From positions 53,251,670 through 53,315,669 of the forward strand of contig OZ025248.1 of the NCBI GenBank assembly GCA_964019135.1: a stretch of 64,000 nt of DNA, written 5' to 3'. The position numbers and the translations under genes were made by a program. Below the pieces are notes generated by a model. It had not been told where the DNA came from. It worked only from the letters and a program-made list of their open reading frames with translations, and did not search any database. The DNA comes from Arenicola marina. Taxonomy: Eukaryota; Annelida; Polychaeta; Arenicolidae. Below are positions 1 through 64,000 of this stretch, piece by piece (position 1 is the first letter of the stretch; each line of letters opens with the position of its first letter).

Positions 1-462
1 TAGAGGCACGGCCTTCAGCGTCTGTTATGTATGCTGTAGAAGTCTCTGATCGTCGTCTGGTATAGAGGCATGGCCTTCAGCGTCTGTGATGTATGCTGTT
101 GAAGTCTCTGATCGTCGTCTGGTATAGAGGCATGGCCTTCAGCGTCTGTGATGTATGCTGTAGAAGTCTCTGATCGTCGTCTGGTATAGAGGCACGGCCT
201 TCAGCGTCTGTGATGTATGCTGTAGAAGTCTCTGATCGTCGTCTGGTATAGAGGCATGGCCTTCAGCGTCTGTGATGTATGCTGTAGAAGTCTGATCGTC
301 GTCTGGTATAGAGGCACGGCCTTTAGCGTCTGTGATGTATGCTGTAGAAGTCTCTGATCGTCGTCTGGTATAGACGCATGGCCTTCAGCGTCTGTGATGT
401 ATGCTGTAGAAGTCTCTGATCGTCGTCTGGTATAGAGGCATGGCCTTCAGCGTCTGTGATGA
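1..462 (-). repeat. 60-bp coding minisatellite made from the CDK5RAP1 last exon
   Basis: About 7.7 tandem copies of a 60-bp unit run from the left window edge to 462, and the array may extend further left. One copy, near 290, is 2 bp shorter. The first unit on the minus strand is coding sequence of the last exon ([19 protein letters not shown]). The stop codon at 387-385 lies in the second unit, so all units further left are 3'UTR copies of coding sequence. The human ending SSQTLRGHVLCRTTLRD aligns with the first unit. Confidence 0.9.
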
Positions 463-3400
463 AGCACCCGTTATCTGAAACAATTGAGTGAATCAGCACA
501 GCTGGCACAATCCCGGAATCCAAAGAAGGTATTAGAAATTATACAGATGGTTTCTTGTAGATTGCACTTGAGAAAAAACTTGAAAGTTATCATAAAACGT
601 CGGCACAGAACTTCAGTGTGAATGCATGTATTTAAAAATATTAAAAAGTAGGAACATAACTATTATGCAAGACTAACAGTCATTCAGAAACTTTTCTTTG
701 TAGGTTATTTCGGAAGGCCCCAAAAGAGTTGTTAACAAACACATGGTCGACATGTTCCAAACTTTCAGAATGCAGACATATGTATATATCATATAAACAT
801 CCAACGAACAACTTATTATAATGTTTTTGTTTATAAACATGTCGTTGTTTACCTTGACAGCTACGTAAGTTCCTGGTGTGAGACGTGTAGATGTTCCGTC
901 ACAGCCAGCGACCGCCACATCCGGCACAATGACCTTCACATTGCCGTCATTTCGGCCAACCACGTCCGTCCCAGATTTTTTACTATACTGTAAAAAAAAA
1001 GGGAAAGATAACAATCCACAACACAACACTCGACACCAACAAGCTTGCGTATTTAATTAATCCACATGGCAAAGACAACTGATTTAGTCCATAAGCTAAA
1101 CAATATGTCACTACCAAATCGAGGGACAAGGCGTCACTGTTTTTTTTAAAATTGTCTGGCACGTCAGGTGTTTGGAATGAGGAGATGGACTTCTACAACA
1201 CCACGTACATCATGACAAAATTTAGTTCTGTGGACATAGGCTCAATTAATTAAATTAATTATTAAATTAATTATTAAAATTAATTAAAGATCGTTTCGAT
1301 CCGTTTTGGCTTCAAGCACATTCAAGCACAATTGGAAACGTTCACCAGCTCTTAATCATGGCCAAATGCAGTAAGTGTCTTCGAGCGTGAACTTCATAAG
1401 AACTTATGTCCTACATGCCATTGCATAAGTACACGTACACATTGTACAAGATCAGGCCCATAACCATTAACATATTAGGATATTAATAACCATATAAGAC
1501 AGAGAATTCATGACCTTCCAGATATTAGTAATGACTGGGATTGAACAGTTAACAAAATGTGACCTAGGCTTCTGAAATTCACTTATTTTTCCTTGTAGGG
1601 ATTTTTTCATCGTTTGCCCTGCTTTCCCTGACCTGTGGGAACCCTGCTTTTTCCCTGTGTGCCCGGGATATTATTATTCACATTCCATCACTATAACTCT
1701 GCATAAGTTAACCTGGCGGGATATAGGCAATAATTGCAACGGAATATCTAGATAGAGTTAATTAAAAATGCAACAAAGTCGAGAAAAAAAACATCCACAA
1801 GAACTGTTCCTTGGTTAAAATTTGGAATATCTCCAACATCATTACCCAAAGTATGCGCACTTTTTATTGACCACACAGATGCAGAATTTCGTGGAGTCTG
1901 GCTCATGGATTTATTTACACAGCAGTGCCTTTTATGCATTTTTACATGTACACTTTTTTTTTTGGACAAGTCTCGTTATCTTACAACCACTGCGAGAGGG
2001 ACTATCCAAGAAGATCTCAGTTATTGTGCTCTCATGGCCCCCAAGTGTGGATAATATAAATCTCTTCTTGGAGGAGAATATTCGCGGAGTCTCCACACAG
2101 CAGAGCTATACCTTCAGTAGTGAGAACATTTAGACCAGATACTCACGCCCTCTATGAGCACCAGGTGCTCCCTGCCGATCTGCGTCTGGTTGAGCTGGAG
2201 TGCCTCTTCCCTGAAGGCTGACACCAGCTCCATGTGGCGCCTGTGCTTCACGTCTTGGGCCACGTCATCAACGAGACGACGGTGTGCCGGTGTCTTCTGA
2301 AACAGGCACGGCCAACGAGAGGGCAATGAAAGGTCTTGTGAAACAGTCACGGCCAACGAGAGGGAAATAAAAGGTCTTCTGAAACAGGCACGGCCAACGA
2401 GACGGAAATGAAAGGTCTTCTGAAACAAGCACGGCCAACGAGAGGGAAATAAAAGGTCTTCTGAAACAGGCACGGCCAACGAGAGGGAAATGAAAGGTCT
2501 TCTGAAACAGTCACGGCCAACGAGAGGGCAATGAAAGGTCTTCTGAAACAGTCACGGCCAACGAGAGGGAAATGAAAGGTCTTCTGAAAGAGGCACGGCC
2601 AACGATAGGGAAATGAAAGGTCTTCTGAGACAGGCACGGCTAACGAGAGGGAAATGAAAGGTCTTCTGAAACAGGCACGGCTAACGAGAGGGAAATGAAA
2701 GGTCTTCTGAAACAGGCACGGCCAACGAGAGGGAAATGAAAGGCCTTCTGAAACAGGCACGGCCAACGAGAGGGAAATGAAAGGTCTTCTGAAACAGGCA
2801 CGGCCAACGAGAGGGAAATGAAAGGTCTTGTGAGACAGGCACGACCGACGAGAGGGAAATGAAAGGTCTTCTGAAACAGGCACGGCCAACGAGAGGGAAA
2901 TGAAAGGTCTTCTGAAACAGGCACGGCCAACGAGAGGGAAATGAAATGTCTTCTGAGACAGGCACGGCCAACGAGAGGGAAATGAAAGGTCTTCTGAGAC
3001 AGGCACGACCGACGAGAGGGAAATGAAAGGCCTTCTGAAACAGGCACGGCCAACGCCAGGGAAATGAAAGGTCTTCTGAAACAGGCACGGCCAACGAGAG
3101 GGAAATGAAAGGCCTTCTGAAACAGGCACGGCCAACGAGAGGGAAATGAAAGGTCTTCTGAAAGAGGCACGGCCAACGAGAGGGAAATGAAAGGTCTTCT
3201 GAAACAGGCACGGCCAACGAGAGGGAAATGAAAGGTCTTCTGAGACAGGCACGACCGACGAGAGGAAAATGAAAGGTCTTCTGAAACAGGCACGGCCAAC
3301 GAGAGGGAAATGAAAGGTCTTCTGAAACAGTCACGGCCAACGAGAGGGAAATGAAAGGTCTTCTGAAAGAGGCACGGCCAACGAGAGGAAAATGAAAGGT

Positions 3401-6400
3401 CTTCTGAGACAGGCACTGCCAACGAGAGGGAAATAAAAGGTCTTCTGAGGCAGGCACGACCGACGAGAGGGAAATGAAAGGCCTTCTGAAACAGGCACGG
3501 CCAACGAGAGGGAAATGAAAGGTCTTCTGAAACAGGCACGGCCAACGAGAGGGAAATGAAAGGTCTTCTGAAACAGGCACGGTAAACGAGAGGGAAATGA
3601 AAGGTCTTCTGAGACAGCCACGACCGACGAGAGGGAAATGAAAGGTCGTCTGAAACAGGCACGGCCAACGAGAGGGAAATGAAAGGTCTTCTGAAACAGT
3701 CACGGCCAACGAGAGGGAAATGAAAGGTCTTCTGAAAGAGGCACGGCCACCAACATCACACAGACAGGCTCCGAGGGAGATTCTATTGACCCACCAACTT
3801 CACACAGACGGGTGCCCAGGGATATTCTATTGACCCACCAACATCACACAGACGGGTGCCCAGGGAGATTCTATTGACCCACCAACATCACACAAACAGG
3901 TGCCAAGGGAGATTCTATTGACCCACCAACCTGTCTCATGCTGTAGGGAAAGCAGAATGCGAAGTTGTACTTGACGAGTCGGAGTAGGCTGAGGGTCGCT
4001 AGATGCTCCTCTTCAGTCTCGCCACAGAACCCCGCGATAAAGTCGCTCGTCAACGTAACATCTGGAACAATGATGACAGTAAAATACAGTACAAACAAGG
4101 AAAATTATATTACATTATAGAAGGTCATTATATTATACTATATTATTATATTATACAATCATTTGCTAAGAATCACATGTTCAATTGCTGTACATATGCC
4201 TGCCAACAGTTAGATAGGTCAATATCAAAGCTATTCGAAATTATTTACCGCTTCACGTCAGGATGTAAAATTGTTACATTTTAAAGCTTTAGTAGTGCAA
4301 GATTTAGTAATGCTTATCACTTAGCTAGCACTAATACCTTCTGCCATGTTTACCATTGCATTTTCAAGCCAATGTTACAGTTTTGTTAAATGTAAACGCT
4401 AAGCTTTCATTTCAGTATACTATGCCGATTTGTTTTAAATAGGCGGGAAACAATTGTTCGAATAATTTTAACATATGATACCCCACATTGTACTTTATCT
4501 CTGACATCTCATGTTTTGTATCGGCGTGCTCATACTATCTTAGTCATATGCACTTGAAATTTACCTCTATTAAAATCCACTAATTAAATAACATAATTAC
4601 TTTTACTAAATACGTATGTTTTAAAAGTGCCTCTAATGTCAGCGACCAACACGTTTTAACAAAAGTCCTAGGCTGAAAGTGGAGGGAGTCGTGCTGGTTA
4701 TCCCCGTTGACTCATAATTGAAGGCCTAGCAGGGAATGCCCTCTTGCAAACGAGTTGTAGAAAACATGGAAATTAAAAGTTCACAAACAGTGGGACACAC
4801 AAACAAAACAACTTACGTCGTAACTGAAGCGAGTGACATGAAGACTTTCTTCATTAATAAAGCCGATAAAGATACTAGTCAGGTCATAATTCCTTGTTAG
4901 TACGATCAAGCCTGTGAAACGATACAGTTTGAGCCCCGGTCGGAGTAATTTGACACTGGTCTCCATGCATTTTCCAGGGGCCGCCTCGATAGCTCAGTGG
5001 GCTAGAGCGTTCCCCTTGAGTGTTCTTGCCACCAGAGAGCCTAGCGGCACGTAGATTGGTTGTTCGCGTCCCGCTGTATCCATGTCTGCGGGGTCGCAGG
5101 ATAAAGATTCCATGTCCTCCTTCGCAAAGAGTAGGGGTTTACCCCCGGGTAATGCATGGCTCCACTCTCCCTTCCTCCTCCCCTTGACGCGATATGACCA
5201 AAAGTGGTTAAAGGGTCCTGAATAAACAACCAACCAACCAACCATGGATTTCTCTCAGGTCGCCGGACGCCTACCTGGGAGCAGGTCCCGGATGTGGGCG
5301 ACCAGGTCCAGGTAGGCCTGGCGACTGTAGCCCCGCCGCATCCTCTCCAGCACCGCCGTGCTGCCGCTCTGGGCAGGCAGGTGGAGGTGCTTGCACAGGT
5401 TGTCACGTTCGGCTATCAGATAGAGAACCTGCAATAAATAGGTCATAGGAAGACTTCTTGTACGAAAAGGGCATTCCTTTATTAAATAAGCACTTCAATG
5501 TGCAATACGCTCGATGGAAACGTACTTTAATGACATTTTTATAGGTGAGCCCCGCTGGCGCTAATATTTTACTTTCGAGGAAATAATTGTACAAGACTTA
5601 TCGTCAGAAATGTCGTAGCTCGTTAAAGAGAAATGGATCCTCGATTGTAGTCCGATACGAATGACAGATCTAAGCCACCACTACATAGTCATATATATAC
5701 ATAGTCAAGCTTTGTGTGTGCATATATGTACCCAGCTTTTCTGAGTTCACTTGTGCAACAGTGACATTGGGGAAGCACTATTTTAAATACTTCAGAAGTT
5801 TCAGATTTACTATTCAAAGGAGTATCTGACTAAATTGGACAGACCATAACGTGGATAAAAAAAACTCCAAATACGCTAGGGATGACGCAAATATTGATAT
5901 TTGCGTACTCTTCGCCTCTGATTTTACGGTGAATTATAAATCTAATTATTCACAACCTCATCAGGGAAGTCCTTAGGATGTGGAGACGTGAATCTGATTC
6001 TCATGTTGGGATCCACCAACGACACACTATCCAGTAGATCGGCAAAGCGTCGGCCTCCCAACTTGGGCTTGTAAACAGTCTTGAATCCCTGGACCATGGT
6101 CGTAGGCTTATCGAAAGGTATACAGGCATCCACCTGTGTCTTCATCTCGCTGGTGTCCCTGTAGCTGTTGACGTTCTGTCCCAAGAGGGTGACTACCCTG
6201 ACCCCCTGATCCGACAGTTTTCGGATCTCATCCACGATTGAGCTGATGGGTCGGCTCCGCTCGCGGCCACGTGTGAAGGGTACGATACAGTAAGTACACA
6301 TGTTGTCACAGCCTCGCATGATGGACCTGCAATACAACAGATACCTCAAGGGTACGATGCAGTAAGTACACATATTGTCACATCCTCGCATGAGGAACCT

Positions 6401-9400
6401 GCAATACATATGATACCTCAAGGGCACGATGCAGTAAGTACACATGTTGTCACATCCTCGCATGATGGACCTGCAATACAACAGATACCTCAAGGGTACG
6501 ATGCAGTAAGTACACATGTTGTCACAGCCTCGCATGATGGACCTGCAATACAACAGATACCTCAAGGGTACGATGCAGTAAGTACACATATTGTCACATC
6601 CTCGCATGAGGGACCTGCAATACAAATGATACCTCAAGGGTACGATGCAGTAAGTACACATGTTGTCACAGCCTCGCATGATGGACCTGCAATACAAATG
6701 ATACCTCAAGGGTACGATGCAGTAAGTACACACGTTGTCACAGCCTCGCATGATGGACCTGCAATACAAATGATACCTCAAGGGCACGATGCAGTAAGTA
6801 CACATGTTGTCACATCCTCGCATGATGGACCTGCAATACAAATGATAACTCAAGGGCACGATGCAGTAAGTACACATGTTGTCACATCCTCGCATGATGG
6901 ACCTGCAATACAAATGATACCTCAAGGGCACGATGCAGTAAGTACACATATTGTCACATCCTCGCATGAGGGACCTGCAATACAAATGATACCTCAAGGG
7001 TACGATGCAGTAAGTACACATGTTGTCACAGCCTCGCATGATGGACCTGCAATACAAATGATACCTCAAGGGCACGATGCAGTAAGTACACATGTTGTCA
7101 CAGCCTCGCATGAGGGACCTGCAATACAACAGATACCTCAAGGGTACGATGCAGTAAGTACACATGTTGTCACAGCCTCGCATGATGGACCTGCAATACA
7201 AATGATACCTCAAGGGCACGATGCAGTAAGTACACATGTTGTCACAGCCTCGCAAGATGCACCTGCAATACAAATGATACCTCAAGGGTACGATGCAGTA
7301 AGTACACATGTTGTCACAGCCTCGCATGATGGACCTGCAATACAAATGATACCTCAGGGGCACGATGCAGTAAGTACACATGTTGTCACAGCCTCGCATG
7401 AGGGACCTGCAATACAAATGATACCTCAGGGGCACGATGCAGTAAGTACACATGTTGTCACAGCCTCGCATGAGGGACCTGCAATACAAATGATACCTCA
7501 AGGGCACGATGCAGTAAGTACACATGTTGTCACATCCTCGCATGATGGACCTGCAATACAAATGATACCAAGGGCACGATGCAGTAAGTACACATGTTGT
7601 CACAGCCTCGCATGATGGACCTGCAATACAAATGATAACTCAAGGGCACGATGCAGTAAGTACACATGTTGTCACAGCCTCGCATGATGGATCTGCAATA
7701 CAACAGATACCTCAAGGGCACGATGCAGTAAGTACACATATTGTCACATCCTCGCATGAGGGACCTGCAATACAAATGATACCTCAAGGGCACGATGCAG
7801 TAAGTACACATGTTGTCACATCCTCGCATGATGGACCTGCAATACAAATGATACCTCAAGGGCACGATGCAGTAAGTACACATGTTGTCACAGCCTCGCA
7901 TGAGGGACCTGCAATACAACAGATACCTCAAGGGTACGATGCAGTAAGTACACATGTTGTCACAGCCTCGCATGATGGACCTGCAATACAAATGATACCT
8001 CAAGGGCACGATGCAGTAAGTACACATGTTGTCACAGCCTCGCAAGATGCACCTGCAATACAAATGATACCTCAAGGGTACGATGCAGTAAGTACACATG
8101 TTGTCACAGCCTCGCATGATGGACCTGCAATACAAATGATACCTCAGGGGCACGATGCAGTAAGTACACATGTTGTCACAGCCTCGCATGAGGGACCTGC
8201 AATACAAATGATACCTCAGGGGCACGATGCAGTAAGTACACATGTTATCACAGCCTCGCATGAGGGACCTGCAATACAAATGATACCTCAAGAGCACGAT
8301 GCAGTAAGTGCACATGTTGTCACATCCTCGCATGATGGACCTGCAATACAAATGATACCTCAAGGGCACGATGCAGTAAGTACACATGTTGTCACAGCCT
8401 CGCATGAGGGACCTGCAATACAACAGATACCTCAAGGGTACGATGCAGTAAGTACACATGTTGTCACATCCTCGCATGATGGACCTGCAATACAAATGAT
8501 ACCTCAAGGGCACGATGCAGTAAGTACACATGTTGTCACAGCCTCGCATGAGAGACCTGCAATACAACAGATACCTCAAGGGTACGATGCAGTAAGTACA
8601 CATGTTGTCACAGCCTCGCATGATGGACCTGCAATTCAAATGATACCTCAAGGGCACGATGCAGTAAGTACACATGTTGTCACAGCCTCGCATGAGGGAC
8701 CTGCAATACAACAGATACCTCAAGGGCACGATGCAGTAAGTACACATATTGTCACATCCTCGCATGATGGACCTGCAATACAAATGATACCTCAAGGAAA
8801 CGATGCAGTAAGTACACATGTTGTCACAGCCTCGCATGATGGACCTGCAATACAAATGATACCTCAAGGGCACGATGCAGTAAGTACACATGTTGTCACA
8901 GCCTCGCATGAGGGACCTGCAATACAAATGATACCTCAAGGGCACGATGCAGTAAGTACACACGTTGTCACATCCTCGCATGATGGACCTGCAATACAAA
9001 TGATACCTCAAGGGCACGATGCAGTAAGTACACATATTGTCACAGCCTCGCATGATGGACCTGCAATACAAATGATACCTCAAGGGTACGATGCAGTAAG
9101 TACACATGTTGTCACAGCCTCGCATGATGGACCTGCAATACAAATGATACCTCAAGGGCACGATGCAGTAAGTACACATGTTGTCACAGCCTCGCATGAG
9201 GGACCTGCAATACAACAGATACCTCAAGGGTACGATGCAGTAAGTACACATGTTGTCACAGCCTCGCATGATGGACCTGCAATACAAATGATACCTCAAG
9301 GGCACGATGCAGTAAGTACACATGTTGTCACAGCCTCGCATGAGGGACCTGCAATACAACAGATACCTCAAGGGCACGATGCAGTAAGTACACATATTGT

Positions 9401-12400
9401 CACATCCTCGCATGATGGACCTGCAATACAAATGATACCTCAAGGGCACGATGCAGTAAGTACACATGTTGTCACATCCTCGCATGATGGAGTTGCAATA
9501 CAAATGATACCTAAAGGGTACGATGCAGTAAGTACACATGTTGTCACAGCCTCGCATGATGGACCTGCAATACAAATGATACCTCAAGGGCACGATGCAG
9601 TAAGTACACATGTTGTCACAGCCTCGCATGAGGGACCTGCAATACAAATGATACCTCAAGGGCACGATGCAGTAAGTACACACGTTGTCACATCCTCGCA
9701 TGATGGACCTGCAATACAAATGATACCTCAAGGGCACGATGCAGTAAGTACACATGTTGTCACAGCCTCGCATGAGAGACCTGCAATACAACAGATACCT
9801 CAAGGGTACGATGCAGTAAGTACACATGTTGTCACAGCCTCGCATGATGGACCTGCAATACAAATGATACCTCAAGGGCACGATGCAGTAAGTACACATG
9901 TTGTCACAGCCTCGCATGAGGGACCTGCAATACAACAGATACCTCAAGGGTACGATGCAGTAAGTACACATGTTGTCACAGCCTCGCATGATGGACCTGC
10001 AATACAAATGATACCTCAAGGGCACGATGCAGTAAGTACACATGTTGTCACAGCCTCGCATGAGGGACCTGCAATACAACAGATACCTCAAGGGCACGAT
10101 GCAGTAAGTACACATATTGTCACATCCTCGCATGATGGACCTGCGATACAAATGATACCTCAAGGGCACGATGCAGTAAGTACACATGTTGTCACATCCT
10201 CGCATGATGGACCTGCAATACAAATGATACCTCAAGGGTACGATGCAGTAAGTACACATGTTGTCACAGCCTCGCATGATGGACCTGCAATACAAATGAT
10301 ACCTCAAGGGCACGATGCAGTAAGTACACATGTTGTCACAGCCTCGCATGAGGGACCTGCAATACAACAGATACCTCAAGGGTACGATGCAGTAAGTACA
10401 CATGTTGTCACAGCCTCGCATGATGGACCTGCAATACAAATGATACCTCAAGGGCACGATGCAGTAAGTACACACGTTGTCACATCCTCGCATGATGGAC
10501 CTGCAATACAAATGATACCTCAAGGGCACGATGCAGTAAGTACACATGTTGTCACAGCCTCGCATGAGAGACCTGCAATACAACAGATACCTCAAGGGCA
10601 CGATGCAGTAAGTACACATGTTGTCACAGCCTCGCATGAGAGACCTGCAATACAACAGATACCTCAAGGGTACGATGCAGTAAGTACACATGTTGTCACA
10701 GCCTCGCATGATGGACCTGCAATACAAATGATACCTCAAGGGCACGATGCAGTAAGTACACATGTTGTCACAGCCTCGCATGATGGACCTGCAATACAAC
10801 AGATACCTCAAGGGTACGATGCAGTAAGTACACATGTTGTCACAGCCTCGCATGATGGACCTGCAATACAAATGATACCTCAAGGGCACGATGCAGTAAG
10901 TACACATGTTGTCACAGCCTCGCATGATGGACCTGCAATACAACAGATACCTCAAGGGTACGATGCAGTAAGTACACATGTTGTCACAGCCTCGCATGAT
11001 GGACCTGCAATACAAATGATACCTCAAGGGCACGATGCAGTAAGTACACATGTTGTCACAGCCTCGCATGAGGGACCTGCAATACAACAGATACCTCAAA
11101 GGTACGATGCAGTAAGTACACATGTTGTCACAGCCTCGCATGATGGACCTGCAATACAAATGATACCTCAAGGGCACGATGCAGTAAGTACACATGTTGT
11201 CACAGCCTCGCATGAGGGACCTGCAATACAAATGATACCTCAAGGGCACGATGCAGTAAGTACACATATTGTCACATCCTCGCATGATGGACCTGCAATA
11301 CAAATGATACCTCAAGGGCACGATGCAGTAAGTACACATGTTGTCACAGCCTCGCATGATGGACCTGCAATACAACAGATACCTCAAGGGCACGATGCAG
11401 TAAGTACACATGTTGTCACATCCTCGCATGGTGGACCTGCAATACAAATGATACCTCAAGGGCACGATGCAGTAAGTACACATGTTGTCACAGCCTCGCA
11501 TGATGGACCTGCAATACAAATGATACCTCAAGGGCACGATGCAGTAAGTACACATGTTGTCACAGCCTCGCATGAGGGACCTGCAATACAAATGATACCT
11601 CAAGGGCACGATGCAGTAAGTACACATATTGTCACATCCTCGCATGATGGACCTGCAATACAAATTATACCTCAAGGGCACGATGCAGTAAGTACACATG
11701 TTGTTACAGCCTCGCATGATGGACCTACAATACAAATGATACCTCAAGGGCACGATGCAGTAAGTACACATGTTGTCACAGCCTCGCATGGTGGACCTGC
11801 AATACAAATGATACCTCAAGGGCACGATGCAGTAAGTACACATGTTGTCACAGCCTCGCATGATGGACCTGCAATACAAATGATACCTCAAGGGCACGAT
11901 GCAGTAATTACATATGTTGTCAGAGCCTCGCATGATGGACCTGCAATACAAATGATACCTCAAGGGCACGATGCAGTAAGTACACACGTTGTGAGCGTAA
12001 TCTCATAGTTTGGTTTCCGCATAACATAAGCCAAAATATTCAACATTTTATACGTGATTGTTGATGCATCTTTTCATCTATGGTTTTATAATTCCCACTA
12101 TAACGGTAGTTAAGTCAGCACTTATAATGAGAAAAAGAAATCCATTTATTCAACTTACACATAGGCAGATGATGACGTAGAATCCAATCGGACGGGCACG
12201 ACATCCGCATAGGTCTCCTCCATTGACAGCAACACGTTAACTGCAGGTCAATCAAGGCATATCAATACAGCAACACGTTAACTGCAAGTCAATCAAGGCA
12301 TATCAATACAGCAACACATTAATTGCAAGTCAATCAAGGCATATCAATACAGCAACACGTTAACTGCAAGTCAATCAAGGCATATCAATACAGCAACACA

Positions 12401-14554
12401 TTAACAGCAATTATTAAGTTAATCAAGGCCCAGAGGTTTTGGTAATGTCAGCCCATTCTGGCTTATTCACTTCATTCGCCTTATGCGCGATGCTTCTAAA
12501 TCCAGGAACTCAGGACATTCAGTGTGATCATATGCTGCAGCACAACACTTGATATATGTGATTAACGTCTCTGCAATATGTGTCCTCATTTTTGAAATTT
12601 CCTGAAAACATTTAATTTATGCGATTATTACAATTACACAAAATAATTACTTTAATCGATCGTTATAAGTGTTATACACTATCACTATGATGCTAATTTA
12701 GTTAAAATATTTAATAACACACTTAGTATTAAATAAGATTACTCTATTGAAAACCTGAGACATTAAATAGGAAATTACGTTAACCAAGGAAATAATTTTA
12801 CTGGCACAACTAGATCTAGGTCCAGCTTGGACAGACAATTAAGACGCATGTTTATCATATATGGTTGTTTCTTGGCAGAAACAATATCTGTATTGAACAT
12901 CACTACAGGGACTATTTACCTGCTGGCACTCCAGCTTCCGTCTCAGCCAACAGATGAGGCAGGTCCCTGTACGCATCCGGTCCGCAAATCACATCAACAT
13001 TATCTTCTTTTTCTAAAATTTGTTTCTTCAACCTTTCAGCCATGCAACCTGTCAGACAATCCGAAAGATTTGATTTGAAAATATCACACATGCACCACTA
13101 ACTTTAAAATCACATTAACATGACATTAAAAATTCACTTGTTCTTCGCAATGGGGCTATCCCTCCTCATCCCATGTAAGTATTTTTTTTCATGACAACGA
13201 GAAAGGGATTTTTTTCTTTTGGTCATCATGGGGTAATACCACAAAGTACTTAAAATCTCATGGGGTGTTACATACAATGAGGGTCTGTATATCATTCTAA
13301 CAACTGTGATAAAGAATATACTCAAAACAAACCTAAAATTCCAACTTTTAGTGAGGGCTTAGAAGACCCTTCATGATGTCGCCTCTTCTTCAGGTAGCCA
13401 AGATATTTTAACCGGTTCCATATTTTCTCTTCAGCCCGTTCACGTATGGAGCATGTCACCAACAGGATAACATCACTCTAAAAAGAAATGTATGTCAAAC
13501 AGCTTTAAACAGCTTAAAATTAAGTGAACAGTTTCATTGATCTTTAAAGGAGGCATGTTGTGAAAAGTCTATTCTCTGAAGACAAGTTATCTAGTAGATA
13601 TATATCTGAAGGAGTTATAAATACATCTGCTAATTTGTATCTTGATAAGTAACAACAGCATACCTCAGTAATATCTGTTGTCCTTTCAAATCCATGTTTC
13701 TGTAAAATACTCCATGCAATTTCCGCATCACTCACATTCATTTGGCACCCATAAATCTCAAAATAAACTGGAAATATAAAACAGAACTATATATATAGGT
13801 ATAGATCTATATCAACAATCACACTATAAATACGTGCATAGAAAAACCTTGCAAAATGCCCCAATACTATTAATTAGCAATATCAGATAAAGAACAATAC
13901 AATCTAGTCATGATTCAAAAAAAATGTTGTACCATATTTGTACCAGTGGAATCTATGTAATCACTGGTAGATCTATAATTTCGGACTATAAAATAAAAAT
14001 AAATAAGTAACAACTTCTATATAAGCTTACACTACAGTCTGAGCAATTAAGGACCTAATAAATAGATATTTTTGGTAATTATGCTTATAATCACCTTTTC
14101 TGTTTAATGCTTGAATGTCGTCTGTATTTATGGATGGTGAAGTCAAGCGATATTCTTCTTGCAATAAGTCACTTCTGCTTATATCTTTAGCAGTTCCCTC
14201 TGAAAAGCTATTCAATTGAGGACCAGATGCAATCTTCTCCTGAAAAGACTTTGAGAGACAGTATTCCGTGTGACTAATGCCTTTCTTTCCACTGGTGTGA
14301 TATGAACACTTTAAAATGGGCATAGTCGTCATATTTATAGGCATAGTCATAGCCATACTGGGCAGGATAGGGCATCTTTGGCGACTTGGGAGTTTGATTT
14401 TGTGTCGTCTGCTATAGGGATTTCTTTCAAGTAATATCGGCCTTACAGGGGGACGAACATTCTTCTGACAAGTGTGAAACAGGCCTGTACGGCACAATAA
14501 CGGCAAAACTGAAATAAGCTTGCATCTTGGCTTTTGTTTCAACATGTAATTCAT
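385..14554 (-). CDS. CDK5RAP1: CDK5RAP1: mitochondrial tRNA methylthiotransferase (MiaB family), complete, 11 exons
   Basis: Radical-SAM enzyme that adds the 2-methylthio group to i6A37 of mitochondrial tRNAs (family knowledge). Coding exons, 5' to 3' on the minus strand: 14554-14095, 13767-13664, 13477-13333, 13048-12920, 12240-12159, 6326-5957, 5428-5275, 4061-3931, 2296-2147, 987-853, 474-385. They sum to 1950 nt (649 aa plus stop; human is about 600) and every junction is GT/AG with matching phase. The first exon encodes a basic, weakly conserved N-terminus that could be a mitochondrial presequence. The UPF0004 domain starts near residue 154, with cluster cysteines near C161 (YGCQMNV), C197 (VTCSIRE) and C238 (GCMAE). 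The radical-SAM motif CDNMCTYC is near residues 313-320, followed by [11 protein letters not shown] and [11 protein letters not shown]. Further matches are [34 protein letters not shown] and YSMRQ. The C-terminal TRAM domain carries GRNDGN. Several exon edges are copied into minisatellites, described separately. No inactivating change was seen. Confidence 0.95.
2297..3752 (-). repeat. 41-bp minisatellite carrying the exon 9 splice acceptor of CDK5RAP1
   Basis: There are about 35 head-to-tail copies. On the gene strand each unit contains CTGTTTCAGAAGACC, which matches the genuine acceptor of exon 9 (TTTCAG, then AAGACACCGG, boundary at 2296/2297). The array touches the exon. Some units differ by a base or two (for example tctgagacag for tctgaaacag). 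Because 41 is not a multiple of 3, reading frames repeat every three units, which produces several overlapping spurious open frames. Confidence 0.93.
3753..3930 (-). repeat. 44-bp minisatellite starting at the exon 8 donor of CDK5RAP1
   Basis: Four copies of a 44-bp unit (accaacatcacacagac...ctattgaccc on the plus strand). On the gene strand the first copy begins exactly at the exon 8 donor, GTTGGTGGGTC, right after CATGAGACAG. The array runs directly into the 41-bp array, so intron 8 (3930-2297) contains essentially no unique sequence. Confidence 0.88.
4978..5243 (+). mobile_element. tRNA-derived SINE, family A, in CDK5RAP1 intron 7
   Basis: The head GATAGCTCAGTGGGCTAGAG fits a Pol III A box, and a B-box-like GTTCGCGTCCC lies about 75 bases on. 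The body includes tggctccactctcccttcct and gacgcgatatgacc, and the 3' end is a short (caac)n tail. Related copies occur at 20500-20766 and 27186-27290. It inserted next to exon 7 (donor at 5274). I cannot place it in a named SINE family. Confidence 0.72.
5957..6326 (-). CDS. CDK5RAP1: CDK5RAP1 exon 6, radical-SAM core
   Basis: This 370-nt exon begins after the acceptor TTGTATTGCAG and ends CCTGATGAG before a GT. It holds the three-cysteine motif that binds the SAM-cleaving 4Fe-4S cluster, and then the conserved TRGRERSRP and GQNVNS segments. It enters in phase 2 and leaves in phase 0. Its first 50 or so bases, with the acceptor, are the source of the 72-bp array that fills the intron upstream. 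Confidence 0.93.
6327..11998 (-). repeat. 72-bp minisatellite, about 79 copies, carrying the acceptor and radical-SAM motif of CDK5RAP1 exon 6
   Basis: The array fills almost all of intron 5. On the gene strand each unit has a polypyrimidine/acceptor TTTGTATTGCAG, then a copy of the exon 6 start encoding [17 protein letters not shown], then a donor-like TTGAG/GTATC. Units differ at a few recurring sites (ggtacg or ggcacg, agcctc or atcctc, aacag or aaatg before atacct). One unit near 7570 is short by 2 bp. Since 72 = 24 codons, frames stay open for kilobases on both strands; these are not independent genes. Confidence 0.95.
12227..12410 (-). repeat. 41-bp repeat duplicating the exon 5 acceptor of CDK5RAP1
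   Basis: About 4.5 copies of cagcaacacgttaactgcaa plus gtcaatcaaggcatatcaata. The copy nearest the gene spans the real boundary at 12240/12241 (acceptor ACCTGCAG, exon TTAACGTGTTGCTG). The others carry the same CTTGCAG/TTAACGTGTTGC junction inside the intron. It is unrelated in sequence to the other 41-bp array. Confidence 0.88.
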
Positions 14555-16302
14555 GTTGCTATCTAGGCCTAGTTAAAATAAGTTAGGTCCTAGATATAAG
14601 TCGTAAGCTGGCAAGCATGGCCAAACACCCCGAATATTGGGCTAACCTGCAGCCGGAGCCGAGGACGCACAAAAAGGAACGCACACCAGTAATAACGCTC
14701 AACTGCTTTACGCAAACAAATTTTGAAGGCGTTCCAAGGGTTCGGGTGATAAACGCCAGTTGCTGTGTACTGGTTCCCCCTCTCAATGTGGACACGCAAA
14801 GATATAAAATATCAGACAATACTTAAAGAAATTATTCTATCCATATCCAGCGGTCGCCTCTTGCGACAGCGTCCCGGCAGTCAGGGCCTCATTTTTGGTT
14901 TTATCAGGCTATCCTACCTTTCGATTGATTGTCCATTGGTCACTTTTTCACACATGTTCAATCCTTAGTAATGGTTTAAGTTTACCTTAATTGAAGATTT
15001 TAAATGTAAACCTGTAGAGGATAAAAAAAAGTGTTTTCAATTTTGTTGATGTTTCTGTGATACGCTAATGCATTGTACGTACAGTAAAATTCGCCACAAT
15101 AACCCGTGGCATAGCAACCCAGTGCCGTAAGCCTCATGATGTAAAGCAAGGTGTAAACAATAATACGATCGAACTTGTTGAGCTTTTGCTTTGGCGAGAA
15201 TATAACAAATGTGTTATTTAAAAGGTTAAGTAAACGTATAAAAGAAAAAAAACGCGCTCATTACGGCGGGATTTAGGAAATTAACCACCGAGAGACCGCT
15301 AGAATTGTTCAGGTAATAAGGGTGCTAGAGCTTTACCTCGTGTATCAAATAATTTTAAATCTATTTTAATGGTTCAAGAATGGAAATGTGAATGACCTTG
15401 ACCCGGCCCTTTCGACAAGGGTGACGTCTCGGTACAGTGGAAGGGGCTTTTGAAACGGTCGATGCCTAGTATATCCAATTAACACGCCTACTTTCTTGGG
15501 TTTTTATGTATTATATATAGGGTTTAATCATGAAGTCGTAAATTTTTAAGCTTTCTCACTGTTAAACCTTACCGTCTCGACAGCCGACCCTCCCAGTTTG
15601 GCAGTCGTCGAAGGCTAAGTAACACGCTGAGAAAATATACAAGTTCGTTGATATCCTCCTCAATGGACAGATTAACAAAAAGACACCCAGTTTATTCACA
15701 AGACCCGCACTCTGCCTAAAAGACCCACCATCTGTCGACAAGACACGCCGTCTGCCGACAAGACCCGCCGCCTGTCGAAAAGACCCGCAGTCTGTCCACA
15801 ATAAACATTGTGAAACATTCGCTCTCGAATAATGTCCGTTATTGAAATCGAAAGTTCCCAATCTTTTTTTATCACTGCAGTGAACTTTCACATAGCTTTC
15901 GGAGATCATTGACACACATGTATAAATAATACCAGAGCAGGAATAAATGACCAAATAAAAATTCCCTTTCTTGTCGTTTATTAGTCAACTCACTATCTGT
16001 AATATTGAAGTACAATTGCATTAAAAGGCACCACCAACGGTGGAACACAACCATTGTTTGCCATGTCTAAATATAACGATAACGACCTCCCTCCTTTGCA
16101 CCTGAGAATAACCGGTTGGCGTGGCTACGGGAAACGCCCGAAGCTACTGATGTTCCCATGGGAACGACCTGAAGCTACTGATGATCCAATGGAAACGGCC
16201 TGAAACTGCTGAAGTTTCCATGGAAACGGCCTGAAGCTACTGATGATCCCATGCACACGTTCGGAAGCTGCTGAAGTTGCCATGGAAACCGTGAAAATGT
16301 CG
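14555..16302. other. Intergenic interval between CDK5RAP1 5' end and UHRF1 3' end
   Basis: Mostly unique AT-rich sequence. The first 300 bases should include the CDK5RAP1 promoter and 5'UTR, but no clear element is visible. An imperfect 19-20-bp repeat of the type aagacccgc...tctg lies at about 15700-15800, and the UHRF1 3'UTR repeat follows at 16117-16290. A minus-strand AATAAA near 15980 is a possible UHRF1 polyadenylation signal. Confidence 0.5.
16117..16290 (-). repeat. About 31-bp imperfect repeat in the UHRF1 3'UTR
   Basis: About five imperfect copies of gaagctactgatgttcccatg with a following ggaacggcct lie just past the UHRF1 stop codon at 16303. They include the self-complementary core ccatgg/cccatggg. 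Confidence 0.65.
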
Positions 16303-19300
16303 TCAGCGGCCGCTCTCGTACCCAGGGAAGAGCCCGTTGAGGACGGCCATGAGGGAGTCGTTGGTTGCCATGGTGTTGTCCTTGCCCAGGTCGGTGCGAC
16401 AGGCGGGGCAGGAGTAGACCTCAGCCTTGTATGAGCGCTGGAGACAGGGCTGCAACCACACAGGGGGCGTCAGTTAGACAGCTCAGGGGTGCTCGTCAAA
16501 CAGTAGGCCATTACCGTTACATTAACTATTAAAGCCATTAACTATTATACCGCTAGCTGCTAATCGTCCAGCAACATTCTTCACCCAAATAGCTTGGTTA
16601 AAAAAAACTGTTCGCGCTTAAATATCCATACAAAACTCGTGGCGCCCACGAATCTTCAATTAACATAAACCTTGAAAAAACATACTTTCATTTGCCCCTT
16701 AGACAATATTTTAACGAAATATATTCGTATTTGAACACCGACAAAAGTTCTTGAGATAATACTAATACAATTTGAAATATAATCTTATTACCTTTTAAAT
16801 AAACATTACAAGGCTGGTAATGCTGGCATGCTGGGACCTTTAACTTGGAAAAGGCTCAAGGTGTCTATGGGTTCGCATTACCTAGCGATCAAACTACTTT
16901 TTTCCTGATGTTTGCGTCTCCTTATCTTTATCGCTGTATACCTCAGTCCGTGAATTAACTAACCTTGCACACGTTATGAAGGCACTCCGTTGTGATTGGT
17001 TTGAAAGGGATCTCTTGACAACAGACACAGACAAAGAGCTCTTCAACCTTAGCCAAAAACTTCTGAAACCGCAAAAATAAATGTTTTCGTCAAACTTTTA
17101 GCATAATTTTAGATGTGCGATATACACGTAAAGTTTTCATATGTTGTTATAACGGTGATATAACATTATTTTAGACATGCTATATACACGTAAATTATTC
17201 ATATGTAGTTGTAAGGGGGATATAACATTATTCAAGACATGCTATAAACATGTAGTGTTCATATGTAGTTGTAAAATCTCTACCCCGCCCACCCACTCGT
17301 TGACTGACCTGAGCTCCCAGACTGGCGGCCTTCACCCCCCCACCCACTCCCTGATTGACCTGAGCTCCCAGACTGGTGGTCTCCACCCCCCACCCTCCCA
17401 CTCCCTGAATAACCTGAGCTCCCAGACTGGTGGTCTTCACCCCCATCCCCCACCCACTCCCTGACTGACCTGAGCTCCCAGACTGATGGCCTCCACCCCC
17501 CACCCCCTCTCTGACTGACCTGAGCTTCCAGACTGGTGGCCTTCACCCCCCCCCCCACTCCCTGACTGACCTGAGCTCCCAGACTGGTGGTCTCCACCCC
17601 CGACCCTTCCACCCCCACCCCCCCACTCCCTGACTGACCTGAGCTCCCAGACTGGTGGCCTTCACCCCCCCCCCCACCAATTCTCTGACTGACCTGAGCT
17701 TCCAGACTGGTGGCCTTCACCCCCCCCCCCACGCTAGCCCCACTCCCTGACTGACCTGAGCTCCCAGACTGGTGGCCTTCACCCCCCCACCCCCACCAAT
17801 TCTCTGACTGACCTGAGCTCCCAGACTGGTGGCCTTCACCCCCCCCCCCACCAATTCTCTGACTGACCTGAGCTTCCAGACTGGTGGCCTTCACCCACCC
17901 CCCCCACGCCAGCCCCACTCCCTGACTGACCTGAGCTCCCAGACTGGTGGCCTTCACCCCCCCCCCACCCCCACTCCCTGACTGACCAGAGCTCCCAGAC
18001 TGGTGGCCTCCACCCCCCCCACCCACTCCCAGACTGACCTGAGCTCTCAGACTGGTGGCCTTCACCCCCCCCCCGCCCCCAATTCCCTGACTGACCTGAG
18101 CTCCCAGACTGCTGGCTTTCACCCCCATCCCCCACCCATTCCCTGACTGACCTGAGCTCCCAGACTGATGGCCTCCACCCCCCACCCCCTCTCTGACTGA
18201 CCTGAGCTCCCAGACTGGTGGCCTCCACCCCCCCCACCCACTCCCAGACTGACCTGAGCTCTCAGACTGGTGGCCTCCAACCCCCCCCCGCCCCCACCCT
18301 GACTGACCTGAGCTCCCAGACTGTTGGCCTTCACCCCCCCCCCCCTGCCCCCAACTCCCTGACTGACCTGAGCCTCCAGACTGCTGGCTTTCACCCCCAT
18401 CCCCCACCCATTCCCTGACTGACCTGAGCTCCCAGACTGCTGGCTTTCACCCCCATCCCCCACCCATTCCCTGACTGACCTGAGCTCCCAGACTGGTGGC
18501 TTTCACCCCCATCCCCCACCCACTCCCTGACTGACCTGAGCTCCCAGACTGGTGGCTTCTAGGGCTTCTTGCCACAGCTTCTCGTTTTTCCGGTCAGCCT
18601 CGATCTGGGTCCGGACGGAGGGTTCCACTTTGTAGGCTCCGACTTTTTTCTTCTTGTTGGATGGCGACTCCTTGGGGGTCGGGGATCCATCTGGGGGGGG
18701 GGGGGGTCATGATATGAGGATGTGCAGTCAATGCATGGATGGATCGAACCACTCCACCAGGGAGGCCCCCATGCTAAGGTATTCAAAGTTCACTGCCGTT
18801 TGAAATTTAGCCCGATGCATCTTCTCGCATAATTGCATCGCAGCGAATGACATCAAGACTTATTTTAAGGTGACGTAGCGCGCAGTCCACATCTTGGCCT
18901 GCTGCTTGAGCCTGAACATTGGCTGTCGTCATATTTGTACGCAACCACGATAAGAGGTCGGCAACTATTTGGTGTTCTAGTCCACAATTGTTCGAGAGAA
19001 GCCATTCTTTATATAATAAATACGCGGAATGCCGGACTCAGTTCTATCAGGGAATTAGAATATAGAAGTAAAATACTAAAAAAAATAAGAAACAATAATT
19101 CTGCTGCATCAGTACTCGTAACAGTTCAAAATGCCTTGATATAGAAACTGCTGATATATTTTCATGTATTGTTTTTAAGTTAATGAACATATAGATTACG
19201 CGAAAATCAAATCAAAATCATAGTATGCATGTTTGTACTTATTTATGACCTCTTAGCTATAAAGAAGTTTATCCAAAAAACACAAAAACATACACAAATA

Positions 19301-22300
19301 CCACGATAAAAGGTCTTTGCACTGACCTTCCTCCTCGCTGGCCACACTGTCTTTCTTCCTCTTGCGGCCCCGACCTTTAACCTTTGTGGCCGACTCCTCG
19401 CCGTTCTCCTTGGCTGCTTCCTTCTCCCTTTGACTCTCCAGCCATCCTTCCGGGTACTGTTGGGAATAAGGTACTGATATCCTTTATAACGCCAAGCCTA
19501 GACTACCGTAGAACCGCCGTTGCGTGTTTACGCGACGTGCCGTTACTTGCAGGCCGCAGGAGGCTGACCTCTTCGCCAACCCTCGTGGTTGCGTACTGAT
19601 GCGGTGTGCAGTTGCAGGACAGGAATGCTTCCGTGTGGTTATTTACAGAATCGCTTTAGCACGGACTGGCGGTTCTACGGTACTAGTGACTCAGGCAGGC
19701 GGCCGACCTCCCGGGGCTGCAACTGCACACCGCATCAGTACGCAACGGCGGTTCTACGGTACTCAGGCGGCAGACCTCACGGGGCCTGCAACTGCACACC
19801 GCATCAGTACCTAACGGCGATTCTAGGGCACTCCTATACCAGTCATCAGTTATACAGAGCTGGACGCAGTTACACTTGTCAGCACACGATTGATTTGATT
19901 GATTTACTGTTATGCATACATACAATCTTGGTCATATCAATAAATATCCATCCCGTAAGGCGGACATGTGACTTCAATGATAGTACGTTCTAACAATTCT
20001 CAACAAAATGACCGTTACTAATATCACATTGAACTGAAGATTAAAGTATAAGTAAATAGAAAAGTTCATTGCATATTACGTCGTCAAAATGAATGCTCAA
20101 AGCACAAGCGATATCGATAAAATTAACACATACATTCATATAAATAGTTATGACAACACTCTTCATGCAGTGTTCCGCGGCACAGAGCCAGGAGCCGGCG
20201 TTACCTGCATCTCTAGGCCCAGGTCCAAAACCCTCTGGCTGCCCTCTTTGGACCAGGGGGGCGGCGTGGGGTCGTCCCGCCGCAGGAAATATCGCCACAC
20301 CACGAAGCCGGACTTGCCAGGCTCAGGCCAGTACTTCACCATCTGCAACGACCAGACACGTCCACAAGGCGGGCAATGTTAGCCAGGACCCAGAGCACTC
20401 CATGCCGGCGGCGAGTGTACGTATGTATGGGTGAGTGGGGAGGGGGAGGGGGGGGGGTATCTTAGGTGCATGAGATTGGTTGGGTGGTATCTTGTGCATG
20501 TGGTTGGTTGGGTGGTTGTATATTCAGGACGCTTTAACCTCTTTTGGTCCTATCGCGTCAATGGGAGAAGGAAGGGAGAGTGGAGCCATATCCCCGGGGG
20601 TAACCCCCTACTCTTTGTGAAGAAAGACATAGGATCTTTATCCTGGGACCAAACATACATGGCCGCAGCGGCGCGCGAACCACCGATCCACGTGCCGTTA
20701 GGCTATCAGGTGGCCAGAACACTCTAGTCGAGCGCTCTAGCCTGCTGAGCTATCGGGTCGGCCCCCTTAGGTGCATGTGAAGGGTACAGATGTGCTGTAC
20801 AGCTGCACAGGAGGCCGATGGGGAGTACTGACGCCACGCTCTTCACCGATTGAAGGGGAATCACTTCATAACAGTTTATGACATAAGTCGTGTTACAAAA
20901 TTAGGACGATCATAAAAATAGCACACAGTAATTCGTTTATTATGAAAAATTTGTAAAAATGAGATAACGGCAATACAATTTAACAGGGTATGTTTGCAGA
21001 TAACACGGCACTCATTGTATTGGTCACACTCTCATTATCATGGCAGACAACCAAGTTCTGAACCTAATTAGCCAATTTTCTCATCCTATAGATACCGCCG
21101 CAACGGTTGACCTCGTCCCAGTGTACAATGTTCGTTTATTATCACCATGTGCATTCATAACGTACAAACAAACATCGTAGTAACTGGACTTAAGCTATAC
21201 AGGGAGATATACCAGAACCGAAAATCTAACACACATGGTTAAAACCACCCTGGGCCGCTATCCCAATAAGGTACGCCAACCCTCACCTTATAGATACCGT
21301 CGTACCGGCTGCCCGCCTCCCAGTGTACGCCAACCCTCACCTTATAGATACCATCGTACCTGCTGCCCTCCTCCCAGTGTACGCCAACCCTCACCTTATA
21401 GATACCGTCGTACCGGCTGCCCTCCTCCCAGTGTACGCCAACCCTCACCTTATAGATACCGTCGTACCGGCTGCCCTCCTCCCAGTGTACGCCAACCCTC
21501 ACCTTATAGATACCGTCGTACCGGCTGCCCTCGTCCCAGTGTACGCCAACCCTCACCTTATAGATACCGTCGTACCGGCTGCCCTCCTAGGGCCCAGTGT
21601 ACGCCAACCCTCACCTTATAGATACCGTCGTATCAGTGTACGCCAACCCTCACCTTATAGATACCGTCGTACCGGCTGCCCTCCTCCCAGTTTACGCCAA
21701 CCCTCACCTTATAGATACCGTCGTACCGGCTGCCCTCCTCCCAGTGTACGCCAACCCTCACCTTATAGATACCGTCGTACCGGCTGCCCTCCTCCCAGTG
21801 TACGCCAACCCTCACCTTATAGATACTGTCGTACCGGCTGCCCTCCTCCCAGTGTACGCCAACCCTCACCTTATAGATACCGTCGTAACGGTTGCCCTCC
21901 TCCGGCGCATACTCCGAGTGCTTGCGTCCCTTACAGTTGCGCACCACGCGGACTGGCTTCCCGGCCTTCCAGTCTTTGGCCTCGGCGCCTTTCTTGTTGT
22001 CCAGCGGCGCGTTACAGTTCTTGGCCAGCGCCCTGGAACACAATTGTCTCGCACTCACTTGGCTGCGGTCCATGGTGCCACGGGGTCGGGGATAACCCAT
22101 CCCGCACTGTGAGACTGGGTACTTTAAAAACGCTGGATTTGTTACCTCTTAGGGTGAAATTTAGCTCGGTTCGTGCGAGAGAATGCATGGCTACATGCCT
22201 TCCGGTACCAGATGGTAGAAAACTCCTATCCTAACCAAAGGCTCAGAGGGGATCTAGGGGACTTGTGCCGAGATAAACCCATCTTGGGTTATAATGGGGG

Positions 22301-25300
22301 ATCATAGCGGTGGTGAGCATGGGGTTATAAACCGGGGTCGACGGGGCGCTCTCGGGAAGGTGTGGGGGCATACCCTAAGTTGGGGTAGTACCCCAAGTTA
22401 GGAGAAGGGAGACACCCTAACTTTTTTGGGGTGATACCCCAAGTTAGAAGAAGGGAGACACCACAAGTTTTTTAGGGTGATACCCAAAGTCAGGGGAAGG
22501 AAGAAACTTATTATGTAATAGATAACTTTAGTTTCAGAACACCCACCTTTAAGCAGTGAAGTCCAATGTTCATGATTAACCGCTGCTCGATATCAATATG
22601 GCGCGTACCATGTTGTCGTGCTCCCAAACTTAACAATCGTCCAGACGCCAACCGCTGGGTAAATAACCGTTACTGTTCCTAGCATTAACCAACAAGTGAC
22701 GGCCCCTCTTGCAGGATAGTACACAAGAGTCGACACACTCACTTGTTCATCCGGGTCAGAATTTGATCACATGACTGTTCTGCGGTTCGCTTGTTGCCGG
22801 ACAAGTCGCGGCCCCCGCTCCCCGTATACGTAAACTCGTCGCCGTCATCCTGCAAGTTATACACAGTGTCACCAAAAACAGGTTTCAAGCAATAACTCAG
22901 TAATGGCTAAAAGGCCAGTTTCCTATACATTGATCAAGATGTATACATATTAAAGGCCAAGAATAGAGGGAAAGAACGATGATTTGGTGTTTTAGGCCAC
23001 TGTGGTCCACACAAGGGCTAAACAGAGTCACCGACCCTGGCGGTCCGGCCAGGTCTGACCCTGGCGGTGGCGGTCACTCACATGATCGTCCTCGTAGCCT
23101 CCGGACAGCACGATGGAGTAGGCGCCCTCGTCCTCCCGGCCGTGAATCCCGGCCACGTGGGGTCTGTGCACGCCCGCCTCGCTCACCTGGACACACAAAA
23201 CACCCATTACGTCACTGGGAGCGGGCAAACAAAACACTTATTACGTCACTGGGAGCGGGCACACAAAACACCCATTACGTCACTGGGAGTGGGCACACAA
23301 AACACCCATTACGTCACTGGGAGTGGGCACACAAAACACCCATTACGTCACTGGGAGTGGGCACACAAAACACCCATTACGTCACTGGGAGCGGGCACAA
23401 AGACCCACGGAACATTGGGTAACAAGAGATTGCGACGCCAATCATAGGCGGCACACGTAATTTGTAAGTTCACATCTACTGACGCACGGACAGAGGAGCT
23501 CGACGTGCCATTCCAATTAAATATGACACCAATAGCAAGAGATACGACAATGGTCACGACGAGAGTAGCAGTTTATTAATTGCAAAAAACAATACAAGCT
23601 GGTCGCGACGTTTATTATTCAAATTAAAGGCTGGGATACACAGCGTACATGAAGACTAAACTGCGCAGGAAGGCAAGAAGCTTTCGGACAACGAAATGGG
23701 GCAGGGTGATAACAGGCCCCAGATGTTATGAAGGGGTAGGGTGATAACAGGCCCCAGATGTTATGAAGGGGTAGGGTGATAACAGGCCCCAGATGTTATG
23801 AAGGGGTAGGGTGATAACAGGCCCCAGATGTTATAATGGGGTAGGGTGATAACAGGCCCCAGATGTTATGAAGGGACAGGGTGATAACAGGCCCCAGATG
23901 TTATGAAGGGGCAGGGTGATAACAGGCCCCAGATGTTATAAAGGGGTAGGGTGATAACAGGCCCCAGATGTTGTGAAGGGGTAGGGTGATAACATGCCCC
24001 AGATGTTATGAAGGGGCAGGGTGATAACAGGCCCCAGATGTTATGAAGGGGTAGGGTGATAACAGGCCCCAGATGTTATGAAGGGGTAGGGTGATAACAG
24101 GCCCCAGATGTTGTGAAGGGGTAGGGTGATAACAGGCCCCAGATGTTGTGAAGGGGTAGGGTGATAACATGCCCCAGATGTTGTGAAGGGGTAGGGTGAT
24201 AACATGCCCCAGATGTTATGAAGGGGTAGGGTGATAACATGCCCCAGATGTTGTGAAGGGGTAGGGTGATAACAGGCCCCAGATGTTGTGAAGGGGCAGG
24301 GTGATAACAGGCCCCAGATGTTATGAAGGGGCAGGGTGATAACAGGCCCCAGATGTTGTGAAGGGGCAGGGTGATAACAGGCCCCAGATGTTATGAAGGG
24401 GCAGGGTGATAACAGGCCCCAGATGTTATGAAGGGGCAGGGTGATAACAGGCCCCAGATGTTATGAAGGGGCAGGGTGATAACAGGCCCCAGATGTTATG
24501 AAGGGGCAGGGTGATAACAGGCCCCAGATGTTATGAAGGGGCAGGGTGATAACATGCCCCAGATGTTATGAAGGGGTAGGGTGATAACATGCCCCAGATG
24601 TTATGAAGGGGTAGGGTGATAACAGGCCCCAGATGTTATGAAGGGGTAGGGTGATAACAGGCCCCAGATGTTATGAAGGGGCAGGGTGATAACAGGCCCC
24701 AGATGTTATGAAGGGGTAGGGTGATAACATGCCCCAGGTGTTATAAAGGGGTAGGGTGATAACAGGCCCCAGATGTTATGAAGGGGTAGGGTGATAACAG
24801 GCCCCAGATGTTGTGAAGGGGTAGGGTGATAACAGGCCCCAGATGTTATGAAGGGGTAGGGTGATAACAGGCCCCAGATGTTATGAAGGGGCAGGGTGAT
24901 AACAGGCCCCAGATGTTATGAAGGGGTAGGGTGATAACATGCCCCAGGTGTTATAAAGGGGTAGGGTGATAACAGGCCCCAGATGTTATGAAGGGGTAGG
25001 GTGATAACAGGCCCCAGATGTTATGAAGGGGCAGGGTGATAACAGGCCCCAGATGTTATGAAGGGACAGGGTGATAACAGGCCCCAGATGTTATGAAGGG
25101 GTAGGGTGATAACAGGCCCCAGATGTTATGAAGGGGTAGGGTGATAACATGCCCCAGGTGTTATAAAGGGGTAGGGTGATAACAGGCCCCAGATGTTATG
25201 AAGGGGTAGGGTGATAACAGGCCCTAGATGTTATGAAGGGGTAGGGTGATAACAGGCCCCAGATGTTATGAAGGGGTGGGGTGATAACATGCCCCAGATG

Positions 25301-28300
25301 TTATGAAGGGGTAGGGTGATAACAGGCCCCAGATGTTATGAAGGGGTAGGGTGATAACAGGCCCCAGATGTTATGAAGGGGTAGGGTGATAACATGCCCC
25401 AGATGTTATGAAGGGGTAGGGTGATAACATGCCCCAGATGTTATGAAGGGGTAGGGTGATAACAGGCCCTAGATGTTATGAAGGGGTAGGGTGATAACAT
25501 GCCCCAGGTGTTATAAAGGGGTAGGGTGATATCATGCCCCAGATGTTATGAAGGGGTAGGGTGATAACATGCCCCAGATGTTATGAAGGGGTAGGGTGAT
25601 AACATGCCCCAGATGTTATGAAGGGGTAGGGTGATAACATGCCCCAGATGTTATGAAGGGGTAGGGTGATAACATGCCCCAGGTGTTATAAAGGGGTAGG
25701 GTGATAACAGGCCCCAGATGTTATGAAGGGGTAGGGTGATAACATGCCCCAGATGTTATGAAGGGGTAGGGTGATAACATGCCCCAGGTGTTATAAAGGG
25801 GTAGGGTGATAACAGGCCCCAGATGTTATGAAGGGGTAGGGTGATAACATGCCCCAGATGTTATGAAGGAGTCGGGGCGGCCGCGAACCCAACGACCTTG
25901 CCCACAGACTGCTTACTGATGACCCGAATACAGACCTGAACACGGAATTTCCACAGCGTTCCGACCTCGACACCGGGGATGGGTCCAAAGTGGTTCGGGG
26001 GGACAATACTGCAGAGCTTGGTCCTCCCCACGCAAGCCATGCCCTGCAAACACATTTACCATGCCATGACGCAGCGTGTCTTTACCACATGGACCATGCC
26101 ATGACGCAGCGTGGCTTTACCACATGGACCATGCCATGACGCAGCGTGGCTTTACCACATGGACCATGCCATGACGCAGCGTGACTTTACCACATGGACC
26201 ATGCCATGACGCAGCGTGGCTTTACCACATGGACCATGCCATGACGCAGCGTGGCTTTACCACATGGACCATGCCATGACGCAGCGTGGCTTTACCACAT
26301 GGACCATGCCATGACGCAGCGTGGCTTTACCACATGGGCCATGCCATGACGCAGCGTGGCTTTACCACATGGACCATGCCATGACGCAGCGTGGCTTTAC
26401 CACATGGACCCTTCCATGACGCAGCGTGGCTTTACCACATGGACCATGCCATGACGCAGCGTGGCTTTACCACATGGACCATGCCATGACGCAGCGTGGC
26501 TTTACCACATGGACCATGCCATGACGCATCGTGGCTTTACCACATGGACCATGCCATGACGCAGCGTGGCTTTACCACATGGACCATGCCATGACGCAGC
26601 GTGGCTTTACCACATGGACCATGCCATGACGCAGCGTGGCTTTACCACATGGACCCTTCCATGACGCAGCGTGGCTTTACCACATGGACCATGCCATGAC
26701 GCATCGTGGCTTTACCACATGGACCATGCCATGACGCAGCGTGGCTTTACCACATGGACCATGCCATGACGCATCGTGGCTTTACCACATGGACCATGCC
26801 ATGACGCAGCGTGGCTTTACCACATGGACCATGCCATGACGCAGCGTGGCTTTACCACATGGACCATGCCATGACGCAGCGTTGCTTTACCACGTGGACC
26901 ATGCCATGACGCAGCGTGGCTTTACCACATGGACCATGCCATGACGCAGCGTGGCTTTACCACGTGGACCATGCCATGACGCAGCGTGGCTTTACCACGT
27001 GGACCATGCCATGACGCAGCGTGGCTTTACCACATGGACCATGCCATGACGCAGCGTGGCTTTACCACGTGGACCATGCCATGACGCAGCGTGGCTTTAC
27101 AACCTGCTCCATCGGCAATAGGAAGAATCGCGCTTAAAACTACACCCATACAATCCCAAGAAACAATACTGAAGCCGTATTATCAGTTGGTTGGTTGGTT
27201 GTATAGTCAGGACGCTTTTAACCACTTTTGATCATATCGCGTCAATGGGAGAAGGAAGGGAGAGTGGAGCCATGTTCCCGGGGGTATCGTAATATCAGAA
27301 ATAATTAATTAAATCAATTGTGCTGCACCCACATGAAAATATACAACGCTACAACGAAACAAACGTGTCCACTACAAAAAGGTTTTCTCGTGCACAACAG
27401 TAACAATACTGTCCCCACTGTGTGTGTGTGTGGGGGGGGGGGGGGGGGTACCTTGCCCCAGTCCCTGCCGGAGTTTGACGATGCCGAGGCCATCTTTGAC
27501 TTCTTCTTGCTCTGTTTCAGTTTCTCGCCAGCGCGAACGACTTCGGAGTCGTCGGTTTTACACTCAGGGCAGTACCTGCGGTAAGCGATGTCAGTTACAA
27601 GCATTAACACACAAGAAGGTAGTTTATATGTATGACAATACTTTTACATAGCTGTCTAAAAATATGCGCATAGTGGAACCCCGCTTTAAGACAAGCCCGC
27701 CATTACGGACACTTTTTGCCAGTGTTTTCGCTACCGCAACGGAGTAACCGGCGCCAAAATGACGTAAACTCCAACGTGTGATATGTACATACCATTCCTC
27801 CACATCCGGGACCTGTGTGAGGGGCGGCTTGAGGCAGTAGAGGTGGTAGGCCTGGTCACACTCGTCACAAAGTATTTGCTTGTCGGGTTCGCACTTGTCA
27901 CCGCAGACGCAACACGAGCATGACTTGCACTTCTTGCGCGGGTTGTCATGGCAATGGTCACAGTTCGGCTTACTCTCCCCTAGAACGGACACCGGACACG
28001 CACGTGGGATTAGACAAGACCCTAGGTCAAGGTCATACGTATAGCGACATATGATTCAACAATCAAATGTTTGCGGCTGCGTTTGTGCACATGAAGGCTA
28101 AATTATGTCACAATTTAGATAAATACTAAGGGTCCACGTCAAACCCTAGACATTAAAGCAGAGATATCCCGACCGAAGATTTACACAAGACCAAACGTCG
28201 CAACTGTCGACCAGTCTGTCCATTACGCCATAATACCACGTTGAGAGTAAACATGTATAAGCAGAACACTTCAAGCGAGAGTATATAACATAGTATTCAT

Positions 28301-31300
28301 GCACTGTTATCGGATCAACACACGGATTGAACATATAACGTTTTACGGAGTTTTGTTTTACAAGAATGCAACTTCATTTTAAAAGTAATTCAGCAGTGAT
28401 AAAATGTACAACTTACGTTTTTCAGGGGTTGGATCTTTTTCTCCGGAATTAATGTTACTCTGATTACCAGCTTTCTCAACTTGGAAAATCTCATCCAAAA
28501 ACAGGATTTTGCAGTCCTTCATAGGGAGAAGCGCACTCCTACAATATTCATAACAATAAAAGACTGAGCATTGTCCAAGCTAATTTGAAAAGGCACTTGT
28601 CAAGTTTCCTTCGATTACTAACGTTTGATTTTACATTCAACAGTTCCCATACATTGAGATTTAAACAATCACTCTAGTTCTACGTGAAACGTCACTTTAA
28701 CCACAGATATGAGAAAAAGCTTCAACAGAACATTTGATGCTGAAGAGCTGCGAGTACACAATAGATTATCGGGTCACGAGCTTCCACAAAGAGCCGAGCA
28801 ACCATAAGAGAAGTGCCGTCAAAATTGTTGACACTTGATAACATGACCTTAAACACTGGCCGTAATGGCGTACTCACTTACCCAATAAAGACCGTGGCGG
28901 TGACCTCTTTAATGGTCCGCGTGTCCCTCTTGTTGGTAACCACCGCGTCATACCAATAGCCGCGCGCCTCGGGGTTGTCATAGTTATAGTTGACCATCAC
29001 CTGCTGCCCAATCTCCAGCTTCGCCAGCGGAATCTTGTGCCGCGCACGTGGTCGGATGTGTTTGACTGGCAGCTTGATCACCTCTTCGTCCTCCTCGGCA
29101 TCTCTGGAAAAGTACGAAGAGAGAACATTATTGTATATCGTACAGGAGATAATCCTCCCTCTTTTGGAAGGCGTCGCAGATATATATAAATATATCGTCA
29201 ACGCCCTATCATGGGGCAGTCCTGGGAAGCTAATGAAGGGTGATCCTGTTAATAAAGGGTGGACAGGACACTGTCTGTGTGAATTGGGGGGGGGGACGCT
29301 GGGAGATACAGGTCAGGGCTGGATTAGTGGACAGGTCAGGGCAGGATTAGTACAGGTCAGGGCTGGATTAGTGAGTGGAGCGGTCAGGGCTGGATTAGTA
29401 GACAGGTCAGGGCTGGATTAGTGGACAGATCAGTGCTGGATCAGTTGACAGGTCAGGGCTGGATTAATGAACAGGTCAGGGCGGGATTGGTGGACTGGTC
29501 AGGGTTGGATTAGTGGACAGGTCAGGGCAGGATTAGTACAGGTCAGGGCTGGATTAGTGGTGAGGTCAGGGCTGGATTAGTAGACAGGTCAGGGCTGGAT
29601 TAGTGGACAGATCAGTGCTGGATCAGTTGACAGGTCAGGGCTGGATTAATGGACAGGTCAGGGCGGGATTGGTGGACTGGTCAAGGTTGGATTAGTGGAC
29701 AGGTCAGGGCTGGATTAGTGGACAGGTCAGGGCTGGATTAGTGGACAGGTCAGGGCTGGATTAGTGGACAGGTCAGGATTAGTGAACAGATCAGTGGCCT
29801 GGTCAGGGCAGGATTACTGGACAGGTCAGGGCTGGATTAGTTGACTGGTCAAGGCTGGAGTAGTGAACAAGTCAGGTAGCTGGTACCAACCTAGTGTATC
29901 TTTGTCATACTACACTGAACACTGTATTGCAGAAATATGACATTTTCCTAGACTGATATTGACCAGTATTAACAGGTTTTAACTGGTAGTCTGAAGTATG
30001 AATCAGGCATTTCCATAGGTGGATTCGAACCCACCCCGGCCGAGTTGGCCTGCGAGTAGAGGGGGGGGGGGCTTTGGAATTAGAGCGACGACATTATTAA
30101 ACACACATGCTGATACTTGACTAACTAAAATAAACGAAGTTGAAATTTACACTAACATAGATATAAACATTAAAAGTATACAGCAAAAACTATTACCCTT
30201 CAAACACCATATGGTAGGTGCATCCATCATCCTCTGTCAGGTCTGGATTTGAGACCGCTGACTTCACAGGTTCTAATTCCGCCCCTTTCCCTGCCGCACT
30301 GGTGTCCATCTTTGATGTGTCTGGACTGTCGCATTGGTCGTCAGGAGAATTTTCCGCACATTTGTTTGCAATTTGGTTACTACCCTCATTGTTGGTCTCT
30401 TTCAATACCTGCTTCACAGAGACAGGTTCAGCACTGTCCTTCGAGCTTTGAAACTCTTCTCTATCTTGTTCAGTTCGCTTAGTTATTTTCATAATCTTGG
30501 CTTCAAACCAAGCACCCATGACCTCGTCCCTGGCATCGACAACATCACCAAGCTGAAGAAACAATAAAAGCTGGAATCAATTGTCAATACACCAAGAAAA
30601 AAAAAATAGGCTATGTAATCTTGGACTTGTTGTCTGTATTTGGTTGTGGTATACAATAATGTGTGTGTTTGGTGGTGGTATCCAGTGAGGTCTGTTTTGG
30701 TTGTGGTATACAATAATGTGTGTGTTTGGTGGTGGTATCCAGTGATGTCTGTTTTGGTTGTGGTATACAATAATGTGTGTGTTTGGTGGTGGTATCCAGT
30801 GATGTCTGTTTTGGTTGTGGTATACAATAATGTGTGTGTTTGGTGGTGGTATCCAGTGATGTCTGTTTTGGTTGTGGTATACAATAATGTGTGTGTTTGG
30901 TGGTGGTATCCAGTGATGTCTGTTTTGGTTGTGGTATACAATAATGTGTGTGTTTGGTGGTGGTATCCAGTGATGTCTGTTTTGGTTGTGGTATACAATA
31001 ATGTGTGTGTTTGGTGGTGGTATCCAGTGATGTCTGTTTTGGTTGTGGTATACAATAATGTGTGTGTTTGGTGGTGGTATCCAGAGATGTCTGTTTTGGT
31101 TGTGGTATACAATAATGTGTGTGTTTGGTGGTGGTATCCAGTGATGTCTGTTTTGGTGGTGGTATACAATAATGTGTGTGTTTGGTGGTGGTATCCAGTG
31201 ATGTCTGTTTTGGTTGTGGTATACAATAATGTGTGTGTTTGGTGGTGGTATCCAGTGATGTCTGTTTTGGTTGTGGTATACAATAATGTGTGTGTTTGGT

Positions 31301-34300
31301 GGTGGTATCCAGTGATGTCTGTTTTGGTTGTGGTATACAATAATGTGTGTGTTTGGTGGTGGTATCCAGTGATGTCTGTTTTGGTTGTGGTATACAATAA
31401 TGTGTGTGTTTGGTGGTGGTATCCAGTGATGTCTGTTTTGGTTGTGGTATACAATAATGTGTGTGTTTGGTGGTGGTATCCAGTGATGTCTGTTTTGGTT
31501 GTGGTATACAATAATGTGTGTGTTTGGTGGTGGTATCCAGTGATGTCTGTTTTGGTTGTGGTATACAATAATGTGTGTGTTTGGTGGTGGTATCCAGTGA
31601 TGTCTGTTTTGGTTGTGGTATACAATAATGTGTGTGTTTGGTGGTGGTACAAAGTGATATCTGTTTGGTGGTGGTACACAGTGAGGTCTGTGTTTGGTGG
31701 TGGTACACAGTGAGGTCTGTTTGGTGGTGGTATACAGTGAGGTTTGTGTTTGGTGGTGGTACACAGTGAGGTCTGTTTGGTGGTGGTACACAGTGAGGTT
31801 TGTGTTTGGTGGTGGTACACAGTGAGGTCTGTTTGGTGGTGGTATACAGTGATGTCTGTGTTTGGTGGTGGTACACAGTGAGGTCTGTTTGGTGGTGGTA
31901 AAGTGATGTCTGTGTTTGGTGGTGGTACACAGTGAGGTCTGTTTGGTGGTGGTAAAGTGATGTCTGTGTTTGGTGGTGGTACACAGTGAGGTCTGTTTGG
32001 TGGTGGTAAAGTGATGTCTGTGTTTGGTGGTGGTACACAGTGAGGTCTGTTTGGTGGTGGTAAAGTGATGTCTGTGTTTGGTGGTGGTACACAGTGAGGT
32101 CTGTGTTTGGTGGTGGTACACAGTGATGTCTGTGTTTGGTGGTGGTATACAATGATGTCTGTGTTTGGTGGGGGTATACAATGATGTCTGTGTTTGGTGG
32201 TGGTATACAGTGATGTCTGTGTTTGGTGGTGGTACACAGTGAGGTCTGTGTTTGGTGGTGGTATACAGTGATGTCTGTGTTTGGTGGTGGTACACAGTGA
32301 TGTCTGTGTTTGGTGGTGGTACACAGTGAGGTCTGTGTTTGGTGGGGGTATACAATGATGTCTGTGTTTGGTGGTGGTATACAGTGATGTCTGTGTTTGG
32401 TGGTGGTACACAGTGAGGTCTGTGTTTGGTGGGGGTATACAATGATGTCTGTGTTTGGTGGGGGTATACAATGATGTCTGTGTTTGGTGGGGGTATACAG
32501 TGATGTCTGTGTTTGGTGGTGGTACACAGTGAGGTCTGTGTTTGGTGGTGGTACACAGTGAGGTCTGTTTGGTGGTGGTATACAGTGATGACTGTGTTTG
32601 GTGGTGGTATACAGTGATGTCTGTGTTTAGTGGTGGTACACAGTGAGGTCTGTTTGGTGGTGGTATACAGTGATGACTGTGTTTGGTGGTGGTATACAGT
32701 GAGGTCTGTGTTTGGTGGTGGTATACAGTGATGTCTGTGTTTAGTGGTGGTATACAGAGATGTCTGCGTTTGGTGGTGGTACAGTGATGTCTGTCTTTGG
32801 TGGTGGTACACAGTGAGGTCTGTGTTTGGTGGTGGTATACAATGATGTCTGTGTTTTGACCTTCTATGCTTTCACTTTCATTTTTCTGACCTTAAAGCTG
32901 CTGTCGATATCCTCTTCATTTTCAACATCTTGAGACAGATCTGCACTTAAGCTGGGCTGAAATGGATAAACATATCAACCAATTAAATCTAACATGCATG
33001 TTTACAGACACCTTCGATTTCTGTGACAGGAATCATTGTACTTTAATACACCAATACAAGCAGAGAACGTGGCAGTAAATAAGGATCTCCAAATGAAACT
33101 GACAATAGTACATTTACATGTGACATACATGGTTATAAAATAAGCCAGCATTAATTTGCACACAAAAATTGATTAAGAAAGAAAACAGAATTTACCTCAG
33201 TGCCTTGGTTGTCAATGATATTCTCCTTCTGTGATTCTGGAACACTGACAGTTGTTGTTGTCGATGATTTAATCATTACCTGGATTATCTCATTGAGGCC
33301 TACATCATAGTCAAACAAACTATGACCATCGACAAGCTGTAAAACAAAGGATGAGGTAAACTTAAAGCTTATGAAATGACATGCAGGCATTACAAATGTC
33401 AACTGTAACAATAACTAAGCACAGGTCACACTATGATAGAGCACATATTCAGCTTACTGTATATGCAGTAATAGAAATATTAACAATAACTATAACTTCA
33501 TTGATTTATCCAAAGCATTCGAAAGCATACCTCATGCACATATTTTCTCGAGACCAAAAATAAACCGGGGAATGCATGGTAAAACTATGATAATCTTGGT
33601 CTATGTATATGTAGCTCTCAAGTTGCATACAAATCATCTGGCTGATAGAGTTCAGAAATAAATTGATGTATTTAAGAAGTATTATGACTAATCAGTGATA
33701 AAAGCGAATATATAAATAATTGTTATCTTCAGAAAGAGAAGAATTGTGAGAATTGCAAAGAAACTAGAATCAGAACTCTTCAACAAGTGGATTGTATTCT
33801 CAAGCAGATTAACATAGTTACTGGCAGGAAATATGCAGCACATGGCTGTTGAACACTTGGCACATTTGGTGGGACAGGAACAAAAGCCCAAAGTAGCTGC
33901 CAAAGTGCCAAAAAATTAAGTATTAATATCAAAGGCAAGACTTTGTACCTCTGGGGGCGAGCCTTTAATTGTTTTGGTGCATGCTGGTACCCGGTGAATG
34001 CAACTTGGTTCCCAGCATACGACTCTTCGCTAGATGGCGCTGTCAGATAGGCACTTTGCAGTTAAGGACAATAGCTGCGCCCTCTGTCACAGAGAATTCA
34101 GTTTGGGAACCAGGCTGCATTCACAGGCACCAGCAAGCACCAAAAACAAGTATGGCGCCTTGTTCGGACGTTGGTGCTTCGTAAATCGTTTTGCAAACAC
34201 AGATACAGGTGATCAATCTTTTTGATTGTTTGGAAGAATTTGATAGCTAAAAGATAAATCTATACAAAAATGTGATATTTAGCCCCAGCTGCCCAGTGTG

Positions 34301-35075
34301 CCTCCAGATAATTCAGAATTTCAAAATGCGCCTATTCTGTTTAAAAGTCTCCGTGCGAAACCCAACGGCAGAACAGAGTGGGTCTCCCGAGGCTATCCTG
34401 TTCCCAGATTAAAAAGAATTATGTTTTTTATTCCCAGGTCATGATAAATTTAAAAAAGAACTCCCCGCACACAAAGAAAAGGATGATACATGATATCAAA
34501 TTGACGACTTCCTGATTAACATTTATTTAATATTAAAATTCCCAGTTAATGAATTAATCATAATTAATAAAAATACTTGATCATAGTGGTTGGAAATGAA
34601 AAGTCCACCCCCAGAGGCATGAAAATAATCCTTGCCCCACCCCCCACTAGATCTAAATGTATCCCCTTTACACTCATTATATGTTGTTTAATTGTACCTC
34701 TTCAGACTTCACTCTCTGAATAATTTTCATTTGGCAATAAAAATAAATACAAAAAAACAATCCCCATTCTAAGTCTTAGCTGTTTTCTATTGCTTCTCGC
34801 TCAAATATTAACATCATGTTATTATTTGTGGGTGGCATAGGGATGCCATCAAAGTATGCATCATGACACTCTGGTCTGCAAAAAAAAGTGTAACCCTAAT
34901 GAAAGACATTTTTGGTGTTTACCATCTTGCCACGGTAAAACAATCGCTGACTGTTTGGCTCTGCGTCCAGCAAATCCACCAACTTTTCTCGCAGCGCTTC
35001 GATCTTGGTAAGCTTTGACAACCCGTCAACACGAACGGATTTCTTTCCGTCCATCGTCCGGACTTGAATCCACAT
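16303..35075 (-). CDS. UHRF1: UHRF1: E3 ubiquitin ligase and hemimethylated-DNA reader, complete, 17 exons
   Basis: Reads hemimethylated CpG and H3K9me marks and recruits DNMT1 by ubiquitinating histone H3 (family knowledge). Exons, 5' to 3': 35075-34923, 33336-33196, 32956-32891, 30552-30197, 29103-28882, 28538-28417, 27979-27793, 27575-27452, 26043-25936, 23186-23082, 22849-22743, 22032-21870, 20342-20205, 19456-19327, 18690-18536, 17062-16964, 16449-16303. They sum to 2523 nt (840 aa plus stop; human 793), with GT/AG and matching phase throughout. Domains: UBL from [10 protein letters not shown] (1-76); tandem Tudor about 120-300 ([22 protein letters not shown]); PHD about 357-420 ([22 protein letters not shown]); SRA about 455-640 ([43 protein letters not shown] with the NKR finger, [10 protein letters not shown]); basic linker; RING about 768-810 ([20 protein letters not shown]). 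The ending LFPGYESGR matches the family. Paralogue UHRF2 is a less likely label. Confidence 0.95.
17290..18556 (-). repeat. Donor-bearing, G-run-rich minisatellite at UHRF1 exon 15
   Basis: About 23 copies of a unit of roughly 50-60 bp. On the gene strand each has CACCAGTCTGGGAGCTCAG/GTCAGTCAGGGA, the end of exon 15 with its donor, followed by a run of G of variable length (often 7-10). The first copy is the real exon end (18536). G-run length and small substitutions account for most variation. Confidence 0.9.
19500..19830. repeat. Short inverted/direct repeat cluster in UHRF1 intron 13
   Basis: The segment ccgtagaaccgccgttgcgt near 19506 and cgcatcagtacgcaacggcg near 19733 are in inverted order, with ctgcaactgcacaccgcatc repeated directly at about 19709 and 19785. 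It looks like a rearranged small inverted-repeat element. I do not recognise the family. Confidence 0.5.
20500..20766 (-). mobile_element. tRNA-derived SINE, family A, in UHRF1 intron 12
   Basis: Minus-strand copy of the element at 4978. The head reads CGATAGCTCAGCAGGCTAG, then a B-box-like GGTTCGCGCGCC. The body shares aagggagagtggagcca and tatcgcgtcaatgg, and the tail on the plus strand is (ggttg)n. It is full length or nearly so. Confidence 0.72.
21268..21902 (-). repeat. 54-bp donor-bearing minisatellite at UHRF1 exon 12 (SRA)
   Basis: About 12 copies. On the gene strand each unit ends CGGTACGACGGTATCTATAAG followed by GTGAGGGTTGG, which is the exon 12 end plus its splice donor. The unit is 18 codons ([18 protein letters not shown]), so the first five or so downstream units are open in frame with the SRA exon. 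A shortened unit near 21630-21645 brings a stop in that frame. Confidence 0.92.
21870..22032 (-). CDS. UHRF1: UHRF1 exon 12, C-terminal half of SRA
   Basis: Encodes [27 protein letters not shown] and [11 protein letters not shown] place the end at the first donor (AAG/GTGAGG at 21870/21869), because the next exon (20342, [12 protein letters not shown]) then continues the conserved SRA sequence exactly. Eleven or so further copies of this donor follow in frame. Confidence 0.9.
22370..22500. repeat. Short 50-60-bp repeat in UHRF1 intron 11
   Basis: About 2-3 imperfect copies of gggtgatacccaaagt with agaagggagacacc. The remainder of the intron (22033-22742) appears unique. Confidence 0.5.
23192..23398 (-). 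repeat. 34-bp minisatellite abutting the UHRF1 exon 10 acceptor
   Basis: About six copies of acacaaaacacccattacgt with cactgggagtgggc. The array starts about 5 bases from the acceptor (GTGTGTCCAG/GTGAGC at 23187/23186). Unlike the other junction arrays, its units read GTGTGCCCAC and so lack the acceptor AG. Each unit has a CRE-like TGACGTAA on the gene strand. Confidence 0.85.
23697..25868 (-). repeat. 35-bp minisatellite, about 62 copies, in UHRF1 intron 9
   Basis: Unit ggggtagggtgataacaggc plus cccagatgttatgaa. Recurrent variants are gcaggg for gtaggg, catgcc for caggcc, and ttgtgaa or ttataaa for ttatgaa. It stops 68 bp from the exon 9 donor and so does not copy a splice site. Confidence 0.95.
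26056..27095 (-). repeat. 35-bp minisatellite, about 30 copies, in UHRF1 intron 8
   Basis: Unit tttaccacatggaccatgcc plus atgacgcagcgtggc. It begins about 13 bp upstream of the exon 9 acceptor (26044/26043). It has the same period as the intron 9 array but an unrelated sequence. Confidence 0.95.
27186..27290 (-). mobile_element. Truncated 3' end of SINE family A
   Basis: About 105 bp matching the tail and body of the SINEs at 4978 and 20500: (ggttg)n tail, caggacgcttttaacc, tatcgcgtcaatgggagaag, agtggagcca. The tRNA-like head is missing. It lies just outside the 35-bp array. Confidence 0.7.
29300..29876. repeat. About 22-bp minisatellite in UHRF1 intron 4
   Basis: About 25 imperfect copies of acaggtcagggctggattag with tgg. 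A larger block containing the acagatcagtgctggatcag variant occurs twice (about 29424 and 29606). No splice junction is included. Confidence 0.85.
30005..30060 (-). mobile_element. Possible tRNA-like SINE remnant (B box only)
   Basis: The minus strand reads GGTGGGTTCGAATCCACC, a good B box, with GCGAGTAG... nearby but no matching A box or cloverleaf. Too short to assign. Confidence 0.3.
30636..32855 (-). repeat. Composite minisatellite (57-bp and about 28-30-bp units) in UHRF1 intron 3
   Basis: 30636-31655 holds about 18 near-identical 57-bp units (gtggtatacaataatgtgtg, then tgtttggtggtggtatccag). 31655-32855 holds about 42 shorter, more variable units (ttggtggtggtacacagtga plus ggtctgtg). 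The longer unit looks like a dimer of the shorter one. Both lie between exon 4 (30552) and exon 3 (32891) and copy no splice junction. The multiple-of-three period makes long meaningless open frames. Confidence 0.93.
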
Positions 35076-35171
35076 TTTGATATTAGCTTGATGTTCACGT
35101 TTTTCTTAATATGAAGGAAATTTAGAAGATACGTGTCTGTTCGCGAGAACATCAAATGAAATCAAAGACCT

Positions 35172-35180
35172 GGCGGGAAA
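35172..35180 (-). promoter_or_regulatory. E2F-type site upstream of UHRF1
   Basis: GGCGGGAAA on the plus strand (TTTCCCGCC on the gene strand) lies about 100 bp before the UHRF1 ATG at 35075. It matches the E2F consensus TTTSSCGC. UHRF1 is a known E2F target in mammals, so this fits S-phase control. A single motif match, so moderate confidence. Confidence 0.5.
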
Positions 35181-36101
35181 CTTTACATGAAGGTTTACTT
35201 CCGCTTCTCTGCTTCCGGCTGCCCCCAAGCGTGGGCTGCCCCCTGGCCGGGCAGAGTGCGTCAAGCATATATATGAGCGCATTATGATTTTGATGATGTT
35301 TAGCAAAAGCCAACCCACAATCAAATCCGATATGGCTTTGCCGTCCAGCATGCATATATACAAGTTAATTTTGGCAATGACGTGAAGAATATGTATATAT
35401 TATATATAAATAGGGATGTGGTCGAAAGCTACATACTGAAAATTTGCGTCCATAGAGCGGTTTTGCATGGATGCATATATAGAGCGGGTCAATGAAAGAA
35501 AAAAGATACTTCTTCCGGGCCGATTTTGATTTTGGAGGTGAAATACCCCTTCCAAACGGATTTTGGAGGTGAAATACATCTTCCGTGCGGATTTTGGCGG
35601 TGCAAAAAGGGGGGCGGGATTGTACCTTCCCAAACCCAGCATTGTATTAAGTTCCCCCCCCCCCCCGGGGGGGGAGGGGGGGTTGCCTACCATTGACGCA
35701 AACTACGCACAGTGCTCAAATTTCGACGTCACAGACCGCTCAGACCCTCCTCTTGCGGCTACACCACTGAATTACCACACCCACCAACCCAATGTTTTTT
35801 TTTCAATTCAGGGGAAGGTTAGGCGGGGAGGGGGGGGGGGGCTTAGGAGTCCGGTTCCTTTCACAAGTCAGGTGGAGGGACTGAGCTTAAGCCGGGAGGG
35901 GGGGGGACGAGGGGGGGTAATGTAACCATAAAACTAGTCGATATCGATCTGTGTCTCTCAGTCTGGCATAGCTAGAAAGATAGGTAATGTTGTCGGCAAT
36001 TGGCAATAACTTTGGCAATAAATCTGGCGATGGCCCGTGAGCTAACGTCGTTTGCATCAACCATGCAAAATTAGGCGGTCGCAGATATGTCTTTGCATTG
36101 C
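35181..36101. other. UHRF1 5' flank, low-complexity
   Basis: No gene seen. It contains C/G homopolymer runs near 35653-35690, 35830 and 35900, and a direct repeat of ggattttggaggtgaaatac at about 35523 and 35560. The UHRF1 transcription start should lie at its lower end. Confidence 0.45.
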
Positions 36102-36910
36102 ATCCCAGTGGGCAAAACTCGTGGAAAAGACGTGGAATCCACGTGGCTTTGGCACGTGGAAAGCACGTGACAAAGTCGTTGAATATGCCAATCGAATTCA
36201 CGTGACTGATGCCACGTGTATTCGATGTGGCGAAAACCACGTGATTTGTCGTTATAATTACCACGTGATATATACGTGGCGATTTCGTTGAATATGCAAA
36301 TCGAATTCACGTAACTAATGCCACGTGTCTTCGATGTGGCGAAAACCACGTGATTTGTCGTTGTAATTGCCACCTGATGTATACGTGGCTATTTCGTTGA
36401 ATATGCAAATCGAATTCACGTGACTAATGCCACGTGTATTCGATGTGGCGAAAACCACGTGATTTGTCGTTGTAATTGCCACGTGATGTTTACGTGGCTA
36501 TTTCGTTGAATATGCAAATCGAATTCACGTGACTAATGCCACGTGTATTCGATGTGGCGAAAACCACGTGATTTGTCATTGTAATTGCCACGTGATGTTT
36601 ACGTGGCTATTTCGTTGAATATGCAAATCGAATTCACGTGACTAATGCCACGTGTATTCGATGTGGCGAAAACCACGTGATTTGTCATTGTAATTGCCAC
36701 GTGATGTATACGTGGCGATTTCGTTGAATATGCAAATCGAATTCACGTGACTAATGCCACGTGTATTCGATGTGGCAAAAACCACGTGATTTGTCGTTGT
36801 AATTGCCACGTGATGTATACGTGGCGATTTCGTTGTACATGCAAATCGAATTCACGTGACTAATGCCACGTGTATTCGATGTGGCGCAAACCACGTGATT
36901 TGTCGCAGTA
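36102..36910. repeat. CACGTG-rich 109-bp satellite (about 7 copies)
   Basis: The 109-bp unit has CACGTG palindromes at several fixed places (ccacgtgatttg, tgccacgtgatg, attcacgtgact, gccacgtgtatt). The left edge begins CCCAGTGGGCAAAAC, which resembles, inverted, the right edge of the 162-bp satellite at 45525 (TGCCCACTGGG). Probably the internal repeat of a small DNA element with CCCAGTGGGCA ends. Copies decay from about 36910 onward. Confidence 0.75.
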
Positions 36911-37249
36911 AATATTACCTGGCAATGTGGTTGAATATGAAATTCAAACTCACGTGAAAAACGCCATCTGGAATCCACTAGGAAAAAATCACGTGATGCG
37001 ATTTTCTTAATACCATGTGAAATACACGTGGCCATCGTATCAAATATGCAAGTCGAAAGCATGTAAATAATACTACATGGAATCCATATGGCGAACATTG
37101 AAAAAACTTATCGAAACACATACATCCCATTGAAAATGAACGAGACAAAATCAAGTATATGGATCAGCAGCTTAATTTATTGCCCTCATTGAAATAGGTC
37201 AAATCAGAGATCGTATAGAAAATGATCTGTGCATAGTCAATTATTTATT

Positions 37250-38690
37250 TTAATTTTTTCGTTTAGGTGCATATTTCAGCTTGCTGGTGACGACAGCGGC
37301 TACTTCAGTCTCAGTCGATGTTTGGGATTTGAGCACGCTATCTGTAAAGAAATTGCAAACACTTGAAATAGATATTAATATTATCAGCATATTTATATAC
37401 TATTATTATAGGTATTCATATGAAACGCACCTGAACAAGAGCCAAATATTGTTATAAGCTTATAAACGATCTATTCATTGTAGCATAGATCAAATACGAT
37501 AACAAATTAGAAATACAACAAAGGAACGCTTTTGCCCGGCTGCTATATACCTTTTTCTGGTACTTATAAATTTGTTGGTTCTTGTAATAAAGATACATAT
37601 ACGGTGATAAGGTAAAAGAACACAATAACACAAGAACACAAAATACATCCATTACATTTCTACACGTTATAGCTTCATTTTAATGGTAAAACATATGCAG
37701 CCTTATGTTATTTATCATTCCATAGAGTTCCATGTGCCAAAAATATCGCAACAAACCTGTAATCAGTCGGAAGAGAGCAGTATCGCTAAAGCGTTTCTTT
37801 TCTCCTCGTGATCCCTTCATGTTTAGGCGGCACATGAGCGAATTCGTCATTAATCCAATGAAAAGGGAATAAATACATTATTTTAACATTATTTAGAAAG
37901 TTGGGTGCTGTGAAGGTATACGCAAATATATTTGCAAGCAATCTATAGCCCCTTTTGATCGTGCTTAAGATGCCACACTCTTTTTAACTCAACATGAACT
38001 GTGTTTATTGAACAAAGACAAATCAGATTTTGTTTCAATAGTCATTCAGGGGTTTTATGTAACGAAAACATTATATAAACGCCTTCGTCAAAGTTGCAAA
38101 ACTGAGCTAGCTCTGACGCAATGTTTAGACAACGTTTATAAATCTATTCATAGTTTCACCAGTATTGTCATATGGCCTGGCACGCACCTGCTCATAACAT
38201 TGTGAACCATGTCTTTGGCCGACATCCCTCCGATACGAAGACACTTTCGCAGCTAAAATATATAAAAAATACATGGAATTAAGAAAAGAAATTAATATTG
38301 CCCTAAATAGGAAATGATGGCGTTAAATATGGATTACCTATAGTACCTCAAAGGCTACCTATTGTCAAACATTATCTGTTATAGTTGCCAGTATAGGTCA
38401 GCAGAAATCAATTATTCAAAATTTGACATTATCTTAAAGTTAATCGATCGCTTAAACGTCATATATACTTTTGTACTTAGATCTTTATCTAAATGATTTT
38501 AAGCGTGCTCAATGAATTGCCGTTTAAAGAAAACGGCAATGAAAGTGTATATATATTTATATATACTTACGTAGGAGTTCCAAATCTCAATATTTCCCAG
38601 TTGGTTATTGAATTCTTCCAGCTCCTGTAGGTTGCCCAACTGTTGCAGTGGATTGTGGTCCCCATCGTCCGCCTCCCTTCACTCCATCTT
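37250..38690 (-). pseudogene. DUF4806-domain gene, apparently decayed
   Basis: Four exon-like pieces read, in order, a segment ending QELEEFNNQLGNIEIWNSY (to 38571), LRKCLRIGGMSAKDMVHNVM (38252-38188), LMTNSLMCRLNMKGSRGEKK (37854-37757) and SVLKSQTSTETEVAAVV...KYAPKRKN-stop (37341-37250). The pattern (acidic EEF, GG..KD, MTN.L...NMKG..GEKK.F, C-terminal YAPKR) is that of DUF4806, a domain of unknown function found in many invertebrate proteins. Phases fit across all four. However, the acceptor of the third piece reads CATTGG where AG is expected, and an in-frame TGA falls in the first piece, near 38684, with no ATG after it. I therefore call it a pseudogene. A sequencing error or an alternative first exon could change that. 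Earlier exons were not identified. Confidence 0.55.
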
Positions 38691-38894
38691 CTTGGCCAAA
38701 CTGTCAATCTTGTCCCGTATGTCACAGAGCAAATGAAAAATTCTCTTTTGGAACTCTAAAAAAACAAATACTCACTTTAACTTTAATGTTAATCTCATGG
38801 TTTTCGTGTGTTGCACCTTATCAAAATGCATAAGATGATAAAACGTACAATTGCCTCGGCGCTAGCGTTAATGTAGGATAAAAAAGCTATTCAT

Positions 38895-39160
38895 GATATA
38901 CAGAGGGGTGGGAGGGGGTATATATATATGTACCTGACAGAGGGGTGGGGGGACCAGCAGGTAGAGGGGTGGGAGGGTGTATATATATCTATAGGCGACA
39001 GAGGGGTGGGGAGACAGGCAGGTAGAGGGGTAGGAGGGAGTATATATATATATATACAGGCGACAGATGGGTGGGGGGACCAGGGGGTAGGGGGTGGGAG
39101 AGTGTATATATATCTGTAGCCGACAGAGGGGTGGGGGTAGAGGGGTGGGAGGGTGCATAT
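38895..39160. repeat. GT-rich about 60-bp repeat with TA runs
   Basis: About four imperfect copies of cagaggggtggggggaccag with gtagaggggtgggagggtgt, each ending in a tatata run. Intergenic low-complexity DNA upstream of the DUF4806-like fragment. Confidence 0.75.
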
Positions 39161-40136
39161 GAAGGACGAGAGCTATACGTCGGTGGCGAGGCACTAAACG
39201 AGAAGGGTGACAGCGGGTAGGGAACACCCGGGTCCGGTGTGGGAGGAAGCGTCGCTATATGCAGTATAGAGGGGTGGGAAGTAATTACGGGCGAGAAGTG
39301 ATGACAGCTAGTGACCACAGGTCTCAGCGCGCGGTGGACTCAAGCGGTCCAGAGGGCAGCTGCATGTGACCTACATGCCGCCCGCATACCCGTGTCTGGG
39401 GCGCGAAACTTCGGCGCTAGCCAAGATGCTAGACTGTACTACTCAAAACGTAGTTATTATAGTTATAATGTAGTTATTCTTCGATAATAAGTTCAAATTA
39501 TAATTAGATCGAACAGCAGTCACTAAATGATCTTTGGGAGGGGTATGTGGTACGGTCGATTCTATGGCTACAACAACGATCATGGTTCCAAAAAGACAGT
39601 GGTCTCGTTATCAGGCCGGCATGCAGCCCCGACACAAAAATATCGTTTTACACCGGTCTCGCAGACATTGTTCAGTGTCATATATCGAGCCTCTGTATAC
39701 ACACACATGCTTACACTATATTTTTGCAGCGACATATCTAATAAAATAGCTTACTCCATCCTTGTTTACTCACCTTAATCCACGTAATGTCCAAAAATGT
39801 GTCCGCTTCTTTTAAAATCCAGAAGGCCTCTGCCGCCAATTAACACGCGGAGATCAGATACAGTCCCAACCGTTTCTGCCGCCCAATAGCCTCTAAGGAG
39901 GTCATCACGTCCGCTGTATGAAGGTCTGTGATTGGCTGCATTTTAGCGGTTCTTTCCGTCTTTTAAGAGACCGGTGGGGGGTGGGATGAGGGAGGACAAG
40001 TCAGGGGGAATCCATCTTGACACCGTTACGTGAAATCACGTTGACAAAATCACGTGGAATCCCCGTCACCACTCGTCATGTATTATCGGTAAGTCAAGGT
40101 CATTACCTTACGCAAAAGTCCAATTGAAGGTCACCA
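39161..40136. other. Intergenic, no gene identified
   Basis: At 39780-39945 the minus strand has an open stretch ending in a good donor (AAG/GTGAGT) that reads AEAFWILKEADTFLDITWIK. It might be an upstream exon of the DUF4806-like gene, but it has a stop just before it. At 39990-40080 there is a diverged piece of the CACGTG/TGGAATCC repeat seen in full at 43450-45525. Confidence 0.35.
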
Positions 40137-43100
40137 CCCAGCTAACACATAACGTTTTTAGAACCTTTTTATAACTTTTTTTTTGGTTTTTATTTGGTTA
40201 TAATAAATCATAACGTTTTTATAACCATATAAAAACGTTTTAGGTGTAATACTTTTCAGGTTCGTAATTGAAAGCGTTTTTCTGCGGTTTAAAGAACGTT
40301 TTTTAATCTGGAAAATTCAGGTGCGGAAAAGACGTTTTTGTCAATGCAAAATCACGTTTCAAACTAAATGATTCACAATATGAAAATAAGATACATCACC
40401 TGAAAGTGAAGACAGGGGATACAGTCAAAGTATCGGTGAGCAACAGATTCCTGGAAAGAGCCGCATGAAGACTGTCTGCTGAAACTGCGCCTGTTAACTT
40501 ATAGCAACTACCCACCCCCCCCCCCCCCCACCCCCCCGGCCGCGACTGGACATGATTCAAGATGGTTGCAAACGTCCACTCGTTGCTGCATATATTGTAT
40601 ATAGTCAATTAAGGGTCTGGAAGCGGTAAATGGCGACACGCGACACATGTATATTTAAAAAATCGACATTCGACATTGACCCCTAAACGCAGACACTGAG
40701 GATCTGAAAAAGCTTCGATACGGAGAGTGGCATTTTAGAAAAAAACGACACGGAAAAAGGCGATGCGGCACGTCATGAAAATCGACATTTGTCACTGCAA
40801 ATTTTGAAACATCGACATTTGACACTGCAAAATGTGAAAAATCGACATTTGACACTGGAAAATTTGAAAAAACGACATTTGACACTGCGAAGTTTGAAAA
40901 ATCGACGCTGGACACGGGCCTTCCAGCCAAGTAGCTGCACTTGGTCCACATTTATTTTAACCAAAGCCCCAATCGTGCCCGGTGTTGGGACATATGTTTC
41001 CGTATTAAATGTGTTCGTCTGCCGTAATGCGAGGTCTGTCCACTTGATCTGAAAGGAATTGAATTATTGAAGAAGAAATATGTCCAATCGATATCGATCA
41101 GAAAAATATCGGATGTAATTAGGGACCTCTCTCTCCTAGCTTACACCAGACATCGGCCCCTTATAAGGTGGATGATTATCGTTCATCAGCCACAAAATAT
41201 CATGGACCCTTGCATAGGCAATGCCTTTTCATTTCCTAACATCGGCAACACCCATTTTCCGTCATTTGGTGTCGGTGGCCTAGTTAAACATGTGGGAAAA
41301 TGAAAACTTGCATAACCATAGGGGCGACCTTCAAATGACCACGGCACCCTTAATATTGTAGATAGAAACTTCTGGTTACCTTTAGCGCTCTTGCCATGCT
41401 CTTGCCGTGTATGCTTTCTATGTCACTCTCCCTAACTTTTATTTTAAACTTACGTAAACAAACCAATTTGTCATCATAAAAAATATTATCTTTTCACTTG
41501 CAGAGACGTCAAATACCTCCAAAACGTTCGAAATTCATCTGCAAATGTGTTAAACATACACGATGGTTGGCTTTACTACAACAATCGGCAAAAACATTTG
41601 CAAAAAATATCTTTACTATAGCCATAAAGAGCAAAGACGCTACTTAACAGCCAAAATCAATGTTTTGGCGGGAAAATTTGAATTCGTGATTTTAGGACTA
41701 TTTTTCATCATATCAGTTTGTACCCTCTAGGTAGTGATATAGTACGACTCCCGAGCTTTCTTTTCGTGTATTTATAATATCCAGACGATCATTATTTCTT
41801 ACCGAACGCCTCATAAATTGTCGACCATTTTGATCATTTTGGTCTATATTTCCCTTTTCAAGGTCAAATCGCGTCCCATTTCAATCGATATTGTTCTGAG
41901 CGATATTCATCCATACACTGCAGTCAATTTGGCATAGTTCTCACTCAAACCCTGTGCCAAACGGACTTTTTATAGTGGCGAACGACACATTTAATAGGCT
42001 AGAGGGGCGTCAAATTACCCTAGGCATGCAACAAATTCCAAAAATTCTTGACAAAAAATTTCACCTTGGTATGAATTTCACCTTCGAGTATGTTAATATC
42101 CTTGACCTATTACATGATATACTCGAAGGAAAACTTCCAAGGTCGGTGGTAAGGGTGCGAAAACATGGCAAAATGTCTTTTTAATGCATATTGCGACCCC
42201 ATTTTGTACAGTTGACTGTGACCTCATTTTTAATAAGATAAGGGCCGAAATACACACATTTGCCAGTCCGAAACTATTATTATACATGTAGTCTGAAATT
42301 AGATATCTAACCGACTTACTCTAGCTACTATAACTCATTTTCCATCAAAATATACACTTTTTTAGACTATTTCTATATATTGACAAAACTTGACCTTTTG
42401 GCTTTCCATCTTTCCTCTAACTTCACATTTTCTGAACGAGAACATGCAAAGACAGTTTTCTGTCAAAAATATACAAAGATAACTTCATTTCCCTCACAAT
42501 TAGGGCCTTTTCATTTCCTAATATCGGCAACACCCATTTTCTACGATTTGGGATGGGTGGCCCAGCTTAAACATGTGGGAAAATGAAAACTTACATAACC
42601 ATAGGGGCGACCTTCAAATGACCACGGCACCCTTAATATTGTAGATAGAAACTTCTGGTTACCTTTAGCGCTCTTGCCATGCTCTTGCCGTGTATGCTTT
42701 CTATGTCACTCTCCCTAACTTTTATTTTAAACTTACGTAAACAAACCAATTTGTCATCATAAAAAAAATACATTTTTTCACTTGCAGAGACGTCAAACAC
42801 CTCCAATTCGGTCGAAACTCATCTGCAAATGTGTTAAACATACACGATGGTTGGCTTTACTACAACAATCGGCAAAAACATTTGCAAAAAATATCTTTAC
42901 TATAGCCATAAAGAGCAAAGACGCTACTTAACAGCCAAAATCAATGTTTTGGCGGGAAAATTTGAATTCGTGATTTTAGGACTATTTTTCATCATATCAG
43001 TTTGTACCCTCTAGGTAGTGATATAGTACGACTCCCGAGCTTTCTTTTCGTGTATTTATAATATCCAGACGATCATTATTTCTTACCGAACGCCTCATAA

Positions 43101-43449
43101 ATTGTCGACCATTTTGATCATTTTGGTCTATATTTCCCTTTTCAAGGTCAAATCGCGTCCCATTTCAATCGATATTGTTCTGATCGATATTCATCCATAC
43201 ACTGCAGTCAATTTGGCATAGTTCTCACTCAAACCCTGTGCCAAACGGACTTTTTATAGTGGCGAACGACACATTTAATAGGCTAGGGGGGCGTCAAATT
43301 ACCCTAGGCATGCAACAAATTCCAACAATTCTTGACAAAAAATTTCACCTTGGTATGAATTTCACCTTCGAGTATGTTGACCTATTACATGATATACTCG
43401 AAGGAAAACTTCCAAGGTCGGTGGTAAGGGTGCGAAAACATGGCAAAAT

Positions 43450-45525
43450 TTGAGCCACGTGGATACCACATGGACTGAAGTCACGCGGAATCCATCTTGA
43501 CACCGTCACGTGGAATCCACGTTGACAAAAACACGTGGAATCCCCGTCGTCATTCGGTGCTGACACCAATCTAGTTTATTTTCACGTATAAATCACGTGG
43601 AATCCACATCATTTGAGCCACGTGGATACCACGTGGACAAAGTCACGTGGAATCCATCTTGACACCGTCACGTGGAATCCACGTTGACAAAAACACGTGG
43701 AATCCCCGTCGTCATTCGGTGCTGACACCACTCTAATTTATTTTCACGTATAAATCACGTGGAATGCACATCATTTGAGCCACGTGGATACCACGTGGGC
43801 AAAGTCACGTGGAATCATTCTTGACACCGTCACGTGGAATCCACGTTGACTAAAACACGTGGAATCCCCGTCGTCATTCGGTGCTGACACCAATCCAGTT
43901 TATTTTCACGTATAAACCACGTGGAATGCACATCATTTGAGCCACGTGGATACCACATGGACAAAGTCACGTGGAATCCATCTTGACACCGTCACGTGGA
44001 ATCCACGTTGACAAAAACACGTGGAATCCCCGTCGTCATTCGGTGCTGACACCAATCTAGTTTATTTTCACGTATAAACCACGTGGAATGCACATCATTT
44101 GAGCCACGTGGATACCACATGGACAAAGTCACGTGGAATCCATCTTGACACCGTCACGTGGAATCCACGTTGACAAAAACACGTGGAATCCCCGTCGTCA
44201 TTCGGTTCTGACCCCGCTCTAGTTTATTTTCACGTATAAACCACGTGGAATGCACATCATTTGAGCCACGTGGATACCACATGGACAAAGTCACGTTGAA
44301 TCCATCTTGACACCGTCACGTGGAATCCACGTTGACAAAAACACGTGGAATCCCCGTCGTCATTCGGTGCTGACACCACTCTAGTTTATTTTCACGTATA
44401 AACCACGTGGAATGCACATCATTTGAGCCACGTGGATACCACATGGACAAAGTCACGTGAAATCCATCTTGACACCGTCACGTGGAATCCACGTTGACAA
44501 AAACACGTGGAATCCCCGTCGTCATTCGGTGCTGACACCACTCTAGTTTATTTTCACGTATAAACCACGTGGAATGCACATCATTTGAGCCACGTGGATA
44601 CCACATGGACAATATCACGTTGAATCCATCTTGACACCGTCACGTGGAATCCACGTTGACAAAAACACGTGGAATCCCCGTCGTCATTCGGTGCTGACAC
44701 CACTCTAGTTTATTTTCACGTATAAACCACGTGGAATGCACATCATTTGAGCCACGTGGATACCACATGGACAAAGTCACGTTGAATCCATCTTGACACC
44801 GTCACGTGGAATCCACGTTGACAAAAACACGTGGAATCCCCGTCGTCATTCGGTGCTGACACCAATCTAGTTTATTTTCACGTATAAACCACGTGGAATG
44901 CACATCATTTGAGCCACGTGGATACCACATGGACAAAGTCACGTTGAATCCATCTTGACACCGTCACGTGGAATCCACGTTGACAAAAACACGTGGAATC
45001 CCCGTCGTCATTCGGTGCTGACACCAATCTAGTTTATTTTCACGTATAAACCACGTGGAATGCACATCATTTGAGCCACGTGGATACCACATGGACAAAG
45101 TCACGTGGAATCCATCTTGACACCGTCACGTGGAATCCACGTTGACAAAAACACGTGGAATCCCCGTCGTCATTCGGTGCTGACACCAATCTAGTTTATT
45201 TTCACGTATAAACCACGTGGAATGCACATCATTTGAGCCACGTGGATACCACATGGACAAAGTCACGTGGAATCCATCTTGACACCGTCACGTGGACTCC
45301 ACGTTGACAAAAACACGTGGAATCCCCGTCGTCATTCGGTGCTGACCCCGCTCTAGTTTATTTTCACTTATAAATCACGTAGAATCCATGTGATTTGTTC
45401 ACGTGGAATTCGTGTATACAAAATTCACGTGGAATACCAGTGGCATTTTGGTGGTGCCACCAATGTTCCACCAATCCACCAAATTTCCACGAGTAAATCA
45501 CGTGGATTTTCCGGGGTGTGCCCAC
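43450..45525. repeat. About 162-bp CACGTG satellite, about 12 copies, centre of the foldback element
   Basis: The unit contains gagccacgtggataccacat, agtcacgtggaatcc, ccgtcacgtggaatccacgt, acacgtggaatccccgtcgt, tctagtttattttcacgtat and accacgtggaatgcacatc, so several CACGTG sites per unit. The right edge decays into TGCCCACTGGGATG at 45525, the inverted form of the left edge of the 36102 satellite. This suggests the satellite belongs to a second element nested in the foldback. Confidence 0.85.
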
Positions 45526-46139
45526 TGGGATGCTTAATACGCCAGCGATCCAAAGATTGGGGTTTGCCCGTTACGGGATGTGTTACATGTCCGTCACCTG
45601 GGGTGGGAAGCAAAAATGCAGGTCTTGACTATATATTCCGGTTGATATCGAACGTGTTCAAATAATTAACATCCATATACTTTGCCATGACTGTCAACCC
45701 CACCACTGTATTAATGTAGCCCCCCCCCCTCCCCCACGCGGGGTCTCTCATCTCGTTGAGTGTTGGAAGCCGTTGCACCCATCCCAAATCGTAGAAAATG
45801 GGTGTCGCCGATATTAGGAAATGAAAAGACCCTAATTGTGAGGGAAATGAAGTTATCTTTCTGTATTGTTGACAGAAAACTGTCTTTGCATGTTCTCGTT
45901 CAGAAAATGTGAAGTCCGAGGAAAGATGGAAAAGGTCAAGTTTTGTCAAATGAGTATAGAAATAGTCTAAAAAGTGTATATTTTGATGGAAAATGAGTTA
46001 TTGTAGCTAGAGTAAGTCGGTTAGATATTTAATTTTTAGACCATGTATAATAATAGTTTCTGACTGGCAAATGTGTGTATTTCGGCCCTTATCTTATTAA
46101 AAATGAGGTCACAGTCAACTGTTCAAAATGGGGTCACAA

Positions 46140-46534
46140 TTAAAGTTGCATGTCGAGCTCTTTCCCGCCAAAACTAATGAGGTCAGAATACATATAAGAA
46201 TCAGTCCTTGAATCATTCAAGACTTCTTTTATCTATACTCCACCCATACCAGACTGCCAAATAGTGTCTCTTAGCCTTGTCCGTGATATCAATTTACCAC
46301 AAGTTTTCATTTTAGTGGTAAACGTCATCAGTTTGTGTGCTTCGCGATGCTTTGGTATAAGTAGCAGTGCCGCGACCGAGTTCTGTGGTGTCCCGGGATA
46401 GACACGTTTGCCACACCACAGCCGAAACGGCCATGTTTATCAGGTTTCTGAATTTATAGAATGAAACAATCGAGTTTTCTGCAAATTTTGATATAAATTT
46501 CGCCTGGCGGGAAAGAACTCCACGTGCAACTTTA
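46140..46534. mobile_element. Nested 395-bp inverted-repeat element (MITE-like)
   Basis: It interrupts the right arm of the foldback element relative to the left arm (42180-42200). Ends are TTAAAGTTGCATGTCGAGCT and an inverted partner ending GTGCAACTTTAA, with TTTCCCGCC just inside both. The short length and lack of a frame suggest a non-autonomous DNA transposon, perhaps with a TTAA target. Confidence 0.65.
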
Positions 46535-48353
46535 ATATGCATTAAAACGACATTTTGCCATGTTTTCGTACCCTTACTACCGACTTCGGAAGTTGTCCTT
46601 CTAGTTTGTCATGTAATAGGTCAAGGTTATTAACATATTCGAAGGTGAAAGTCGTACCAAGGTGAGAATTTTTGTCAAGAATTGTTGGAATTTGTTGCAT
46701 GCCTAGGGTAATTTGATGCCCCCCCAAGCCTATTAAATGTGTCGTTCACCGCTTTAAAAATCCGTTTGGCACAGGGTTTGAGTGAGAACTATGCCAAATT
46801 CACTGCAGTGTATGGATGAATATCGATCAGAACAATATCGATTGGAATGGGACGCGATTTGACCTTGAGAAGGAAAATATAGACCAAAATGATGAAAATG
46901 GTCAAAAATATATGACGCGTTCGGTAAGAAATAATGGTCGTCTTGGTATAATAAATACATGAAAGGAAAGCTCGGGAGTCTTACTATATCCCTACCTAGA
47001 CGGTACAAACTGATATGATGAAAAAAAGTCCTAAAATCACCAATTTAAATTTTCCCGCCAAAACGTTGATTTGGGCTGTTAAGTAGCGTCTTTGCCTTTT
47101 GTGGCGATATTAAGGATATTTTTGCAAATGTTTTTGTTAATTGTTGTAGTACAGCCAGTCATCGTGTATGTTTAACACATTCGCAGATTAGTTTTGACCC
47201 ATTTGGAGGTATTTGACGTCTCTTCAAGTGAAAAAAATGAATTTGTTTGATGATGAAAAATTGGCTTGTTTACGTAAGTTTAAAATGATAGTTAATGAGA
47301 GTGATATAAAAAGTATACACGGCCAGACCATGGCAAGGGCGCTAAAAGTAACCAGAAGTTTATATCTACAATATTAAGGGCGCGGTGGTCATTTGAAGGT
47401 GACCCATATGATTATGTAGGTTTTCCTTTTCCCACATCCGATCTTTTTCTGATCGATATCGATTGGGCATTTTTCTTCTTCAGTGGACAGACCTCGCATA
47501 TTAGGGCAGACGAACACATTTCATATTGAAACGTATGTCACAACACCGGGCACGATTGGCGTTTTGGGTCACAATAAATATGGACCAAGTGCAGCCACTT
47601 GGCTGGAAGTCGCTTTTCCAAAATTCGCAGTGTCAAATGTCGATTTTTCAAATTTTGCAGTGTCAAATATCGATTTTTCAAAATTCGCAGTGTCAAATGT
47701 CGATTTTTCACGACGTGCCGCATTGCTTTTTTCCGTGTCGTTTTTTTTTTCATAAATGCCACTAGCCGTATCGAAGCTTTTTCAGATTCTCAGTGCGTGC
47801 GTTTGGGGGTCAATGTCGAATGTCGATTTTTTAAATATACGTACCTGTGTCGCATGTCGCCATTTACCGCTTCCAGACCCTTGACTATATACAATATATG
47901 CAGCAACGAGTGGACGTTTGCAACCATCTTGGACCATGTCCAGTCGCGGCCCAGGGGGGGGGGGGGGGGGAGTTAGTTGCTATGATCGAGTTAACAGGCA
48001 CAGTTTCAGCGGACAGTCTTCATGCGGCTCTTTCCAGGAATCTGCTGCTCACCAATACTTTGACTGTATCCCCTGTCTTCACTTTCAAGTGATGTATCTT
48101 GATTTCATCTTGTGAATCATTTAGTTTGAAACGTTTTTTTTCATCGACAAAAACGTTTTTTCGGCACCTCAATTTTTTCCAGATAAAAAAACGTTCTTTA
48201 ACCCGCTGAAAAACGTTATAAATTACGAGCCTGAAAAGTAGCACACCTAAAACGTTTTTATATGGTAATAAAAACGTTATGATCTATTATAACCAAATAA
48301 AACCCCCCCAAAAAGTTATAAAAATGTTCTAAAAATGTTATGTGTTAGCTGGG

Positions 48354-49033
48354 TATCTTGCAAAACTGCTCTATAGATGACTTCCATACTACATATACTA
48401 TATATAATGGCATATAGATATTCCTAACATAGTAGAATATTGCTTTAATTTCACTTTGTGGTTGCTGTTGCAATGAAGATGCACCCTTTAGAGTCATATA
48501 ATGCTTTATATAGTAATATCAAAGTAAGCATTGGTGCGTAGTATATCGATCAATGACAATGAGTGAACGGTAAATTAATTCGGCACAAAACATTTACGAA
48601 ATAAAAATTATTACATTAATAAATCTCATAATTAAATAATTTCAAGATTATGCTTTAGTTGATGCATAAATGATACAAGTTAAGCTTGAAAATATTAAAC
48701 TTATTTAAATTTTAAATTTAAACGCATGTTAAGCGTGGAAAGGAGGTGGTCTTTGTGGCTTTACTGAAATACGACCAGCTAGGGTACGCCTACGCCGCAG
48801 CGGGCGTATCTTTACGCCCCCTTTTGCCGCTGTGTCAAGAAGTGTTTAGCCAGGTTGATCAGCGCCAAAAAATAATCATACATTTTGGGAAGAATAACTG
48901 TGGCAGTTGTATGAGTCCCGCTCGTCAACGGTTAGTCGCGCCGTTCGGTCTAGCTTCACCATGTAGCCGGCCTTATATTAACAGCGTCACTAGTTTGTGG
49001 CTACGCACGGTACGGACATTTATGATGAAATCT
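48354..49033. other. AT-rich intergenic DNA
   Basis: No gene, repeat array or element edge recognised. Base composition shifts to GC-richer sequence at about 48740-49000. Confidence 0.5.
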
Positions 49034-49162
49034 GTGGCCTATTTCCCGAACATGGTTTAGCCGGCTAAGGGGCTTAGTCGGATAAAATCGCCCATCATTT
49101 AGATGGTAACTGAACCGACTAAGCCCCTTAGTCCGCTGAACTGCGTTCGCGAAATCGGCCAC
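49034..49162. mobile_element. Small hairpin element, about 129 bp
   Basis: Near-perfect inverted arms of about 48 bp (GTGGCCTATTTCCCGAACAT ... GGCTTAGTCGG and CCGACTAAGCC ... GCGAAATCGGCCAC) around a loop of roughly 30 bases. It looks like a MITE reduced to its two ends. No target duplication seen. Confidence 0.6.
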
Positions 49163-49943
49163 TGACCTATAGTGTCGTGCAGAGGAAAGTAACGTGCTCT
49201 TCCCTGTATAACAATTTACAGCATAGGCCTTTATCGGTACTCACTGTCGAGATAATATATCTTTGCTTCACCAGGTGCCAGCATTTTACTCAGACGATTG
49301 TGCTGTTTAGAAAATTAAAGAAAAAACTAATATTTCAAATAGTTTAGGCACTCGTTGACACCAAATGTCACAAATTGCCACTATGTGCGATTTGTTGGTG
49401 TCTAACCTATCAGCAAAGCCGGGATAGCGCCGCTTAGCGGCAGCCTGTGGAAGAGAATAATGCGAATATAACCAATGGCAAGCCGTACAATATTCTGCCC
49501 GTATACATAGAAGTTGACACGAAAGACGTGAAGCGAAGGCCAGGAAACTACGACACAAGAGAAAGAGCTTATTTAAGCTTGGACTATTCAATTCAGACAG
49601 GTAACTTTCTAGGATTGTCGTTTTATTACTTCTAATTGACAGGGGTAGGCAGTTTGCATTCGCAGCAAACAGGCCAAGTCCGCTATGTCCTGGCCAAGTC
49701 AGCAAGTGTGAGTGACAAGTCAAGTGGACAAGACGCGACTCGCGTCCGTGACCGAGTATGGACTGTAAACTGCACTCTACTACAGATAGTACAGTGTAGT
49801 TTACCTATACCAAAATGTACTTATGTCGGTATGTTTGTGTGGCTTACTTATACAAGTTTGCTTATATTGTCATAATAAAAGAAAAATGGACTCTGTTTCG
49901 CGAAACGGAACTCACTTACTCAAAACAGTTATTGTTGAATAGA

Positions 49944-50818
49944 GTCAGATCTTAGCTGCAGACTCCCCTCTGGGTCGTAGATGCAACCCTACACGCACCA
50001 TTAGAAAATGCCAAGTTCGGCAGTTCGGGGCAAAGCGCTCGATGGTTTCACAATGTCTCGCCTTTTTAATTTCATATCTTAATAAAGTTATCTTTAATTA
50101 AATGACTAATCGAATTTTTCCTTGCATATGTACCGATTTAGTCTATATTCTGGCAACCAAAATAACACCTTCAACCTGCCTGGCTGATTCAAAACAAATG
50201 TCGGATGCCGGAAATGGTGTGATGCGCATGACCGGAAAGAGAGTCACCGTAAAACTGCGTAGATGCAACGTGGCTCTCTTTATAACCTATAACAGCATGT
50301 GGTTGATTATCGTGCACTTGATGTTTTAAATTTGTGTTATTATTATTTAACGCTGCCATTTTGGTGAAACAAATTTTATCTATGCACAAAACTTTATTTG
50401 TTTGGTCTTTTTTTAGCACTCAGTACATTTTCACTTGAGTGTTACATCATTAAAATGTTAAGTGCACGCTGGCATATGAGGAGCGCCGCATTGCATCTAC
50501 GCAGGTTTACGGTGACCTTCTTTCTGGTCATGCGCATCGAACCATTTTCGTCCTCTGACATTTGTTTTGAATCAGCCAGGCAGGTCGAAAGTGTTGTTTT
50601 TGGTGGCAAGAATATAGACTAAACCGGTACATATGCAAGCGAAAATTAGATAAGTCGTTTAATTAAAGATAACTTTATCAAGATATGAAGTTAAAAAGGC
50701 GAGACATTGTGAAACGAACGAGCGCTTTGACCCGAACTGCCGAACTTGGCATTTTCTAATGGCGTGCGTATGGTTGCATCTACGACCCAGAGGGGAGTCT
50801 GCGGCTAAGTCAGATCTA
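49944..50818. mobile_element. Foldback/MITE element with about 330-bp inverted arms
   Basis: The left arm (agactcccctctgggtcgta ... actgcgtagatgcaacg, about 49962-50270) is matched in inverted order by 50490-50800 (cgttg-like catctacgcaggtttacgg ... gacccagaggggagtctg). The arms share landmarks such as gcctggctgattcaaaacaa and its complement. The central 210 bp is unique and no coding frame is convincing. The arms differ by scattered substitutions, so it is not very recent. Confidence 0.75.
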
Positions 50819-53800
50819 TGACTATGGCCTGTGCAATTGATTATTTTACTTAGTTTGTGAGTGCATTCAGCAGTGTGAAACACTAATGCTCGACTGGTGG
50901 ACCAGTATTTAATTGGTCGGTCGAGTGTTAATGCAGAGATACTGGACTAGCCGGTCTTGGTAACTATTTTGTTACATTATACCCATTATAAGCTTTATCG
51001 GATACACTGTTTCAGCGAAACCGAGTGAAAAGTAGCAAAACTGGGCGCAAATTACTGGTTAGACAAATTACTTATAGATGCATGTAATAAGTTTCGTTTT
51101 TACATTTCTCCACCATTCCGTTATAATAATACACCACTGTTTCAGTAATAGCTATCTTATTTTTATTAAAAAATTAGATATATCACCTAGCTACTTGGAA
51201 GATTTTCTGTTATTGTTCTGCATCTATAAATAATGAGCCAGGCTTACCCACCTTTGTGAATATAAATGTTGATGATTGTTAGCCTTTCCAAAATGTAACT
51301 AAATATAAGCATTTGGCCTATTCCGCCTATTCAGCATTGTCCCATTGCAGTATCAGCCAGTCAAAAAGCATGAATTGCGTCATATTCCAGTTTTTATTAC
51401 TACATACCATTATATTTTAATTCTATTCATAAATGACGCAATTCATTAGGTCAAGAGGTAAATTGAATTACTACACAATGTTAAATATTGATTATGTCAT
51501 AATTCGAATTGCAGCGTCACTGCCCAATCAATTACACCATGTATGAAAGTAGAATATGACTCCAGCAATTAACTACATGTTATAACTGATTTGAGATAAA
51601 GCGAAACTTAAATTGTGTTCTGTATTGAAGCATATGTCTTAAATATTAAGATACGATGCAATTTGAATTGTGACAAGACACCTGAATTGAACCAGTCAGT
51701 TTGTCAGGGGGTCTTAGGGGTCTCATCGAGATGCGACAGGTTAACTTTGATCAACGGGGTCACATCTACTACTTAGCCCAACTTATCAGCTGAAGGTGTT
51801 ATTTAACACAGTATGACTGTTGAAGGCATTAATTGAAGGAATTTTATGTTCTGATAAATTACCAGCTGAATGCCCTGAAATCAAAATTGGACCACCAGGA
51901 TCTAGACTTGACCCCCCAGATCTAGATTGAACCGTCACATCTAGACTTGACCCTGTGATCCAGATTTGCCAGTCATCTCCAGATTTGCCAATCAGATCTA
52001 GATTTGCCAATCAGATCCAGATTTGCCAGTCACATCCAGATTAGACAATCAGATCCTTATTTGAATGTGGAAGACTGTGCCACCTTAGTAGATCCCCATA
52101 TTATGCCCTGGTGCACATGCACATAAGAACAAATAAGCACAATAAATTAGGTTAGACTTCTGGAATTGGCTATATGCAATTATTGAAAGGGCATGGAAAG
52201 AAATACGGCACTGTGTGAAAGGGAGCAAGCCTCCAAAGGTGCCAAAACCGAATTGTTATTATGGAAATGTGTGAAGATGTGGGGGGGTGGGGGCCACTGT
52301 GGTGACACACATGGGCTAATCTTGCACCACATACAGTTGGCTTTCATCATTAGCGATGTGGCGAACAGCTAGTGCATACCCAGGTGCTGTTATTCTAAAG
52401 TACACTCTACCACCTTCATGGTGCAAGCATTAGATTAATCCTTTCTGTTGCGTATATATGTATTTATGAGGAGGGGGAGGTGAGCTTCACTCTGCATGCC
52501 CTTATCTGGTCTAGTGATAGCACAGCTGGCTGCATGTACTTACTGGTGCCACTTCAACTACTTATAATATGAGTACAAGACGTCAACTAAAAGCTTTAGT
52601 AATAGATATACCGATTTTAAATGTTCAAATTTCGTTCTCTTTACTACCGGTACTGGGTATACCTTATTAAACAACAAGTAAATTAGGTCCAAATTTTTTT
52701 AGTGACATTTATCGCTCTCGAAATGCATATTGCAAGATGGTGGTGATCTGTATAAGTACTAGCAGATGCCAACATACATGTAGAATGCCTGAGGTCCACA
52801 TAGAGCTTTAGATTCAGGACTATCAGTTTCTTCCCATGTTGCAAATGCTGGCAGACCTCACCAGGTGGCTCTGCATATGAGCAGAAACACCGAAAACGAC
52901 CTAGTGTTGACACACATTCATGATGTCAGTGCAAGGTATAAAGAATATGTAAACAGTATGATTGTATGCACACACATTACAATAAAGCTACAGTCAATTC
53001 CCTACTAGCATCTAAGGAATTTAACATTGACACTTTTGTGCATCCTAGAGAAGCTGGCTTGCCTGTGGATACTTGCACCAAGCCCTACCGCTGGTATGTG
53101 CCTTTCTGATCATGCTCGTAAATGGAGTAAGGTAGAAAGCCAGGCCTTTTACCAGAGCCACAACTTGATGTTGCGGACCCCTGACTCAGATTGCACATCC
53201 CCACAGAATAAATGTGCAATAACTACCTATCAGTATGCTGTACAAGGTTTTTAAAGCTTTTTATGACTTTTTTGTTAGATGTTAATTTTTTTGGTTGGTA
53301 ATGTGTATTCTTATAATCCAGACAAGTTTTTTTGTTGTCTCTTGCTTTGTTTTCAATGTTCAGCCATACACCAGAAGTCGTCATACATTGCTTGGCAGTG
53401 TGAGATATATTTTTATTCACTAAAATATATAGTTAAGGCAATTTATGGCTGGCCCTATCCTTGCAGCCTTTGTGGACAGGGATAGGTGCAGATTAGAGCT
53501 TTCCTTGGAAGCTCACATGTTCATATACTTTTGTGAACATGAGCAGCAGCAGATTTTTGTTCAGGGGTAGGGGCAGAATATTTCCTTTCTGATCCTTGAT
53601 ACACTACCACCATTGCCTTTCCAACATCCATGACTAGTTCTTGTCGACACTCTGTAGACATGTTTCACCTTGTCAAACTCTTCCTTCCATATGTAGATCT
53701 ATACATAGACATTTATCTTTGTTTGACCAACTTTTGTTTTTTTAAATATTTTTTTATTCTAATTGATGCACAGGGCAGCATTTTACTAAGATTTCTAAGC

Positions 53801-54755
53801 AAGTCTCAACAGGACTTGTCTGGTTTAATCAGAGAAATAAAACACTACTTAAGCAGTTAGTGGCTTAACTATCAGAAATAAATATGGTGCCTACCATAAC
53901 AGATAAAAAGAATCTTCTGTAGATGCCTATGTCATGTTCACAGTCACAAATGTTTGTAACTGGGTTAGAGGGCCTGAAGTCCCGGACAGACAGTTGTGTC
54001 CCTTGTACAACAACTGTCTTCAGAACATGTTGTACACCTGTAAACCTCCAGGGAAAGGATCCTTTGTCTTTGCATAGCGCTGGCCACTAGATTGCAGTCT
54101 TTTGGGGAGAAGGGGAAGTCACGGTATTATGGGGTTATTCACGCCGTATATCAGCTGTAAAAGAGCAACCCCTTGGTTGCTAAGTAATGAGTTGCACTTT
54201 GGTCTCCATTGTGCTGACCGGCGGACAAGTCAGCAGATGGATGATTTGTTTATAAACAGCGAAAGTAAACTAGCCTTAAGGCATTTTTAAGGTGGGTGTT
54301 GAGTACATGACTTAACTGGCATCAGTCGACTTGCAATATGGTAATTATTACTGGATTTTTTTTTGAGAACGTATGTTTTCAGACAGTAGATGTGAGAGTA
54401 GATGTGATTTTTTTTATTGTAAATATTTGAACAGCCAGAAAAATAAAAACAATATTTAAACATAAATGAAACACAGTAGGTATGAAACTATTTTATGAAA
54501 AGTTGTGTCAGCTGTTTCCAGTTATTCATGATAATTATCCATTATTACTGTTTGTATATAACCAATCATTGAGTATACATGGAATGCAATTTACATGCAA
54601 CAACAACATGCCGGTGTTCTTGCGCTCATGGGCATATTTTAACTTTAAGAAGAAAAAAAAACCCTTGTTACCCTTGTTGAAATAGTATTCTTGTTGTGTG
54701 TTTCAGTAATGTGTCGGTGTGAGAAAGGTGGAGGCTGCTGGACCTGCTGCTAGTC
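50819..54755. other. Intergenic region upstream of REV3L
   Basis: Mostly unique AT-rich sequence. A short degenerate repeat of the kind cagatttgccaatcagatc lies at 51880-52060. A candidate 3' splice site TTTCAG/TAATG at 54706 could start a 5'UTR exon leading to the REV3L ATG at 54756. No convincing protein-coding gene or RNA gene was seen. Confidence 0.45.
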
Positions 54756-57700
54756 ATGTTTTCCCTGCGCATTGTGAAAACAGACCATTATCAAGCCCCA
54801 CCTATTCGTGGGCTTGATGTGTGTCATGCTGATTTCAATGGCTGCGATGTGTGGAAGGTACCAGTACTCCGAATATATGGCGTTACACCAGCAGGTTGGT
54901 AGTTTTGTATTTTTCATTTGTCATTTGCTGCCGTTACAACTGCTGAGAGGAATTCTTTGATCATACCATGTTTGATAAATTTGTTACTATTTAATTTGTT
55001 CTTTTCGGTTCCAGCCTGTGGCCTATTTAACAGTACCGGTTTCACATGCAGAAATGCCCCCCCCATGCGGAAATGCCCCCCCCCCATGCGGAAATGCCCC
55101 CCTTATATAAAATACATGATATTGAGACCCTCTTCCCTCCATGTGTTGGTACGGTGCCATTATGATAGATACAGGGGCGGTATCTCCGCATGGGGGGCAT
55201 TACCGCATGGGACACCGGTAATTGAATGTATAGTTTTTGGGTGCCTTGATGCCCCCAAAATAACACATGGCTATAACATGGGACCAATGTTCTCGACATT
55301 GACTTTCAAGGCATGCATCGATCAGTTAATATTGTTTTCAACTATAAGGGTACAGGATGTGCCAACAGAGGTTCTAGTTGTTTCCGTTTTTACAATAACA
55401 ACTTCCTATTTTGCCATGGAGCCAAACGCTTGCTTCCAAAACGCTATGAACTCTTCTATTGTTGAAGAAGGTCTAAGTTCAAGGTCACTGGTGTAATATT
55501 AATGTTGTGGCTTGTGTAAGAGTGTATACATTGAGGTCGACGTTCAGGCTGTTTGAAACAATGTCTGAATTTTTTATACAATGGTCATCTCTTAAAGCTC
55601 CCCATATCAGGCGATCAAAGTGAAAAAAGGTCCTGTATGTGAAAAGTCCTGGATGGGGGCAGTGCCTCAAGCTATAGGTATCCACCACACGCTGGAGATG
55701 GACCTGTATGATGTGTTTACAGGTCAGAAGACTTGCATGCACGTGCATGGCGCCTTCCCATACGTGTGTGTACCCTATGATGGCGGAGCGGAGTCGGTGG
55801 AGCGATACCTTAAGCAGTTCGCCGGCAGCGTGGACAAGGCACTCAACGTGGCTCTCGGCAGGGCGGCGTCCAACATGAAGCATGTACACAAGATAGATCT
55901 GGTGGCAGGAATGTGAGTGTCGACCAGTCACCGTGCTATGAATTATGACACGTGTAATAACTGGTGTCTCCCTTGCACGTACCTCCATTATCACGGCTTG
56001 GAATTTATTTTTGGTATGATTATTATAATACTGTGAGCATCTAAAGAGGCATTTTTAGCTCCATACTTTGTAAGCACTAGAACAGCGATAGTGTAGACGG
56101 GATGGGGGCTGTATTTATTAGAATGTTATTTTATATCACTAACGTAATATATAGAAAAGTTGCTTGAAAGTAGCAGGTTCAAAATAATATGGTAGTACCT
56201 GGGTATGTTGTAATGTTCTTGTTGGTATGTATACCTGTAACACTGTTATCCTTTGATTGTTTATGTTGCTATTATTTCAGCCCTTTCTATGGATACCATA
56301 AGGAGGAACAAGCATTCCTGAAAGTCTACCTTTACAATCCGCTCATGGTGAAAAAGTAAGAATGTTTGAAGTTCGATAACAACCTCATTACAACTATGAA
56401 ACATACACAACGAGATGTTACAAATCGTAGACCGTATGGCGTTAACATCGACATCAATCTCATCGACATCAATCTGTTTCCTGATGTGTGCTTCTCACAG
56501 TTGTTGTATCACTGTAATACTAGTCTGAACGTGATCTGTTATTTTATGAGGCTGTATGAGGCTTTCTCGTATAGACGTTAGAGGACCTGACATTCCGTCA
56601 GTCGGGCGTCAAGGCGTTATTGATGTAATATGTATGTTATAATATCCCCACGTGTTTGTCGGTCGGAGTATATTGTTATTTTGTCATTGTTTTCTTGCCA
56701 CACAGAGTCGCTGACTTGCTGCTTGGTGGAGCTGTCATGAATCGTGTCTTTCAGCCGTATGAGGCTCACATCCCCTATAATCTCCAAGTAGGTGGCAGTG
56801 TGGCAGGTTTTACTTCACGAAAGTCCTTGGTTTTTGAAACCGACTAGTGGGTCCTCCCTGGTGCAGTCGTTAGAGCACTAGACCACAGATCAATAGGTCC
56901 TGAGAGCCTCCCTAGTGTAGTGATTAGCGCACTGGACCGCAGATCAACAGGTCCTGGGAGCCTCCCTAGTGTAGTGATTAGCGCACTGGACCGCAGATCA
57001 ACAGGTCCTGGGAGCCTCCCTAGTGTAGTGATTAGCGCACTGGACCGCAGATCAACAGGTCCTGGGAGCCTCCCTAGTGTAGTGATTAGCGCACTGGACC
57101 GCAGATCAACAGGTCCTGCCAGCCTCCCTAGTGTAGTGATTAGCGCACTGGACCGCAGATCAACAGGTCCTGCCAGCCTCCCTAGTGTAGTGATTAGCGC
57201 ACTGGACCGCAGATCAATAGGTCCAGCCAGCCTCCCTAGTGTAGTGATTAGCGCACTGGACCGCAGATCAACAGGTCCTGCCAGCCTCCCTAGTGTAGTG
57301 ATTAGCGCACTGGACCGCAGATCAACAGGTCCTGCCAGCCTCCCTAGTGTAGTGATTAGCGCACTGGACCGCAGATCAACAGGTCCTGGGAGCCTCCCTA
57401 GTGTAGTGATTAGCGCACTGGACCGCAGATCAACAGGTCCTGCCAGCCTCCCTAGTGTAGTCATTAGCGCACTGGACCGCAGATCAACAGGTCCTGGGGG
57501 CCTCCCTAGTGTAGTGGTTAGAGCACTGGACCGCAGATCAACAGGTCCTGCCAGCCTCCGTGGTGTAGTTATTAGCGCACTGGGCCGCAGATCAACAGAT
57601 CCTGCCAGCCTCCCTGGTGTAGTGATTAGCGCACTGGACCGCAGATCAACAGGTCCTGGGAGCCTCCCTAGTGTAGTGATTAGCGCACTGGACCGCAGAT

Positions 57701-60700
57701 CAACAGGTCCTGGGGGCCTCCCTGGTGTAGTGATTAGCGCACTGGACCGCAGATCAATAGGTCCTGGGAGCCTCCCTAGTGTAGTGATTAGCGCACTGGA
57801 CCGCAGATCAATAGGTTCTGCCAGCCTCCCTAGTGTGGTGATTAGCGCACTGGACCGCAGATCAACAGGTCCTGGGAGCCTCCCTAGTGTAGTGATTAGC
57901 GCACTGGACCGCAGATCAACAGGTCCTGGGGGCCTCCCTGGTGTAGTGATTAGCGCACTGGACCGCAGATCAATAGGTCCTGGGAGCCTCCCTAGTGTAG
58001 TGATTAGCGCACTGGACCGCAGATCAATAGGTTCTGCCAGCCTCCCTAGTGTAGTGATTAGCGCACTGGACCGCAGATCAACAGGTCCTGGGAGCCTCCC
58101 TAGTGTAGTGATTAGCGCACTGGACCGCAGATCAATAGGTCCCGCCAGCCTCCCTAGTGTAGTTATTAGCGCAATGGACCGCAGATCAACAGGTCCTGGG
58201 AGCCTCCCTGGTGTAGTGATTAGCGCACTGGACCGCATATCAACAGGTCCTGCCAGCCTCCCTGGTGTAGTGATTAGCGCACTGGACCGCAGATCAACAG
58301 GTCCTGCCAGCCTCCCTAGTGTAGTGATTAGCGCACTGGACCGCAGATCAACAGGTCCTGCCAGCCTCCCTAGTGTAGTGATTAGCGCACTGGACCGCAG
58401 ATCAACAGGTCCTGGGGGCCTCCCTAGTGTAGTGATTAGCGCATTGGACCGCAGATCAATAGGTCCTGGGAGCCTCCCTAGTGTAGTGATTAGCGCACTG
58501 GACCGCAGATTAATAGGTTCTGCCAGCCTCCCTAGTGTAGTGATTAGCGCACTGGACCGCAGATCAACAGGTCCTGGGAGCCTCCCTAGTGTAGTGATTA
58601 GCGCACTGGACCGCAGATCAACAGGTCCTGGGGGCCTCCCTGGTGTAGTGATTAGCGCACTGGACCGCAGATCAATAGGTCCTGGGAGCCTCCCTAGTGT
58701 AGTGATTAGCGCACTGGACCGCAGATCAATAGGTTCTGCCAGCCTCCCTAGTGTAGTGATTAGCGCACTGGACCGCAGATCAATAGGTTCTGCCAGCCTC
58801 CCTAGTGTAGTGATTAGCGCACTGGACCGCAGATCAACAGGTCCTGCCAGCCTCCCTAGTGTAGTGATTAGCGCACTGGACCGCAGATCAACAGGTCCTG
58901 GGAGCCTCCCTAGTGTAGTGATTAGCGCACTGGACCGCAGATCAATAGGTTCTGCCAGCCTCCCTAGTGTAGTGATTAGCGCACTGGACCGCAGATCAAC
59001 AGGTCCTGCCAGCCTCCCTAGTGTAGTGATTAGCGCACTGGACCGCAGATCAATAGGTTCTGCCAGCCTCCCTAGTGTAGTGATTAGCGCACTGGACCGC
59101 AGATCAACAGGTCCTGCCAGCCTCCCTAGTGTAGTGATTAGCGCACTGGACCGCAGATCAATAGGTTCTGCCAGCCTCCCTAGTGTAGTGATTAGCGCAC
59201 TGGACCGCAGATCAATAGGTTCTGCCAGCCTCCCTAGTGTAGTGATTAGCGCACTGGACCGCAGATCAACAGGTCCTGCCAGCCTCCCTAGTGTAGTGAT
59301 TAGCGCACTGGACCGCAGATCAACAGGTCCTGGGAGCCTCCCTAGTGTAGTGATTAGCGCACTGGACCGCAGATCAATAGGTTCTGCCAGCCTCCCTAGT
59401 GTAGTGATTAGCGCACTGGACCGCAGATCAACAGGTCCTGCCAGCCTCCCTAGTGTAGTGATTAGCGCACTGGACCGCAGATCAATAGGTTCTGCCAGCC
59501 TCCCTAGTGTAGTGATTAGCGCACTGGACCGCAGATCAACAGGTCCTGCCAGCCTCCCTAGTGTAGTGATTAGCGCACTGGACCGCAGATCAATAGGTTC
59601 TGCCAGCCTCCCTAGTGTAGTGATTAGCGCACTGGACCGCAGATCAATAGGTTCTGCCAGCCTCCCTAGTGTAGTGATTAGCGCACTGGACCGCAGATCA
59701 ACAGGTCCTGCCAGCCTCCCTAGTGTAGTGATTAGCGCACTGGACCGCAGATCAACAGGTCCTGGGAGCCTCCCTAGTGTAGTGATTAGCGCACTGGACC
59801 GCAGATCAATAGGTTCTGCCAGCCTCCCTAGTGTAGTGATTAGCGCACTGGACCGCAGATCAACAGGTCCTGCCAGCCTCCCTAGTGTAGTGATTAGCGC
59901 ACTGGACCGCAGATCAACAGGTCCTGCCAGCCTCCCTAGTGTAGTGATTAGCGCACTGGACCGCAGATCAACAGGTCCTGGGAGCCTCCCTAGTGTAGTG
60001 ATTAGCGCACTGGACCGCAGATCAATAGGTTCTGCCAGCCTCCCTAGTGTAGTGATTAGCGCACTGGACCGCAGATCAACAGGTCCTGCCAGCCTCCCTA
60101 GTGTAGTGATTAGCGCACTGGACCGCAGATCAATAGGTTCTGCCAGCCTCCCTAGTGTAGTGATTAGCGCACTGGACCGCAGATCAATAGGTTCTGCCAG
60201 CCTCCCTAGTGTAGTGATTAGCGCACTGGACCGCAGATCAACAGGTCCTGCCAGCCTCCCTAGTGTAGTGATTAGCGCACTGGACCGCAGATCAACAGGT
60301 CCTGGGAGCCTCCCTAGTGTAGTGATTAGCGCACTGGACCGCAGATCAATAGGTTCTGCCAGCCTCCCTAGTGTAGTGATTAGCGCACTGGACCGCAGAT
60401 CAATAGGTCCTGGGAGCCTCCCTAGTGTAGTGATTAGCGCACTGGACCGCAGATCAATAGGTTCTGCCAGCCTCCCTAGTGTAGTGATTAGCGCACTGGA
60501 CCGCAGATCAACAGGTCCTGCCAGCCTCCCTAGTGTAGTGATTAGCGCACTGGACCGCAGATCAACAGGTCCTGGGAGCCTCCCTAGTGTAGTGATTAGC
60601 GCACTGGACCGCAGATCAACAGGTCCTGCCAGCCTCCCTAGTGTAGTGATTAGCGCACTGGACCGCAGATCAACAGGTCCTGCCAGCCTCCCTAGTGTAG

Positions 60701-63700
60701 TGATTAGCGCACTGGACCGCAGATCAACAGGTCCTGGGAGCCTCCCTAGTGTAGTGATTAGCGCACTGGACCGCAGATCAACAGGTCCTGGGAGCCTCCC
60801 TAGTGTAGTGATTAGCGCACTGGACCGCAGATCAACAGGTCCTGGGGGCCTCCCTAGTGTAGTGATTAGCGCACTGGACCGCAGATCAACAGGTCCTGGG
60901 AGCCTCCCTAGTGTAGTGATTAGCGCACTGGACCGCAGATCAACAGGTCCTGCCAGCCTCCCTAGTGTAGTGATTAGCGCACTGGACCGCAGATCAACAG
61001 GTCCTGGGAGCCTCCCTAGTGTAGTGATTAGCGCACTGGACCGCAGATCAACAGGTCCTGCCAGCCTCCCTAGTGTAGTGATTAGCGCACTGGACCGCAG
61101 ATCAACAGGTCCTGCCAGCCTCCCTAGTGTAGTGATTAGCGCACTGGACCGCAGATCAACAGGTCCTGCCAGCCTCCCTAGTGTAGTGATTAGCGCACTG
61201 GACCGCAGATCAACAGGTCCTGCCAGCCTCCCTAGTGTAGTGATTAGCGCACTGGACCGCAGATCAACAGGTTCTGCCAGCCTCCCTAGTGTAGTGATTA
61301 GCGCACTGGACCGCAGATCAACAGGTCCTGGGAGCCTCCCTAGTGTAGTGATTAGCGCACTGGGCCGCAGATCAACAGGTCCTGCCAGCCTCCCTAGTGT
61401 AGTGATTAGCGCACTGGACCGCAGATCAACAGGTCCTGCCAGCCTCCCTAGTGTAGTGATTAGCGCACTGGACCGCAGATCAACAGGTCCTGCCAGCCTC
61501 CCTAGTGTAGTGATTAGCGCACTGGACCGCAGATCAACAGGTCCTGCCAGCCTCCCTAGTGTAGTGATTAGCGCACTGGACCGCAGATCAACAGGTCCTG
61601 GGAGCCTCCCTAGTGTAGTGATTAGCGCACTGGACCGCAGATCAATAGGTTCTGCCAGCCTCCCTAGTGTAGTGATTAGCGCACTGGACCGCAGATCAAC
61701 AAGTCCTGGGGGCCTCCCTAGTGTAGTGATTAGCGCACTGGACCGCAGATCAATAGGTCCTGCCAGCCTCCCTAGTGTAGTGATTAGCGCACTGGACCGC
61801 AGATCAATAGGTCCTGGGAGCCTCCCTAGTGTAGTGATTAGCGCACTGGACCGCAGATCAACAGGTCCTGCCAGCCTCCCTAGTGTAGTGATTAGCGCAC
61901 TGGACCGCAGATCAACAGGTCCTGCCAGCCTCCCTAGTGTAGTGATTAGCGCACTGGACCGCAGATCAACAGGTCCTGGGAGCCTCCCTAGTGTAGTGAT
62001 TAGCGCACTGGACCGCAGATCAACAGGTCCTGGGGGCCTCCCTAGTGTAGTGATTAGCGCACTGGACCGCAGATCAACAGGTCCTGCCAGCCTCCCTAGT
62101 GTAGTGATTAGCGCACTGGACCGCAGATCAACAGGTCCTGGGAGCCTCCCTAGTGTAGTGATTAGCGCACTGGACCGCAGATCAATAGGTTCTGCCAGCC
62201 TCCCTAGTGTAGTGATTGGCGCACTGGACCGCAGATCAACAGGTCCTGGGAGCCTCCCTAGTGTGGTGGTTAGAGCACTGGACCGCAGATCAACAGGTCC
62301 TGGGAGCCTCCCTAGTGTAGTGATTAGCGCACTGGACCGCAGATCAATAGGTCCTGGGAGCCTCCCTAGTGTGGTGGTTAGAGCACTGGACCGCAGATCA
62401 ACAGGTCCTGGGAGCCTCCCTGGTGTAGTGATTAGCGCACTAGAGCGCAGATTAATAGGTTATGGGTTTGAATCCTTGTCCGGGCACCCTTGTGTTAACA
62501 CAAACACAGTTTAGGCCTTTTGTGCACAGATTTTGTTTTAAGCATTGCATCATTATGGAGACTATCATGGATGTCTTTACGCCCTTAACGCCTGAAAAGC
62601 GAAATACAAGAGATCTTTCATGTGACTTATGCGGTTTCAGGTGTTCATTGATTACAATTTGTATGGGATGAACATGATTCAAGCGGCAGCTGTCAAATTC
62701 AGGCGCAGGAGCCCAGATGGTAAGCTTCACCCGCTGATCCATAGGTGATATCCCACGTGTCAGGCCCTATTGGCGTTACTGCTATGGGTGCAATGACGGA
62801 GGTGTCAAGCAAACAACATTGTAATGAACGTCACGAAGGGGAGAAATGTAACGTTCTCTCGTTTTAGAAACTTAATTTTATAATAATAATATATAATTGC
62901 GTTTACTGTAGAAGTGTTGTGTCCAGTATAAGTCTTTTGCATTGGTAATGAAATAATTCCCCCTCCTCTGAACAATACTCCTACTGTGATGTTCAATGTC
63001 TATATTAGTCGACGATGAAAGCCATGATGACTGTTTAATGGCATACGTTGTTCTCGTCAGACAAGCCTCTGGGTGAGCCTGACATGTCCTCCAGTGAGGA
63101 TGACTCTGCTTGGCTGTCGCTGGAGCAGAGCCTGATGGATCCTAGCGGACACCTGTGGAAGCCAGAACATATTCCCAGGTAATATACCAAATCCCATATC
63201 TCATATCGCCATATGGTGAGGTGAGGCTTAAGATATCCCGTGTTGTTAACACTCTTTACTGATTCTTTTATTACTCCAGAGGTAACTGCCCGGCTGGGAT
63301 GTTAGCGTACGGTACTGTTCTCTTTAATGTTGTTGTTTCCCGCGGTTGTTACAGTGACTTGTGGCTGGATGCTGGTGTGGCCCGACAAAGCGTATGTGAG
63401 CTAGAAGTTGACATTGTAGCTGCGGATATCATCAACAGATTCGAGATCGGCGGTAACAAAATAATGTCTTTTCTAGCCTTTAAAATGTTACATTCGAATA
63501 TAGGAGTTGCGATTCAACGGGTTAAAACTGTCCCGATCAGTTCTCCATTGGCCTGCACATCGTTATCGTAAAGTTATGTTTCTGAGCTGAATGGGTGGAG
63601 CATAACGGTAATGGATGATTGTGATTTCTGGCCGGTAATGCTTAGATAATGTATTCCATACAACTCGCGCTCTGTAGTCTAGTTATTGAAACTTATCTTG

Positions 63701-63839
63701 TGATTGTTTATTAATTTGTATTTGTACGTTACAGGTAACTTGGGGACTAACCCTGGGTTGGTGTCTCTGTGGGACGATGAGAGGCAACGTAGACAGGACA
63801 GACAGCTCTCCTCCCAACTGTCTCCTCCAGGCTCGCCGG
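54756..63839 (+). CDS. REV3L: REV3L: DNA polymerase zeta catalytic subunit, N-terminal part (8 exons, runs off the window)
   Basis: B-family polymerase that extends from lesions in translesion synthesis, acting in the nucleus with REV7 (family knowledge). Coding exons: 54756-54894, 55723-55912, 56281-56355, 56706-56787, 62641-62719, 63061-63178, 63355-63452, 63735-63839. All junctions are GT/AG and the phases chain correctly, giving 295 codons plus one base. The start MFSLRIVKTDHYQAPP aligns with vertebrate MFSVRIVTADYYMASP. Other matches are VTPAGQKTCMHVHGAFPY, VPYDGG, DKALNVALG, PFYGYHKEEQAFLKVYLYNP, QPYEAHIPYNLQ, FIDYNLYGMN, CELEVDIVAADIINR and LWDDERQRR. These make up the N-terminal B-family domain; the polymerase active site, REV7-binding region and zinc centre lie beyond 64000. 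Intron 4 (56788-62640) holds the SINE-head array. Confidence 0.94.
55050..55215. repeat. Short repeat atgcggaaatgcccccc in REV3L intron 1
   Basis: Three direct copies of the motif at 55047-55102 and an inverted relative at about 55180-55210 (ccgcatggggggcattaccg). It looks like a small inverted-repeat relic. The open frame that spans this intron is not coding. Confidence 0.5.
56850..62462 (+). repeat. 54-bp tandem array (about 104 copies) of a tRNA-like SINE head, REV3L intron 4
   Basis: Unit: agcctccctagtgtagtgat, then tagcgcactggaccgcagat, then caacaggtcctggg. It reads as the 5' half of a tRNA-derived SINE: the A-box-like TAGTGTAGTGATTAGCGC (gtggttagagc in the outermost copies) and an anticodon-arm-like GGACC...GGTCC. 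Variants are caatag for caacag, gttctgcc for gtcctgcc or gtcctggg, and tggtgt for tagtgt. The first unit (56850) and last units (after 62260) are the most diverged. The 18-codon period keeps the plus frame open for about 1860 codons; I do not consider it a gene. Confidence 0.93.
62407..62505 (+). mobile_element. SINE head with both Pol III boxes at the end of the 54-bp array
   Basis: The last unit continues past the repeat into GGGTTTGAATCC, a good B box, and then ttgtccgggcaccc, about 50 bases after its A-box-like TGGTGTAGTGATTAG. This is the only place in the array where A and B boxes sit together. It is the likely source, or surviving remainder, of the amplified element. Confidence 0.65.
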
Positions 63840-64000
63840 GTAGGTCTCCCACCTCTCCACATCTACTAATATCATCTTGGATTAGTAACCTTTCTTGAAC
63901 AATTGATTTCTCGCATCCTGAATTTTTTTTTGAAAATATTATTGGGGTTATATTATTGGGGTATGTACTTAAAATGTGTATATATTTTTTTGAAAATTTA

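What the first reader, a model, noticed from the sequence alone, without database searches (positions are those of the whole stretch)
1..21902. Recurrent minisatellites that copy exon-intron junctions in two neighbouring genes
Six arrays have a unit that contains a splice junction or coding end of the adjacent exon: CDK5RAP1 exon 11 coding end (60 bp), exon 9 acceptor (41 bp), exon 6 acceptor (72 bp) and exon 5 acceptor (41 bp); UHRF1 exon 12 donor (54 bp) and exon 15 donor (about 55 bp). A seventh (44 bp) begins exactly at a donor. The sequences are unrelated, so the process recurred independently. That points to a mechanism that favours splice junctions, either in how duplications arise (for example R-loop or nick-associated slippage in transcribed DNA) or in which ones are tolerated, since the outermost copy keeps splicing. 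From memory, junction-spanning minisatellites were described at the amphioxus Adh locus; two more genes with this density would suggest a genome-wide habit.
Basis: partly seen in the sequence, partly recalled or inferred. Interest (0 to 1): 0.88.

Follow-up and report, generated by a model that had tools for sequence, protein, structure and literature searches.

The report
Minisatellites copying splice junctions
In two neighbouring animal genes several tandem repeats have copied the edge of an exon, in one case about 79 times, yet both genes still read as intact; this looks like the 'mirage' repeats already described in lancelets.

Summary
The window carries intact CDK5RAP1 (11 coding exons, 649 aa) and UHRF1 (16 coding exons, 818 aa), both on the minus strand. 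A 44-bp array starts exactly at the exon-8 donor. A 62-bp array (not 60) covers the CDK5RAP1 coding end, and its second copy supplies the stop codon.

Against random placement in array-collapsed genes, spanning is 5 of 17 versus 2.40 expected (P=0.08). Spanning or within 8 bp is 8 of 17 versus 2.89 (P=0.0035); for arrays of 4 or more copies 8 of 11 versus 1.93 (P=7e-5). The cut-offs were chosen afterwards. Enrichment is likely, on a small sample.

Splice-junction minisatellites are published in amphioxus as 'mirages' (PMC3087553, PMC3902484). I file this as a new member, with more copies than the globin and PGBD5 cases. A junction-favouring mutation mechanism is not shown. Species and RNA splicing could not be tested.

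The parts
385..14554 (-). CDK5RAP1 coding region, 11 coding exons: 14554-14095, 13767-13664, 13477-13333, 13048-12920, 12240-12159, 6326-5957, 5428-5275, 4061-3931, 2296-2147, 987-853, 474-385; 649 aa
   Evidence: GT/AG junctions and open frame; NCBIfam TIGR01574 MiaB 390.4 bits, cut-off 355.3; PDB 7mjv E=1.6e-116, gapless at joins 4/5, 5/6 and 8/9
16303..35075 (-). UHRF1 coding region, 16 coding exons: 35075-34923, 33336-33196, 30552-30197, 29103-28882, 28538-28417, 27979-27793, 27575-27452, 26043-25936, 23186-23082, 22849-22743, 22032-21870, 20342-20205, 19456-19327, 18690-18536, 17062-16964, 16449-16303; 818 aa
   Evidence: Pfam SAD_SRA, TTD, ubiquitin, PHD above their cut-offs; PDB 9lpk UHRF1 E=1.9e-271
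1..461 (-). 62-bp array (7.5 copies in the window, runs off its edge) over the CDK5RAP1 coding end; copy 2 supplies HHRR and the TGA stop at 387-385
2292..3749 (-). 41-bp array, 35.6 copies, spans the CDK5RAP1 exon-9 acceptor (5 bp exonic); AG kept in 34 of 36 copies
3747..3930 (-). 44-bp array, 4.2 copies, starts exactly at the CDK5RAP1 exon-8 donor; with the 41-bp array it makes up all of intron 8
   Evidence: intron 8 array fraction 1.00
6276..11992 (-). 72-bp array, 79.4 copies, spans the CDK5RAP1 exon-6 acceptor; each unit holds the acceptor and 51 bp coding for CDNMCTYC, the radical-SAM motif (motif name recalled); AG kept in 78 of 79 copies; 97% of intron 5
12226..12410 (-). 41-bp array, 4.5 copies, spans the CDK5RAP1 exon-5 acceptor (15 bp exonic); AG kept in 3 of 5 copies
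17283..18556 (-). about 56-bp array, 22.9 copies, spans the UHRF1 exon-14 donor (21 bp exonic); CAGGT present 22 times
21271..21903 (-). 54-bp array, 12 copies, spans the UHRF1 exon-11 donor (34 bp exonic); GT kept in 12 of 12 copies
21080..21114 (-). decayed copy of the exon-11 donor unit about 160 bp beyond the array; carries AACCGTT like the functional copy, not AGCCGGT like the other array copies
   Evidence: local score 25; 0 of 253 intronic control positions reached 16, 1 of 121 exonic controls did
23192..23399 (-).
26051..27100 (-).

Best explanation
These are 'mirage'-type minisatellites. A short tandem duplication happened to include an exon edge and was then expanded and homogenised, most simply by unequal exchange, inside the intron. 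The copy contiguous with the exon body remained the functional splice site. Shown: the arrays, the retained AG or GT in most copies, the identity of functional and decoy site contexts in four of five arrays, and an intact conserved protein when the exon-contiguous copy is used. Inferred: that site choice is positional, most simply by exon definition, because the exon-contiguous copy gives the shortest exon on both the acceptor and the donor side. Such a choice makes junction-crossing arrays nearly harmless, and purifying selection on the exon-side copy keeps one template of the repeat from decaying. The excess of multi-copy arrays at junctions would then reflect long persistence at an anchored edge as much as any mutation bias.
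For: Arrays and junction overlap. AG or GT kept in 78 of 79, 34 of 36 and 12 of 12 copies. Counting the functional copy itself, its acceptor context -20..+3 occurs exactly 20 times in the 72-bp array and 15 times in the 41-bp exon-9 array, and the donor context -3..+6 occurs 12 times in the 54-bp and 20 times in the 56-bp array. Protein homology runs without a gap through joins 4/5, 5/6 and 8/9 of CDK5RAP1 and 11/12 of UHRF1. Arrays of 4 or more copies lie at or within 8 bp of a junction in 8 of 11 cases versus 1.93 expected; arrays under 4 copies in 0 of 6. A decayed copy lies beside the exon-11 donor array. In the exonic part of the 72-bp array (78 of 79 copies used), variants seen in 4 or more copies are synonymous in the exon-6 frame in 5 of 7 cases (P=0.010) and all distinct variants in 11 of 24 (P=0.015); the other five frames show no comparable excess. 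For published mirages the authors infer undisturbed splicing from Adh3 data and globin RT-PCR (PMC3087553, passages).
Against: No RNA was available, so which copy is spliced is inferred. Singletons alone show no clear synonymous excess (6 of 14, P=0.09), and six frames were looked at. Copies near the functional end of the 72-bp array are no more like the functional copy than distant ones (Spearman rho -0.06, P=0.59), and in the 54-bp array the functional copy differs at two sites from the other copies; neither fits continuous seeding from the exon copy. The exon-5 acceptor's exact context occurs once only, so there local sequence could matter. At UHRF1 join 14/15 the protein alignments have gaps. 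Strict spanning is not significant over all 17 arrays (P=0.08). Three of the largest arrays (35 bp x 62, 29 bp x 78, 23 bp x about 25) lie inside introns, 59, 78 and 204 bp from the nearest junction.
Confidence: 0.7

Rival explanations
1. Pure coincidence plus tolerance: the genome is full of minisatellites, exons are dense, and some arrays cross a junction by chance.
For: Listed arrays cover 48% of the two-gene stretch and 31.5% of the rest of the window. About 2.4 of 17 spanning arrays are expected by random placement and 5 are seen, P=0.08.
Against: 8 of 17 lie within 8 bp versus 2.89 expected (P=0.0035); 8 of 11 multi-copy arrays versus 1.93 (P=7e-5). Of 56 combinations of cut-offs, many repeating one another, 47 gave P of 0.04 or less and 9 gave 0.0401 to 0.084. 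Tolerance alone predicts no excess over plain intron.
Confidence: 0.3
2. A mutation bias makes arrays at splice junctions, for example R-loops or nicks in transcribed DNA with a G-rich non-template strand.
For: Sense-strand GC skew is positive in 7 of 8 junction arrays and in 1 of 7 other intronic arrays (units of 20 bp or more, 15 of 17 arrays), Mann-Whitney P=0.0022.
Against: The test was chosen after seeing unit composition. Exonic sequence is itself slightly G-rich (skew +0.080, non-array introns +0.024). The 41-bp exon-9 array has negative skew (-0.23), and the 72-bp array, the largest, is near zero (+0.06). No direct evidence of R-loops exists here.
Confidence: 0.15
3. The arrays work as splicing devices: AG|GT in each unit acts as a dual-specific or recursive splice site, giving protein isoforms with variable numbers of in-frame repeats, as at human UBC.
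For: Units of the 72-, 54- and 56-bp arrays carry AG|GT at the junction. The 72- and 54-bp units are multiples of 3. From the exon-proximal acceptors of the 72-bp array (17 found by pattern, the functional one included) the frame is open into exon 6. There is a synonymous excess in the exon-6 frame. UBC precedent: PMC10809524 (abstract and passages).
Against: Extra copies would insert repeats into the radical-SAM core or the SRA domain. From all 16 acceptors printed upstream of a 70-bp unit near 7641 (of 56 found there) the frame meets a stop. Two of five spanning arrays lack AG|GT. Published mirages are thought not to disturb splicing.
Confidence: 0.07
4. The arrays, or their copy numbers, are assembly artefacts.
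For: A globin mirage was aberrantly assembled in the B. floridae draft (PMC3087553, supplementary legend).
Against: Copies of the 72-bp array differ by 35 distinct variants, and a block of about nine units recurs, with variation, 11 units away (by eye), which simple misassembly does not create. That this many arrays with unrelated units are all artefacts is unlikely; the copy numbers could still be wrong.
Confidence: 0.05

Closest known systems
Amphioxus 'mirage' minisatellites (Adh3, globins BflGb6 and BflGb9, troponin C; PGBD5 likened to them)
   Same: Tandem repeats of minisatellite size duplicating an intron-exon boundary, 5' or 3'; AG/GT present in many copies; splicing thought undisturbed; unit length 10-72 bp at Adh3 and 150-160 bp in globins (PMC3087553, PMC3902484, passages).
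   Different: Copy number here reaches about 79, against 6 and 3 in the two BflGb6 haplotypes and 2 to 7 in PGBD5; Adh3 copy numbers were not in the passages I saw. Here five junctions are spanned and three more abutted among 50 in two neighbouring genes, and one intron consists wholly of two arrays; I have no comparable density for other genes. Species and length polymorphism were not testable.
Human UBC / VCX3A tandem arrays of dual-specific splice sites (AGGT)
   Same: An AG|GT in nearly every tandem unit (72-, 54- and 56-bp arrays here); an intron joining two such sites would be a whole multiple of the unit.
   Different: At UBC the array is coding and isoforms vary in repeat number (PMC10809524, abstract and passages); here the array is predicted to be removed, and no isoform evidence exists.
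Intron gain by tandem genomic duplication of AGGT (Rogers model, potato RdRp case)
   Same: Duplication of a segment carrying splice signals.
   Different: Here duplications enlarge existing introns; no new intron position was shown. The model is known to me through PMC3087553; the potato paper PMC4974935 was seen in a search listing only.

Membership tests
Amphioxus mirage minisatellite | Tandem repeat unit spans an exon-intron boundary | tested here: met
   Five arrays with 5 to 51 bp of exon inside the array
Amphioxus mirage minisatellite | Many, not necessarily all, copies carry the AG or GT signal | tested here: met
   78 of 79, 34 of 36, 3 of 5 and 12 of 12 copies, and CAGGT 22 times in a 22.9-copy array
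Amphioxus mirage minisatellite | Normal mRNA splicing despite the array | not testable with these tools
   Only predicted: exon-contiguous copies give proteins that align with 7mjv and 9lpk
Amphioxus mirage minisatellite | Length instability between haplotypes or in soma | not testable with these tools
   One haplotype only; no genome held
Amphioxus mirage minisatellite | Interior copies homogenised, boundary copy excluded | tested here: inconclusive
   54-bp array: the functional copy differs at two sites from the others; 72-bp, 41-bp and 62-bp arrays: the functional copy is close to the consensus
Amphioxus mirage minisatellite | Host is a cephalochordate | not testable with these tools
Dual-specific splice-site tandem array (UBC type) | AG|GT core in each unit | tested here: inconclusive
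   Met in three of five spanning arrays (72, 54, 56 bp), not in the two 41-bp arrays, whose acceptors are CAG|TTA and CAG|AAG
Dual-specific splice-site tandem array (UBC type) | Isoforms differing by whole units | not testable with these tools
   No RNA data

The most novel reading that the evidence does not exclude
Splice junctions are anchors for minisatellite growth across this genome. The exon-side copy, kept by purifying selection and chosen by exon definition, acts as a template that cannot decay, so arrays at junctions persist, re-form after decay and grow to dozens of copies, turning whole introns into copies of an exon edge. The synonymous-biased variant pool of the 72-bp array and the decayed copy beside the UHRF1 exon-11 donor would be the traces of this.
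Probability: 0.22. Interest if true: 0.75.

Novelty: new member of a known kind. Interest (0 to 1): 0.45.

Why it matters
If junction arrays are really favoured, they give a natural test of how the spliceosome picks one of dozens of identical sites, a source of rapid intron growth, and a possible route to new introns and exons. The window makes the question concrete: one array holds 20 exact copies of an acceptor context, the functional one included, with only position to distinguish them. A genome-wide count with placement controls would show in one computation whether this is a habit or a coincidence.

Tried and rejected
Whole-genome test: not possible, no genome is held. Hidden junction repeats: 60-bp windows at all 50 junctions against 253 intronic and 121 exonic controls, arrays masked; score 16 or more in 1 of 50 junctions (the exon-11 relic), 0 of 253 and 1 of 121. 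Permissive TRF added low-scoring arrays, not counted in any test; four of them (scores 51 to 79) lie at or within 3 bp of a junction: 13753-13797 spanning CDK5RAP1 acceptor 2, 813-851 at donor 10, 16453-16503 at UHRF1 acceptor 16, and 21964-22030 inside UHRF1 exon 11. Shared origin of units: rejected. Polarity of the 72-bp array towards the functional copy: not found (rho -0.06; singletons 8, 8, 6 by thirds). Stop avoidance in the array: no stop variants appear in the exonic part in the exon-6 frame, but only 0.9 were expected, so this is uninformative. RNA families at gathering score and tRNAs: none. Other genes: nine ORFs between 45.6 and 64 kb checked, no match above a Pfam cut-off, two weak ones at E=0.05; 35-45.6 kb was not checked. 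A first pattern count of splice dinucleotides skipped units (73 hits in the 72-bp array, 18 in the 41-bp exon-9 array), so I used the aligned copies. Copy numbers of the 54- and 23-bp arrays (11.7, 24.7) are array length over unit. The original Adh paper (Nucleic Acids Res 2002) is not held and was not read; what I say of it comes from the citing papers. Two further amphioxus papers were looked at in passages: PMC2632668 notes partial exons with splice sites in VCBP3 introns and ordinary tandem-repeat density at its locus, PMC2206037 only mentions tandem repeats in huntingtin scaffolds.

Full report
What is there. The first 35 kb of the window holds two genes on the minus strand with complete coding regions. 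CDK5RAP1 has 11 coding exons and a 649-aa open frame. It passes the cut-off of the NCBIfam MiaB model and aligns without a gap to MiaB 7mjv through the exon 4/5, 5/6 and 8/9 joins. UHRF1 has 16 coding exons and an 818-aa frame with SRA, TTD, ubiquitin-like and PHD domains, and aligns to human UHRF1 9lpk at E=1.9e-271, without a gap at join 11/12 and with a 6-residue gap at join 14/15. All 25 introns are GT-AG.

The arrays. Five arrays span splice junctions. They are CDK5RAP1 acceptor 5 (41 bp x 4.5, 15 bp of exon), acceptor 6 (72 bp x about 79, 51 bp of exon) and acceptor 9 (41 bp x 36, 5 bp of exon), UHRF1 donor 11 (54 bp x 12, 34 bp of exon) and donor 14 (about 56 bp x 23, 21 bp of exon). 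A 44-bp array begins at the first base of the exon-8 donor, and with the 41-bp array it makes up the whole of intron 8 (array fraction 1.00). CDK5RAP1 intron 5 is 97% array; UHRF1 intron 14 is also 97%, counting a second, 62-bp array. The 72-bp unit carries the codons for CDNMCTYC, the radical-SAM cluster motif (motif name recalled). A 62-bp array covers the end of the CDK5RAP1 coding sequence. Its copies are out of frame with one another, and the stop codon now in frame lies in copy 2. Two further arrays end 5 and 7 bp before UHRF1 acceptors 9 and 8.

Is it more than chance? I collapsed every array to one unit and placed units at random in the two genes, excluding wholly exonic positions. Strict spanning: 5 of 17 arrays, 2.40 expected, P=0.08. 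Spanning or within 8 bp: 8 of 17, 2.89 expected, P=0.0035. For arrays of 4 or more copies: 5 of 11 spanning (1.62 expected, P=0.014) and 8 of 11 within 8 bp (1.93 expected, P=7e-5); for arrays under 4 copies, 0 of 6. Over gaps of 0, 4, 8 and 20 bp, copy cut-offs from 2 to 20, and with the 44-bp array left out, P ranged from 7e-5 to 0.084. The 8-bp and 4-copy limits were set after seeing the data. The 62-bp coding-end array and a 31-bp array just past the UHRF1 stop are not in these counts because they touch no splice junction. I conclude that an excess is likely, about 2- to 4-fold, on a small sample.

How the junctions survive. Most copies keep the splice dinucleotide: 78 of 79 (72 bp), 34 of 36 and 3 of 5 (the two 41-bp arrays), 12 of 12 (54 bp), and CAGGT 22 times in the 22.9-copy 56-bp array. 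Counting the functional copy itself, the exon-6 acceptor context -20..+3 occurs exactly 20 times in its array, that of exon 9 15 times, the donor context -3..+6 of exon 11 12 times and of exon 14 20 times; that of exon 5 occurs once. Local sequence at this range therefore cannot explain the choice in four of the five, and position must. Choosing the copy next to the exon body, the first donor and the last acceptor, is what exon definition predicts. This step is inference; no RNA was available.

Traces of history. In 78 of the 79 copies of the 72-bp array, 24 distinct variants fall in the exonic part, and 11 are synonymous in the exon-6 frame (expected fraction 0.24, P=0.015). Of the 7 variants seen in at least 4 copies, 5 are synonymous (P=0.010); of 14 singletons, 6 (P=0.09). 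None of the other five frames shows a comparable excess; the lowest P among them is 0.058, for singletons in one reverse frame. This suggests that common variants once passed through a copy under coding constraint, but copies near the functional end are not more like it, and in the 54-bp array the functional copy differs at two sites from the others. A decayed unit about 160 bp beyond the 54-bp array keeps the functional copy's AACCGTT, so that junction was duplicated at least twice, or the array was once longer.

Mechanism. The R-loop idea has one exploratory point in its favour: positive sense-strand GC skew in 7 of 8 junction arrays and 1 of 7 other intronic arrays, P=0.0022. Exon and donor composition is a plain confounder. 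I regard the origin of the first duplication as open, and persistence at an edge kept by selection as the simplest reason for the excess.

Comparison with what is known. PMC3087553 (passages read, abstract among them) describes 'mirages' in amphioxus globins and cites Adh3 and two other loci, which by their reference titles are a retinol dehydrogenase and presenilin. It calls the mechanism unclear, infers undisturbed splicing, and reports length instability, somatic at Adh3. PMC3902484 (passages) reports 60- and 108-bp repeats at PGBD5 splice sites and cites troponin C. By title, none of the papers listed by my searches is a genome-wide survey of such arrays; three of the lists were cut (25 of 85, 20 of 65 and 15 of 16 papers), and subscription papers are mostly not held. 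PMC10809524 (abstract and passages) shows that tandem AG|GT units in human UBC are spliced to varying repeat number; three of the five arrays here have AG|GT at the junction, so such isoforms are possible, though I think them unlikely inside these domains. The finding is a new member of the mirage kind, with more copies than the globin and PGBD5 cases, provided that the species is a cephalochordate, which I could not test.

Noticed in passing
56853-62460: 54-bp unit repeated about 104 times outside the two genes, with long open frames on both strands; the unit holds a tRNA A-box-like stretch (motif recalled).
   Followed up: no
43448-45385 and 36176-36905: A 162-bp x 12 array made of 25-bp CACGTGG...CCACG sub-units, and a 109-bp x 6.7 array also rich in CACGTG.
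   Followed up: no
20520-20790, 27210-27290 and inverted 4960-5240: Dispersed similar sequence with tRNA-like stretches, possibly a SINE, seen by eye; ARAGORN and Rfam at gathering score found nothing in the window.
   Followed up: partly
21080-21114: Decayed copy of the UHRF1 exon-11 donor unit outside its array.
   Followed up: yes
19501-19820: Four overlapping inverted-repeat pairs in UHRF1 intron 12, one with 30-nt arms fully complementary.
   Followed up: no
16130-16289: A 31-bp array starts 13 bp past the UHRF1 stop codon, in the presumed 3' untranslated region, so both genes carry an array at or just past the coding end.
   Followed up: no
6276-11992: A block of about nine units of the 72-bp array (about 8361-7714) recurs with variation 11 units away (about 7571-6924), by eye, which points to large unequal exchanges.
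   Followed up: partly
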